A program made the position numbers and the translations under genes. From Terebella lapidaria (Eukaryota; Annelida; Polychaeta; Terebellida; Terebellidae), in contig OX424560.1 in the NCBI GenBank assembly GCA_949152475.1, positions 42,300,719-42,364,718 on the forward strand: a DNA stretch of 64,000 nucleotides, written 5' to 3'. The notes beneath the pieces are model-generated. The model was not told the origin of the DNA, searched no databases, and saw nothing but the letters and a program-made list of their open reading frames with translations. How positions within the stretch are numbered: position 1 is the first letter of the stretch; the number at the start of each line of letters is the position of its first letter. Shown here one piece after another: positions 1-64,000 of this stretch.

Positions 1-3000
1 AAAACATGTTATGTAAGGGTCAGGTGTGTGGGGAACATGTTATGTAAGGGTCGGGTCTGTGGAGAACATGTTATGTAAGGGTCGGGTGTGTGGGGGACAT
101 GTTCTGTAAGGGTCGTGTGTGTGGAGAACATGTTATGTAAGGGTCGTGTGTGTGGAGAACATGTTGTGTAAGGGTCGGGTGTGTGGAGAACATGTTCTGT
201 AAGGGTCGTGTGTGTGGAGAACATGTTATGTAAGGGTCGGATGTGTGGAGAACATGTTATGTAAGGGTCGGGTGTGTGGGGAACATGTTATGTAAGGGTC
301 GGTTGTGTGGGGAACATGTTATGTAAGGGTTGGGTGTGTGGAGGACATGTTCTGTAAGGGTCGGGAACATGTTATGTAAGGGTCGGGTGTGTGGAGAACA
401 TGTCATGTAAGGGTCGGTTGTGTGGAGAACATGTTATGTAAGGGTAGGTTGTATGGAGGACATGTTCTGTAAGGGTCGGTTGTGTGGAGAACATGTTCTG
501 TAAGGGTGGGTGTGTGGAGAACATGTTATGTAAGGGTCGGGTGTGTGGAGAACATGTTATGTAAGGGTCGGTTGTGTGGAGAACATGTTATGTAAGGGTC
601 GGTTGTGTGGAGAACATGTTATGTAAGGGTCGGGTGTGTGGAGAACATGTTATGTAAGGGTCGGGTGTGTGGAGAACATGTTATGTAAGGGTCGGGTGTG
701 TGGAGAACATGTTATGTAAGGGTCGGGTGTGTGGAGAACATGTTATGTAAGGGTCGGTTGTGTGGAGAACATGTTATGTAAGGGTCGGGTGTGTGGAGAA
801 CATGTTATGTAAGGGTCGGTTGTGTGGAGAACATGTTATGTAAGGGTCGGGTGGGTGGAGAACATGTTATGTAAGGGTCGGTTGTGTGGAGAACATGTTA
901 TGTAAGGGTCGGGTGTGTGGAGAACATGTTATGTAAGGGTCGGGTGTATGGAGAACATGTTATGTAAGGGTCGGTTGTGTGGAGAACATGTTCTGTAAGG
1001 GTCGGGTGTGTGAGAAACATGTTCTGTAAGGGTCGGGTGTGTCGAGAACGTGTTCTGTAAGGGTCGGGTGGGTGGGGAACATGTTCTGTAAGGGTCGGGT
1101 GTGTGGAGAACATGTTCTGTAAGGGTCGGGTGGGTGGGGAACATGTTCTGTAAGGGTCGGGTGTGTGGAGAACATGTTCTGTAAGGGTCGGGTGGGTGGG
1201 GAACATGTTCTGTAAGGGTCGGGTGTGTGGGGAACATGTTATGTAAGGGTCGGGTGTGTGGAAAACATGTTATGTAAGGGTCGGTTGTGTGGGGAACATG
1301 TTATGTAAGGGTCGGGTGTGTGGAGGACATGTTCTGTAAGGGTCGGGAACATGTTATGTAAGGGTCGGGTCTGTGGAGAACATGTTATGTAAGGGTCGGT
1401 TGTGTGGAGAACATGTTATGTAAGGGTTGGGTGTGTGGAGGACATATTCTGTAAGGGTCGGTTGTGTGGAGAACATGTTCTGTAAGGGTCGGGTGTGTGG
1501 AGAACATGTTCTGTAAGGGTGGGTGTGTGGAGAACATGTTATGTAAGGGTCGGGTGTGTGGAGAACATGTTATGTAAGGGTCGGTTGTGTGGAGAACATG
1601 TTATGTAAGGGTCGGTTGTGTGGAGAACATGTTATGTAAGGGTCGGGTGTGTGGAGAACATGTTATGTAAGGGTCGGTTGTGTGGAGAACATGTTATGTA
1701 AGGGTCGGTTGTGTGGAGAACATGTTTTGTAAGGGTCGGGTGTGTGGAGAACATGTTATGTAAGGGTCGGGTGTGTGGAGAACATGTTATGTAAGGGTCG
1801 GGTGTGTGGAGAACATGTTATGTAAGGGTCGGGTGTGTGGAGAACATGATATGTAAGGGTCGGTTGTGTGGAGAACATGTTATGTAAGGGTCGGGTGTGT
1901 GGGGAACATGTTCTGTAAGGGTCGGGTGTGTGGAGAACATGTTATGTAAGGGTCGGTTGTGTGGAGAACATGTTATGTAAGGGTCGGGTGGGTGGAGAAC
2001 ATGTTCTGTAAGGGTCGGGTGGGTGGGGAACATGTTCTGTAAGGGTCGGGTGTGTGGGGAACATGTTATGTATGGGTCGGGTGTGTGGAAAACATGTTAT
2101 GTAAGGGTCGGTTGTGTGGGGAACATGTTATGTAAGGGTCGGGTGTGTGGAGGACATGTTCTGTAAGGGTCGGGAACATGTTATGTAAGGGTCGGGTGTG
2201 TGGAGAACATGTCATGTAAGGGTCGGTTGTGTGGAGAACATGTTATGTAAGGGTTGGGTGTGTGGAGGACATGTTCTGTAAGGGTCGGTTGTGTGGAGAA
2301 CATGTTCTGTAAGGGTCGGGTGTGTGGAGAACATGTTCTGTAAGGGTGGGTGTGTGGAGAACATGTTATGTAAGGGTCGGGTGTGTGGAGAACATGTTAT
2401 GTAAGGGTCGGTTGTGTGGAGAACATGTTATGTAAGGGTCGGTTGTGTGGAGAACATGTTATGTAAGGGTCGGGTGTGTGGAGAACATGTTATGTAAGGG
2501 TCGGGTGTGTGGAGAACATGTTATGTAAGGGTCGGGTGTGTGGAGAACATGTTATGTAAGGGTCGGGTGTGTGGAGAACATGTTATGTAAGGGTCGGTTG
2601 TGTGGAGAACATGTTATGTAAGGGTCGGGTGTGTGGAGAACATGTTATGTAAGGGTCGGTTGTGTGGAGAACATGTTATGTAAGGGTCGGGTGGGTGGAG
2701 AACATGTTATGTTTGGGTCGGGTGTGTGGAGAACATGTTATGTAAGGGTCGGGTGTGTGGAAAACATGTTCTGTAAGGGTCTGGTGGGTGGGGAACATGT
2801 TCTGTAAGGGTCGGCTGTGGAGAACATGTTCTGTAAGGGTCGGGTGTGTGGGGAACATGTTTTGTAAGGGTCGTGTGTGTGGAGAACATGTTCTGTAAGG
2901 GTCGGGTGTGTGGGGAACATGTTCTGTAAAGGTCGGGTGTGTGGAGAACATGTTCTGTAAGGGTCGGGTGTGTGGAAAACATGTTCTGTAAGGGTCGGGT

Positions 3001-3289
3001 GGGTGTGGAACATGTTCTGTAGGAGTCGGGTGTGTGGAGAACATGTTCTGTAAGGGTCTGGTGTGTGGAAAACATGTTCTGTAAGGGTCGGGTGTGTGTG
3101 GAACATGTTCCGTAAGGGTCGGGTGTGTGGAGAACATGTTCTGTAAGGGTCGGGTGTGTGGGGAACATGTTATGTAAGGGTTGGGTGTGTGGAATACATG
3201 TTCTGTAAGGGTCGGTTGTGTGGAGAACATGTTCTGTAAGGGTCGGGTGTGTGGAGAACATGTTCTGTAAGGGTCGGGTGTGTGGGGAA

Positions 3290-6200
3290 CATGTTATGTA
3301 AGGGTCGGGTGTGTGGAATACATGTTATGTAAGGGTCGGTTGTGTGGAGAACAGGTTCTGTAAGGGTCGGGTGTGTGGAAAACATGTTATGTAAGGGTCG
3401 GTGTGTGGAGAACATGTTCTGTAAGGGTCTGGTGTGTGGAGAACATGTTATGTAAGGGTCGGGTGTGTGGAATACATCTTATGTAAGGGTCGGTTGTGTG
3501 GAGAACATGTTCTGTAAGGGTCGGGTGTGTGGCGAACATGTTCTGTAAGGGTCGGGTGTGTGGGGAACATATTATGTAAGGGTCGGGTGTGTGGAATACA
3601 TGTTATGTAAGGGTCGGTTGTGTGGAGAACATGTTCTGTAATGGTCGGGTGTGTGGAGAACATGTTCTGTGAGGGCCGGGTGGGTGGGGAACATGTTATG
3701 TAAGGGTCGGGTGTGTGGAATACATGTTCTATAAGGGTCGGTTGTGTGGAGAAGATGTTCTGTAAGGGTCGGGTGTGTGGAGAACATGTTCTGTAAGGGT
3801 CGGGTGTGTGGGGAACATGTTATGTAAGGGTCGGGTGTGTGGAATACATGTTATGTAAGGGTCGGTTGTGTGGAGAACATGTTCTGTCAGGGTCGGGTGT
3901 GTGGAGAACATGATCTGTAAGGGTCTGGTGTGTGGAGAACATGTTATGTAAGGGTCGGGTGTGTGGAAAACATGTTCTGTAAGGGTCGGGTGTGTGGGGA
4001 ACATGTTCTGTAAGGGTCGGCTCTGTGGAGAACATGTTATGTAAGGGTCGGGTGTGTGGAGAACATGTTCTGTAAGCATCGGGTGTGTGGAGAACATGAT
4101 CTGTAAGGGTCGGGTGTATGGGGAACATGTTATGTAAGGGTCGGGTGTGTGGAAAACATGTTATGTAAGGGTCAGGTGTGTGGGGAACATAGTATGTAAG
4201 GGTCGGGTGTGTGGAGAACATGTTATGTAAGGGTCGGGTGTGTGGGGGACATGTTCTGTAAGGGTCGTGTGTGTGGAGAACATGTTATGTAAGGGTCGTG
4301 TGTGTGGAGAACATGTTATGTAAGGGTCGGGTGTGTGGAGGACATGTTCTGTGAGGGTCGGGTGTGTGGAGAACATGTTCTGTAAGGGTCGTGTGTGTGG
4401 AGAACATGTTATGTAAGGGTCGGTTGTGTGGAGAACATGTTATGTAAGGGTCGGGTGTGTGGGGAACATGTTATGTAAGGGTCGGTTGTGTGGGGAACAT
4501 GTTATGTAAGGGTTGGGTGTGTGGAGGACATGTTCTGTAAGGGTCGGGAACATGTTATGTAAGTGTCGGGTGTGTGGAGAACATGTTATGTAAGGGTCGG
4601 TTGTGTGGAGAACATGTTATGTAAGGGTTGGGTGTGTGGAGGACATGTTCTGTAAGGGTCGGTTGTGTGGAGAACATGTTCTGTAAGGGTGGGTGTGTGG
4701 AGAACATGTTATGTAAGGGTCAGGTGTGTGGAGAACATGTTATGTAAGGGTTGGTTGTGTGGAGAACATGTTATGTAAGTGTCGGGTGTGTGGAGAACAT
4801 GTTATGTAAGGGTCGGGTGTGTGGAGAACATGTTATGTAAGGGTCGGGTGTGTGGAGAACATGTTCTGTAAGGGTCGGGTGTGTGGGGAACATGTTATGT
4901 AAGGGTCGGGTGTGTGGAATACATGTTATGTAAGGGTCGGTTGTGTGGAGAACAGGTTCTGTAAGGGTCGGGTGTGTGGAAAACATGTTATGTAAGGGTC
5001 GGTGTGTGGAGAACATGTTCTGTAAGGGTCTGGTGTGTGGAGAACATGTTATGTAAGGGTCGGGTGTGTGGAATACATCTTATGTAAGGGTCGGTTGTGT
5101 GGAGAACATGTTCTGTAAGGGTCGGGTGTGTGGCGAACATGTTCTGTAAGGGTCGGGTGTGTGGGGAACATATTATGTAAGGGTCGGGTGTGTGGAATAC
5201 ATGTTATGTAAGGGTCGGTTGTGTGGAGAACATGTTCTGTAATGGTCGGGTGTGTGGAGAACATGTTCTGTGAGGGCCGGGTGGGTGGGGAACATGTTAT
5301 GTAAGGGTCGGGTGTGTGGAATACATGTTCTATAAGGGTCGGTTGTGTGGAGAAGATGTTCTGTAAGGGTCGGGTGTGTGGAGAACATGTTCTGTAAGGG
5401 TCGGGTGTGTGGGGAACATGTTATGTAAGGGTCGGGTGTGTGGAATACATGTTATGTAAGGGTCGGTTGTGTGGAGAACATGTTCTGTCAGGGTCGGGTG
5501 TGTGGAGAACATGATCTGTAAGGGTCTGGTGTGTGGAGAACATGTTATGTAAGGGTCGGGTGTGTGGAAAACATGTTCTGTAAGGGTCGGGTGTGTGGGG
5601 AACATGTTCTGTAAGGGTCGGCTCTGTGGAGAACATGTTATGTAAGGGTCGGGTGTGTGGAGAACATGTTCTGTAAGCATCGGGTGTGTGGAGAACATGA
5701 TCTGTAAGGGTCGGGTGTATGGGGAACATGTTATGTAAGGGTCGGGTGTGTGGAAAACATGTTATGTAAGGGTCAGGTGTGTGGGGAACATAGTATGTAA
5801 GGGTCGGGTGTGTGGAGAACATGTTATGTAAGGGTCGGGTGTGTGGGGGACATGTTCTGTAAGGGTCGTGTGTGTGGAGAACATGTTATGTAAGGGTCGT
5901 GTGTGTGGAGAACATGTTATGTAAGGGTCGGGTGTGTGGAGGACATGTTCTGTGAGGGTCGGGTGTGTGGAGAACATGTTCTGTAAGGGTCGTGTGTGTG
6001 GAGAACATGTTATGTAAGGGTCGGGTGTGTGGAGAACATGTTATGTAAGGGTCGGGTGTGTGGGGAACATGTTATGTAAGGGTCGGTTGTGTGGGGAACA
6101 TGTTATGTAAGGGTTGGGTGTGTGGAGGACATGTTCTGTAAGGGTCGGGAACATGTTATGTAAGTGTCGGGTGTGTGGAGAACATGTTATGTAAGGGTCG

Positions 6201-6490
6201 GTTGTGTGGAGAACATGTTATGTAAGGGTTGGGTGTGTGGAGGACATGTTCTGTAAGGGTCGGTTGTGTGGAGAACATGTTCTGTAAGGGTGGGTGTGTG
6301 GAGAACATGTTATGTAAGGGTCAGGTGTGTGGAGAACATGTTATGTAAGGGTTGGTTGTGTGGAGAACATGTTATGTAAGTGTCGGGTGTGTGGAGAACA
6401 TGTTATGTAAGGGTCGGGTGTGTGGAGAACATGTTATGTAAGGGTCGGGTGTGTGGAATACATGTTATGTAAGGGTCGGTTGTGTGGAGA
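3290..6490 (+). repeat. 1.6-kb tandem higher-order block in the minisatellite
   Basis: A run with unusual units (AATACATG, AACAGGTTCTG, GTAAGCATCGGG, GAACATGATCTG, GGCGAACATG) occurs at about 3,290-4,890 and again, with only isolated differences, at about 4,891-6,490, a shift of 1,601 bp. For example, the AACAGGTTCTG unit lies near 3,350, 4,951 and 6,490. A third, shorter version continues to about 7,500 at a spacing near 1,540 bp. The order of rare variants is preserved, so this is a block duplication and not chance similarity of 31-bp units. Confidence 0.9.
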
Positions 6491-9400
6491 ACAGGTTCTG
6501 TAAGGGTCGGGTGTGTGGAAAACATGTTATGTAAGGGTCGGTGTGTGGAGAACATGTTCTGTAAGGGTCTGGTGTGTGGAGAACATGTTATGTAAGGGTC
6601 GGGTGTGTGGAATACATCTTATGTAAGGGTCGGTTGTGTGGAGAACATGTTCTGTAAGGGTCGGGTGTGTGGCGAACATGTTCTGTAAGGGTCGGGTGTG
6701 TGGGGAACATATTATGTAAGGGTCGGGTGTGTGAAATACATGTTATGTAAGGGTCGGTTGTGTGGAGAACATGTTCTGTAAGGGTCGGGTGTGTGGAGAA
6801 CATGTTCTGTGAGGGCCGGGTGGGTGGGGAACATGTTATGTAAGGGTCGGGTGTGTGGAATACATGTTCTCTAAGGGTCGGTTGTGTGGAGAACATGTTC
6901 TGTAAGGGTCGGGTGTGTGGAGAACATGTTTTGTAAGGGTCGGGTGTGTGGGGAACATGTTATGTAAGGGTCGGGTGTGTGGAATACATGTTATGTAAGG
7001 GTCGGTTGTGTGGAGAACATGTTCTGTAAGGGTCGGGTGTGTGGAGAACATGATCTGTAAGGGTCTGGTGTGTGGAGAACATGTTATGTAAGGGTCGGGT
7101 GTGTGGAAAACATGTTCTGTAAGGGTCGGGTGTGTGGGGAACATGTTCTGTAAGGGTCGGCTCTGTGGAGAACATGTTATGTAAGGGTCGGGTGTGTGGA
7201 GAACATGTTCTGTAAGCATCGGGTGTGTGGAGAACATGTTCTGTAAGGGTCGGGTGTGTGGGGAACATGTTATGTAAGGGTCGGGTGTGTGGAAAACATG
7301 TTATGTAAGGGTCAGGTGTGTGGGGAACATGTTATGTAAGGGTCGGGTGTGTGGAGAACATGTTATGTAAGGGTCGGGTGTGTGGAGGACATGTTCTGTG
7401 AGGGTCGGGTGTGTGGAGAACATGTTATGTAAGGGTCGTGTGTGTGGAGAACATGTTATGTAAGGGTCGGGTGTGTATAGGACATGTTCTGTGAGGGTCG
7501 GGTGTGTGGAGAACATGTTCTGTAAGGGTCGTGTGTGTGGAGAACATGTTATGTAAGGGTCGGGTGTGTGGAGAACATGTTATGTAAGGGTCGGGTGTGT
7601 GGGGAACATGTTATGTAAGGGTCGGTTGTGTGGGGAACATGTTATGTAAGGGTCGGGTGTGTGGAGGACATGTTCTGTAAGGGTCGGGAACATGTTATGT
7701 AAGGGTCGGGTGTGTGGAGAACATGTTATGTAAGGGTCGGTTGTGTGGAGAACATGTTATGTAAGGGTTGGGTGTGTGGAGGACATGTTCTGTAAGGGTC
7801 GGTTGTGTGGAGAACATGTTCTGTAAGGGTCGGGTGTGTGGAGAACATGTTCTGTAAGGGTGGGTGTGTGGAGAACATGTTATGTAAGGGTCGGGTGTGT
7901 GGAGTACATGTTATGTAAGGGTCGGTTGTGTGGAGAACATGTTATGTAAGGGTCGGTTGTGTGGAGAACATGTTATGTAAGGGTCGGGTGTGTGGAGAAC
8001 ATGTTATGTAAGGGTCGGGTGTTTGGAGAACATGTTATGTAAGGGTCGGGTGTGTGGAGAACATGTTATGTAAGGGTCGGGTGTGTGGAGAACATGTTAT
8101 GTAAGGGTCGGTTGTGTGGAGAACATGTTATGTAAGGGTCGGTTGTGTGGAGAACATGTTATGTAAGGGTCGGGTGGGTGGAGAACATGTTATGTAAGGG
8201 TCGGTTGTGTGGAGAACATGTTATGTAAGGGTCGGGTGTGTGGAGAACATGTTATGTAAGGGTCGGGTGTATGGAGAACATGTTATGTAAGGGTCGGTTG
8301 TGTGGAGAACATGTTCTGTAAGGGTCGGGTGTGTGAGAAACATGTTCTGTAAGGGTCGGGTGTGTCGAGAACATGTTCTGTAAGGGTCGGGTGGGTGGGG
8401 AACATGTTCTGTAAGGGTCGGGTGTGTGGAGAACATGTTCTGTAAGGGTCGGGTGGGTGGGGAACATGTTCTGTAAGGGTCGGGTGTGTGGAGAACATGT
8501 TCTGTAAGGGTCGGGTGGGTGGGGAACATGTTCTGTAAGGGTCGGGTGTGTGGGGAACATGTTATGTAAGGGTCGGGTGTGTGGAAAACATGTTATGTAA
8601 GGGTCGGTTGTGTGGGGAACATGTTATGTAAGGGTCGGGTGTGTGGAGGACATGTTCTGTAAGGGTCGGGAACATGTTATGTAAGGGTCGGGTGTGTGGA
8701 GAACATGTCATGTAAGGGTCGGTTGTGTGGAGAACATGTTATGTAAGGGTTGGGTGTGTGGAGGACATGTTCTGTAAGGGTCGGTTGTGTGGAGAACATG
8801 TTCTGTAAGGGTCGGGTGTGTGGAGAACATGTTCTGTAAGGGTGGGTGTGTGGAGAACATGTTATGTAAGGGTCGGGTGTGTGGAGAACATGTTATGTAA
8901 GGGTCGGTTGTGTGGAGAACATGTTATGTAAGGGTCGGTTGTGTGGAGAACATGTTATGTAAGGGTCGGGTGTGTGGAGAACATGTTATGTAAGGGTCGG
9001 GTGTGTGGAGAACATGTTATGTAAGGGTCGGGTGTGTGGAGAACATGTTATGTAAGGGTCGGTTGTGTGGAGAACATGTTATGTAAGGGTCGGGTGTGTG
9101 GAGAACATGTTATGTAAGGGTCGGTTGTGTGGAGAACATGTTATGTAAGGGTCGGGTGGGTGGAGAACATGTTATGTAAGGGTCGGTTGTGTGGAGAACA
9201 TGTTATGTAAGGGTCGGGTGTGTGGAGAACATGTATTGTAAGGGTCATGTGTATGGAGAACATGTTATGTAAGGGTCGGTTGTGTGGAGAACATGTTCTG
9301 TAAGGGTCGGGTGTGTGGAGAACATGATCTGTAAGGTTCTGGTGTGTGGAGAACATGTTATGTAAGGGTCGGGTGTGTTTAAAACATGTTCTGTAAGGGT

Positions 9401-12099
9401 CGGGTGTGTTGGGAACATGTTCTGTAAGGGTCGGCTCTGTGGAGAACATGTTATGTAAGGGTCGCGTGTGTGGAGATCATGTTCTGTAAGCATCGGGTGT
9501 GTGGAGAACATGTTCTGTAATGGTCGGGTGTATGGGGAACATGTTATGTAAGGGTCGGGTGTGTGGAAAACATGTTATGTAAGGGTCAGGTGTGTGGGGA
9601 ACATGTTATGTAAGGGTCGGGTGTGTGGAGAACATGTTATGTAAGGGTCGGGTGTGTGGGGGACATGTTCTGTAAGGGTCGTGTGTGTGGAGAACATGTT
9701 ATATAAGGGTCGTCTGTGTGGAGAACATGTTATGTAAGGGTCGGGTGTGTGGAGGACATGTTCTGTGAGGGTCGGGTGTGTGGAGAACATGTTCTGTAAG
9801 GGTCGTGTGTGTGGAGAACATGTTATGTAAGGGTCGGGTGTGTGGAGAACATGTTATGTAAGGGTCGGGTGTGTGGGGAACATGTTATGTAAGGGTCGGT
9901 TGTGTGGGGAACATGTTATGTAAGGGTTGGGTGTGTGGAGGACATGTTCTGTAAGGGTCGGGAACATGTTATGTAAGGGTCGGGTGTGTGGAGAACATGT
10001 TATGTAAGGGTCGGTTGTGTGGAGAACATGTTATGTAAGGGTTGGGTGTGTGGAGGACATGTTCTGTAAGGGTCGGTTGTGTGGAGAACATGTTCTGTAA
10101 GGGTCGGGTGTGTGGAGAACATGTTATGTAAGGGTCGGTTGTGTGGAGAACATGTTATGTAAGGGTCGGGTGGGTGGAGAACATGTTATGTAAGGGTCGG
10201 TTGTGTGGAGAACATGTTATGTAAGTGTCGGGTGTGTGGAGAACATGTTATGTAAGGGTCGGGTGTGTGGAGAACATGTTATGTAAGGGTCGGGTGTGTG
10301 GAGAACATGTTATGTAAGGGTCGGTTCTGTGGAGAACATGTTATGTAAGGGTCGGGTGGGTGGAGAACATGTTATGTAAGGGTCGGTTGTGTGGAGAACA
10401 TGTTATGTAAGGGTCGGGTGTGTGGAGAACATGTTATGTAAGGGTCGGGTGTATGGAGAACATGTTATGTAAGGGTCGGTTGTGTGGAGAACATGTTCTG
10501 TAAGGGTCGGGTGTGTGAGAAACATGTTCTGTAAGGGTCGGGTGTGTCGAGAACATGTTCTGTAAGGGTCGGGTGGGTGGGGAACATGTTATGTAAGGGT
10601 CGGGTGTATGGAGAACATGTTATGTAAGGGTCGGTTGTGTGGAGAACATGTTCTGTAAGGGTCGGGTGTGTGAGAAACATGTTCTGTAAGGGTCGGGTGT
10701 GTCGAGAACATGTTCTGTAAGGGTCGGGTGGGTGGGGAACATGTTCTGTAAGGGTCGGGTGTGTGGAGAACATGTTCTGTAAGGGTCGGGTGGGTGGGGA
10801 ACATGTTCTGTAAGGGTCGGGTGTGTGGAGAACATGTTCTGTAAGGGTCGGGTGTGTGGAGAACATGTTCTGTAAGGGTCGGGTGGGTGGGGAACATGTT
10901 CTGTAAGGGTCGGGTGTGTGGGGAACATGTTATGTAAGGGTCGGGTGTGTGGAAAACATGTTATGTAAGGGTCGGTTGTGTGGGGAACATGTTATGTAAG
11001 GGTCGGGTGTGTGGAGGACATGTTCTGTAAGGGTCGGGAACATGTTATGTAAGGGTCGGGTCTGTGGAGAACATGTTATGTAAGGGTCGGTTGTGTGGAG
11101 AACATGTTATGTAAGGGTTGGGTGTGTGGAGGACATATTCTGTAAGGGTCGGTTGTGTGGAGAACATGTTCTGTAAGGGCCGGGTGTGTGGAGAACATGT
11201 TCTGTAAGGGTGGGTGTGTGGAGAACATGTTATGTAAGGGTCGGGTGTGGAGAACATGTTATGTAAGGGTCGGTTGTGTGGAGAACATGTTATGTAAGGG
11301 TCGGTTGTGTGGAGAACATGTTATGTAAGGGTCGGGTGTGTGGAGAACATGTTATGTAAGGGTCGGGTGTGTGGAGAACATGTTATGTAAGGGTCGGGTG
11401 TGTGGAGAACATGTTATGTAAGGGTCGGGTGTGTGGAGAACATGTTATGTAAGGGTCGGTTGTGTGGAGAACATGTTATGTAAGGGTCGGGTGTGTGGGG
11501 AACATGTTCTGTAAGGGTCGGGTGTGTGGAGAACATGTTATGTAAGGGTCGGTTGTGTGGAGAACATGTTATGTAAGGGTCGGGTGGGTGGAGAACATGT
11601 TATGTAAGGGTCGGTTGTGTGGAGAACATGTTATGTAAGGGTCGGGTGTATGGAGAACATGTTATGTAAGGGTCGGTTGTGTGGAGAACATGTTCTGTAA
11701 GGGTCAGGTGTGTGAGAAACATGTTCTGTAAGGGTCGGGTGTGTCGAGAACATGTTCTGTAAGGGTCGGGTGTGTGGGGAACATGTTCTGTAAGGGTCGG
11801 GTGTGTGGAGAACATGTTCTGTAAGGGTCGGGTGGGTGGGGAACATGTTTTGTAAGGGTGGGGTGTGTGGAGAACATGTTCTGTAAGGGTCGGGTGGGTG
11901 GGGAACATGTTCTGTAAGGGTCGGGTGTGTGGGGAACATGTTATGTAAGGGTCGGGTGTGTGGAGGACATGTTCTGTAAGGGTCGGGTGTGTGGAGAACA
12001 TGTTCTGTAAGGGTCGGGTGTGTGGGGAAAATGTTCTGTAAGGGTCGGGTATGTGGGGAACATGTTCTGTAAGGGTCGGGTGTGTGTGGAACATGTTCT

Positions 12100-15000
12100 G
12101 TAAGGGTCGGGTGGGTGGGGAATATGTTCTGTAAGGGTCAGGTGTGTGGAAAACATGTTCTGTAAGGGTCGGGTGTGTGGAAAACATGTTCTGTAAGGGT
12201 CTGGTGGGTGGGGAACATGTTCTGTAAGGGTCTGGTGGGTGGGGAACATGTTCTGTAAGGGTCGGGTGGGTGGGGAACATGTTCTGTAAGGGTCGGGTGT
12301 GTGGAGGACATGTTCTGTAAAGGTCGGGTGGGTGGGGAACATGTTATGTAAGGGTCGGGTGGGTGGGGAATATGTTCTGTAAGGGTCGGGTGTGTGGAGA
12401 ACATGTTCTGTAAGGGTCGGGTGTGCAAAACATGTTCTGTAAGGGTCGGATGGGTGGGGAACATGTTCTGTAAGGGTCGGGTGGGTGGGGAACATGTTAT
12501 GTAAGGGTCGGGTGTGTGGGGAACATGTTCTGTAAGGGTCGGGTGTGTGGAGGACATGTTCTGTAAGGGTCGGGTGTGTGTAGGACATTTTATGTTAGGG
12601 TCGGGTGTGTGGAGGACATGTTCTGTAAGGGTCGGGTGTGTGGGGTACATGTTCTGTAAGGCTCCGGTGTGTGGGGAACATGTTCTGTAAGGGTCGGGTG
12701 TGTGTAGGACATGTTATGTAAGGGTCGGGTGTGTGGAAGACATGTTCTGTAAGGGTCGGGTGTGTGGGGAACATGTTATGTAAGGGGCGGGTGTGTGGAG
12801 AACATGTTCTGTAAGGGTCGGGTGTGTGGAGGACATGTTCTGTAAGGGTCGGGTGGGTGGGGAACATGTTCTGTAAGGGTCGGGTGTGTGGAGAGCATGT
12901 TCTGTAAGGGTCGGGTTTGTGGGGAACATGTTCTGTAAGGGTCGGGTGTGTGGAAAACATGTTATGTAAGGGTCGGGTGTGTGGGGAACATGTTCTGTGA
13001 GGGTCGGGTGTGTGGGGAACATGTTCTGTAAGGGTTGGGTGTGTCGGGAACATGTTCTGTAAGGGTCGGGTGGGTGGGGAACATGTTCTGTAAGGGTCGG
13101 GTGTGTGGGGAACATGTTATGTAAGGGTCGGGTGTGTGGAGAACATGTTCTGTAAGGGTCGGTTGGGTGGGGAATATGTTCTGTAAGGGTCGGGTGTGTG
13201 GAGAACATGTTCTGTAATGGTCGGGTGTGCAAAACATGTTCTGTAAGGGTCGGATGGGTGGGGAACATGTTCTGTAAGGGTCGGGTGGGTGGGGAACATG
13301 TTATGTAAGGGTCGGGTGTGTGGGGAACATGTTCTGTAAGGGTCGGGTGTGTGGAGGACATGTTCTGTAAGGGTCGGGTGTGTGTAGGACATTTTATGTT
13401 AGGGTCGGGTGTGTGGAGGACATGTTCTGTAAGGGTCGGGTGTGTGGGGTACATGTTCTGTAAGGCTCCGGTGTGTGGGGAACATGTTCTGTAAGGGTCG
13501 GGTGTGTGTAGGACATGTTATGTAAGGGTCGGGTGTGTGGAAGACATGTTCTGTGAGGGTCGGGTGTGTGGGGAACATGTTCTGTAAGGGTTGGGTGTGT
13601 GGGGAACATGTTCTGTAAGGGTCTGGTGGGTGGGGAACATGTTCTGTAAGGGTCGGGTGTGTGGGGAACATGTTATGTAAGGGTCGGGTGTGTGGAGAAC
13701 ATGTTCTGTAAGGGTCGGGTGTGTGTGGAACATGTTCTGTAAGGGTTGGGTGGGTGGGGAACATGTTCTGTAAAGGTCTGGTATGTGGGGAACATGTTAT
13801 GTAAGGGTCTGGTGTGTGGGGAACATGGTCTGTAAGGGTCGGGTGTGTGGAGGACATGTTCTGTAAGGGTCGGGTGTGTGGAGAACATGTTCTGTGAGGG
13901 CCGGGTGTGTGGGGACTATGTTCTGTAAGGGTTGGATGTGTGGGGAACATGTTCTGTAAGGGTCGGGTGTGTGGAGAACATGTTCTGTAAGGGTCAGGTG
14001 TGTGGAGAACATGTTTTGTAAGGGTCGGGTGTGTGGAAAACATGTTCTGTAAGGGTCGGGTGTGTGGGGAACATGTTCTGTAAGGGTCGGGTGTGTGGGG
14101 AACATGTTCTGTAAGGGTTGGGTGTGTGGAGAACATGTTATGTAAGGGTCGGGTGTGTGGAAAACATGTTCTGTAAGTGTCGGGTGTGTGGAGGACATCT
14201 TCTGTGAGGGTCGGGTGTATGGAGAACATGTTATGTAAGGGTCGGGTGTGTGGAGGACATGTTATGTAAAGGTCGGGTGTGTGGAATACATGTTATGTAA
14301 GGGTCGGGTGTGTGGAAAACATGTTCTGTAAGGGTCGGGTGTGTGGAGAACATGTTCTGTAAGGGTCGGGTGTGTGGAGGACATGTTCAGTGAGGGTCGG
14401 GTGTATGGAGAACATGTTATGTAAGGGTCGGGTGTGTGGAGGAAATGTTCTGTAAAGGTCGGGTGGGTGGGGAACATGTTCTGTAAGGGTCGGGTGTGTG
14501 GAGGACATGTTCTGTAAAGGTCGGGAACATGTTATGTAAGGGTCGGGTGTGTGGGGAACATGTTCTGTAAGGGTCGGGTGTGTGGAGGACATGTTCTGTA
14601 AGGGTCGGGTGTGTGGAGGACCTGTTATGTAAGGGTCGGGTGTGTGGGGAACATGTTCTGTAAGGGTCAGGTGTGTGGAGAACATGTTATGTAAGGGTCG
14701 GGTGTGTGGAGGACATGTTATGTAAGGGTCGGGTGGGTTGGGAACATGTTCTGTAATTGTCGGGTGTGTGGAGGAGATGTTCTGTAAGGGTCGGGTGGGT
14801 GGGGAACATGTTCTGTAATGGTCGGGTGTGTGGAGAACATGTTCTGTAAGGGTCGGGTGTGTGGGGAACATGTTCTGTAAGGGTCGAGTGTGTGGAGGAC
14901 ATGTTCTGTAAGGGTCGGGTGTGTGGAGGACATGTTCTGTAAGGGTCGGGTGGGTGGGGAACATGTTCTGTAAGGGTCGGGTGTGTGGAGAGCATGTTCT

Positions 15001-17600
15001 GTAAGGGTCGGGTGGGTGGGGAACATGTTCTGTGAGGGTCGGGTGTGGGAGAAACATGTTCTGTAAGGGTCAGGTGTGTGGAGAACATGTTCTGTAAGGG
15101 TCGGGTGGGTGGGGAACATGTTCTGTAAGGGTCGGGTGTGTGGGGAACATGTTATGTAACGGTCGGGTGTGTGGAAAACATGTTATGTAAGGGTCGGGTG
15201 TGTGGGGAACATGTTCTGTGAGAGTCGGGTGTGTGGGGAACATGTTCTGTAAGGGTCGGGTGTGTGTAGAACATGTTCTGTAAGGGTCGGGTGGGTGGGG
15301 AACATGTTCTGTAAGGGTCTGGTATGTGGGGAACATGTTATGTAAGGGTCTGGTGTGTGGGGAACATGGTCTGTAAGGGTCGGGTGTGTGGAGGACATGT
15401 TCTGTAATGGTCGGGTGTGTGGAGAAAATGTTCTGTGAGGGCCGGGTGTGTGGGGAACATGTTCTGTAAGGGTTGGGTATGTGGGGAACATGTTCTGTAA
15501 GGGTCGGGTGTGTGGAGAACATGTTCTGTAAGGGTCGGGTGTGTGGAGAACATGTTCTGTAAGGGTCGGGTGTGTGGAGAACATGTTTTGTAAGGGTCGG
15601 GTGTGTGGAAAACATGTTCTGTAAGGGTCGGGTGTGTGGGGAACATGTTCTGTAAGGGTCGGGTGTGTGGGGAACATGTTCTGTAAGGGTTGGGTGTGTG
15701 GAGAACATGTTCTGTGAGGGTTGGGTGTGTGGGGAACATGTTCTGTAAGGGTTGGGTATGTGGGGAACATGTTCTGTAAGGGTTGGGTGTGTGGAGAACA
15801 TGTTCTGTAAGGGTCGTGTGTGTGGAGAACATGTTCTGTAAGGGTCGGGTGGGTGGAGGACATGTTATGTAAGGGTCGGGTGTGTGGAAAACATGTTCTG
15901 TAAGGGTCGGGTGTGTGGAGAACATGTTCTGTAAGGGTCGGGTGTGTGAGGAACATGTTATGTAAGGGTCGGGTGTGTGGAGAAGATGTTATGTAAGGGT
16001 CGGCTGTGTGGAAAATATGTTCTGTAAGTGTCGGGTGTGTGGAGGACATGTTCTGTGAGGGTCGGGTGTGTGGAGGACATGTTCTGTAAGGGTCGGGTGT
16101 GTGGAGAACATGTTCTGTAAGGGTCGGGTGTGTGGGGAACATGTTCTGTAAGGGTCGGGTGTGTGGGGAACATGTTATGTAAGGGTCGGGTGTGTGGAGA
16201 ACATGTTGTGTAAGGGTCAGGTGTGTGGGGAACATGTTATGTAAGGCTCGGGTGTGTGGAGAACATGTTCTGTAAGGGTCGGGTGTGTGGGGGACATGTT
16301 ATGTAAGGGTCGGGTGTGTGGAGAACATGTTATGTAAGGGTCGGGTGGGTGGAGAACATGTTCTGTAAGGGTCGGGTGTGTGGAGAACATGTTCTGTAAG
16401 GGTTGGGTGTGTGGGGAACATGTTATGTAAGGGTCGGGTGTGTGGAGAACATGTTCTGTAAGGGTCGGGTGTGTGGGGAACATGTTATGTAAGGGTCGGG
16501 TGTGTGGAATACATGTTATGTAAGGGTCGGGTGTGTGGGGAACATGTTATGTAAGGGTCGGGTGTGTGGAGAACATGTTATGTAAGTGTCGGGTGTGTGG
16601 AGGACATGTTATGTAAGGGTCGGGTGGGTGGGGAACATGTTCTGTAAGGGTCGGGTTTGTGGGGGACATGTTATGTAAGGGTCGGGTGGGTGGGGAACAT
16701 GTTCTGTAAGGGTCGGGTGGGTGGGGAACATGTTATGTAAGGGTCGGGTGTGTGGGGAACATGTTTTGTAATGGTCGGGTGTGTGGAGAGCATGTTCTGT
16801 AAGGGTCGGGTGTGTGGGGAACATGTTCTGTAAGGGTCGGGTGGGTGGGGAACATGTTATGTAAGGGTCGGGTGTGTGGGGGACATGTTCTGTAAGGGTC
16901 GGGTGGGTGGGGAACATGTTATGTAAGGGTCGGGTGTGTGGGGCACATGTTCTGTAAGGGTCGGGTGGGTGGGGAACATGTTCTGTAAGGGTCGGGTGTG
17001 TGGAGAACATGTTATGTAAGGGTCGGGTGTGTGGAGAACATGTTATGTAATGGTCGGGTGTGTGGGGAACATGTTATGTAAGGGTCGGGTGTGTGGAGGA
17101 CATGTTATGTAAGGGTCTGGTGTGTGGAATACATGTTATGTAAGGGTCGGGTGTGTGGAGAACATGTTATGTAAGGGTCGGGTGTGTGGGGAACATGTTA
17201 TGTAAGGGTCGGGTGTGTGGAGGACATATTCTGTGAGGGTCGGGTGTGTGGAGAACATGTTATGTAAGGGTCGGGTGTGTGGGGAACATGTTATGTAAGG
17301 GTCGGGTGTGTGGAGAACATGTTATGTAAGGGTCGGGTGTGTGGAGAACATGTTCTGTAAGGGTCGGGTGTTTAGGACATATTCTGTGAGTGTCGGGTGT
17401 GTGGAGAACATGTTATGTAAGGGTCGGGTGTGTGGGGAACATGTTATGTAAGGGTCGGGTGTGTGGAGAACATGTTATGTAAGGGTCGGGTGTGTGGGGA
17501 ACATGTTATGTAAGGGTCGGGTGTGTGGAGAACATGTTATGTAAGGGTCGGGTGTGTGTGGAACATGTTATGTAAGGGTCGGGTGTGTGGAGGACATGTT
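12100..17600 (+). repeat. Minisatellite block duplicated at 31.8-37.6 kb
   Basis: The order of rare variants here recurs at about 31,800-37,600. The unit TAGGACATTTTATGTTAGGG at 12,581 reappears at 32,250 (shift 19,669), together with its GGCTCCGGTG and GGAAGACATG neighbours. From about 15.3 kb the shift is 20,081: the GTGTTTAGGACATATTC unit is at 17,370 and 37,451. The change in shift means one or more indels between the copies. The rare TTTATGTTAGGG unit occurs six times in the array (near 12,590, 13,392, 27,873, 29,515, 32,261 and 33,061), so smaller exchanges are layered on top. Confidence 0.88.
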
Positions 17601-18399
17601 CTGTAAGGGTCGGGTGTGTCGAGAACATGTTCTGTAAGGGTCGGGTGTGTGGAGGACATGTTCTGTAAGGGTCGGGTGTGTGGAATACATGTTCTGTAAG
17701 GGTTGGGTGTGTGGAGAACATGTTATGTAAGTGTCGGTGTGTGGAGAACATGTTCTGTAAGGGTCTGGTGTGTGGAGAACATGTTATGTAAGGGTCGGGT
17801 GTGTGGAATACATGTTATGTAAGGGTCGGTTGTGTGGAGAACATGTTCTGTAAGGGTCGGGTGTGTGGCGCACATGTTCTGTGAGGGCCGGGTGGGTGGG
17901 GAACATGTTCTGTAAGGGTCGGGTGTGTGGAGAACATGTTCTGTAAGGGTCGGGTGTGTGGGGAACATGTTATGTAACGGTCGGGTGTGTGGAATACATG
18001 TTATGTAAGGGTCGGTTGTGTGGAGAACATGTTCTGTAAGGGTCGGGTGTGTGGAGCACATGTTCTGTGAGGGCCGGGTGGGTGGGGAACATGTTATGTA
18101 AGGGTCGGGTGTGTGGAGGACATGTTCTGTAAGGGTCGCTTGTGTGGAGAACATGTTCTGTAAGGGTCGGGTGTGTGGGGAACATGTTATGTAAGGGTCG
18201 GGTGTGTGGAGAACATGTTCTGTAAGGGTCGGGTGTGTGGGGAACATGTTCTGTAAGGGTCGGGTGTGTGGGGAACATGTTATGTAAGGGTCGGGTGTGT
18301 GGAGGACATGTTCTGTAAGGGTGGGGTGTGTGGAGGACATGTTCAGTAAGGGTCGGGTGTGTGGAGGACATGTTATGTAAGGGTCGGGTGTGTGGAATA

Positions 18400-21300
18400 C
18401 ATGTTCTGTAAGGGTCGGGTGTGTGGAGAACATGTTCTGTAAGGGTCGGGTGTGTGGGGAACATGTTATGTAAGGGTCGGGTGTGTGGAGAACATGTTCT
18501 GTAAGGGTTGGGGGTGTGGGGAACATGTTCTGTAAGGGTCGGGTGTGTGGAGAACATGTTATGTAAGGGTCGGGTGTGTGGAAAACATGTTCTGTAAGGG
18601 TCGGGTGTGTGGAGGACATGTTCTGTAAGGGTCGGGTGTGTGGGGAACATGTTATGTAAGGGTCGGGTGTGTGGAGAACATGTTATGTAAGTGTCGTGTG
18701 TGTGGGGAACATGTTATTTAAGGGTTGGGTGTGTGGGGAACATGTTCTGTAAGGGTCGGGTGTGTGGAGAACATGTTCTGTAAGGGTCGGGTGTGTGGGG
18801 AACATGTTATTTAAGGGTTGGGTGTGTGGGGAACATGTTCTGTAAGGATCGGTTGTGTGGAGTACATGTTATGTAAGGGTCGGGTGTGTGGAGAACATGT
18901 TCTGTAAGGGTCGGGTGTGTGGGGAACATGTTATGTAAGGGTCGGGTGTGTGGAGAACATGTTCTGTAAGGGTCGGGTGTGTGGAGAACATGTTCTGTAA
19001 GGGTCGGGTGCGTGGGGAACATGTTATGTAAGGGTCGGGTGTGTGGAGAACATGTTCTGTGAAGGCCGGGTGTGTGGAATACATATTCTGTAAGGGTCGG
19101 GTGTGTGGGGAACATGTTCTGTAAGTGTTGGGTGTGTGGGGAACATGTTATGTAAGGGTCGGGTGTGTGGAGAACATGTTCTGTAAGGGTCAGGTGTGTG
19201 GGGAACATGTTATGTAAGGGTCGGGTGTGTGGAGAACATGTTCTGTAAGTGTCGGGTGTGTGGGGAACATGTTATTTAAGGGTCGGGTGTGTGGAGGAGA
19301 TGTTCTGTAAGGGTCGGGTGGGTGGGGAACATGTTCTGTAAGGGTCGGGTGGGTGGGGAACATGTTATGTAAGGGTCGGGTGTGTGGGGAACATGTTATG
19401 TAAGGGTCGGGTGTGTGAAGAACATGTTCTGTAAGGGTCGGGTGTGTGGGGAACATGTTCTGTAAGGGTCGGGTGTGTTCAGGACATGTTCTGTAAGGGT
19501 CGGGTGTGTGGAGAACATGTTCTGTAAGGGTCGGGTGTGTGGGGGACATGTTCTGTAAGGGTCGAGTGTGTGGAAAACATGTTCTGTAAGGGTCGCGTGG
19601 GTGGGGAACATGTTCTGTAAGGGTCGGGTGTGTGGAGGACATGTTCTGTAAGGGTCGGGTGTGTGGGGAACATGTTCTGTAAGGGTCGGGTGTGTGGAGA
19701 ACATGTTCTGTAAGGGTCGCGCGGGTGGGGAACATGTTCTGTAAGGGTCGGGTGTGTGGAAAACATGTTCTGTAAGGGTCGGGTGGGTGGAGAACATGTT
19801 CTGTAATGGTCGTTTGTGTGGAGAACATGTTCTGTAAGGGCCGGGTGTGTGGAGGACATGTTCTGTAAGGGTCGGGTGTGTGGGGAACATGTTATGTAAG
19901 GGTCGGGTGTGTGGAGGACATGTTCTGTAAGGGTCGGGTGTGTGGGGAACATGTTATGTAATCGTCGGGTGTGTGGGGAACATGTTATGTAAGGGTCGGG
20001 TGTGTGGAGGACATGTTCTGTAAGGGTGGGGTGTGTGGAGGACATGTTCTGTAAGGGTCGGGTGTGTGGAGAACATGTTCTGTAAGGGTTGGGTGTGTGG
20101 GGAACATGTTATGTAAGGGTCGGGTGTGTGGAGAACATGTTCTGTAAGGGTCGGGTGTGTGGGGAACATGTTATGTAAGGGTCGGGTGTGTGGAATACAT
20201 GTTATGTAAGGGTCGGGTGTGTGGGGAACATGTTATGTAAGGGTCGGGTGTGTGGAGAACATGTTATGTAAGTGTCGGGTGTGTGGAGGACATGTTATGT
20301 AAGGGTCGGGTGGGTGGGGAACATGTTCTGTAAGGGTCGGGTTTGTGGGGGACATGTTATGTAAGGGTCGGGTGGGTGGGGAACATGTTCTGTAAGGGTC
20401 GGGTGGGTGGGGAACATGTTATGTAAGGGTCGGGTGTGTGGGGAACATGTTTTGTAATGGTCGGGTGTGTGGAGAGCATGTTCTGTAAGGGTCGGGTGTG
20501 TGGGGAACATGTTCTGTAAGGGTCGGGTGGGTGGGGAACATGTTATGTAAGGGTCGGGTGTGTGGGGGACATGTTCTGTAAGGGTCGGGTGGGTGGGGAA
20601 CATGTTATGTAAGGGTCGGGTGTGTGGGGGACATGTTCTGTAAGGGTCGGGTGGGTGGGGAACATGTTCTGTAAGGGTCGGGTGTGTGGAGAACATGTTA
20701 TGTAAGGGTCGGGTGTGTGGAGAACATGTTATGTAATGGTCGGGTGTGTGGGGAACATGTTATGTAAGGGTCGGGTGTGTGGAGGACATGTTATGTAAGG
20801 GTCGGGTGTGTGGAATACATGTTATGTAAGGGTCGGGTGTGTGGAGAACATGTTATGTAAGGGTCGGGTGTGTGGGGAACATGTTATGTAAGGGTCGGGT
20901 GTGTGGAGGACATATTCTGTGAGGGTCGGGTGTGTGGAGAACATGTTATGTAAGGGTCGGGTGTGTGGGGAACATGTTATGTAAGGGTCGGGTGTGTGGA
21001 GAACATGTTATGTAAGGGTCGGGTGTGTGGAGAACATGTTCTGTAAGGGTCGGGTGTTTAGGACATATTCTGTGAGTGTCGGGTGTGTGGAGAACATGTT
21101 ATGTAAGGGTCGGGTGTGTGGGGAACATGTTATGTAAGGGTCGGGTGTGTGGAGAACATGTTATGTAAGGGTCGGGTGTGTGGGGAACATGTTATGTAAG
21201 GGTCGGGTGTGTGGAGAACATGTTATGTAAGGGTCGGGTGTGTGGGGAACATGTTATGTAAGGGTCGGGTGTGTGGAGGACATGTTCTGTAAGGGTCGGG

Positions 21301-24300
21301 TGTGTGGAGAACATGTTCTGTAAGGGTCGGGTGTGTGGAGGACATGTTCTGTAAGGGTCGGGTGTGTGGAATACATGTTCTGTAAGGGTTGGGTGTGTGG
21401 AGAACATGTTATGTAAGGGTCGGTGTGTGGAGAACATGTTCTGTAAGGGTCTGGTGTGTGGAGAACATGTTATGTAAGGGTCGGGTGTGTGGAATACATG
21501 TTATCTAAGGGTCGGTTGTGTGGAGAACATGTTCTGTAAGGGTCGGGTGTGTGGAGCACATGTTCTGTGAGGGCCGGGTGGGTGGGGAACATGTTCTGTA
21601 AGGGTCGGGTGTGTGGGGAACATGTTATGTAAGGGTCGGGTGTGTGGAATACATGTTATGTAAGGGTCGGTTGTGTGGAGAACATGTTCTGTAAGGGTCG
21701 GGTGTGTGGAGCACATGTTCTGTGAGGGCCGGGTGGGTGGGGAACATGTTATGTAAGGGTCGGGTGTGTGGAGGACATGTTCTGTAAGGGTCGCTTGTGT
21801 GGAGAACATGTTCTGTAAGGGTCGGGTGTGTGGGGAACATGTTATGTAAGGGTCGGGTGTGTGGAGAACATGTTCTGTAAGGGTCGGGTGTGTGGGGAAC
21901 ATGTTCTGTAAGGGTCGGGTGTGTGGGGAACATGTTATGTAAGGGTCGGGTGTGTGGAGGACATGTTCTGTAAGGGTGGGGTGTGTGGAGGACATGTTCT
22001 GTAAGGGTCGGGTGGGTGGGGAACATGTTATGTAAGGGTCGGGTGTGTGGGGGACATGTTCTGTAAGGGTCGGGTGGGTGGGGAACATGTTATGTAAGGG
22101 TCGGGTGTGTGGGGGACATGTTCTGTAAGGGTCGGGTGGGTGGGGAACATGTTCTGTAAGGGTCGGGTGTGTGGAGAACATGTTATGTAAGGGTCGGGTG
22201 TGTGGAGAACATGTTATGTAATGGTCGGGTGTGTGGGGAACATGTTATGTAAGGGTCGGGTGTGTGGAGGACATGTTATGTAAGGGTCGGGTGTGTGGAA
22301 TACATGTTATGTAAGGGTCGGGTGTGTGGAGAACATGTTATGTAAGGGTCGGGTGTGTGGGGAACATGTTATGTAAGGGTCGGGTGTGTGGAGGACATAT
22401 TCTGTGAGGGTCGGGTGTGTGGAGAACATGTTATGTAAGGGTCGGGTGTGTGGGGAACATGTTATGTAAGGGTCGGGTGTGTGGAGAACATGTTATGTAA
22501 GGGTCGGGTGTGTGGAGAACATGTTCTGTAAGGGTCGGGTGTTTAGGACATATTCTGTGAGTGTCGGGTGTGTGGAGAACATGTTATGTAAGGGTCGGGT
22601 GTGTGGGGAACATGTTATGTAAGGGTCGGGTGTGTGGAGAACATGTTATGTAAGGGTCGGGTGTGTGGGGAACATGTTATGTAAGGGTCGGGTGTGTGGA
22701 GAACATGTTATGTAAGGGTCGGGTGTGTGGGGAACATGTTATGTAAGGGTCGGGTGTGTGGAGGACATGTTCTGTAAGGGTCGGGTGTGTGGAGAACATG
22801 TTCTGTAAGGGTCGGGTGTGTGGAGGACATGTTCTGTAAGGGTCGGGTGTGTGGAATACATGTTCTGTAAGGGTTGGGTGTGTGGAGAACATGTTATGTA
22901 AGGGTCGGTGTGTGGAGAACATGTTCTGTAAGGGTCTGGTGTGTGGAGAACATGTTATGTAAGGGTCGGGTGTGTGGAATACATGTTATCTAAGGGTCGG
23001 TTGTGTGGAGAACATGTTCTGTAAGGGTCGGGTGTGTGGAGCACATTTTCTGTGAGGGCCGGGTGGGTGGGGAACATGTTCTGTAAGGGTCGGGTGTGTG
23101 GAGAACATGTTCTGTAAGGGTCGGGTGTGTGGGGAACATGTTATGTAAGGGTCGGGTGTGTGGAATACATGTTATGTAAGGGTCGGTTGTGTGGAGAACA
23201 TGTTCTGTAAGGGTCGGGTGTGTGGAGCACATGTTCTGTGAGGGCCGGGTGGGTGGGGAACATGTTATGTAAGGGTCGGGTGTGTGGAGGACATGTTCTG
23301 TAAGGGTCGCTTGTGTGGAGAACATGTTCTGTAAGGGTCGGGTGTGTGGGGAACATGTTATGTAAGGGTCGGGTGTGTGGAGAACATGTTCTGTAAGGGT
23401 CGGGTGTGTGGGGAACATGTTCTGTAAGGGTCGGGTGTGTGGGGAACATGTTATGTAAGGGTCGGGTGTGTGGAGGACATGTTCTGTAAGGGTGGGGTGT
23501 GTGGAGGACATGTTCTGTAAGGGTCGGGTGTGTGGAGGACATGTTATGTAAGGGTCGGGTGTGTGGAATACATGTTCTGTAAGGGTCGGGTGTGTGGAGA
23601 ACATGTTCTGTAAGGGTCGGGTGTGTGGGGAACATGTTATGTAAGGGTCGGGTGTGTGGAGAACATGTTCTGTAAGGGTTGGGGGTGTGGGGAACATGTT
23701 CTGTAAGGGTCGGGTGTGTGGAGAACATGTTATGTAAGGGTCGGGTGTGTGGAAAACATGTTCTGTAAGGGTCGGGTGTGTGGAGGACATGTTCTGTAAG
23801 GGTCGGGTGTGTGGGGAACATGTTATGTAAGGGTCGGGTGTGTGGAGAACATGTTATGTAAGTGTCGTGTGTGTGGGGAACATGTTATTTAAGGGTTGGG
23901 TGTGTGGGGAACATGTTCTGTAAGGGTCGGGTGTGTGGAGAACATGTTCTGTAAGGGTCGGGTGTGTGGGGAACATGTTATGTAAGGGTCGGGTGTGTGG
24001 GGAACATGTTCTGTAAGGATCGGTTGTGTGGAGTACATGTTATGTAAGGGTCGGGTGTGTGGAGAACATGTTCTGTAAGGGTCGGGTGTGTGGGGAACAT
24101 GTTATGTAAGGGTCGGGTGTGTGGAGAACATGTTCTGTAAGGGTCGGGTGTGTGGAGAACATGTTCTGTAAGGGTCGGGTGCGTGGGGAACATGTTATGT
24201 AAGGGTCGGGTGTGTGGAGAACATGTTCTGTGAAGGCCGGGTGTGTGGAATACATATTCTGTAAGGGTCGGGTGTGTGGGGAACATGTTCTGTAAGTGTT

Positions 24301-25170
24301 GGGTGTGTGGGGAACATGTTATGTAAGGGTCGGGTGTGTGGAGAACATGTTCTGTAAGGGTCAGGTGTGTGGGGAACATGTTATGTAAGGGTCGGGTGTG
24401 TGGAGAACATGTTCTGTAAGTGTCGGGTGTGTGGGGAACATGTTATTTAAGGGTCGGGTGTGTGGAGGAGATGTTCTGTAAGGGTCGGGTGGGTGGGGAA
24501 CATGTTCTGTAAGGGTCGGGTGGGTGGGGAACATGTTATGTAAGGGTCGGGTGTGTGAAGAACATGTTCTGTAAGGGTCGGGTGTGTGGGGAACATGTTC
24601 TGTAAGGGTCGGGTGTGTTCAGGACATGTTCTGTAAGGGTCGGGTGTGTGGAGAACATGTTCTGTAAGGGTCGGGTGTGTGGGGGACATGTTCTGTAAGG
24701 GTCGAGTGTGTGGAAAACATGTTCTGTAAGGGTCGCGTGGGTGGGGAACATGTTCTGTAAGGGTCGGGTCTGTGGAGGACATGTTCTGTAAGGGTCGGGT
24801 GTGTGGGGAACATGTTCTGTAAGGGTCGGGTGTGTGGAGAACATGTTCTGTAAGGGTCGCGCGGGTGGGGAACATGTTCTGTTAGGGTCGGGTGTGTGGA
24901 AAACATGTTCTGTAAGGGTCGTGTGGGTGGAGAACATGTTCTGTAATGGTCGTTTGTGTGGAGAACATGTTCTGTAAGGGTCGGGTGTGTGGAGGACATG
25001 TTCTGTAAGGGTCGGGTGTGTGGGGAACATGTTATGTAAGGGTCGGGTGTGTGGAGGACATGTTCTGTAAGGGTCGGGTGTGTGGGGAACATGTTATGTA
25101 ATCGTCGGGTGTGTGGGGAACATGTTATGTAAGGGTCGGGTGTGTGGAGGACATGTTCTGTAAGGGTCGG
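18400..25170 (+). repeat. Minisatellite blocks repeated at 5,171-bp spacing
   Basis: The GAAGGCCGGGTG unit is found at 19,061, 24,232 and 38,491. Its flanking units (GTGCGTGGGG, GTGTGTTCAGG, GTCGCGCGGGTG, TAATCGTCGGG) keep the same order each time. Copies are about 18.4-20.0, 23.6-25.2 and 37.9-39.5 kb. The GTGTTTAGGACATATTC unit marks a linked block near 17,370, 21,056, 22,541, 37,451 and 41,416. Confidence 0.85.
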
Positions 25171-25599
25171 GTGTGTGGGGAACATGTTATGTAAGGGTCG
25201 GGTGTGTGTTGAACATGTTATGTAAGGGTCGGGTGTGTGGAGAACATGTTATGTAAGGGTCGGGTGTGTGGAGGACATGTTCTGTAAGGGTCGGATGTGT
25301 GGAAAACATGTTCTGTAAGGGTCGGGTATGTGGGGAACGTGCTCTGTAAGGGTCGGGTGTGTGGGGAACATGTTCTGTAAGGGTCGGGTGTGTGGAGAAC
25401 ATGTTTTGTAAGGGTCGGGTGTGTGGAGAACATGTTCTGTAAGGGTCGGGTGTGTGGAAAACATGTTCTGTAAGGGTCGGGTATGTGGGGAACGTGTTCT
25501 GTAAGGGTCGGGTGTGTGGGGAACATGTTCTGTAAGGGTCGGGTGTGTGGAGAACATGTTATGTAAGGGTCGGGTGTGTGGAGAACATGTTCTGTAAGG

Positions 25600-28500
25600 G
25601 TCGGGTGTGTGGAGAACATGTTATGTAAGGGTCGGGTGTGTGGAGGACATGTTCTGTAAGGGTCGGGTGGGTGGGGAACATGTTCTGTAAGGGTCGGGTG
25701 TGTGGAGAACATGTTCTGTAAGGGTCGGGTGTGTGGAGGACATGTTATGTGAGGGTCGGGTGTGTGGAATACATGTTATGTAAGGGTCGGGTGTGTGGAA
25801 AACATGTTCTGTAAGGGTCGGGTGTGTGGAGAACATGTTCTGTAAGGGTCGGGTGTGTGGAGGACATGTTCTGTGAGGTTCAGGTGTATGGAGAACATGT
25901 TATGTAAGGGTCGGGTGTGTGGAGGACATGTTCTGTAAGGGTCGGGTGGGTGGGGAACATGTTCTGTAAGGGTCGGGTGTGTGGAGGACATGTTCTGTAA
26001 GGGTCGGGTGGGTGGGGAACATGTTATGTAAGGGTCGGTTGTGTGGGGAACATGTTATGTAAGGGTCGGGTGTGTGGAGGACATGTTCTGTAAGGGTCGG
26101 GAACATGTTATGTAAGGGTCGGGTGTGTGGAGAACATGTTATGTAAGGGTCTTGTGTGTGGAGGACATGTTCTGTAAGGGTCGGGTGTGTGGGGGACATG
26201 TTCTGTAAGGGTCGGGTGTGTGGAGGACATGTTATGTAAGGGTCGGGTGATTGGGGAACATGTTCTGTAAGGGTCGGTTGTGTGGAGAGCATGTTCTGTA
26301 AGGGTCGGGTGTGTGGAGATGTTCTGTAAGGGTCGGGTGTGTGGGGAACATGTTCTGTAAGGGTCGGGTGGGTGGAGAACATGTTCTGTAAGGGTCGGGT
26401 GGGTGGGGAACATGTTCTGTAAGGGTCAGGTGTGTGGAGAGCATGTTCTGTAAGGGTCGTGTGTGTGGGGAACATGTTCTGTAAGGGTCGGGTGTGTGGA
26501 GAACATGTTCTGTAAGGGTCAGGTGGGTGGGGAACATGTTCTGTAAGGGTCGGGTGTGTGGAGAACATGTTATGTAAGGGTCGGGTGTGTGGAGAACATG
26601 TTCTGTAAGGGTCAGGTGGGTGGGGAACATGTTCTGTAAGGGTCGGGTGGGTGGGGAACATGTTCTGTAAGGGTCGGGTGTGTGGAGAACATGTTCTGTA
26701 AGGGTCGGGTGGGTGGAGAACATGTTCTGTAAGGGTCGGGTGGGTGGGGAACATGTTCTGTAAGGGTCGGGTGTGTGGAGAACATGTTATGTAAGGGTCG
26801 GGTGTGTGGAGAACATGTTCTGTAAGGGTCGCGTGTGTGTGGAACATGTTCTGTAGGGGTCGGGTGGGTGGAGAACATGTTATGTAAGGGTCGGGTTTGT
26901 GGAGAACATGTTCTGTAAGGGTCGGGTGTGTGGGGAACATGTTCTGTAAGGGTCGGGTGGGTGGAGAACATGTTCTGTAAGGGTCGGGTGTGTGGGGAAC
27001 ATGTTCTGTAAGGGTCAGGTGTGTGGAGGACATGTTCTGTAAGGGTCGGGTGGGTGGGGAACATGTTCTGTAAGGGTCGGGTGTGTGGGGAACATGTTCT
27101 GTGAGGGTCGGGTGTGTGGGGAACATGTTCTGTGAGGGTCGGGTGTGTGGGGAACATGTTCTGTAAGGGTTGGGTGTGTGGGGAACATGTTCTGTAAGGG
27201 TCGGGTGGGTGGGGAATATGTTCTGTAAGGGTCGGGTGTGTGGGGAACATGTTATGTAAGGGTCGGGTGTGTGGAGAACATGTTCTGTAAGGGTCGGGTG
27301 TGTTGGGAAAATGTTCTGTAAGGGTCGGGTATGTGGGGAACATGTTCTGTAAGGGTCGGGTGTGTGTGGAACATGTTCTGTAAGGGTCGGGTGGGTGGGG
27401 AATATGTTCTGTAAGGGTCGGGTGTGTGGAAAACATGTTCTGTAAGGGTCGGGTGTGTGGAAAACATGTTCTGTAAGGGTCTGGTGGGTGGGGAACATGT
27501 TCTGTAAGGGTCTGGTGGGTGGGGAACATGTTCTGTAAGGGTCGGGTGGGTGGGGAACATGTTCTGTAAGGGTCGGGTGTGTGGAGGACATGTTCTGTAA
27601 AGGTCGGGTGGGTGGGGAACATGTTATGTAAGGGTCGGGTGTGTGTGGGGAATATGTTCTGTAAGGGTCGGGTGTGTGGAGAACATGTTCTGTAAGGGTC
27701 GGGTGTGCAAAACATGTTCTGTAAGGGTCGGATGGGTGGGGAACATGTTCTGTAAGGGTCGGGTGGGTGGGGAACATGTTATGTAAGGGTCGGGTGTGTG
27801 GGGAACATGTTCTGTAAGGGTCGGGTGTGTGGAGGACATGTTCTGTAAGGGTCGGGTGTGTGTAGGACATTTTATGTTAGGGTCGGGTGTGTGGAGGACA
27901 TGTTCTGTAAGGGTCGGGTGTGTGGGGTACATGTTCTGTAAGGCTCCGGTGTGTGGGGAACATGTTCTGTAAGGGTCGGGTGTGTGTAGGACATGTTATG
28001 TAAGGGTCGGGTGTGTGGAAGACATGTTCTGTAAGGGTCGGGTGTGTGGGGAACATGTTATGTAAGGGGCGGGTGTGTGGAGAACATGTTCTGTAAGGGT
28101 CGGGTGTGTGGAGAACATGTTCTGTAAGGGTCGGGTGTGTGGAGGACATGTTCTGTAAGGGTCGGGTGGGTGGGGAACATGTTCTGTAAGGGTCGGGTGT
28201 GTATAGAGCATGTTCTGTAAGGGTCGGGTTTGTGGGGAACATGTTCTGTAAGGGTCGGGTGTGTGGAAAACATGTTATGTAAGGGTCGGGTGTGTGGGGA
28301 ACATGTTCTGTGAGGGTCGGGTGTGTGGGGAACATGTTCTGTAAGGGTTGGGTGTGTCGGGAACATGTTCTGTAAGGGTCGGGTGGGTGGGGAACATGTT
28401 CTGTAAGGGTCGGGTGTGTGGGGAACATGTTATGTAAGGGTCGGGTGTGTGGAGGACATGTTCTGTAAGGGTCGGGTGTGTGGGGAACATGTTATGTAAG

Positions 28501-31230
28501 GGTCGGGTGTGTGTTGAACATGTTATGTAAGGGTCGGGTGTGTGGAGAACATGTTATGTAAGGGTCGGGTGTGTGGAGGACATGTTCTGTAAGGGTCGGA
28601 TGTGTGGAAAACATGTTCTGTAAGGGTCGGGTATGTGGGGAACGTGCTCTGTAAGGGTCGGGTGTGTGGGGAACATGTTCTGTAAGGGTCGGGTGTGTGG
28701 AGAACATGTTTTGTAAGGGTCGGGTGTGTGGAGAACATGTTCTGTAAGGGTCGGGTGTGTGGAAAACATGTTCTGTAAGGGTCGGGTATGTGGGGAACGT
28801 GTTCTGTAAGGGTCGGGTGTGTGGGGAACATGTTCTGTAAGGGTCGGGTGTGTGGAGAACATGTTATGTAAGGGTCGGGTGTGTGGAGAACATGTTCTGT
28901 AAGGGTCGGGTGTGTGGAGAACATGTTATGTAAGGGTCGGGTGTGTGGAGGACATGTTCTGTAAGGGTCGGGTGGGTGGGGAACATGTTCTGTAAGGGTC
29001 GGGTGTGTGGAGAACATGTTCTGTAAGGGTCGGGTGTGTGGAGGACATGTTATGTGAGGGTCGGGTGTGTGGAAAACATGTTCTGTAAGGGTCGGGTGTG
29101 TGGAAAACATGTTCTGTAAGGGTCTGGTGGGTGGGGAACATGTTCTGTAAGGGTCTGGTGGGTGGGGAACATGTTCTGTAAGGGTCGGGTGGGTGGGGAA
29201 CATGTTCTGTAAGGGTCGGGTGTGTGGAGGACATGTTCTGTAAAGGTCGGGTGGGTGGGGAACATGTTATGTAAGGGTCGGGTGTGTGTGGGGAATATGT
29301 TCTGTAAGGGTCGGGTGTGTGGAGAACATGTTCTGTAAGGGTCGGGTGTGCAAAACATGTTCTGTAAGGGTCGGATGGGTGGGGAACATGTTCTGTAAGG
29401 GTCGGGTGGGTGGGGAACATGTTATGTAAGGGTCGGGTGTGTGGGGAACATGTTCTGTAAGGGTCGGGTGTGTGGAGGACATGTTCTGTAAGGGTCGGGT
29501 GTGTGTAGGACATTTTATGTTAGGGTCGGGTGTGTGGAGGACATGTTCTGTAAGGGTCGGGTGTGTGGGGTACATGTTCTGTAAGGCTCCGGTGTGTGGG
29601 GAACATGTTCTGTAAGGGTCGGGTGTGTGTAGGACATGTTATGTAAGGGTCGGGTGTGTGGAAGACATGTTCTGTAAGGGTCGGGTGTATGGGGAACATG
29701 TTATGTAAGGGGCGGGTGTGTGGAGAACATGTTCTGTAAGGGTCGGGTGTGTGGAGGACATGTTCTGTAAGGGTCGGGTGGGTGGGGAACATGTTCTGTA
29801 AGGGTCGGGTGTGTGGAGAGCATGTTCTGTAAGGGTCGGGTTTGTGGGGAACATGTTCTGTAAGGGTCGGGTGTGTGGAAAACATGTTTTGTAAGGGTCG
29901 GGTGTGTGGGGAACATGTTCTGTGAGGGTCGGGTGTGTGGGGAACATGTTCTGTAAGGGTTGGGTGTGTCGGGATGTTCTGTAAGGGTCGGGTGGGTGGG
30001 GAACATGTTCTGTAAGGGTCGGGTGTGTGGAGAACATGTTATGTAAGGGTCGGGTGTGTGGAGAACATGTTCTGTAAGGGTCGGGTGTGTGGAGAACATG
30101 TTATGTAAGGGTCGGGTGTGTGGAGGACATGTTCTGTAAGGGTCGGGTGGGTGGGGAACATGTTCTGTAAGGGTCGGGTGTGTGGAGAACATGTTCTGTA
30201 AGGGTCGGGTGTGTGGAGGACATGTTATGTGAGGGTCGGGTGTGTGGAATACATGTTATGTAAGGGTCGGGTGTGTGGAAAACATGTTCTGTAAGGGTCG
30301 GGTGTGTGGAGAACATGTTCTGTAAGGGTCGGGTGTGTGGAGGACATGTTCTGTGAGGTTCAGGTGTATGGAGAACATGTTATGTAAGGGTCGGGTGTGT
30401 GGAGGACATGTTCTGTAAGGGTCGGGTGGGTGGGGAACATGTTCTGTAAGGGTCGGGTGTGTGGAGGACATGTTCTGTAAGGGTCGGGTGGGTGGGGAAC
30501 ATGTTATGTAAGGGTCGGTTGTGTGGGGAACATGTTATGTAAGGGTCGGGTGTGTGGAGGACATGTTCTGTAAGGGTCGGGAACATGTTATGTAAGGGTC
30601 GGGTGTGTGGAGAACATGTTATGTAAGGGTCTTGTGTGTGGAGGACATGTTCTGTAAGGGTCGGGTGTGTGGGGGACATGTTCTGTAAGGGTCGGGTGTG
30701 TGGAGGACATGTTATGTAAGGGTCGGGTGATTGGGGAACATGTTCTGTAAGGGTCGGTTGTGTGGAGAGCATGTTCTGTAAGGGTCGGGTGTGTGGAGAT
30801 GTTCTGTAAGGGTCGGGTGTGTGGGGAACATGTTCTGTAAGGGTCGGGTGGGTGGAGAACATGTTCTGTAAGGGTCGGGTGGGTGGGGAACATGTTCTGT
30901 AAGGGTCAGGTGTGTGGAGAGCATGTTCTGTAAGGGTCGTGTGTGTGGGGAACATGTTCTGTAAGGGTCGGGTGTGTGGAGAACATGTTCTGTAAGGGTC
31001 AGGTGGGTGGGGAACATGTTCTGTGAGGGTCGGGTGTGTGGAGAACATGTTATGTAAGGGTCGGGTGTGTGGAGAACATGTTCTGTAAGGGTCGGGTGGG
31101 TGGAGAACATGTTCTGTAAGGGTCGGGTGGGTGGGGAACATGTTCTGTAAGGGTCGGGTGTGTGGAGAACATGTTATGTAAGGGTCGGGTGTGTGGAGAA
31201 CATGTTCTGTAAGGGTCGCGTGTGTGGGGA
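25600..31230 (+). repeat. Minisatellite block repeated at 4,480-bp spacing
   Basis: The rare unit CTGTGAGGTTCAGGTGTATG occurs at 25,871 and 30,351, a shift of 4,480 bp. The units around it match over several hundred bases on each side, including a shortened GGGTCGGGAACATG unit near 26,098 and 30,578 and the TGGAGATGTTCTG deletion form near 26,316 and 30,796. The block is nearly identical between copies. Confidence 0.85.
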
Positions 31231-31799
31231 ACATGTTCTGTAAGGGTCAGGTGGGTGGAGAACATGTTATGTAAGGGTCGGGTTTGTGGAGAACATGTTC
31301 TGTAAGGGTCGGGTGTGTGGGGAACATGTTCCGTAAGGGTCGGGTGGGTGGAGAACATGTTCTGTAAGGGTCGGGTGTGTGGGGAACATGTTCTGTAAGG
31401 GTCAAGTGTGTGGAGGACATGTTCTGTAAGGGTCGGGTGGGTGGGGAACATGTTCTGTAAGGGTCGGGTGTGTGGGGAACATGTTCTGTGAGGGTCGGGT
31501 GTGTGGGGAACATGTTCTGTGAGGGTCGGGTGTGTGGGGAACATGTTCTGTAAGGGTTGGGTGTGTGGGGAACATGTTCTGTAAGGGTCGAGTGGGTGGG
31601 GAACATGTTCTGTAAGGGTCGGGTGTGTGGGGAACATGTTATGTAAGGGTCGGGTGTGTGGAGAACATGTTCTGTAAGGGTCGGGTGTGTGGGGAAAATG
31701 TTCTGTAAGGGTCGGGTATGTGGGGAACATGTTCTGTAAGGGTCGGGTGTGTGTGGAACATGTTCTGTAAGGGTCGGGTGGGTGGGGAATATGTTCTGT

Positions 31800-34700
31800 A
31801 AGGGTCGGGTGTGTGGAAAACATGTTCTGTAAGGGTCGGGTGTGTGGAAAACATGTTCTGTAAGGGTCTGGTGGGTGGGGAACATGTTCTGTAAGGGTCT
31901 GGTGGGTGGGGAACATGTTCTGTAAGGGTCGGGTGGGTGGGGAACATGTTCTGTAAGGGTCGGGTGTGTGGAGGACATGTTCTGTAAAGGTCGGGTGGGT
32001 GGGGAACATGTTATGTAAGGGTCGGGTGTGTGTGGGGAATATGTTCTGTAAGGGTCGGGTGTGTGGAGAACATGTTCTGTAAGGGTCGGGTGTGCAAAAC
32101 ATGTTCTGTAAGGGTCGGATGGGTGGGGAACATGTTCTGTAAGGGTCGGGTGGGTGGGGAACATGTTATGTAAGGGTCGGGTGTGTGGGGAACATGTTCT
32201 GTAAGGGTCGGGTGTGTGGAGGACATGTTCTGTAAGGGTCGGGTGTGTGTAGGACATTTTATGTTAGGGTCGGGTGTGTGGAGGACATGTTCTGTAAGGG
32301 TCGGGTGTGTGGGGTACATGTTCTGTAAGGCTCCGGTGTGTGGGGAACATGTTCTGTAAGGGTCGGGTGTGTGTAGGACATGTTATGTAAGGGTCGGGTG
32401 TGTGGAAGACATGTTCTGTAAGGGTCGGGTGTGTGGGGAACATGTTATGTAAGGGGCGGGTGTGTGGAGAACATGTTCTGTAAGGGTCGGGTGTGTGGAG
32501 GACATGTTCTGTAAGGGTCGGGTGGGTGGGGAACATGTTCTGTAAGGGTCGGGTGTGTGGAGAGCATGTTCTGTAAGGGTCGGGTTTGTGGGGAACATGT
32601 TCTGTAAGGGTCGGGTGTGTGGAAAACATGTTATGTAAGGGTCGGGTGTGTGGGGAACATGTTCTGTGAGGGTCGGGTGTGTGGGGAACATGTTCTGTAA
32701 GGGTTGGGTGTGTCGGGAACATGTTCTGTAAGGGTCGGGTGGGTGGGGAACATGTTCTGTAAGGGTCGGGTGTGTGGGGAACATGTTATGTAAGGGTCGG
32801 GTGTGTGGAGAACATGTTCTGTAAGGGTCGGTTGGGTGGGGAATATGTTCTGTAAGGGTCGGGTGTGTGGAGAACATGTTCTGTAAGGGTCGGGTGTGCA
32901 AAACATGTTCTGTAAGGGTCGGATGGGTGGGGAACATGTTCTGTAAGGGTCGGGTGGGTGGGGAACATGTTATGTAAGGGTCGGGTGTGTGGGGAACATG
33001 TTCTGTAAGGGTCGGGTGTGTGGAGGACATGTTCTGTAAGGGTCGGGTGTGTGTAGGACATTTTATGTTAGGGTCGGGTGTGTGGAGGACATGTTCTGTA
33101 AGGGTCGGGTGTGTGGGGTACATGTTCTGTAAGGCTCCGGTGTGTGGGGAACATGTTCTGTAAGGGTCGGGTGTGTGTAGGACATGTTATGTAAGGGTCG
33201 GGTGTGTGGAAGACATGTTCTGTGAGGGTCGGGTGTGTGGGGAACATGTTCTGTAAGGGTTGGGTGTGTGGGGAACATGTTCTGTAAGGGTCGGGTGGGT
33301 GGGGAACATGTTCTGTAAGGGTCGGGTGTGTGGGGAACATGTTATGTAAGGGTCGGGTGTGTGGAGAACATGTTCTGTAAGGGTCGGGTGTGTGTGGAAC
33401 ATGTTCTGTAAGGGTTGGGTGGGTGGGGAACATGTTCTGTAAGGGTCTGGTATGTGGGGAACATGTTATGTAAGGGTCTGGTGTGTGGGGAACATGGTCT
33501 GTAAGGGTCGGGTGTGTGGAGGACATGTTCTGTAAGGGTCGGGTGTGTGGAGAACATGTTCTGTGAGGGCCGGGTGTGTGGGGACTATGTTCTGTAAGGG
33601 TTGGATGTGTGGGGAACATGTTCTGTAAGGGTCGGGTGTGTGGAGAACATGTTCTGTAAGGGTCAGGTGTGTGGAGAACATGTTTTGTAAGGGTCGGGTG
33701 TGTGGAAAACATGTTCTGTAAGGGTCGGGTGTGTGGGGAACATGTTCTGTAAGGGTCGGGTGTGTGGGGAACATGTTCTGTAAGGGTTGGGTGTGTGGAG
33801 AACATGTTATGTAAGGGTCGGGTGTGTGGAAAACATGTTCTGTAAGTGTCGGGTGTGTGGAGGACATCTTCTGTGAGGGTCGGGTGTATGGAGAACATGT
33901 TATGTAAGGGTCGGGTGTGTGGAGGACATGTTATGTAAAGGTCGGGTGTGTGGAATACATGTTATGTAAGGGTCGGGTGTGTGGAAAACATGTTCTGTAA
34001 GGGTCGGGTGTGTGGAGAACATGTTCTGTAAGTGTCGGGTGTGTGGAGGACATGTTCAGTGAGGGTCGGGTGTATGGAGAACATGTTATGTAAGGGTCGG
34101 GTGTGTGGAGGAAATGTTCTGTAAAGGTCGGGTGGGTGGGGAACATGTTCTGTAAGGGTCGGGTGTGTGGAGGACATGTTCTGTAAAGGTCGGGAACATG
34201 TTCTGTAAGGGTCGGGTGTGTGGGGAACATGTTCTGTAAGGGTCGAGTGTGTGGAGGACATGTTCTGTAAGGGTCGGGTGTGTGGAGGACATGTTCTGTA
34301 AGGGTCGGGTGGGTGGGGAACATGTTCTGTAAGGGTCGGGTGTGTGGAGAGCATGTTCTGTAAGGGTCGGGTGGGTGGGGAACATGTTCTGTGAGGGTCG
34401 GGTGTGGGAGAAACATGTTCTGTAAGGGTCAGGTGTGTGGAGAACATGTTCTGTAAGGGTCGGGTGGGTGGGGAACATGTTCTGTAAGGGTCGGGTGTGT
34501 GGGGAACATGTTATGTAACGGTCGGGTGTGTGGAAAACATGTTATGTAAGGGTCGGGTGTGTGGGGAACATGTTCTGTGAGAGTCGGGTGTGTGGGGAAC
34601 ATGTTCTGTAAGGGTCGGGTGTGTGTAGAACATGTTCTGTAAGGGTCGGGTGGGTGGGGAACATGTTCTGTAAGGGTCTGGTATGTGGGGAACATGTTAT

Positions 34701-37600
34701 GTAAGGGTCTGGTGTGTGGGGAACATGGTCTGTAAGGGTCGGGTGTGTGGAGGACATGTTCTGTAATGGTCGGGTGTGTGGAGAAAATGTTCTGTGAGGG
34801 CCGGGTGTGTGGGGAACATGTTCTGTAAGGGTTGGATATGTGGGGAACATGTTCTGTAAGGGTCGGGTGTGTGGAGAACATGTTCTGTAAGGGTTGGGTG
34901 TGTGGAGAACATGTTCTGTGAGGGTTGGGTGTGTGGGGAACATGTTCTGTAAGGGTTGGGTATGTGGGGAACATGTTCTGTAAGGGTTGGGTGTGTACAG
35001 AACATGGAGGAGATGTTCTGTAAGGGTCGGGTGGGTGGGGAACATGTTCTGTAAGGGTCGGGTGTGTGGAGAACATGTTCTGTAAGGGTCGGGTGTGTGG
35101 GGAACATGTTCTGTAAGGGTCGAGTGTGTGGAGGACATGTTCTGTAAGGGTCGGGTGTGTGGAGGACATGTTCTGTAAGGGTCGGGTGGGTGGGGAACAT
35201 GTTCTGTAAGGGTCGGGTGTGTGGAGAGCATGTTCTGTAAGGGTCGGGTGGGTGGGGAACATGTTCTGTGAGGGTCGGGTGTGGGAGAAACATGTTCTGT
35301 AAGGGTCAGGTGTGTGGAGAACATGTTCTGTAAGGGTCGGGTGGGTGGGGAACATGTTCTGTAAGGGTCGGGTGTGTGGGGAACATGTTATGTAACGGTC
35401 GGGTGTGTGGAAAACATGTTATGTAAGGGTCGGGTGTGTGGGGAACATGTTCTGTGAGAGTCGGGTGTGTGGGGAACATGTTCTGTAAGGGTCGGGTGTG
35501 TGTAGAACATGTTCTGTAAGGGTCGGGTGGGTGGGGAACATGTTCTGTAAGGGTCTGGTATGTGGGGAACATGTTATGTAAGGGTCTGGTGTGTGGGGAA
35601 CATGGTCTGTAAGGGTCGGGTGTGTGGAGGACATGTTCTGTAATGGTCGGGTGTGTGGAGAAAATGTTCTGTGAGGGCCGGGTGTGTGGGGAACATGTTC
35701 TGTAAGGGTTGGGTATGTGGGGAACATGTTCTGTAAGGGTCGGGTGTGTGGAGAACATGTTCTGTAAGGGTTGGGTGTGTGGAGAACATGTTCTGTGAGG
35801 GTTGGGTGTGTGGGGAACATGTTCTGTAAGGGTTGGGTATGTGGGGAACATGTTCTGTAAGGGTTGGGTGTGTGGAGAACATGTTCTGTAAGGGTCGTGT
35901 GTGTGGAGAACATGTTCTGTAAGGGTCGGGTGGGTGGAGGACATGTTATGTAAGGGTCGGGTGTGTGGAAAACATGTTCTGTAAGGGTCGGGTGTGTGGA
36001 GAACATGTTCTGTAAGGGTCGGGTGTGTGAGGAACATGTTATGTAAGGGTCGGGTGTGTGGAGAACATGTTATGTAAGGGTCGGCTGTGTGGAAAATATG
36101 TTCTGTAAGTGTCGGGTGTGTGGAGGACATGTTCTGTGAGGGTCGGGTGTGTGGAGGACATGTTCTGTAAGGGTCGGGTGTGTGGAGAACATGTTCTGTA
36201 AGGGTCGGGTGTGTGGGGAACATGTTCTGTAAGGGTCGGGTGTGTGGGGAACATGTTATGTAAGGGTCGGGTGTGTGGAGAACATGTTGTGTAAGGGTCA
36301 GGTGTGTGGGGAACATGTTATGTAAGGCTCGGGTGTGTGGAGAACATGTTCTGTAAGGGTCGGGTGTGTGGGGGACATGTTATGTAAGGGTCGGGTGTGT
36401 GGAGAACATGTTATGTAAGGGTCGGGTGGGTGGAGAACATGTTCTGTAAGGGTCGGGTGTGTGGAGAACATGTTCTGTAAGGGTTGGGTGTGTGGGGAAC
36501 ATGTTATGTAAGGGTCGGGTGTGTGGAGAACATGTTCTGTAAGGGTCGGGTGTGTGGGGAACATGTTATGTAAGGGTCGGGTGTGTGGAATACATGTTAT
36601 GTAAGGGTCGGGTGTGTGGGGAACATGTTATGTAAGGGTCGGGTGTGTGGAGAACATGTTATGTAAGTGTCGGGTGTGTGGAGGACATGTTATGTAAGGG
36701 TCGGGTGGGTGGGGAACATGTTCTGTAAGGGTCGGGTTTGTGGGGGACATGTTATGTAAGGGTCGGGTGGGTGGGGAACATGTTCTGTAAGGGTCGGGTG
36801 GGTGGGGAACATGTTATGTAAGGGTCGGGTGTGTGGGGAACATGTTTTGTAATGGTCGGGTGTGTGGAGAGCATGTTCTGTAAGGGTCGGGTGTGTGGGG
36901 AACATGTTCTGTAAGGGTCGGGTGGGTGGGGAACATGTTATGTAAGGGTCGGGTGTGTGGGGGACATGTTCTGTAAGGGTCGGGTGGGTGGGGAACATGT
37001 TATGTAAGGGTCGGGTGTGTGGGGGACATGTTCTGTAAGGGTCGGGTGGGTGGGGAACATGTTCTGTAAGGGTCGGGTGTGTGGAGAACATGTTATGTAA
37101 GGGTCGGGTGTGTGGAGAACATGTTATGTAATGGTCGGGTGTGTGGGGAACATGTTATGTAAGGGTCGGGTGTGTGGAGGACATGTTATGTAAGGGTCGG
37201 GTGTGTGGAATACATGTTATGTAAGGGTCGGGTGTGTGGAGAACATGTTATGTAAGGGTCGGGTGTGTGGGGAACATGTTATGTAAGGGTCGGGTGTGTG
37301 GAGGACATATTCTGTGAGGGTCGGGTGTGTGGAGAACATGTTATGTAAGGGTCGGGTGTGTGGGGAACATGTTATGTAAGGGTCGGGTGTGTGGAGAACA
37401 TGTTATGTAAGGGTCGGGTGTGTGGAGAACATGTTCTGTAAGGGTCGGGTGTTTAGGACATATTCTGTGAGTGTCGGGTGTGTGGAGAACATGTTATGTA
37501 AGGGTCGGGTGTGTGGGGAACATGTTATGTAAGGGTCGGGTGTGTGGAGAACATGTTATGTAAGGGTCGGGTGTGTGGGGAACATGTTATGTAAGGGTCG
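31800..37600 (+). repeat. Second copy of the 12.1-17.6 kb minisatellite block
   Basis: This is the partner of the block at 12.1-17.6 kb, with the same rare-unit order at shifts of 19,669 and then 20,081 bp. It differs by a rearranged section near 34.2-35.3 kb, where a stretch of about 0.6 kb appears again locally. One example is the GGTGTGGGAGAAACATG unit, near 34,402 and 35,281. Confidence 0.85.
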
Positions 37601-40600
37601 GGTGTGTGGAGAACATGTTATGTAAGGGTCGGGTGTGTGGGGAACATGTTATGTAAGGGTCGGGTGTGTGGAGGACATGTTCTGTAAGGGTCGGGTGTGT
37701 GGAGGACATGTTCTGTAAGGGTCGGGTGTGTGGAGGACATGTTCTGTAAGGGTCGGGTGTGTGGAGGACATGTTCTGTAAGGGTCGGGTGTGTGGAGGAC
37801 ATGTTATGTAAGGGTCGGGTGTGTGGAATACATGTTCTGTAAGGGTCGGGTGTGTGGAGAACATGTTCTGTAAGGGTCGGGTGTGTGGGGAACATGTTAT
37901 GTAAGGGTCGGGTGTGTGGAGAACATGTTCTGTAAGGGTTGGGGGTGTGGGGAACATGTTCTGTAAGGGTCGGGTGTGTGGAGAACATGTTATGTAAGGG
38001 TCGGGTGTGTGGAAAACATGTTCTGTAAGGGTCGGGTGTGTGGAGGACATGTTCTGTAAGGGTCGGGTGTGTGGGGAACATGTTATGTAAGGGTCGGGTG
38101 TGTGGAGAACATGTTATGTAAGTGTCGTGTGTGTGGGGAACATGTTATTTAAGGGTTGGGTGTGTGGGGAACATGTTCTGTAAGGGTCGGGTGTGTGGAG
38201 AACATGTTCTGTAAGGGTCGGGTGTGTGGGGAACATGTTATGTAAGGGTCGGGTGTGTGGGGAACATGTTCTGTAAGGATCGGTTGTGTGGAGTACATGT
38301 TATGTAAGGGTCGGGTGTGTGGAGAACATGTTCTGTAAGGGTCGGGTGTGTGGGGAACATGTTATGTAAGGGTCGGGTGTGTGGAGAACATGTTCTGTAA
38401 GGGTCGGGTGTGTGGAGAACATGTTCTGTAAGGGTCGGGTGCGTGGGGAACATGTTATGTAGGATCGGGTGTGTGGAGAACATGTTCTGTGAAGGCCGGG
38501 TGTGTGGAATACATATTCTGTAAGGGTCGGGTGTGTGGGGAACATGTTCTGTAAGTGTTGGGTGTGTGGGGAACATGTTATGTAAGGGTCGGGTGTGTGG
38601 AGAACATGTTCTGTAAGGGTCAGGTGTGTGGGGAACATGTTATGTAAGGGTCGGGTGTGTGGAGAACATGTTCTGTAAGTGTCGGGTGTGTGGGGAACAT
38701 GTTATTTAAGGGTCGGGTGTGTGGAGGAGATGTTCTGTAAGGGTCGGGTGGGTGGGGAACATGTTCTGTAAGGGTCGGGTGGGTGGGGAACATGTTATGT
38801 AAGGGTCGGGTGTGTGGGGAACATGTTATGTAAGGGTCGGGTGTGTGAAGAACATGTTCTGTAAGGGTCGGGTGTGTGGGGAACATGTTCTGTAAGGGTC
38901 GGGTGTGTTCAGGACATGTTCTGTAAGGGTCGGGTGTGTGGAGAACATGTTCTGTAAGGGTCGGGTGTGTGGGGGACATGTTCTGTAAGGGTCGAGTGTG
39001 TGGAAAACATGTTCTGTAAGGGTCGCGTGGGTGGGGAACATGTTCTGTAAGGGTCGGGTGTGTGGAGGACATGTTCTGTAAGGGTCGGGTGTGTGGGGAA
39101 CATGTTCTGTAAGGGTCGGGTGTGTGGAGAACATGTTCTGTAAGGGTCGCGCGGGTGGGGAACATGTTCTGTAAGGGTCGGGTGTGTGGAAAACATGTTC
39201 TGTAAGGGTCGGGTGGGTGGAGAACATGTTCTGTAATGGTCGTTTGTGTGGAGAACATGTTCTGTAAGGGTCGGGTGTGTGGAGGACATGTTCTGTAAGG
39301 GTCGGGTGTGTGGGGAACATGTTATGTAAGGGTCGGGTGTGTGGAGGACATGTTCTGTAAGGGTCGGGTGTGTGGGGAACATGTTATGTAATCGTCGGGT
39401 GTGTGGGGAACATGTTATGTAAGGGTCGGGTGTGTGGAGGACATGTTCTGTAAGGGTCGGGTGTGTGGGGAACATGTTATGTAAGGGTCGGGTGTGTGTT
39501 GAACATGTTATGTAAGGGTCGGGTGTGTGGAGAACATGTTATGTAAGGGTCGGGTGTGTGGAGGACATGTTCTGTAAGGGTCGGATGTGTGGAAAACATG
39601 TTCTGTAAGGGTCGGGTATGTGGGGAACGTGCTCTGTAAGGGTCGGGTGTGTGGGGAACATGTTCTGTAAGGGTCGGGTGTGTGGAGAACATGTTTTGTA
39701 AGGGTCGGGTGTGTGGAGAACATGTTCTGTAAGGGTCGGGTGTGTGGAAAACATGTTCTGTAAGGGTCGGGTATGTGGGGAACGTGTTCTGTAAGGGTCG
39801 GGTGTGTGGGGAACATGTTCTGTAAGGGTCGGGTGTGTGGAGAACATGTTATGTAAGGGTCGGGTGTGTGGAGAACATGTTCTGTAAGGGTCGGGTGTGT
39901 GGAGAACATGTTATGTAAGGGTCGGGTGTGTGGGGAACATGTTATGTAAGGGTCGGGTGTGTGGAGGACATGTTCTGTAAGGGTCGGTTGTGTGGGGAAC
40001 ATGTTCTGTAAGGGTCGGGTGTGTGGGGAACATGTTATGTAAGGGTCGGGTTTGTGGAGAACATGTTATGTAAGGGTCGGCTGTGTGGAGGACATGTTCT
40101 GTAAGGGTCGGGTGTGTGGGGAACATGTTCTGTAAGGGTCGGGTGTGTGGAGAACATGTTCTGTAAGGGTCGCGCGGGTGGGGAACATGTTCTGTAAGGG
40201 TCGGGTGTGTGGAAAACATGTTCTGTAAGGGTCGGGTGGGTGGAGAACATGTTCTGTAAAGGTCGGGTGTGTGGGGAACATGTTCTGTAAGGGTCGGGTG
40301 TGTGGAGGACATGTTCTGTAAGGGTCGGGTGTGTGGGGAACATGTTATGTAAGGGTCGGGTGTGTGGAGGACATGTTCTGTAAGGATCGGGTGTGTGGGG
40401 AACATGTTATGTAATCGTCGGGTGTGTGGGGAACATGTTATGTAAGGGTCGGGTGTGTGGAGGACATGTTCTGTAAGGGTCGGGTGTGTGGGGAACATGT
40501 TATGTAAGGGTCGGGTGTGTGGGGAACATGTTATGTAAGGGTCGGGTGTGTGTAGAACATGTTATGTAAGGGTCGGGTGTGTGGAGGACATGTTCTGTAA

Positions 40601-43600
40601 GGGTCGGATGTGTGGAAAACATGTTCTGTAAGGGTCGGGTATGTGGGGAACGTGTTCTGTAAGGGTCGGGTGTGTGGGGAACATGTTCTGTAAGGGTCGG
40701 GTGTGTGGAGAACATGTTTTGTAAGGGTCGGGTGTGTGGAGAACATGTTCTGTAAGGGTCGGGTGTGTGGAAAACATGTTCTGTAAGGGTCGGGTATGTG
40801 GGGAACGTGTTCTGTAAGGGTCGGGTGTGTGGGGAACATGTTCTGTAAGGGTCGGGTGTGTGGAGAACATGTTATGTAAGGGTCGGGTGTGTGGAGAACA
40901 TGTTCTGTAAGGGTCGGGTGTGTGGAGAACATGTTATGTAAGGGTTGGGTGTGTAGGGAACATGTTATGTAAGGGTCGGGTGTGTGGAGGACATGTTCTC
41001 TAAGGGTCGGGTGTGTGGGGAACATGTTCTGTAAGGGTCGGGTGTGTGCGGAACATGTTATGTAAGGGTCGGGTGTGTGGAGAACATGTTATGTAAGGGT
41101 CGGCTGTGTGGAGGACATGTTCTGTAAGGGTCGGGTGTGTGGGGAACATGTTATGTAAGGGTCGGGTGTGTGAAGGACATGTTCTGTAAGGGTCGGGTGT
41201 GTGGAGGACATGTTCAGTGAGGGTCAAGTGTATGGAGAACATGTTATGCAAGGGTCGGGTGTGTGGAGGACATGTTCTGTAAGGGTCGGGTGTGTGGAGA
41301 ACATGTTATGTAAGGGTCGGGTGTGTGGGGAACATGTTATGTAAGGGTCGGGTGTGTGGAGAACATGTTATGTAAGGGTCGGGTGTGTGGAGAACATGTT
41401 CTGTAAGGGTCGGGTGTTTAGGACATATTCTGTGAGTGTCGGGTGTGTGGAGAACATGTTATGTAAGGGTCGGGTGTGTGGGGAACATGTTATGTAAGGG
41501 TCGGGTGTGTGGAGAACATGTTATGTAAGGGTCGGGTGTGTGGGGAACATGTTATGTAAGGGTCGGGTGTGTGGAGAACATGTTATGTAAGGGTCGGGTG
41601 TGTGGGGAACATGTTATGTAAGGGTCGGGTGTGTGGAGGACATGTTCTGTAATGGTCGGGTGTGTGGAGAACATGTTCTGTAAGGGTCGGGTGTGTGGAG
41701 GACATGTTCTGTAAGGGTCGGGTGTGTGGAATAAATGTTCTGTAAGGGTTGGGTGTGTGGAGAACATGTTATGTAAGGGTCGGTGTGTGGAGAACATGTT
41801 CTGTAAGTGTCTGGTGTGTGGAGAACATGTTATGTAAGGGTCGGGTGTGTGGAATACATGTTATGTAAGGGTCGGTTGTGTGGAGAACATGTTCTGTAAG
41901 GGTCGGGTGTGTGGAGCACATGTTCTGTGAGGGCCGGGTGGCTGGGGAACATGTTCTGTAAGGGTCGGGTGTGTGGAGAACATGTTCTGTAAGGGTCGGG
42001 TGTGTGGGGAACATGTTATGTAAGGTTCGGGTGTGTGGAATACATGTTATGTAAGGGTCGGTTGTGTGGAGAACATGTTCTGTAAGGGTAGGGTGTGTGG
42101 AGCACATGTTCTGTGAGGGCCGGGTGGGTGGGGAACATGTTATGTAAGGGTCGGGTGTGTGGAGGACATGTTCTGTAAGGGTCGCTTGTGTGGAGAACAT
42201 GTTCTGTAAGGGTCGGGTGTGTGGGGAACATGTTATGTAAGGGTCGGGTGTGTGGAGAACATGTTCTGTAAGGGTCGGGTGTGTGGGGAACATGTTCTGT
42301 AAGGGTCGGGTGTGTGGGGAACATGTTATGTAAGGGTCGGGTGTGTGGAGGACATGTTCTGTAAGGGTCGGGTGTGTGGAGGACATGTTCTGTAAGGGTC
42401 GGGTGTGTGGAGGACATGTTATGTAAGGGTCGGGTGTGTGGAATACATGTTCTGTAAGGGTCGGGTGTGTGGAGAACATGTTCTGTAAGGGTCGGGTGTG
42501 TGGGGAACATGTTATGTAAGGGTCGGGTGTGTGGAGAACATGTTATGTAAGGGTCGGGTGTGTGGAAAACATGTTCTGTAAGGGTCGGGTGTGTGGAGGA
42601 CATGTTCTGTAAGGGTCGGGTGTGTGGAGCACATGTTCTGTGAGGGCCGGGTGGGTGGGGAACATGTTATGTAAGGGTCGGGTGTGTGGAGGACATGTTC
42701 TGTAAGGGTCGCTTGTGTGGAGAACATGTTCTGTAAGGGTCGGGTGTGTGGGGAACATGTTATGTAAGGGTCGGGTGTGTGGAGAACATGTTCTGTAAGG
42801 GTCGGGTGTGTGGGGAACATGTTCTGTAAGGGTCGGGTGTGTGGGGAACATGTTATGTAAGGGTCGGGTGTGTGGAGGACATGTTCTGTAAGGGTCGGGT
42901 GTGTGGAGGACATGTTCTGTAAGGGTCGGGTGTGTGGAGGACATGTTATGTAAGGGTCGGGTGTGTGGAATACATGTTCTGTAAGGGTCGGGTGTGTGGA
43001 GAACATGTTCTGTAAGGGTCGGGTGTGTGGGGAACATGTTATGTAAGGGTCGGGTGTGTGGAGAACATGTTATGTAAGGGTCGGGTGTGTGGAAAACATG
43101 TTCTGTAAGGGTCGGGTGTGTGGAGGACATGTTCTGTAAGGGTCGGGTGTGTGGGGAACATGTTATGTAAGGGTCGGGTGTGTGGAGAACATGTTATGTA
43201 AGTGTCGTGTGTGTGGGGAACATGTTATTTAAGGGTTGGGTGTGTGGGGAACATGTTCTGTAAGGGTCGGGTGTGTGGAGAACATGTTCTGTAAGGGTCG
43301 GGTGTGTGGGGAACATGTTATGTAAGGGTCGGGTGTGTGGGGAACATGTTCTGTAAGGATCGGTTGTGTGGAGTACATGTTATGTAAGGGTCGGGTGTGT
43401 GGAGAACATGTTCTGTAAGGGTCGGGTGTGTGGGGAACATGTTATGTAAGGGTCGGGTGTGTGGAGGACATGTTCTGTAAGGGTCGGGTGTGTGGGGAAC
43501 ATGTTCTGTAAGGGTCGGGTGTGTGGGGAACATGTTATGTAAGGGTCGGGTGTGTGGAGGACATGTTCTGTAAGGGTCTGGTATGTGGGAACATGTTCTG

Positions 43601-44199
43601 TAAGGGTCGGGTGTGTGGGGAACATGTTATGTAAGGGTCGGGTGTGTGAAGGACATGTTCTGTAAAAGTCGGGTGTGTGGGGAACATGTTATGTAAGGGT
43701 CGGGTGTGTGGGGAACATGTTATGTAAGGGTAGGGTGTGTGAAGGACATGTTCTGTAAAAGTCGGGTGTGTGGGGAACATGTTATGTAAGGGTCGGGTGT
43801 GTGGGGAACATGTTATGTAAGGGTAGGGTGTGTGGGGAACATGTTATGTAAGGGTCGGGTGTGTGAAGGACATGTTCTGTAAAAGTCAGGTGTGTGGAGG
43901 ACATGTTCAGTGAGGGTCGGGTGTATGGAGAACATGTTATGCAAGGGTCGGGTGTGTGGAGGACATGTTCTGTAAGGGTCGGGTGTGTGGAGGACATGTT
44001 ATGTAAGGGTCGGGTGTGTGGGGAACATGTTATGTAAGGGTCGGGTGTGTGGAGGACATGTTCTGTAAGGGTCGGGTGTGTGGGGAACATGTTCTGTAAG
44101 GGTCGGGTGTGTGGAGGACATGTTATGTAAGGGTCGGGTGTGTGGGGAACATGTTATGTAAGGGTCGGGTGTGTGGGGAACATGTTATGCAAGGGTCGG

Positions 44200-47100
44200 G
44201 TGTGTGGGGAACATGTTATGTAAGGGTCGGGTGTGTGGAGGACATGTTCTGTAAGGGTCGGGTGTGTGGGGGACATGTTCTGTAAGGGTCGGGTGTGTGG
44301 GGGACATGTTCTGTAAGGGTCGGGTGTGTGGGGAACATGTTATGTAAGGGTCGGGTGTGTTGAGAACATGTTATGTAAGGGTCGGTTGTGTGGAGAACAG
44401 GTTCTGTAAGGGTCGGGTGTGTGGAGGACATGTTCTGTAAGGGTCGGGTGTGTGGAGAACATGTTCTGTAAGGGTCGGGTGTGTGGAGAACATGTTCTGT
44501 AAGGGTCGGGTATGTGGAGAACATGTTCTGTAAGGGTCGGGTGTGTGGGGAACATGTTCTGTAAGGGTCGGGTGTGTGGGGAACATGTTATGTAAGGGTC
44601 GGGTGTGTGGAGGACATGTTCTGTAAGGGTCGGGTGTGTGGGGAACATGTTCTGTAAGGGTCGGGTGTGTGGAAAACATGTTCTGTAAGGGTCGGGTGTG
44701 TGGAGGACATGTTCTGTAAGGGTCGGGTATGTGGAGAACATGTTCTGTAAGGGTCGGGTATGTGGAGAACATGTTCTGTAAGGGTCGGGTGTGTGGGGAA
44801 CATGTTCTGTAAGGGTCGGGTGTGTGGGGAACATGTTATGTAAGGGTCGGGTGTGTGGAGGACATGTTCTGTAAGGGGCGGGTGTGTGGGGAACATGTTC
44901 TGTAAGGGTCGGGTGTGTGGAGGACATGTTCTGTAAGGGTCGGGTATGTGGAGAACATGTTCTGTAATGGTCGGGTGTGTGGGGAACATGTTCTGTAAGG
45001 GTCGGGTATGTGGAGAACATGTTCTGTAAGGGTCGGGTGTGTGGGGGACATGTTCTGTAAGGGTCGGGTGTGTGGGGAACATGTTATGTAAGGGTCGGGT
45101 GTGTGGGGAACATGTTATGTAAGGGTCGGTTGTGTGGAGGACATGTTCTGTAAGGGTCGGGTGGGTGGGGAACATGTTCTGTAAGGGTCGGGTGTGTGGA
45201 GAACATGTTCTGTAAGGGTCAGGTGTGTGGGGGACATGTTCTGTAAGGGTCGGGTGTGTGGGGAAAATGTTATGTAAGGGTCGGGTGTGTGGAGGACATG
45301 TTCTGTAAGGGTCGGGTGGGTGGGGAACATGTTCTGTAAGGGTCGGGTGTGTGGGGAACATGTTCTGTAAGGGTCGGGTGTGTGGGGAACATGTTATGTA
45401 AGGGTCGGGTGGGTGGGGAACATGTTCTGTAAGGGTCGGGTGTGTGCGAAACATGTTCTGTAAGGGTCGGGTGGGTGGAGAACATGTTCTGTAAGGGTCG
45501 GGTGTGTGGGGAACATGTTATGTAAGGGTCGGGTGGGTGGGGAACATGTTCTGTAAGGGTCGGGTGTGTGAGAAACATGTTATGTAAGGGTCGGGTGTGT
45601 GGAATACATGTTATTTAAGGGTCGGTTGTGTGGAGAACATGTTCTGTAAGGGTCGGGTGTGTGGGGAACATGTTATGTAAGGGTCGGGTGTGTGGAATAC
45701 ATGTTATGTAAGGGTCGGTTGTGTGGAGAACATGTTCTGTAAGGGTTGGGTGTGTGGAGCACATGTTCTGTGAGGGCCGGGTGTGTGGGGAACATGTTAT
45801 GTAAGGGTCGGGTGTGTGGAGAACATGTTATCTAAGGGTCGGCTGTGTGGAGAACATGTTCTGTAAGGGTCGGGTGTGTGGGGAACATGTTATGTAAGGG
45901 TCGGGTGTGTGGAGAACATGTTATGTAAGGGTCGGCTGTGTGGAGAACATGTTAGGTAAGGGTCGTGTGTGTGGGGAAGATGTTATGTAGGGGTCGGGTG
46001 TGTGGAGGACATGTTCTGTAAGGGTCGGGTGTGTGGGGAACATGTTATGTAAGGGTTGGGTGTGTGGAGGACATGTTCTGTAAGGGTCGGGTGTGTGGAG
46101 GACATGTTCAGTGAGGGTCGGGTGTATGGAGAACATGTTATGCAAGGGTCGGGTGTGTGGAGGACATGTTCTGTAAGGGTCGGGTATGTGGAGAACATGT
46201 TCTGTAAGGGTCGGGTATGTGGAGAACATGTTCTGTAAGGGTCGGGTGTGTGGGGAACATGTTCTGTAAGGGTCGGGTGTGTGGGGAACATGTTATGTAA
46301 GGGTCGGGTGTGTGGAGGACATGTTCTGTAAGGGGCGGGTGTGTGGGGAACATGTTCTGTAAGGGTCGGGTGTGTGGAAAACATGTTCTGTAAGGGTCGG
46401 GTGTGTGGAGGACATGTTCTGTAAGGGTCGGGTATGTGGAGAACATGTTCTGTAATGGTCGGGTGTGTGGGGAACATGTTCTGTAAGGGTCGGGTATGTG
46501 GAGAACATGTTCTGTAAGGGTCGGGTGTGTGGGGGACATGTTCTGTAAGGGTCGGGTGTGTGGGGAACATGTTATGTAAGGGTCGGGTGTGTGGGGAACA
46601 TGTTATGTAAGGGTCGGTTGTGTGGAGGACATGTTCTGTAAGGGTCGGGTGGGTGGGGAACATGTTCTGTAAGGGTCGGGTGTGTGGAGAACATGTTCTG
46701 TAAGGGTCAGGTGTGTGGGGGACATGTTCTGTAAGGGTCGGGTGTGTGGGGAAAATGTTATGTAAGGGTCGGGTGTGTGGAGGACATGTTCTGTAAGGGT
46801 CGGGTGGGTGGGGAACATGTTCTGTAAGGGTCGGGTGTGTGGGGAACATGTTCTGTAAGGGTCGGGTGTGTGGGGAACATGTTATGTAAGGGTCGGGTGG
46901 GTGGGGAACATGTTCTGTAAGGGTTGGGTGTGTGCGAAACATGTTCTGTAAGGGTCGGGTGGGTGGAGAACATGTTCTGTAAGGGTCGGGTGTGTGGGGA
47001 ACATGTTATGTAAGGGTCGGGTGGGTGGGGAACATGTTCTGTAAGGGTCGGGTGTGTGAGGTGTGTGGGGAACATGTTATGTAAGGGTTGGGTGTGTGGA

Positions 47101-47500
47101 GGACATGTTCTGTAAGGGTCGGGTGTGTGGAGGACATGTTCAGTGAGGGTCGGGTGTATGGAGAACATGTTATGCAAGGGTCGGGTGTGTGGAGGACATG
47201 TTCTGTAAGGGTCGGGTATGTGGAGAACATGTTCTGTAAGGGTCGGGTATGTGGAGAACATGTTCTGTAAGGGTCGGGTGTGTGGGGAACATGTTCTGTA
47301 AGGGTCGGGTGTGTGGGGAACATGTTATGTAAGGGTCGGGTGTATGGAGAACATGTTATGCAAGGGTCGGGTGTGTGGAGGACATGTTCTGTAAGGGTCG
47401 GGTGTGTGGAGAACATGTTCTGTAAGGGTCGGGTGTGTGGAGGACATGTTCTGTAAGGGTCGGGTATGTGGAGAACATGTTATGTAAGGGTCGGGTGTGT
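44200..47500 (+). repeat. Minisatellite right-end blocks at 1.0-1.5 kb spacing
   Basis: The last kilobases of the array contain overlapping short-range duplications. The series with GTTCAGTGAGGG, GTATGGAGAAC and TTATGCAAGGG is seen near 43,908-43,943, 46,109-46,143 and 47,141-47,175. The last two are 1,032 bp apart. Other neighbouring blocks repeat at about 1.3, 1.4 and 1.5 kb. Confidence 0.75.
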
Positions 47501-48213
47501 GGAGAACATGTTCTGTAAGGGTCGGGTGTGTGGGGAACATGTTATGTAAGGGTCGGGTGTGTGGGGGACATGTTCTGTAAGGGTTGGGTGTGTGGGGAAC
47601 ATGTTCTGTAAGGGTCGGGTGTGTGGAGGACATGTTTTGTAAGGGTCGGGTATGTGGGGAACATGTTCTGTAAGGGTCGGGTGTGTGGGGAACATGTTCT
47701 GTAAGGGTCGGGTGTGTGGGGAACATGTTATGTAAGGGTCGGGTGTGTGGAGGACATGTTCTGTAAGGGTCGGGTGTGTGGGGAACATGTTATGTAAGGA
47801 TCGGGTGGGTGGGGAACATGTTCTGTAAGGGTCGGGTGTGTGGGGAACATGTTCTGTAAGGGTCGGGTGTGTGGAGAACATGTTCTGTAAGGGTCGGGTG
47901 GAGAACATGTTCTGTAAAGGTCGGGTGTGTGGGGAACATGTTTTGTAAGGGTCGGGTGTGTGGAATACATGTTCTGTAAGGGTCTGGTGGGTGGGGAACA
48001 TGTTCTGTAAGGGTCGGGTGTGTGAGAAACATGTTCTGTAAGGGTCGGGTGTGTGGGGAACATGTTCTGTAATTGTCGGGTGTGTGGAGGACATGTTCTG
48101 TAAGGGTCGGGTGTGTGGGGGACATGTTCTGTAAGGGTCGGGTGATTGGGGAACATGTTCTGTAAGGGTCGGGTGATTGGGGAACATGTTCTGTAAGTGT
48201 GTGGAGGACATGT

Positions 48214-48780
48214 TTGTGCATGTCAATGTATTTCAGCCTTCAAATGATATCCTGGTATTCAAAGGATGATAACAAGCAGATTATCTGTTTTTGTGATAGT
48301 ATTCCAAAGATAAGTTGTCTACACGTATTCAGCTGCCTGGTTACACAGATGTATATAGATCATATAGATATGAGAGATTCCCTGAAGTACAGGAATTATC
48401 CCAAACATTATGAGAACTGGACGTTGAACAGTTTTAATGTGTATTGCTACAGTTGACTGTTCGGTCCAGGCTGCTCTGAATGTTTATCGAAGTGTAGATA
48501 CCACTCTGAATTCATAATTATGTACTTGCCGACTGGGGTATGACACATTTCATGATCATTTAAAATATTACGGTATTCTGTAGCAAATTCATTATCAGAT
48601 TATTGACAGAATTCTTCAATTATGCATGCCAGTAACAATTTCGTTACTCATACGACTTTTATTATACTCGCTAATATAACGAAATATTAACTTCCTCCTT
48701 GGACGAAATTGGCCTGGTTTAATATTGTAGCAATTAGTTATTCATAGCTGATTTTACAATACTTGTTTTACCATGTGCAG
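48214..48780. other. Unique AT-rich intron sequence
   Basis: Single-copy, AT-rich sequence between the end of the minisatellite and the first recognised exon. It ends in an acceptor context (TTTTACCATGTGCAG) at 48,780. I see no convincing exon in it; an 85-codon open stretch at 48,199-48,456 has no recognisable domain and begins inside the array. Confidence 0.6.
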
Positions 48781-48849
48781 GGCTCCATACCTGGGACAGA
48801 CAAGACCTTGGATGATGTGAACGCTCACTATATAAATGATGGAATTAAG
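48781..48849 (+). CDS. ARHGAP-family exon A (linker)
   Basis: A 69-bp exon, phase 0 at both ends, between acceptor CCATGTGCAG and donor AAG|GTCAGA. It encodes 23 residues (starting GSIPGTDKTL, ending YINDGIK) in the variable region before the PH domain. It lies only 568 bp from the end of the minisatellite. The acceptor and lack of a start codon imply further exons to the left, beyond the array. Support comes from splice sites and phase, not from a domain. Confidence 0.65.
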
Positions 48850-51800
48850 GTCAGAAACCATTAGTCGTCTAGTCTATTTTCATATTTGACATTAACACTT
48901 GAATCGATATCAGATTCTTGGAATGAAGAGCTTGTAAGATATATTACATGATATGACACAATGTCTTAGTGCTTGTTGTTTGGGGTCAGTCTACCCGGTG
49001 TTTATGGAATCACGCCACTGTCCTATTGCCGTTGCTAGGTGCCTGTCGTTAAGGAAGACCGTGTTAGCGGATCATCTGACGATGTTTTCAACCCGGAGGA
49101 GGACACTCACATACAGTCTCTGCAGAACACTTCTCGGGTAAACAGTCTACACAACAAACACTGCACGGGCTTGCTGTAATACGTTCCATGAATATTGTAG
49201 ATGTTTGAGAGGTTTGTAACGTCAGCTAACATGATGGTTTTCAGATCAGAGAAATGCAGACCATGCTGAATCGGACAAAAATATCAGAAAATGGAAAAAA
49301 AGTCAAGTGAGTTTGGTCATTAATGGAATACTCACCACAGCATTGACCTACATAATTAATATATTTGACATACCAGTTGAGTACATGATTTAAAATGGTA
49401 GAAATGATCAAAATTATTATGATAGATAGATAGATAGATAGTTTATTTTGCACATATCAACATTTACAGACGGAAACAGACAACATGATTACATGACATG
49501 TGATGGACACCAGAAAAAAACAATGTCTTATCTAGCTGGTGACCAATGTTACTAACATGAACGCATCTATATAGAATGAACAACAAAATGGAAACGAGAA
49601 CAGTGCATTATGAAAAATGTATCACAACGCCATGAAGTATGACACCCAGAAAAATATATCATGACACAGTATTATGGTAACAATGCTATGGACAATAGTG
49701 ATGAATTTGGTTATTGATTAGACAACATGTAATTTTTTAAAACACCTTTAAAACTGGGTAACGATCTAGCATTCTTGATATCAGAATTAAGATTTTGCCA
49801 CATTTTGCATGCTCTATTGTTCAACAACAAAGATCCATATCGCGTATTTGGTCTGCTGGCCGAGAATAAATTATTTCGAGTAGAATAGTAATTGATCTCT
49901 AAAGGTCTGAAGATAGAGTTAAATATGGGTGGTAGGTAATTATTCATATACTTATAAATCAAAATATACATTTTTATGTTGAAAATGCTGAGTAAATTTA
50001 ACACCCGGAGTTCCTGATACAATGTCGAAGTAGGGTAGCGCCTAGGCTTGTTGTAAAGGGCCTTTAAGATTCTGTTTTGCATAGTCTGTAAGGGTAATAT
50101 TGTACTTTTATTAGCCATGCCGAAAACCTCGATACCATACGATATTCTTGAGTATACAAAGGCAAAATATAACTGTTGCTTAACATTGTCAGGTATATGA
50201 TGTTTAATGTGATGAAATATTCCAGCAAACTACCAACCTATTACATAAGTCGTTGACATGAAGTCTCCATGACAACTTATCATCAATCAAGAGTCCCAAA
50301 TATTTAGTATGATCAGTTCTAGTAATTACATGTTTCCCCATCTCGAAGCTCGAATGACACTCGTGGTCATCGTTTTTGGCATGAAAAATCATGAAATTAG
50401 TTTTACCTAAATGTAAGGTCAGTTTGTTTGTGTCAAACCGTGTTTTTAGTGTTGTCAATGTGGATTTGCTTTTAGAAACTAAGTTTTTACAATTATTATC
50501 ATGTAGGAATAGGAATAAACAATAAGGAAACACTGGGGACCGCACTTTGAATATCGTTAACGTAAATTAAAAATAACAACGGACCTAACACCGAACCTTG
50601 TGGAACTCCCGTGGTAACCGGTAAACTATCAGAACTTACCCCATTTACATACATAACCTGACTTCTACCTGTTAAATAACTAGAAATCAAATCATAACAT
50701 TTACCCCTTATCCCATAATTTAGTAATCTATATTTAAGTATCTTATGGTTTACCGTATCGAAGGCCTTTTTTAGATCTAAGTATAAGCCCAATACATTTT
50801 GTCCTTTATCTAAATGGTTAATAATGTTGTTACTAATTTCTAATAATGCTTGTGTTGTAGAAAATCCTGTCCTAAATCCAAACTGGTAACTAAAAAACAA
50901 CTGGTTTTGTTTACAAAAATTTCTTATACGTTTTTCGATAAGTTTTTCTAACAGTTTGTTTAGACAAGAGAGTAAACTGATTGGACGGTAATTTTCAGGG
51001 AGATTTTTATCCCCCTTCTTGTACAAGGGAATAACTTTTGCTACTTTTAGTGCCGAGGGATATATTCCCATTACAAAACATAGATTAAAAATGTGCACAA
51101 GACTAGAACAGATATATTTGTCCACGGTTTTTATCAGAATATTAGAAATTTCATCTATTCCCGGTGATTTCCCAATCTTTAATTTAGCTATTTCATTCAT
51201 TACTTCAGTTTCATATGTAGGCTGTAAAAAGATACTTGTAGAGTTAGGTAATGACAAATATTGTTTGAAATCCGCACCGTTATCATGTGGGATTTCAGCT
51301 GCAAGGTTAGTTCCTACATTGGCGAAGTATTCATCGAAAGCATTTGAAAGCATTTTTTATCACATGCTATGAATTTATCTTAAACTACAAACAGTAGGAA
51401 CACACAGTGATTTCCGACAGTGTGATAACCTTTGCCGGAAACATCATGTTTGCACTATTTTTTTCTTCACATTTTTGCTTCACATGTCACATATTCACAT
51501 GCACTCATCTTGTTGTGAAACAACAATGAAAGCACGAGTGTTCTGTGACGTCACAATGAAACATCGCGCGATTCAGTCCTTGTAACTTATAACCATGCAA
51601 AAAACGTACAACCACTGTGACATCATAATACAAAGTACTTGACGACCGGGTGATATGCATTGTTTATACTGTTTCCTAGCAACACACATGTTCATGAGGG
51701 TTTTCTACTCAGTAGAACGGATCCTTGGGTACAATCAAAGATTGTAAGAAGTTCTTGCAATCTTTGGTACAATTTCACATTATTTTACAAGCGTTGGGTT

Positions 51801-54618
51801 GTTAAATATTTCAGAATCATAAATTCATAGCATGCGATAAAAACAAAACCTGTTTCGTGTGTTTTCCAGCATGCTGGAAAGATCGCGTTCGAACTGGCGA
51901 AAGAACACCAGAAAGCACTCGACCTTCGGTCTCGTGCTCTCTTGTATTCTTCCGCCAGTTCAAACTCGATCTTTCCAGCGTGCTGGAAAACACACTCACC
52001 TAGTTTTGTCATTATCTTTTGTTTTCATATCTCCATTGTGAGAAATCTGGTGTATTTCAGTCTTTTGTTTTTGTTTTTTATTGGCGATTAAGGAATTAAT
52101 AACTGACCAGGTTAGTTTGGATGTTGTATGATTCGACTGTAATAACCTGTAGTAGTACGATTCCTCAGCTTGTTACGTTATCATGGTCGTTATCATGGTC
52201 TGTATATGACCCTGACATTCCAGGAAGAACTGGTCCGTGTCATTCGTTGTAACCACAGGACCTTACATGTACTTCTACCGCGACCAGAAAAGCACGCAGC
52301 CCGTATGTATTCAAACGAAGGGCCACAAATTAAGACCTTTAAATGTACACAGTACATAGAAAAAAGAAATTAGAAAAAAAATTAATGAAAAATGTGAAGA
52401 ATGCCTGGTTTTGAAGATTGGAGTGCTTGTTTTCCCACCGACCACAGAAGCCGAACATGCCGGTGGGGAAGTACGAGGCACAGATAGATCTGCGGGGAGC
52501 GTGTGTCGGCCCGGCGCCTAAAGAGCTCACCAGCAAGAAAAACGTTATCATGGTCTGTATTTATGACACATCTTATAGAGGCTAAACTTAGCATCCAAAT
52601 ATTAATATTGTTGTTTATTTCGGGGGATTGACACATCAGAATTTATTTGTCAGATCACAAGCAAAAACATCCTGAAATATTTCAACTCGTCTGTTACAGC
52701 TTACGACCGCCTCAAATGTCCAGTTTTTGCTGCAGTCGGACGACAAAGCAAGGATGGACGACTTTGCTTCTACCATCAAAAACAACATCACTATGCTGGT
52801 TAGCTTAAATACTCAACTACCATGTAGAGATTGTAGAGTATTGGGACCATCAAAAACAACATCACTATGCTGGTCAGCTTAAATACTCAACTACCATGTA
52901 GAGATTGTAGAGTATTGGGACCATCAAAAACAACATTACTATGCTGGTCAGCTTAAATACTCAACTACCATGTAGAGATTGTAGAGTATTGGGACCATCA
53001 AAAACAACATCACTATGCTGGTTAGCTTAAAAACTCAACTACCATGTAGAGATTGTAGAGTATTGGGACCATCAAAAACAACATTACTATGCTGGTCAGC
53101 TTAAATACCCAACTACAATGTAGAGATTATAGAGTATTGGGACCATCAAAACAACATCACTGTGCTGGTTAGCTTAAATACTCAACTATCATGTAGAGAT
53201 TGTAGAGTATTGGGACCATCAAAAACAGCATCACTCTGCTGGTTAGCTTAAATACTCAACTACCATGTAGAGATTGTAGAGTATTGGGACCATCAAAAAC
53301 AACATCACTATGCTGGTCAGCTTGAATACTCAACTACCATGTAGAGATTGTAGAGTATTGGGACCATCAAAACAACATCACTGTGCTGGTTAGCTTAAAT
53401 ACTCAACTACCATGTAGAGATTGTAGAGTATTGGGACCATCAAAAACAGCATCACTCTGCTGGTTAGCTTAAATACTCAACTACCATGTAGAGATTGTAG
53501 AGTATTGGGACCATCAAAAACAACATTACTATGCTGGTCAGCTTAAATACTCAACTACCATGTAGAGATTGTAGAGTATTGGGACCATCAAAAACAACAT
53601 CACTATGCTGGTTAGCTTAAAAACTCAACTACCATGTAGAGATTGTAGAGTATTGGGACCATCAAAAACAACATTACTATGCTGGTCAGCTTAAATACCC
53701 AACTACAATGTAGAGATTATAGAGTATTGGGACCATCAAAACAACATCACTGTGCTGGTTAGCTTAAATACTCAACTACCATGTAGAGATTGTAGAGTAT
53801 TGGGACCATCAAAAACAACATCACTATGCTGGTCAGCTTAAATACTCAACTACCATGTAGAGATTGTGGAGTATTGGGACCATCAAAAACAACTTCACCA
53901 TGCTGGTCAGCTTAAATACTCAACTACCATGTAGAGATTGTAGAGTATTGGGACCATCAAAAACAGCATCACTATGCTGGTCAGCTTAAATACTCAACTA
54001 CCATGTAGAAATTGTAGAGTATTGGAAGAATGTTGTTACATTTTACCTGAGTCTGATTTGTGGTAACATCTGCTTGTTTCCATGGTTACAGGGCCACCGA
54101 CCCGATGCCCTGGAGCTGCCAGGACAAACAGACAGACCACCCGACAGCCCGAGTGTTGCCCGCGGCAACAAAACCAAACGCCCTTCCAAGCGTGAGAAGA
54201 GCTCCACATGTTAGTGGTGGTGGTGGTGGGGTAGGGTGGGGTAGGGTGGGGTTGATGGCGTATTTATTTGAGAGGATAGGGTGGGGGGGAGGGGGATATG
54301 GGAAGCAATCAGGAAGCACCGGAACTGATGTACCGAGTTTATAAGATATATGCGTACTGTAAATTTATCACAAAAGTATATTCACAGTGCAGTCAACAGA
54401 GTCTCTATACATTAAACTTGATATACTGAGCTGTGCTATGGAGACACACACATGTGAAGCTGTAGGAAGTTCGTTCGAGTTAAGTCGATGTTCTGTTGCA
54501 GTGGAACGTCCCACAACACCGGACGATGGGGAGAAAGGCAAGATCAAGGACTGGCTGCTCTACTGGTTGCTACGGCGACCCACGGCAGAAACCCTCAAGG
54601 AACGGGGGATTATCAAAG
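48781..54618 (+). CDS. Rho GTPase-activating protein, ARHGAP12/15/27 family (partial, 8 exons)
   Basis: Eight exons on the + strand join in compatible phases: 48781-48849, 49039-49137, 49245-49306, 52224-52302, 52448-52552, 52700-52798, 54092-54209 and 54502-54618. Together they encode a linker, a complete PH domain (RTKISENGKKVKKNWSVSF at its start, FLLQSDDKARMDDFASTIKN at its C-terminal helix), a basic linker (KRPSKREKSS) and the conserved lead-in to the RhoGAP domain (LLRRPTAETLKERGIIK). In ARHGAP12, 15 and 27 the same order occurs, with SH3/WW domains upstream in two of them and the catalytic arginine finger downstream. The family inactivates Rac/Cdc42-type GTPases at membranes recognised by the PH domain. 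Both ends are missing: the first exon starts at an acceptor without an ATG, and the last ends in phase 1 before the RhoGAP core. The three family members cannot be told apart from this part. Confidence 0.88.
49039..49137 (+). CDS. ARHGAP-family exon B (acidic linker)
   Basis: A 99-bp exon, phase 0 at both ends, with acceptor GCCGTTGCTAG and donor CGG|GTAAAC. It encodes 33 residues rich in Asp/Glu and Ser (DRVSGSSDDVFNPEED). It carries no catalytic motif and is probably a disordered linker ahead of the PH domain. It agrees in phase with exons A and C. Confidence 0.7.
49245..49306 (+). CDS. ARHGAP-family exon C (start of PH domain)
   Basis: A 62-bp exon, entering in phase 0 and leaving in phase 2, with acceptor GGTTTTCAG and donor AA|GTGAGT. 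It encodes 20 full codons ending RTKISENGKKV. The pattern N-x-TKI-x-ENGKK is the start of the PH domain in ARHGAP12/15/27. The split codon is completed by the first base of exon D, nearly 3 kb away. The intron between them carries the LINE, the MITE-like element and the palindrome. Confidence 0.85.
49421..49441. repeat. (GATA)n microsatellite at the LINE 3' end
   Basis: Five perfect GATA units, TATC on the LINE strand. They mark the 3' end of the minus-strand LINE next to host intron sequence, as short tandem tails do in CR1-like elements. Confidence 0.85.
49711..50118 (-). pseudogene. LINE RT C-terminal region
   Basis: A 135-codon open stretch ending in a stop near the LINE 3' end. It contains LQTMQNRILKALYNKPRRYP and a tail rich in Asn, Tyr and Leu (NNRACKMWQNLNSDIKNA). 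This type of sequence closes many Jockey/CR1 ORF2 proteins. A third frame relative to the RT core shows another frameshift upstream. About 270 bp of untranslated sequence follows before the GATA tail. Confidence 0.75.
50204..50545 (-). pseudogene. LINE reverse transcriptase, thumb region in a shifted frame
   Basis: The open stretch from about residue 10 onward continues the LINE after the catalytic box: FLHDNNCKNLVSKSKSTL, LTLHLGKTNFMIFHAKND and TKYLGLLIDDKLSWRLHV. The T-KYLG-x-x-ID-x-x-L-x-W motif is characteristic of the region after the FADD box in Jockey/CR1-type RTs. It overlaps the preceding RT frame by 47 bp because of a frameshift. Confidence 0.8.
50499..51353 (-). pseudogene. LINE reverse transcriptase, N-terminal two thirds
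   Basis: A 284-codon open stretch carrying RT blocks in order: KVIPLYKKGDKNLPENYRPI, LLEKLIEKRI, YQFGFRTGFSTTQAL, LYLDLKKAFDTVNH and [20 protein letters not shown]. The KAFD aspartate (first catalytic Asp) is intact. The frame then leaves the expected sequence before the FADD/YADD motif. The fragment is decayed and not expected to be active. Confidence 0.88.
51545..51554. promoter_or_regulatory. CRE-type palindrome GTGACGTCAC
   Basis: A perfect 10-bp palindrome containing TGACGTCA, the full CREB/ATF site. It lies within the MITE-like element. A second TGTGACATCA-like half site occurs near 51,617. Binding is not shown; a full site by chance in 64 kb is not impossible. Confidence 0.35.
51736..51766. 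repeat. 31-bp hairpin
   Basis: CAAAGATTGTAAGAA, one centre base, then TTCTTGCAATCTTTG. The 15-bp arms differ at one position, a G-U type pair. It lies inside the MITE-like element, and its length has nothing to do with the 31-bp minisatellite. Confidence 0.7.
51836..52016. repeat. 181-bp near-perfect palindrome (foldback/MITE-like)
   Basis: The sequence is self-complementary about 51,926. Arms of about 90 bp read GTGTGTTTTCCAGC(A/G)TGCTGG and inward to GCACTCGACC-TTC-GGTCTCGTGC. The inner 62 bp are almost identical between arms; the outer 25 bp are more diverged but keep GATAA...ACAAAAC at both ends. It contains a nested palindrome, TTCCAGCATGCTGGAA, in the left arm, with one change in the right. 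Short open stretches of 60-75 codons across it are products of the symmetry, not genes. It would fold into a long hairpin as RNA or single-stranded DNA. Confidence 0.85.
52017..52223. other. Intron sequence before exon D
   Basis: AT-rich intron between the palindrome and the acceptor at 52,223. It contains ATCATGGTCGTTATCATGGTC (a 12-bp direct repeat) and no recognisable gene. Confidence 0.5.
52224..52302 (+). CDS. ARHGAP-family exon D (PH domain strands 1-2)
   Basis: A 79-bp exon between acceptor CATTCCAG and donor CCC|GTATGT. Its first base completes the codon left by exon C, then it reads KNWSVSFVVTTGPYMYFYRD. This is the first beta-hairpin of a PH domain (KNW-x-x-S-x-V-V in the vertebrate members). 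It ends in phase 0 and is separated from exon E by a 145-bp intron. Confidence 0.88.
52448..52552 (+). CDS. ARHGAP-family exon E (PH domain middle)
   Basis: A 105-bp exon, phase 0 at both ends, with acceptor CCGACCACAG and donor ATG|GTCTGT. It encodes 35 residues including IDLRGACV and KELTSKKNVIM. These match the vertebrate family pattern (VDL-x-GA then S-x-KNV-F/L), the central strands of the PH domain. Confidence 0.88.
52700..52798 (+). CDS. ARHGAP-family exon F (end of PH domain)
   Basis: A 99-bp exon, phase 0 at both ends, with acceptor TCTGTTACAG and donor CTG|GTTAGC. It encodes 33 residues: LTTASNVQFLLQSDD and then the C-terminal PH helix. The usual Trp of the helix is a Met or Phe here. 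Its last 27 bases (ACC ATC ... ATG CTG) and the donor are the first part of the 74-bp tandem array that follows, so this exon's end is the likely source of that array. Confidence 0.9.
52772..54026 (+). repeat. 74-bp tandem array seeded by the end of exon F, 17 copies
   Basis: Units begin at 52,772 and then every 74 bp (73 bp where one A is missing, at 53,142, 53,363 and 53,732); the last begins at 53,953. Each unit is 27 bp identical or nearly identical to the end of exon F (ACCATCAAAAACAACATCAC, then TATGCTG), a splice-donor-like GT(T/C)AGC, and about 41 bp of intron (CTTAAATACTCAACTACC through TAGAGATTGTAGAGTATTGG). The first unit is the exon itself. Copies differ at few sites. The order of variants at 52,920-53,214 recurs at 53,510-53,804, so blocks of units were themselves duplicated. 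The array fills nearly the whole intron between exons F and G. Confidence 0.95.
54092..54209 (+). CDS. ARHGAP-family exon G (linker between PH and RhoGAP)
   Basis: A 118-bp exon, entering in phase 0 and leaving in phase 1, with acceptor CATGGTTACAG and donor CAT|GTTAGT. It encodes 39 residues, rich in Pro/Asp and then basic (RGNKTKRPSKREKSS). This is typical of the disordered linker between the PH and RhoGAP domains. A G-run quadruplex motif lies 19 bp past its donor. Confidence 0.8.
54228..54251 (+). repeat. G-quadruplex motif after the exon G donor
   Basis: Five G-runs separated by loops of one or two bases: GGGG-TA-GGG-T-GGGG-TA-GGG-T-GGGG. This is a canonical short-loop G-quadruplex motif on the sense strand, 19 bp downstream of the donor of exon G. 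A second G-rich stretch follows at 54,280-54,298. Intronic G-runs near donors can affect splicing; that role is inferred. Confidence 0.75.
54252..54501. other. Intron between exons G and H
   Basis: Intron sequence with a G-rich start and a standard acceptor (GATGTTCTGTTGCAG) at its end. No other feature recognised. Confidence 0.6.
54502..54618 (+). CDS. ARHGAP-family exon H (lead-in to RhoGAP domain)
   Basis: A 117-bp exon, phase 1 in and phase 1 out, with acceptor TTCTGTTGCAG and donor AAAG|GTGACT. It encodes ERPTTPDDGEKGKIKDWLLY and then WLLRRPTAETLKERGIIK. The RRPT-x-x-x-L-x-E-x-G-x-I/L pattern directly precedes the RhoGAP core in ARHGAP12/15/27 (there followed by D-Q-V/I-FG), and the phase-1 split is compatible with that Asp. 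The next exon is not in the window. The last 7 bases and the donor are copied again at 55,734-55,740. Confidence 0.88.
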
Positions 54619-55180
54619 GTGACTGGCGAGATGACGTTTTGTCAAGTTGTACCGATACATCTTTGTGTTATGTGGCTGCAAACACTAGAGAGATGTCGCC
54701 TTAAGAAAGTCTTGTAACATGCAGGGCTCCCGGTAGGATTTTTTTCGAAGGAGTACCGTACCCCATGGGTCAAATTACAAGGGGTAAATTTTGAAATGAA
54801 GGGGTAATTTTCAAAAAATGGATGTACAGTAATTTTTTTTTTTTCAGTCAAAGTGACAGCTTCCATTATCATTGATTATGTTTACAAATCTCGCATATCC
54901 TCCAGGTTTTTTCTCAAAATTTCAGCACAATGCTAATAGTCAACGATAGCCCTTGCCCACAGTAGCTTTCTGAAGGTCTTCTATTGCAGAGAACGCACTT
55001 GTTTTGCTCTCGAATAGTTCGTCGATTCATTGTCGAGTCATGTTGAAGAAACGAAAGTGGGGAAATATTTAAATTTATATTCGCAAGGGGGCGCACACAT
55101 AGGCTTTCGATGTTGCAGCCATTCGCATGGGGGCGCTGCAGTTTATTGTGCTCGAATTTTGATGACGTGTACCACAACTT
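54612..55180 (+). repeat. 569-bp host segment, copy 1
   Basis: Starts with the last 7 bases of exon H plus its donor and runs through intron sequence to GTACCACAACTT. It recurs without any difference I can see at 55,734-56,302 (shift 1,122). This means a very recent duplication, or two alleles joined in the assembly. Confidence 0.92.
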
Positions 55181-55186
55181 CTACCA

Positions 55187-55736
55187 CAATCTTTCTTTGC
55201 ACAGTCGTTATCGTCCCTTCAGGGTCCCCTCCTGCCGGGTCTCTCTTCCCTGCTTGGACAGGGAGTCCCGGCCGGTTCTTCGGCTGCATCTTCGTCGCAG
55301 GGAGAGCTTGCTCCCCCTGCTGGCAAGAAGTCGAAATCTTCTAAGAAGAAGGTTTCAGTTCTTGCCAAGGCGAAAGCAGCCAAGGAACCGCACTCCACCT
55401 TCGTCGTCCCTCAGTCGGGGCCGATCGAGGTGGAGGGGTCCGTCGTCTCTTCCCCGGGGCCTTCCAAGAAGAGGAAGCGTGCTTCCTCTAAGCGCCGTGG
55501 TGCTGAGACCACATCGATTTTCGATGTGGCTCAGGCTTCGTCCGACCTTTCGGTGGGCGACGATCAGGCTTCGGGCTTCGATCGGCGGAGCGTCTTGGAT
55601 GGCTCATTCGGGTCCTCGGTCTCGAGGTTCGAGGGGGGAGAGTTCCCTTTGTTTGGAGGTGAGGCTCTCGATCGTTCGTGCGATCGGGAGTCTTCACTTG
55701 GCGGTCGTGCTCCTGGTCCTCGATCAGGGCACGATC
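55187..55736 (+). mobile_element. Internal fragment of a DIRS element (gag-like region)
   Basis: A 550-bp stretch that matches 58,232-58,781 of the full DIRS element at a shift of 3,045. I see two differing bases. It contains neither end of the element. It sits exactly between the two copies of the 569-bp host segment. It shares ATC with the host at its right junction, and a 7-bp ACCACAA repeat lies at its left junction (55,171 and 55,183). These marks suggest repair by template switching rather than normal DIRS integration. The source could be the full copy in this window or a close relative. It is a fossil fragment. Confidence 0.9.
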
Positions 55737-56302
55737 AAAGGTGACTGGCGAGATGACGTTTTGTCAAGTTGTACCGATACATCTTTGTGTTATGTGGCTG
55801 CAAACACTAGAGAGATGTCGCCTTAAGAAAGTCTTGTAACATGCAGGGCTCCCGGTAGGATTTTTTTCGAAGGAGTACCGTACCCCATGGGTCAAATTAC
55901 AAGGGGTAAATTTTGAAATGAAGGGGTAATTTTCAAAAAATGGATGTACAGTAATTTTTTTTTTTTCAGTCAAAGTGACAGCTTCCATTATCATTGATTA
56001 TGTTTACAAATCTCGCATATCCTCCAGGTTTTTTCTCAAAATTTCAGCACAATGCTAATAGTCAACGATAGCCCTTGCCCACAGTAGCTTTCTGAAGGTC
56101 TTCTATTGCAGAGAACGCACTTGTTTTGCTCTCGAATAGTTCGTCGATTCATTGTCGAGTCATGTTGAAGAAACGAAAGTGGGGAAATATTTAAATTTAT
56201 ATTCGCAAGGGGGCGCACACATAGGCTTTCGATGTTGCAGCCATTCGCATGGGGGCGCTGCAGTTTATTGTGCTCGAATTTTGATGACGTGTACCACAAC
56301 TT
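55734..56302 (+). repeat. 569-bp host segment, copy 2
   Basis: Second copy of the host segment at 54,612-55,180, with no difference seen by eye. It begins with ATCAAAG|GTGACT and so carries a second copy of the exon H splice donor. After 56,302 the sequence differs from that after copy 1, as expected if copy 2 continues the original intron. Confidence 0.92.
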
Positions 56303-56403
56303 ATTCGCCAGCGAGTGCATTGCGCATGCATCTCTTTGGCGTAAATTGACATTGTTTGATTCTAGAACTTCGTTTTTTGAGCTAATGAATCGATGTCATT
56401 GTT
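56303..56403. other. Intron sequence, nothing recognised
   Basis: About 100 bp between the host duplication and the hairpin/(GTCC)n repeat. No gene or repeat recognised. Confidence 0.5.
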
Positions 56404-56432
56404 AGGTTACCGGACCTTTGGTCCGATAACCT
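56404..56432. repeat. 29-bp hairpin at the start of a dispersed repeat
   Basis: AGGTTACCGGACC, loop TTT, GGTCCGATAACCT. The 13-bp arms have one mismatch. It sits 23 bp before a (GTCC)n tract and probably marks the edge of the repeat element that continues through the 455-bp units. Confidence 0.65.
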
Positions 56433-56455
56433 ATTGGCATGGCGTTGCGTCCGTC

Positions 56456-56504
56456 GTCCGTCCGTCCGTCCGTCCGTCCGTCCGTCCGTCCGTCCGTCCG
56501 TCCG
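56456..56504 (+). repeat. (GTCC)n microsatellite
   Basis: About twelve GTCC units, with one irregular step near the start (CGTCGTCC). It lies between a hairpin and sequence that leads into the 455-bp repeat. Confidence 0.9.
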
Positions 56505-56624
56505 GCGTTAACATTTTTATCTTTAAAGTTAACGATCGAATCTTTCTGAAATTTTGCACAAAAATGCCTAAAAATATTTTGAGAAGGAGGTATTTTTTTG
56601 TTTTTTGATTTTCGCACTTTTTTC

Positions 56625-57258
56625 AAAATGGCGGCCGTTTTTGTCGAAAAACGCTCAATTTTGGACTTCGACGGCCATTTTCTCAAAAACTGTCTGATCA
56701 GTTTTGAGTTTTTGGTTTCAAAAGATTCCCCTCATATACCTCTGTGATATGTATAACTTTGGTTGCCCTAAATTTGCCGGTTTCCGTGTGGCGGCCATTT
56801 TGAATTTTTGGCGGGTCGGCGAAAAAAAAATTTTTCGCCCAAAATCGCATTACTATCCATTTTGGGCCATTTCTAGGGCAAAAAAAATTTTTCACCCTTT
56901 GAAAAAATTTTTGGACTTGGAAAATTTTCGGCACTTTTTTCTTTCATAATGGGAGCTGTCTGGACTGTACTCATAGAACGCTTGAAGATAGAGCTTAGAA
57001 ATTGGCACTTTCAAATGGGAAGTCATATATGGCGACTTGTGTGGTGACCTTGAATTTGACCTTGGATGACCTTGAAAGGTCAAAACAGCCATTTTTGGGT
57101 CGAAAAATGCTCAAATTTGCACCTGATCTGTATTTTCTCAAAAACTGTCTGATCAGTTTTGAGATTTTCGCTTAAAAAGCTTCCTCTTATATACCTCTGT
57201 GACCTGTATAAGTTTTGTTGCCCTTGAATCGCCGATCTCCATGTGGCGGCCATTTTGA
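56625..57258 (+). repeat. 455-bp tandem repeat, unit 1 and start of unit 2
   Basis: TTCTCAAAAACTGTCTGATC occurs at 56,680 and again 455 bp later, and the sequence around both is similar but diverged. Units contain GGCGGCCATTTTGA, AAAAATTTTTCGCCC, TAATGGGAGCTGTC and a cluster of TGACCTTG motifs (57,045-57,082). The unit has no coding potential. Unit 2 stops at 57,258, where the DIRS element interrupts it, and resumes at 63,644. Unit 1 shows the uninterrupted sequence (GCCATTTTGA|ATTTTTGG at 56,803/56,804). Confidence 0.88.
57045..57082 (+). promoter_or_regulatory. Cluster of TGACCTTG half-sites in repeat unit 1
   Basis: Three TGACCTTG motifs and one AGGTCA within 38 bp. TGACCTTGA is the complement of TCAAGGTCA, the monomer site of ERR/SF-1-type nuclear receptors. 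The last pair forms TGACCTTGAAAGGTCA. The same cluster occurs in unit 2 (63,884-63,921). The motif match is clear; binding is not shown. Confidence 0.4.
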
Positions 57259-57280
57259 GTTTATTTTATACATCACCAAT

Positions 57281-57448
57281 CTAAACTACTACATGCTCCT
57301 TTTCGATCCTTTGGATCGTTCTGGATAGAAATTCGCGTACTGAAAGCAAGGCACGATCGTCTGCCTGCATGACTCGAGCGCTCCTTTTGCCGCCAAAACC
57401 GCCGCGCATATGCGCGCGCAGCTGCGCAGAAGCTTCACTTTTCTGTCC
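57281..57448 (+). repeat. DIRS left inverted terminal repeat
   Basis: 168 bp beginning CTAAACTACTACATGCTCC and ending TTTTCTGTCC. It is the reverse complement of 63,428-63,595. A further 22 bp outside it (57,259-57,280) belong to the element because they are also represented in the internal complementary region. Confidence 0.93.
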
Positions 57449-57859
57449 ACCGCCATTTTTGCTTGGCAGCTTTGGATTTTGGTTCCCGGTGAATTCGTAG
57501 AATTTAGTCTGCAAACTAGACTTTTGCGATATATTCTTACGGAATTTCACCTGCCACGTTCATAGACATCGTTTTGTGTCTATTTGGATAAGTATTGGTC
57601 GATAGTTTGTTACTTGCTAGATCGTCACCGATTGGTATAGCCAGTTCACCCTATTATCGTCCATCCGTCGTACTTGATAGTGTACTTGTTGTTTACATCT
57701 ATCAATAGTTCTACGTTAATTTTCTACTGTATATATTGTGTATACGTATACTGTAGTTTATATATTCGTAGTCCTCTTAGGGTTCTTTTTCAGCGCGGTC
57801 TCAGGTTTGCGTATTTTGCCCGCCCTGTTACTGTGTGTGGTTAGTTCCCTTGTGTGATC
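57449..57859 (+). other. DIRS 5' untranslated region
   Basis: AT-rich sequence between the left terminal repeat and the gag-like start, with TATA-rich stretches (CTGTATATATTGTGTATACG, about 57,726-57,745). No gene recognised. Confidence 0.55.
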
Positions 57860-58969
57860 ATGACTTCACAATCCTCCCTTGGTACCGGTGCCATGGACGA
57901 ACGTCCATGCCCGAAGTGTCTGGTCAATACCCTCCGAGGAGGGGAGAAACACAGTTTGTGTTTCGACTGTTTGGACCATGGCCCGGTATCTATGGAGGAT
58001 TTGAGGTGTGATCTGTGTCGTTTCTGGCGTCCCTCTTCCTTCGTGCAGGCGACTGCAAAGTATTCCGAAGCCTCGTTGGCTCGTCGGGATGCTTTGAGGC
58101 TTGCGGAAGCTTCGGCTCCGCAAGTCCGCCAGTCGCCCATGGAGGTGGAGACTCCGCCTGTGACGGCACAGATTGCGTCCGGTGTTAGCCAGCCCCTGGG
58201 GCTAACACAGGACATGGTCAACGCGGCTGTGCAATCTTTCTTTGCACAGTCGTTATCGTCCCTTCAGGGTCCCCTCCTGCCGGGTCTCTCTTCCCTGCTT
58301 GGACAGGGAGTCCCGGCCGGTTCTTCGGCTGCCCCTTCGTCGCAGGGAGAGCTTGCTCCCCCTGCTGGCAAGAAGTCGAAATCTTCTAAGAAGAAGGTTT
58401 CAGTTCTTGCCAAGGCGAAAGCAGCCAAGGAACCGCACTCCACCTTCGTCGTCCCTCAGTCGGGGCCGATCGAGGTGGAGGGGTCCGTCGTCTCTTCCCC
58501 GGGGCCTTCCAAGAAGAGGAAGCGTGCTTCCTCTAAGCGCCGTGGTGCTGAGACCACATCGATTTTCGATGTGGCTCAGGCTTCGTCCGACCTTTCGGTG
58601 GGCGACGATCAGGCTTCGGGCTTCGATCGGCGGAGCGTCTTGGATGGCTCATTCGGGTCCTCGGTCTCGAGGTTCGAGGGGGGAGAGTTCCCTTTGTTTG
58701 GAGGTGAGGCTCTCGATCGTTCGTGCGATCGGGAGTCTTCACTTGGCGGTCGTGCTCCTGGTCCTCGATCAGGGCACGATCGGGCGGGTGGTGCTGGGGT
58801 CGTTCCTCAGGGCCACTCAAGTCCTGTGTACGCGGATGTAAGTCGCCGGACGGGCGCGATCGCTGAGCAGGCATTCCCTCGCCCGTCCTTTGATGTACCC
58901 TTGGGGTCGTCGAGGTCTTCGATCGGACCTGTGAGGTCCAACGATCGGGGGGGGTCGAGTGGAAGCTGA
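57860..58969 (+). CDS. DIRS gag-like region, first part
   Basis: An open stretch starting at ATG 57,860. It begins MTSQSSLGTG and has a cysteine-rich N-terminus with CPKC (residues 17-20), CFDC (about 34-37) and CDLC (about 50-53), probably a zinc-binding region. A low-complexity Ser/Pro/Lys stretch follows (KKSKSSKKK, SKKRKRASSK, a possible nuclear signal). DIRS gag proteins are poorly conserved, so the call rests on position between the left terminal repeat and the RT. Part of this region (58,232-58,781) has a second copy at 55,187-55,736. Confidence 0.7.
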   Translation: MTSQSSLGTGAMDERPCPKCLVNTLRGGEKHSLCFDCLDHGPVSMEDLRCDLCRFWRPSSFVQATAKYSEASLARRDALRLAEASAPQVRQSPMEVETPPVTAQIASGVSQPLGLTQDMVNAAVQSFFAQSLSSLQGPLLPGLSSLLGQGVPAGSSAAPSSQGELAPPAGKKSKSSKKKVSVLAKAKAAKEPHSTFVVPQSGPIEVEGSVVSSPGPSKKRKRASSKRRGAETTSIFDVAQASSDLSVGDDQASGFDRRSVLDGSFGSSVSRFEGGEFPLFGGEALDRSCDRESSLGGRAPGPRSGHDRAGGAGVVPQGHSSPVYADVSRRTGAIAEQAFPRPSFDVPLGSSRSSIGPVRSNDRGGSSGS

Positions 58970-60100
58970 TCAGGAGTCGTCCTCCTCGGAGGATGAGACT
59001 TCCGATCAGGCCGGGGGTTCTAACTTCCGGTGGGCTTTGGAGTCGGTCGCAAGGCGAATGGACTTGCCGATCGATGCTCCAGGGCCCTCACGGGGAACCG
59101 GTAGGTTCGCGTCGGCGCCAGTTCGTCGGCCGATCCGGCTCCCTGTGGCTCCCGCGTTGGTCAAGTCCTTCGACAAGATCAACAAGGGAGTTACGGCTAA
59201 GAAGGATGTGGCTCGTACGGAGTCGACATTCCCGACTAGCCGTGTTCGACCTGAGTCGATCGACACCTATCGGACTGTAGAGTCCGAGGGTGGACATCAG
59301 ACTTCCGTCCCGGTCGAAGACCCTAACCTTCACCTGCTTTCCCGGAAGCAGGGTACGGTCTGGTCAGCTTATGTGAAAAAGGCTCGTCTTTCTCACTGGC
59401 AGACGCTGTCTCATCAATTGATGGGGCAGCTCTCGTTGACAGATCACCTGACCACTTTGGTTCAGGAGTTTGTGGACGAGGCGGATCTGGAGGAGGGGAG
59501 TCGCGCCAACATTCATGCAGCACTCGGCGTCTTGGCCGGAGTGGTCCATGCTGCTGAGCGTGACAGTGCGCACCTGGGCGCACAATTGGATCTCACCATG
59601 CGTGATGCCGATCTCCGTCTGCTTGACGTGTCCGCTACGGACGTCGCTGAGCTACGTGGGAGGCCGCTTTTCTCAGGCTATACCTACGCCAACCTCTCTC
59701 GATCGGATATTTCCGTCATGCGGGAACATCTCCGGGATGAGGCTATGGCCAAGGCTTTGCTTGGGAAGTCGGCGGGGTCTGGGACAGGCAAGAAGACCAA
59801 GGGTCAGAAGCCTGCCCAACCTCAGGCACCACATGCACCCGCTTCTACGCAGCCGCCCTTTCGTGGGGCGCAGCCTCCCCCTCCCCAGGGGGATGGCAAG
59901 CGCGGAGGCAAAGGGGGTGGACGCTTCAAGGGCAAAGGGAAGCTTCTGGTAAGAAGTGACTCGTTGCGGGAAAGCGTAGGCTCTGTGGAAGGTTCAGTTC
60001 TGTCGGAATTCGATCTTCCACAACCTGGTCCAGTCGGGGGACGCCTGGCTCAGTTCGTCCAGAACTGGAGCGATCTGGCGTCGTCAGACAATTCAGTCGT
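58970..60100 (+). mobile_element. DIRS gag-like region, second part
   Basis: Coding-type sequence between the first gag-like stretch and the RT. It includes a helical section with TVWSAYVKKARLSHWQTLSH (about 59,355-59,415) and LGVLAGVVHAAERDSAHLGA, which resembles the capsid-like part of DIRS and related YR elements. A Gly/Lys/Arg-rich section follows (GKRGGKGGGRFKGKGK, about 59,895-59,942), likely for nucleic acid binding. No enzyme motif is seen. Confidence 0.65.
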
Positions 60101-60169
60101 GGCATGGGTGAAGTTCGGTCTCACCTTCAGATGGGAGGCTGGAAAACCACCGATCAGACCCAAAGCGTG

Positions 60170-61000
60170 GTTCTTCCCTGTGCCCGGCGATCGGGAAAAG
60201 TTTCAGCTTCTGCAGCACGAGGTGCAGCAGTTGCTAGAGAAACGTGCGATCGAGGTGGTCAAGGACGAGAGAGGATTCTATTCTCTCATCTTCCTAGTGC
60301 CGAAAAAGACAGGCGGGTGGCGTCCCGTTTTCGATCTGTCAAACCTCAACAAATTCCTGATCATACCCAGGTTCAAGATGGAGTCGGCGCTTTCCGTCCA
60401 GAAAGCTCTGTCCAAGGGGAAGTGGGCAGTCAGTATCGACGTCAAGGACGCGTACTTACATGTGCCAATACACCCAGCCGATCGGCGATACCTCAAGTTC
60501 GCCTTCGAAGGTTCGGTGTATCAGTTCAGGTACTTCCTTTTGGAGTAGCCACCGCCCCTTACGTGTTCACCCGTATCGTAAGGACGATGGCAGCCAGGTT
60601 TCGATCGGTTGGAATTCAATTCCACCATTATATCGACGATTGGTTAATCATAGCCGACTCCCCGTCTCAGGCTATAGAGCAATCCGGGTTCGTCCTCAGG
60701 TTGGCGACCAGCCTCGGCTGGATCCCCAATTGGGCGAAGTCTCATCTGTCCCCGACACAGAGGTTCGAGTATGTCGGGGTAGATTACGATCTAGATCGAG
60801 GAGTAGCTCTTCCTCCGCGGAAGAGAGTTCTCAAAGCGATTGCGGCGATGGAGGTCGCGCTGACGCAGTCGTCGATCACAGCTCGACAGTTTCTGTCCAT
60901 CATCGGTCTGTTGGCGTCGATGGAGAAACAGGTGCCGTTCGGCAGGTGCTTCCTCAGACCCATTCAATGGTGTCTAGCGTTGCAATGGCGGATCCTCACC
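60170..61000 (+). mobile_element. DIRS reverse transcriptase region
   Basis: Contains RT blocks typical of DIRS: LVPKKTGGWRPVFDLSNLN, WAVSIDVKDAYLHVPIHP (first catalytic Asp), VPFGVATAPYVFTR, and the YIDD catalytic box (about 60,630) followed by WLIIADS. In DIRS elements RT and RNase H form one polyprotein, and the recombinase frame commonly overlaps it. The recombinase-side frame is also open here from about 60,460. Treated as a fossil; activity is not claimed. Confidence 0.9.
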
Positions 61001-61109
61001 GATCGACTAGACCAAGTCGTATCGGTGGACGATCGTGCTCGGGAAGCAATGCATTGGTGGCGGGACCATCGGAATCTTTTCCGAGGGATGCCACTGGCGG
61101 AGTATCTGC

Positions 61110-61480
61110 CCGATCGGACCTTCTTCACCGATGCGTCAGAATTGGCTTGGGGAGCTCATATGGACGAGCACGAACTCTCTGCTGTGTGGAACACGAACGA
61201 GAGGGCGTTGCACATCAATGTCCTAGAGCTGCGAGCGGTGAGACGTGCGTTCGAGATCTGGGGGCCGCAGAGTCCCCCAGGGACGAAGTGGTTGGTCTTC
61301 ACAGACAACAGCACAGTAGTGGCGCACATAAACAAACAAGGTGGAACTCGGTCGAGTCAGCTTTGTTTGGAGGCCGAGTGTCTGATCAGGTTTGCCTTCA
61401 AGTACCGTCTGTTTATCAGGGCGAGGCACCTGCCGGGTCACAGGAATGTCCTAGCGGACGCTCTGTCGAGACCGGACAAG
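61110..61480 (+). mobile_element. DIRS RNase H region
   Basis: Shows the RNase H acidic residues in order: FFTDASELAWGAHM (Asp), HINVLELRAV (Glu), VFTDNSTVVAHIN (Asp), then ARHLPGHRNVLADALSR (His and Asp near the C-terminus). It directly follows the RT region, as in DIRS and other RT-bearing elements, and removes the RNA strand during copying. About 400 bp after it encodes a family-typical stretch (PNIDLFATSRNHKLPVYFSP) of unknown role. Confidence 0.9.
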
Positions 61481-61959
61481 ATCATAGGCACGGAGTGGAG
61501 TCTGCATCCGGGGGTGTTTCGGCGCGTTTGTCAGGCGTTCGGGACACCGAACATAGACCTGTTCGCAACCTCTCGGAATCACAAGCTCCCGGTCTACTTC
61601 TCACCTCTGCCAGAGAGCGAGGCACTGGCTGTGGACGCGATGTCTCAGTCGTGGGACGGGATGTTCGGGTATGCGTACCCGCCAACTCGGTTCCTAACAG
61701 AAGTGCTGCACAAAGTAGCCAGGTCTCAGTGCGAGATTCTGTTGGTGGCGCCATGCTGGCTGATGCAGGCGTGGTTCCCCCTGCTACTGTCCCTCCTGAT
61801 CGATGTACCACGGGTTCTCCCGATCGAGGACAGGTTGCTGAAGCAACCGGGGCGGGATATATTTCACGATTCCGTCCACGTGCTCAAATTACACGTGTGG
61901 AGGCTATCGAGCGATCCTTCCAGGAGGCAGGATTTTCTCAGCAGGTGTCCGTACATCTC

Positions 61960-62964
61960 GCGAGAAAGAATAGGAGATCCTCCTCTAAAACGTATGAGGC
62001 TAAATGGAGAGTTTTCGTACGTTGGTGTAACGGAAGGCGCATTGATCCGCTCTCTGCCCCTCTGAATGCAGTGCTAGACTTTCTCTGCTATCTCTTTGAT
62101 AGGCTTAATTTGAAGCCTACTACGATCGAGGGATACAGGTCCATGCTGGGCCCTGTATTCCGTGCTAGGGGGATCGATTTAACTAATAATCGTATCCTTG
62201 CTGATCTCTTGGCGTCCTTTAGGACGCAAAGGCCACGCGGAGTTCCTACTCTACCGGATTGGGACATGGCTTTTGTGCTATATTGTCTTACTAAAGCACC
62301 TTGGGAGCCTCTCAAGGAAGTTTCCTTGCAGAGGTTAACTCTTAAGACTTTCCTGCTAGTTATGCTAGCAAGTGGTCGAAGACGCTCAGATGTCGCGGCG
62401 ATCGACGTATCGCGAGTCGCATTTGGCGCGGATGGGTCCGTTTCCTTATACCCAGTACGTGATTTTATGCCTAAAACACGTGCTGCAGTTGAGGGCGGGA
62501 AAGCGTTCTCCCCTATCGTAATTCCGTCACTGGGCGGTTACGTAGGACGGAATGAGCCGGACGCTCTATTGTGTCCGGTAAGAGCGCTGAAAATCTACAT
62601 CGATCGTACCAGATCGATCAGGAAAGATCGCAAGCGATTATTTATTTCCTATCAGCCTAATAGGGCTACGGATATCTCCACAGCTACACTATCCCGATGG
62701 GTGAAGGTTGTAGTGAGGACTGTCTATGCGGAATCAGGTGCTGACGATCGAGTCACTTACAAAATATCGTCCCACCAAATCCGACACATCTCGATGTCTT
62801 TGGCGGCCAGGTCGAATATTCCGTTGGAATATATCGTGAGGGCTGGAATGTGGACTAATTCTACGACATTCATCGGGTTCTATCTGTCCAATGCTGCCGA
62901 ACTTCAGGACCAGTCGTCCAGATTTAGACTGGGTCCGCTGGTCGTAGCGCAAGCTGTTGTTTGA
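61960..62964 (+). CDS. DIRS tyrosine recombinase domain
   Basis: This is the C-terminal part of a long frame ending at the stop at 62,962-62,964. It has an N-terminal SAM-like helical part (TYEAKWRVFVRWCNGRRIDP) and the catalytic set of tyrosine recombinases: Arg in ASGRRRSDVAAI, His-x-x-Arg in SSHQIRHISM, a Trp at the second His position in AGMWTNS, and the Tyr nucleophile in TFIGFYL. In DIRS this enzyme integrates the circular DNA intermediate. All key residues are visible. The frame overlaps the RT-RNase H region upstream, a layout usual for the family. Confidence 0.92.
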   Translation, partial: ARKNRRSSSKTYEAKWRVFVRWCNGRRIDPLSAPLNAVLDFLCYLFDRLNLKPTTIEGYRSMLGPVFRARGIDLTNNRILADLLASFRTQRPRGVPTLPDWDMAFVLYCLTKAPWEPLKEVSLQRLTLKTFLLVMLASGRRRSDVAAIDVSRVAFGADGSVSLYPVRDFMPKTRAAVEGGKAFSPIVIPSLGGYVGRNEPDALLCPVRALKIYIDRTRSIRKDRKRLFISYQPNRATDISTATLSRWVKVVVRTVYAESGADDRVTYKISSHQIRHISMSLAARSNIPLEYIVRAGMWTNSTTFIGFYLSNAAELQDQSSRFRLGPLVVAQAVV

Positions 62965-63263
62965 ACCAGCTGGACAGAAAAGTCTTGGTTTTAACGTGCA
63001 CGTGTATATAAGCAACACTTTGTGTTTGTGTTTGAATTCTTTATGTTACGGTCTCAAGTAGAGTTCCGTTTTCCACCGATGGGTGAAGAAGAAATTCGTG
63101 CATGTCGGAGGCAAGCGATCGCACCGCTAGGTGAGTATCTTTATTATATTACTAAAGATATATCGAAAATGTAGCATTTTAGCGATTCGCTTGAAATCAA
63201 GACTATCGTCTGTTTTCATGACTCTCTAGCACTACTGCTCCACCGCCTATCCTTTGATTCTAA
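62965..63263 (+). other. DIRS 3' untranslated region
   Basis: Non-coding sequence between the recombinase stop and the internal complementary region. It includes a TATA-like GTGTATATAAGC near 63,002. No other feature recognised. Confidence 0.5.
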
Positions 63264-63364
63264 GGAGCATGTAGTAGTTTAGATTGGTGATGTATAAAAT
63301 AAACTTCCCAAATTTTAATTGTAAATTTGCCGTTTATTGTTATTACTCACCTCTAAACTACTAC
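63264..63364 (+). repeat. DIRS internal complementary region
   Basis: Two joined parts. Positions 63,264-63,304 are the reverse complement of the left extremity (57,259-57,299). Positions 63,305-63,364 are the reverse complement of the right extremity (63,585-63,644), with one difference seen. The region therefore spells the junction of the two ends, as expected for the template that lets DIRS close its circular intermediate. It is diagnostic for this order. Confidence 0.93.
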
Positions 63365-63427
63365 AGTAAAGGCCCTCCCATCCATCCCCGCCAGTTGTGT
63401 GCTAGGGGCTTCCTTTTGTCGTTTTTT

Positions 63428-63595
63428 GGACAGAAAAGTGAAGCTTCTGCACAGCTGCGCGCGCATATGCGCGGCGGTTTTGGCGGCAAAAGGAGCGCTC
63501 GAGTCATGCAGGCAGACGATCGTGCCTTGCTTTCAGTACGCGAATTTCTATCCAGAACGATCCAAAGGATCGAAAAGGAGCATGTAGTAGTTTAG
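63428..63595 (-). repeat. DIRS right inverted terminal repeat
   Basis: 168 bp, the reverse complement of 57,281-57,448 with one visible difference (CTGCAC against CTGCGC in the first repeat's complement). The element continues for 48 bp beyond it, to 63,643; this outer part is mirrored in the internal complementary region. Confidence 0.93.
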
Positions 63596-63643
63596 AGGTG
63601 AGTAATAACAATAAACGGCAAATTTACAATTCAAATTTGGGAA

Positions 63644-64000
63644 ATTTTTGACGAGTCGGCGAAAAAAATTTTTTTCGCCCCGAATCGCATTACTATCCAT
63701 TTTGGGCCATTTCAAGGCAAAAAAAAATTTTCACCCTTTGAAAAAAAGTTTGGACTTAGAAAATTTTCGGCACTTTTTTCCTTCATAATGGGAGCTGTCA
63801 TGACTGTAATCATAGAACGCTTGAAGATAGAGCTTAGAAATTGGCATTTTCAAATGGGAAGTCATATATGGCGACTTGTGTGGTGACCTTGAATTTGACC
63901 TTGGATGACCTTGAAAGGTCAAAACAGCCATTTTGGGGTCAAAAAATGCCCAGATTTGCCTCTATAGATGAAATGCTTGCAGGTAGAGCTCATGTTTGCA
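63644..64000 (+). repeat. 455-bp repeat unit 2, right part
   Basis: Resumes unit 2 after the DIRS element (ATTTTTGACGAGTCGGCG, compare ATTTTTGGCGGGTCGGCG at 56,804). It follows unit 1 closely through TGGGAGCTGTC, the TGACCTTG cluster (63,884-63,921) and CAGCCATTTTGGGGTC. From about 63,955 it departs from unit 1 and I recognise nothing further. Confidence 0.85.

Follow-up and report, generated by a model that had tools for sequence, protein, structure and literature searches.

A 74-bp mirage-type minisatellite across the 3′ end of a PH-encoding exon in Terebella lapidaria

The window analysed here is a 64,000-nucleotide stretch of the Terebella lapidaria assembly GCA_949152475.1 (contig OX424560.1, positions 42,300,719 to 42,364,718, forward strand), and coordinates are counted from its first base. 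On its plus strand, predicted open exons of one gene flank a tandem array on both sides. Exons D (52224..52302, donor GTATGT), E (52448..52552, 105 nt) and F (52700..52798, 99 nt, phase 0 at both ends) have open frames that match the PH domain, the end of which falls in exon F. Beyond the array lie exons G (54092..54209, 118 nt), presumed to be the normal splice partner of exon F, and H (54502..54618, 117 nt), both recognised by their open frames. The Pfam PH match of the host protein scores 25.0, just below the Pfam cut-off of 25.1, and the nearest solved relatives of the domain are ARHGAP9 (2p0d) and ARHGAP27 (3pp2). A WW match is found 15 kb before the window, and RhoGAP matches occur at two places beyond it, 1 and 18 kb away; all are on the plus strand. 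Proteins of the ARHGAP9/12/27 subfamily carry WW, PH and RhoGAP domains in that order, and this is the order found at the locus. The host looks like a WW-PH-RhoGAP gene of the ARHGAP9/12/27 type; we infer from order and strand that the three kinds of match belong to one transcript.

The array (52772..54026, plus strand), defined by repeat detection, unit alignment and a genome search, is a 74-bp minisatellite of 17 units arranged head to tail, with a TRF score of 2249, far above chance. Fourteen units are 74 bp long and three (units 6, 9 and 14) are 73 bp; pairwise identities range from 89 to 100%, with a mean of 95%. Each unit combines 27 nt from the end of exon F with 47 nt from the start of the intron, and unit 1 starts 27 nt upstream of the in-frame end of the exon, a predicted boundary placed by frame and splice signals. 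The sequence-only reading had described an exon end and its donor amplified 17 times, with a first unit made of the last 27 bases of exon F plus donor and a GT(T/C)AGC donor kept in the 16 units that follow; all of this is borne out. GT at +1 and +2 and AGC at +4 to +6 are present in every unit, and the base at +3 is T in eight units and C in nine. The putative authentic donor, assigned by frame, is the first of the 17 (GTTAGC, 52799..52804). Its 9-mer recurs in seven later units (8/17, itself counted), and the remaining nine units depart from it at +3 alone. The description of 17 nearly equal 5′ splice sites thus holds for the 9-mers, but the donor itself is mediocre: outside the array, between 48.3 and 55 kb, 37 of 345 GTs score equal or higher on a scale that uses approximate textbook frequencies.

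The unit was found nowhere else in a genome search: a one-unit query against the 761.6-Mb assembly, in which the best candidates were scored and very common words skipped, returned 17 matches, all in this array. Together with the in-frame placing of unit 1 at the PH exon's end and a Pfam PH match that takes in six of the nine residues encoded by its 27 exonic nt, this supports the proposal that the exon edge seeded the array. The converse, invasion of the exon by a satellite, was rejected on the basis that the unit was found only at this locus in that search and that the exon lies within a recognisable PH domain. This test is imperfect, since the repeated part corresponds to residues 86-94 of the searched protein (exon F ends at residue 94), whereas the Pfam match reaches residue 91 and the alignments to the five solved relatives listed end at residues 83, 87, 88, 90 and 90; the first two of these, ARHGAP9 and ARHGAP27, cover none and two of the nine repeated residues. 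Sampling of 200 kb of the genome found 10 minisatellite arrays of at least five copies. A genome so crowded with minisatellites would be expected to carry some arrays on exon edges, of which it is taken to have 200,000-400,000 for this estimate.

The 17 units fall into 12 sequence types, and their order is non-random. The block of units 3-6 (52920..53214) has a second copy eight units downstream, in units 11-14 (53510..53804; both on the plus strand), as seen in the unit alignment and in a peak of identity at lag 8: units 3-5 equal units 11-13 exactly, and units 6 and 14 are one base apart. The identity at this lag was equalled in 5 of 2000 shuffles; it is one of 12 lags tested, among which no other stood out. 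Five of the seven private bases are concentrated in units 15-17, which resembles the cluster-end exclusion described for the amphioxus globin BflGb6 (PMC3087553), and internal homogenisation with distinct end units is the pattern of mirage-type minisatellites. We looked for selection on the donors in the variability of the units and found no sign of it, the variable columns being spread evenly over the exon-derived (6/27) and intron-derived (10/47) parts (Fisher p = 1.0). The chance probability that GT would be left untouched across the units is 0.61.

The view that few exon-edge-seeded arrays are known finds no support in the literature. Tandem repeats across an exon edge are an already described kind, and the present array is a large, clean example. 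In amphioxus they form a named class, the 'mirages', reported from Adh3, the globins BflGb6 and BflGb9, troponin C (TnC) and PGBD5; arrays of this class can vary in length among haplotypes or somatic cells (PMC3087553, PMC3902484). The T. lapidaria array shares with the mirages so described units that cross one splice boundary, copied splice signals (GT(T/C)AGC in 17/17 units), turnover with distinct end units and a similar unit size (10-72 bp in Adh3, 74 bp here). It has more copies (17) than the mirages counted in these papers, of which BflGb6 has haplotypes with 6 and 3 and PGBD5 a maximum of 7. The host gene is different, and the basis of the comparison is a single assembly with one copy of the locus. 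The mirages described there come from a cephalochordate. The mitochondrial COX1 associated with the present assembly has 7 AGA, 0 AGG and 19 ATA codons, and its conserved positions are best explained by AGA as Ser, ATA as Met and AAA as Lys, a code that fits amphioxus and many other invertebrates alike. Searches for GFP-family and mollusc-type haemocyanin sequences gave no match, and neither did their controls; a lack of GFP would speak against amphioxus. A human precedent is IFI6 (6-16), the unit of which is reportedly shorter than 74 bp. Its minisatellite likewise consists of units with repeated splice donors, two downstream units being reported as used (Turri et al. 1995, summarised in PMC4526556), whereas donor use here is predicted from the sequence. 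Tandem duplicates that cross an intron-exon boundary or carry splice signals, like those here, are reported to have given new introns in potato RdRp and with fission yeast 24-bp repeats (PMC4974935); the present array, as judged from sequence, would merely lengthen an existing intron.

Only donor 1 is predicted to yield an open frame in register. Use of donor 2 would shift the frame, and donors 3-17 (15 of the 17) would all run into one shared stop, located 64-1097 nt upstream of the F/G junction; this group includes donors 4, 6, 11 and 16, despite an extension that is a multiple of three. With the later donors, exon F would be up to 1280 nt long. We suggest, with a probability of roughly 0.8, that the array is a neutral mirage-type minisatellite that arose from the PH-exon edge, is turned over in multi-unit blocks and leaves splicing at unit 1. 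In our model, a 74-bp segment across the 3′ edge of an ARHGAP9/12/27-like PH exon would first have been tandemly duplicated, and the array would then have expanded to 17 intronic copies by exchange or slippage of multi-unit blocks. It would now act like the amphioxus mirages, effectively neutral, its units serving as decoy 5′ splice sites. U1 may bind many units, and productive mRNA would use unit 1, because under exon definition its partner would be the acceptor 99 nt upstream; we infer on these grounds that donor 1 is the donor used in the mRNA. Transcripts spliced from donors 3-17 would probably decay, and any leak through wrong donors would therefore only lower output.

Experiments with duplicated donors can favour the intron-proximal site. 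Exclusive use of donor 1 is also questioned by the reported use of downstream donors in IFI6, by the caution that mirage splice signals could act as cryptic sites (PMC3087553) and by the seven later identical 9-mers. That the cell is confused by 17 donors is a claim that the sequence does not support: donor 1 alone gives an open frame in register, the mirages are reported to leave regular splicing undisturbed (PMC3087553, PMC3902484), and multiple U1 occupancy is reported to alter site choice with efficiency unaffected unless the sites are very close (PMC5389562).

The intact donors of all 17 units could instead form a leaky dosage device, in which later donors are appreciably used, the early-stop variants are degraded and copy number tunes RhoGAP expression. 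Fifteen of the donors would indeed bring in a stop 64 nt or more upstream of the next junction, and the IFI6 repeat donors are reported to be in use (PMC4526556). We consider this unlikely, given the undisturbed splicing of the reported mirages (PMC3087553, PMC3902484), donors that are without sign of constraint and an exon that would grow to as much as 1280 nt. An assembly artefact, with copy number inflated or collapsed, is a remote prospect in view of the 12 sequence types in non-random order and the location of the array in a 44-Mb contig, even though the draft amphioxus genome had one mirage aberrantly assembled (PMC3087553) and the PGBD5 repeat number is unequal in two assemblies. We give almost no weight to the idea that the repeats pair with other parts of the pre-mRNA and regulate splicing. 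Intronic tandem repeats can act in this way, as do the 38-bp repeats of TERT intron 6, also an intronic minisatellite in a coding gene, which lie >1 kb from the junctions and act through RNA pairing (PMC3948165). Here, however, no such pairing was found: within ~34.5 kb of gene context from 48.2 kb onwards, exact complementarity to one unit extends to 9 nt at most (shuffled units attained at least 10 in 161 of 200 cases), the RNA folding z-scores of one and two units are -0.16 and 0.26, and inverted repeats of at least 12 are absent from 52.6-54.2 kb.

The pseudo-exons of about 38 bases envisaged in the sequence-only reading are possible on paper, at a different size. The segment between TTGTAG and the next donor is 36 nt in 13 of the 16 unit junctions and 35 nt in the other three; the AG is lost in one of the 36-nt cases, and 12 of the 16 junctions give a 36-nt segment that is in frame, stop-free and bounded by AG and GT. 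Such segments (12 amino acids, SIGTIKNNITML and variants) might be included in frame now or later, extending the PH end, and the array might be an intron-gain intermediate of a kind modelled for the amphioxus globins (PMC3087553), with the boundary-crossing duplication that gave a new intron in potato (PMC4974935) as a parallel. Their inclusion would require either a unit-to-unit intron of just 38 nt (16/16) or the skipping of units, as well as a pyrimidine-poor acceptor (10/21 before the AG in the four unit junctions scored, against 11-15 in five real acceptors, the weakest of which is little different), and we regard it as very improbable. We also rate it as distinctly unlikely that the coding exon end is rewritten through conversion by, or unequal exchange with, the intronic units, with the 36-nt pseudo-exons as a stock for new exons and introns. 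Rewriting could occur because unit 1 belongs to the coding exon as well as to the array; the intronic units carry missense versions of the exon piece, with a 1-nt deletion there in 3/16. If it does occur, the end of exon F would be a mutation hotspot.

The array by itself changes no current view. The frame of its host makes every wrong donor diagnosable, and the locus is a natural test of spliceosomal choice among 17 nearly equal donors and of a possible contribution of boundary-spanning minisatellites to intron gain.

The array occupies 52772–54026 on the plus strand and consists of 17 head-to-tail units, 14 of them 74 bp long and three (units 6, 9 and 14) 73 bp owing to one A missing from the exon-derived part. 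Pairwise identity among the units is 89–100% (mean 95%). Unit 1 begins inside exon F (52700–52798), 27 nt before its end, and extends 47 nt into the intron; both portions are copied in every later unit. The donor GT and the AGC are unbroken in all 17, with T at position +3 in eight and C in nine. The sequence-only reading had described this anatomy (17 units, each carrying the exon F end and a GT(T/C)AGC donor almost unchanged) correctly. A one-unit query of the 761.6-Mb assembly, with very common words skipped and only the best candidates scored, returned 17 matches, every one within this array. Microhomology at the array ends is at most 1 bp.

When joined, exons D–H form a single open frame, and their protein resembles PH domains, led among the five solved sequences listed by ARHGAP9 (2p0d, E 1.9e-10) and ARHGAP27 (3pp2, E 1.2e-8); its Pfam PH score is 25.0, against a cut-off of 25.1. 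Two RhoGAP matches lie 1 kb and 18 kb past the window on the same strand as the PH exons and a WW match lies 15 kb upstream of it, the layout of the ARHGAP9/12/27 group. Querying the assembly with this protein returned seven rows, five of them the exons described here and the other two with E values of 0.6 and 2.7. The repeated 27 nt encode residues 86–94 (nine residues); the Pfam match extends to residue 91, and the two best solved relatives barely touch this segment, their alignments ending at 83 and 87.

Between the upstream WW match and the PH exons lies a satellite with a 31-bp unit in about 1559 copies (3–48197), probably in an intron of the same gene. In a stretch outside the window, L046, a 23-bp minisatellite (7386–7616) abuts the acceptor of a RhoGAP exon (from about 7623) that probably belongs to the same gene; by eye, its units contain no exon sequence, and a related-looking 23-bp array lies in another stretch, L045 (2767–3572). 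Sequence just past exon H (about 54620–55200) is repeated about 1.1 kb on (55740–56330) with a GC-rich insert between, as if a large segment flanking an insertion had been duplicated. Long plus-strand frames at 57845–62964 resemble an element that encodes reverse transcriptase/RNase H and ends in recombinase-like sequence, presumably DIRS-like; minus-strand frames at 49711–51356, upstream of exon D, are reverse-transcriptase-like. Elsewhere in the assembly, a small contig (G000:C417:44633-46450) carries a second COX1 match in two pieces, besides that on the mitochondrial contig C438, and is perhaps a nuclear copy.

The claim that the cell faces 17 nearly equal donors stands as to equality: by approximate textbook frequencies, both the real donor (CTG|GTTAGC) and its variant with C at +3 (CTG|GTCAGC) score 4.84. 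They are, however, mediocre sites: of the 345 GTs that 48.3–55 kb contains beyond the array, 37 do as well or better, and the four remaining visible donors of the host gene range from 2.95 to 8.08. Context must therefore choose among them. Of donors 1–17, only donor 1 yields an in-register open frame after splicing to exons G and H. Donor 2 gives a frameshift that is stop-free within the exons tested, and donors 3–17 (15 of 17) run into one common stop codon 64–1097 nt upstream of the F/G junction, including donors 4, 6, 11 and 16 despite extensions that are multiples of three. Under the usual 50-nt rule, donors 3–17 would be expected to trigger decay. The nearest competing donors would lengthen the exon to 173 and 247 nt, the farthest to 1280 nt. 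The small pseudo-exons imagined between TTGTAG and the next donor are conceivable from the sequence, in that 12 of 16 have an AG and a GT flanking 12 in-frame, stop-free codons. Thirteen of the 16 measure 36 nt (AG missing in one) and three 35 nt, not about 38, and their use is disfavoured, since every donor lies 38 nt from the next unit's acceptor (16/16), an intron below the size usually removed by animal spliceosomes, and pyrimidines before the AG are few (10 of 21 in four unit junctions scored vs 11–15 in five real acceptors, the gap to the weakest being modest). Multiple U1 occupancy is described as altering 5' site choice, with efficiency uncompromised unless sites are very close (PMC5389562). 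Most likely the array would have no consequence, with splicing at unit 1.

We conclude that the array is a real, clean and large minisatellite of the mirage type, a class spanning exon–intron boundaries in amphioxus, whose anatomical features, as far as sequence can show them, it displays. Mirages are described as leaving regular splicing undisturbed, although their splice signals could act as cryptic sites, as differing in length between haplotypes, as homogenised internally and not at cluster boundaries, and as a proposed source of new introns (PMC3087553). A later account adds one in PGBD5, where undisturbed splicing is suggested by analogy only, and cites troponin C (PMC3902484); a boundary-crossing duplication is reported to have created a new intron (PMC4974935). 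The human IFI6 gene has a minisatellite with repeated splice donors, two of whose downstream units are reported to serve as donors (PMC4526556). The supposed rarity of a repeat seeded by an exon edge was overstated, as mirages are a known kind and edge arrays are expected here. A sample of 20 stretches of 10 kb, with positions fixed beforehand, held 54 arrays (merged, periods 15–200), 20 with at least three copies, 10 with at least five and four with at least 10; the 10 fall in six of the 20 stretches, four in a single one. Scaled to the genome, this gives about 30,000–38,000 arrays of at least five copies, the low end applying when only periods of 30 or above are counted. If exon edges number 200,000–400,000, as we assumed, random seeding alone would place some 600–1500 arrays on them before selection, an order of magnitude from a small, clustered sample. 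In so array-rich a genome, one exon-edge array in a window is unremarkable. The 20 kb directly past the window, probably the same host gene, includes among others arrays with 16 copies of a 70-bp unit, 35 of a 23-bp unit and 30 of a 33-bp unit.

Comparison of variable columns across the 17 units gave no indication of donor copies being preserved: six of 27 exon-derived and 10 of 47 intron-derived columns vary (Fisher p = 1.0), and the chance probability is 0.61 that the GT is never hit and 0.37 that at most one of the nine donor columns varies. Units 11–13 match units 3–5 exactly, and unit 14 differs from unit 6 by one base; the lag-8 identity was equalled by five of 2000 shuffles, and none of the other lags among the 12 tested stood out. 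Five of seven private bases fall in units 15–17 (binomial p 0.003), or four of six (p 0.011) without the last base, which is perhaps ancestral. Together, the lag-8 blocks and these private bases point to block-wise turnover from which the 3' edge of the array is excluded. The end of the coding exon may be edited when unit 1 exchanges sequence with units in the intron, a possibility worth keeping.
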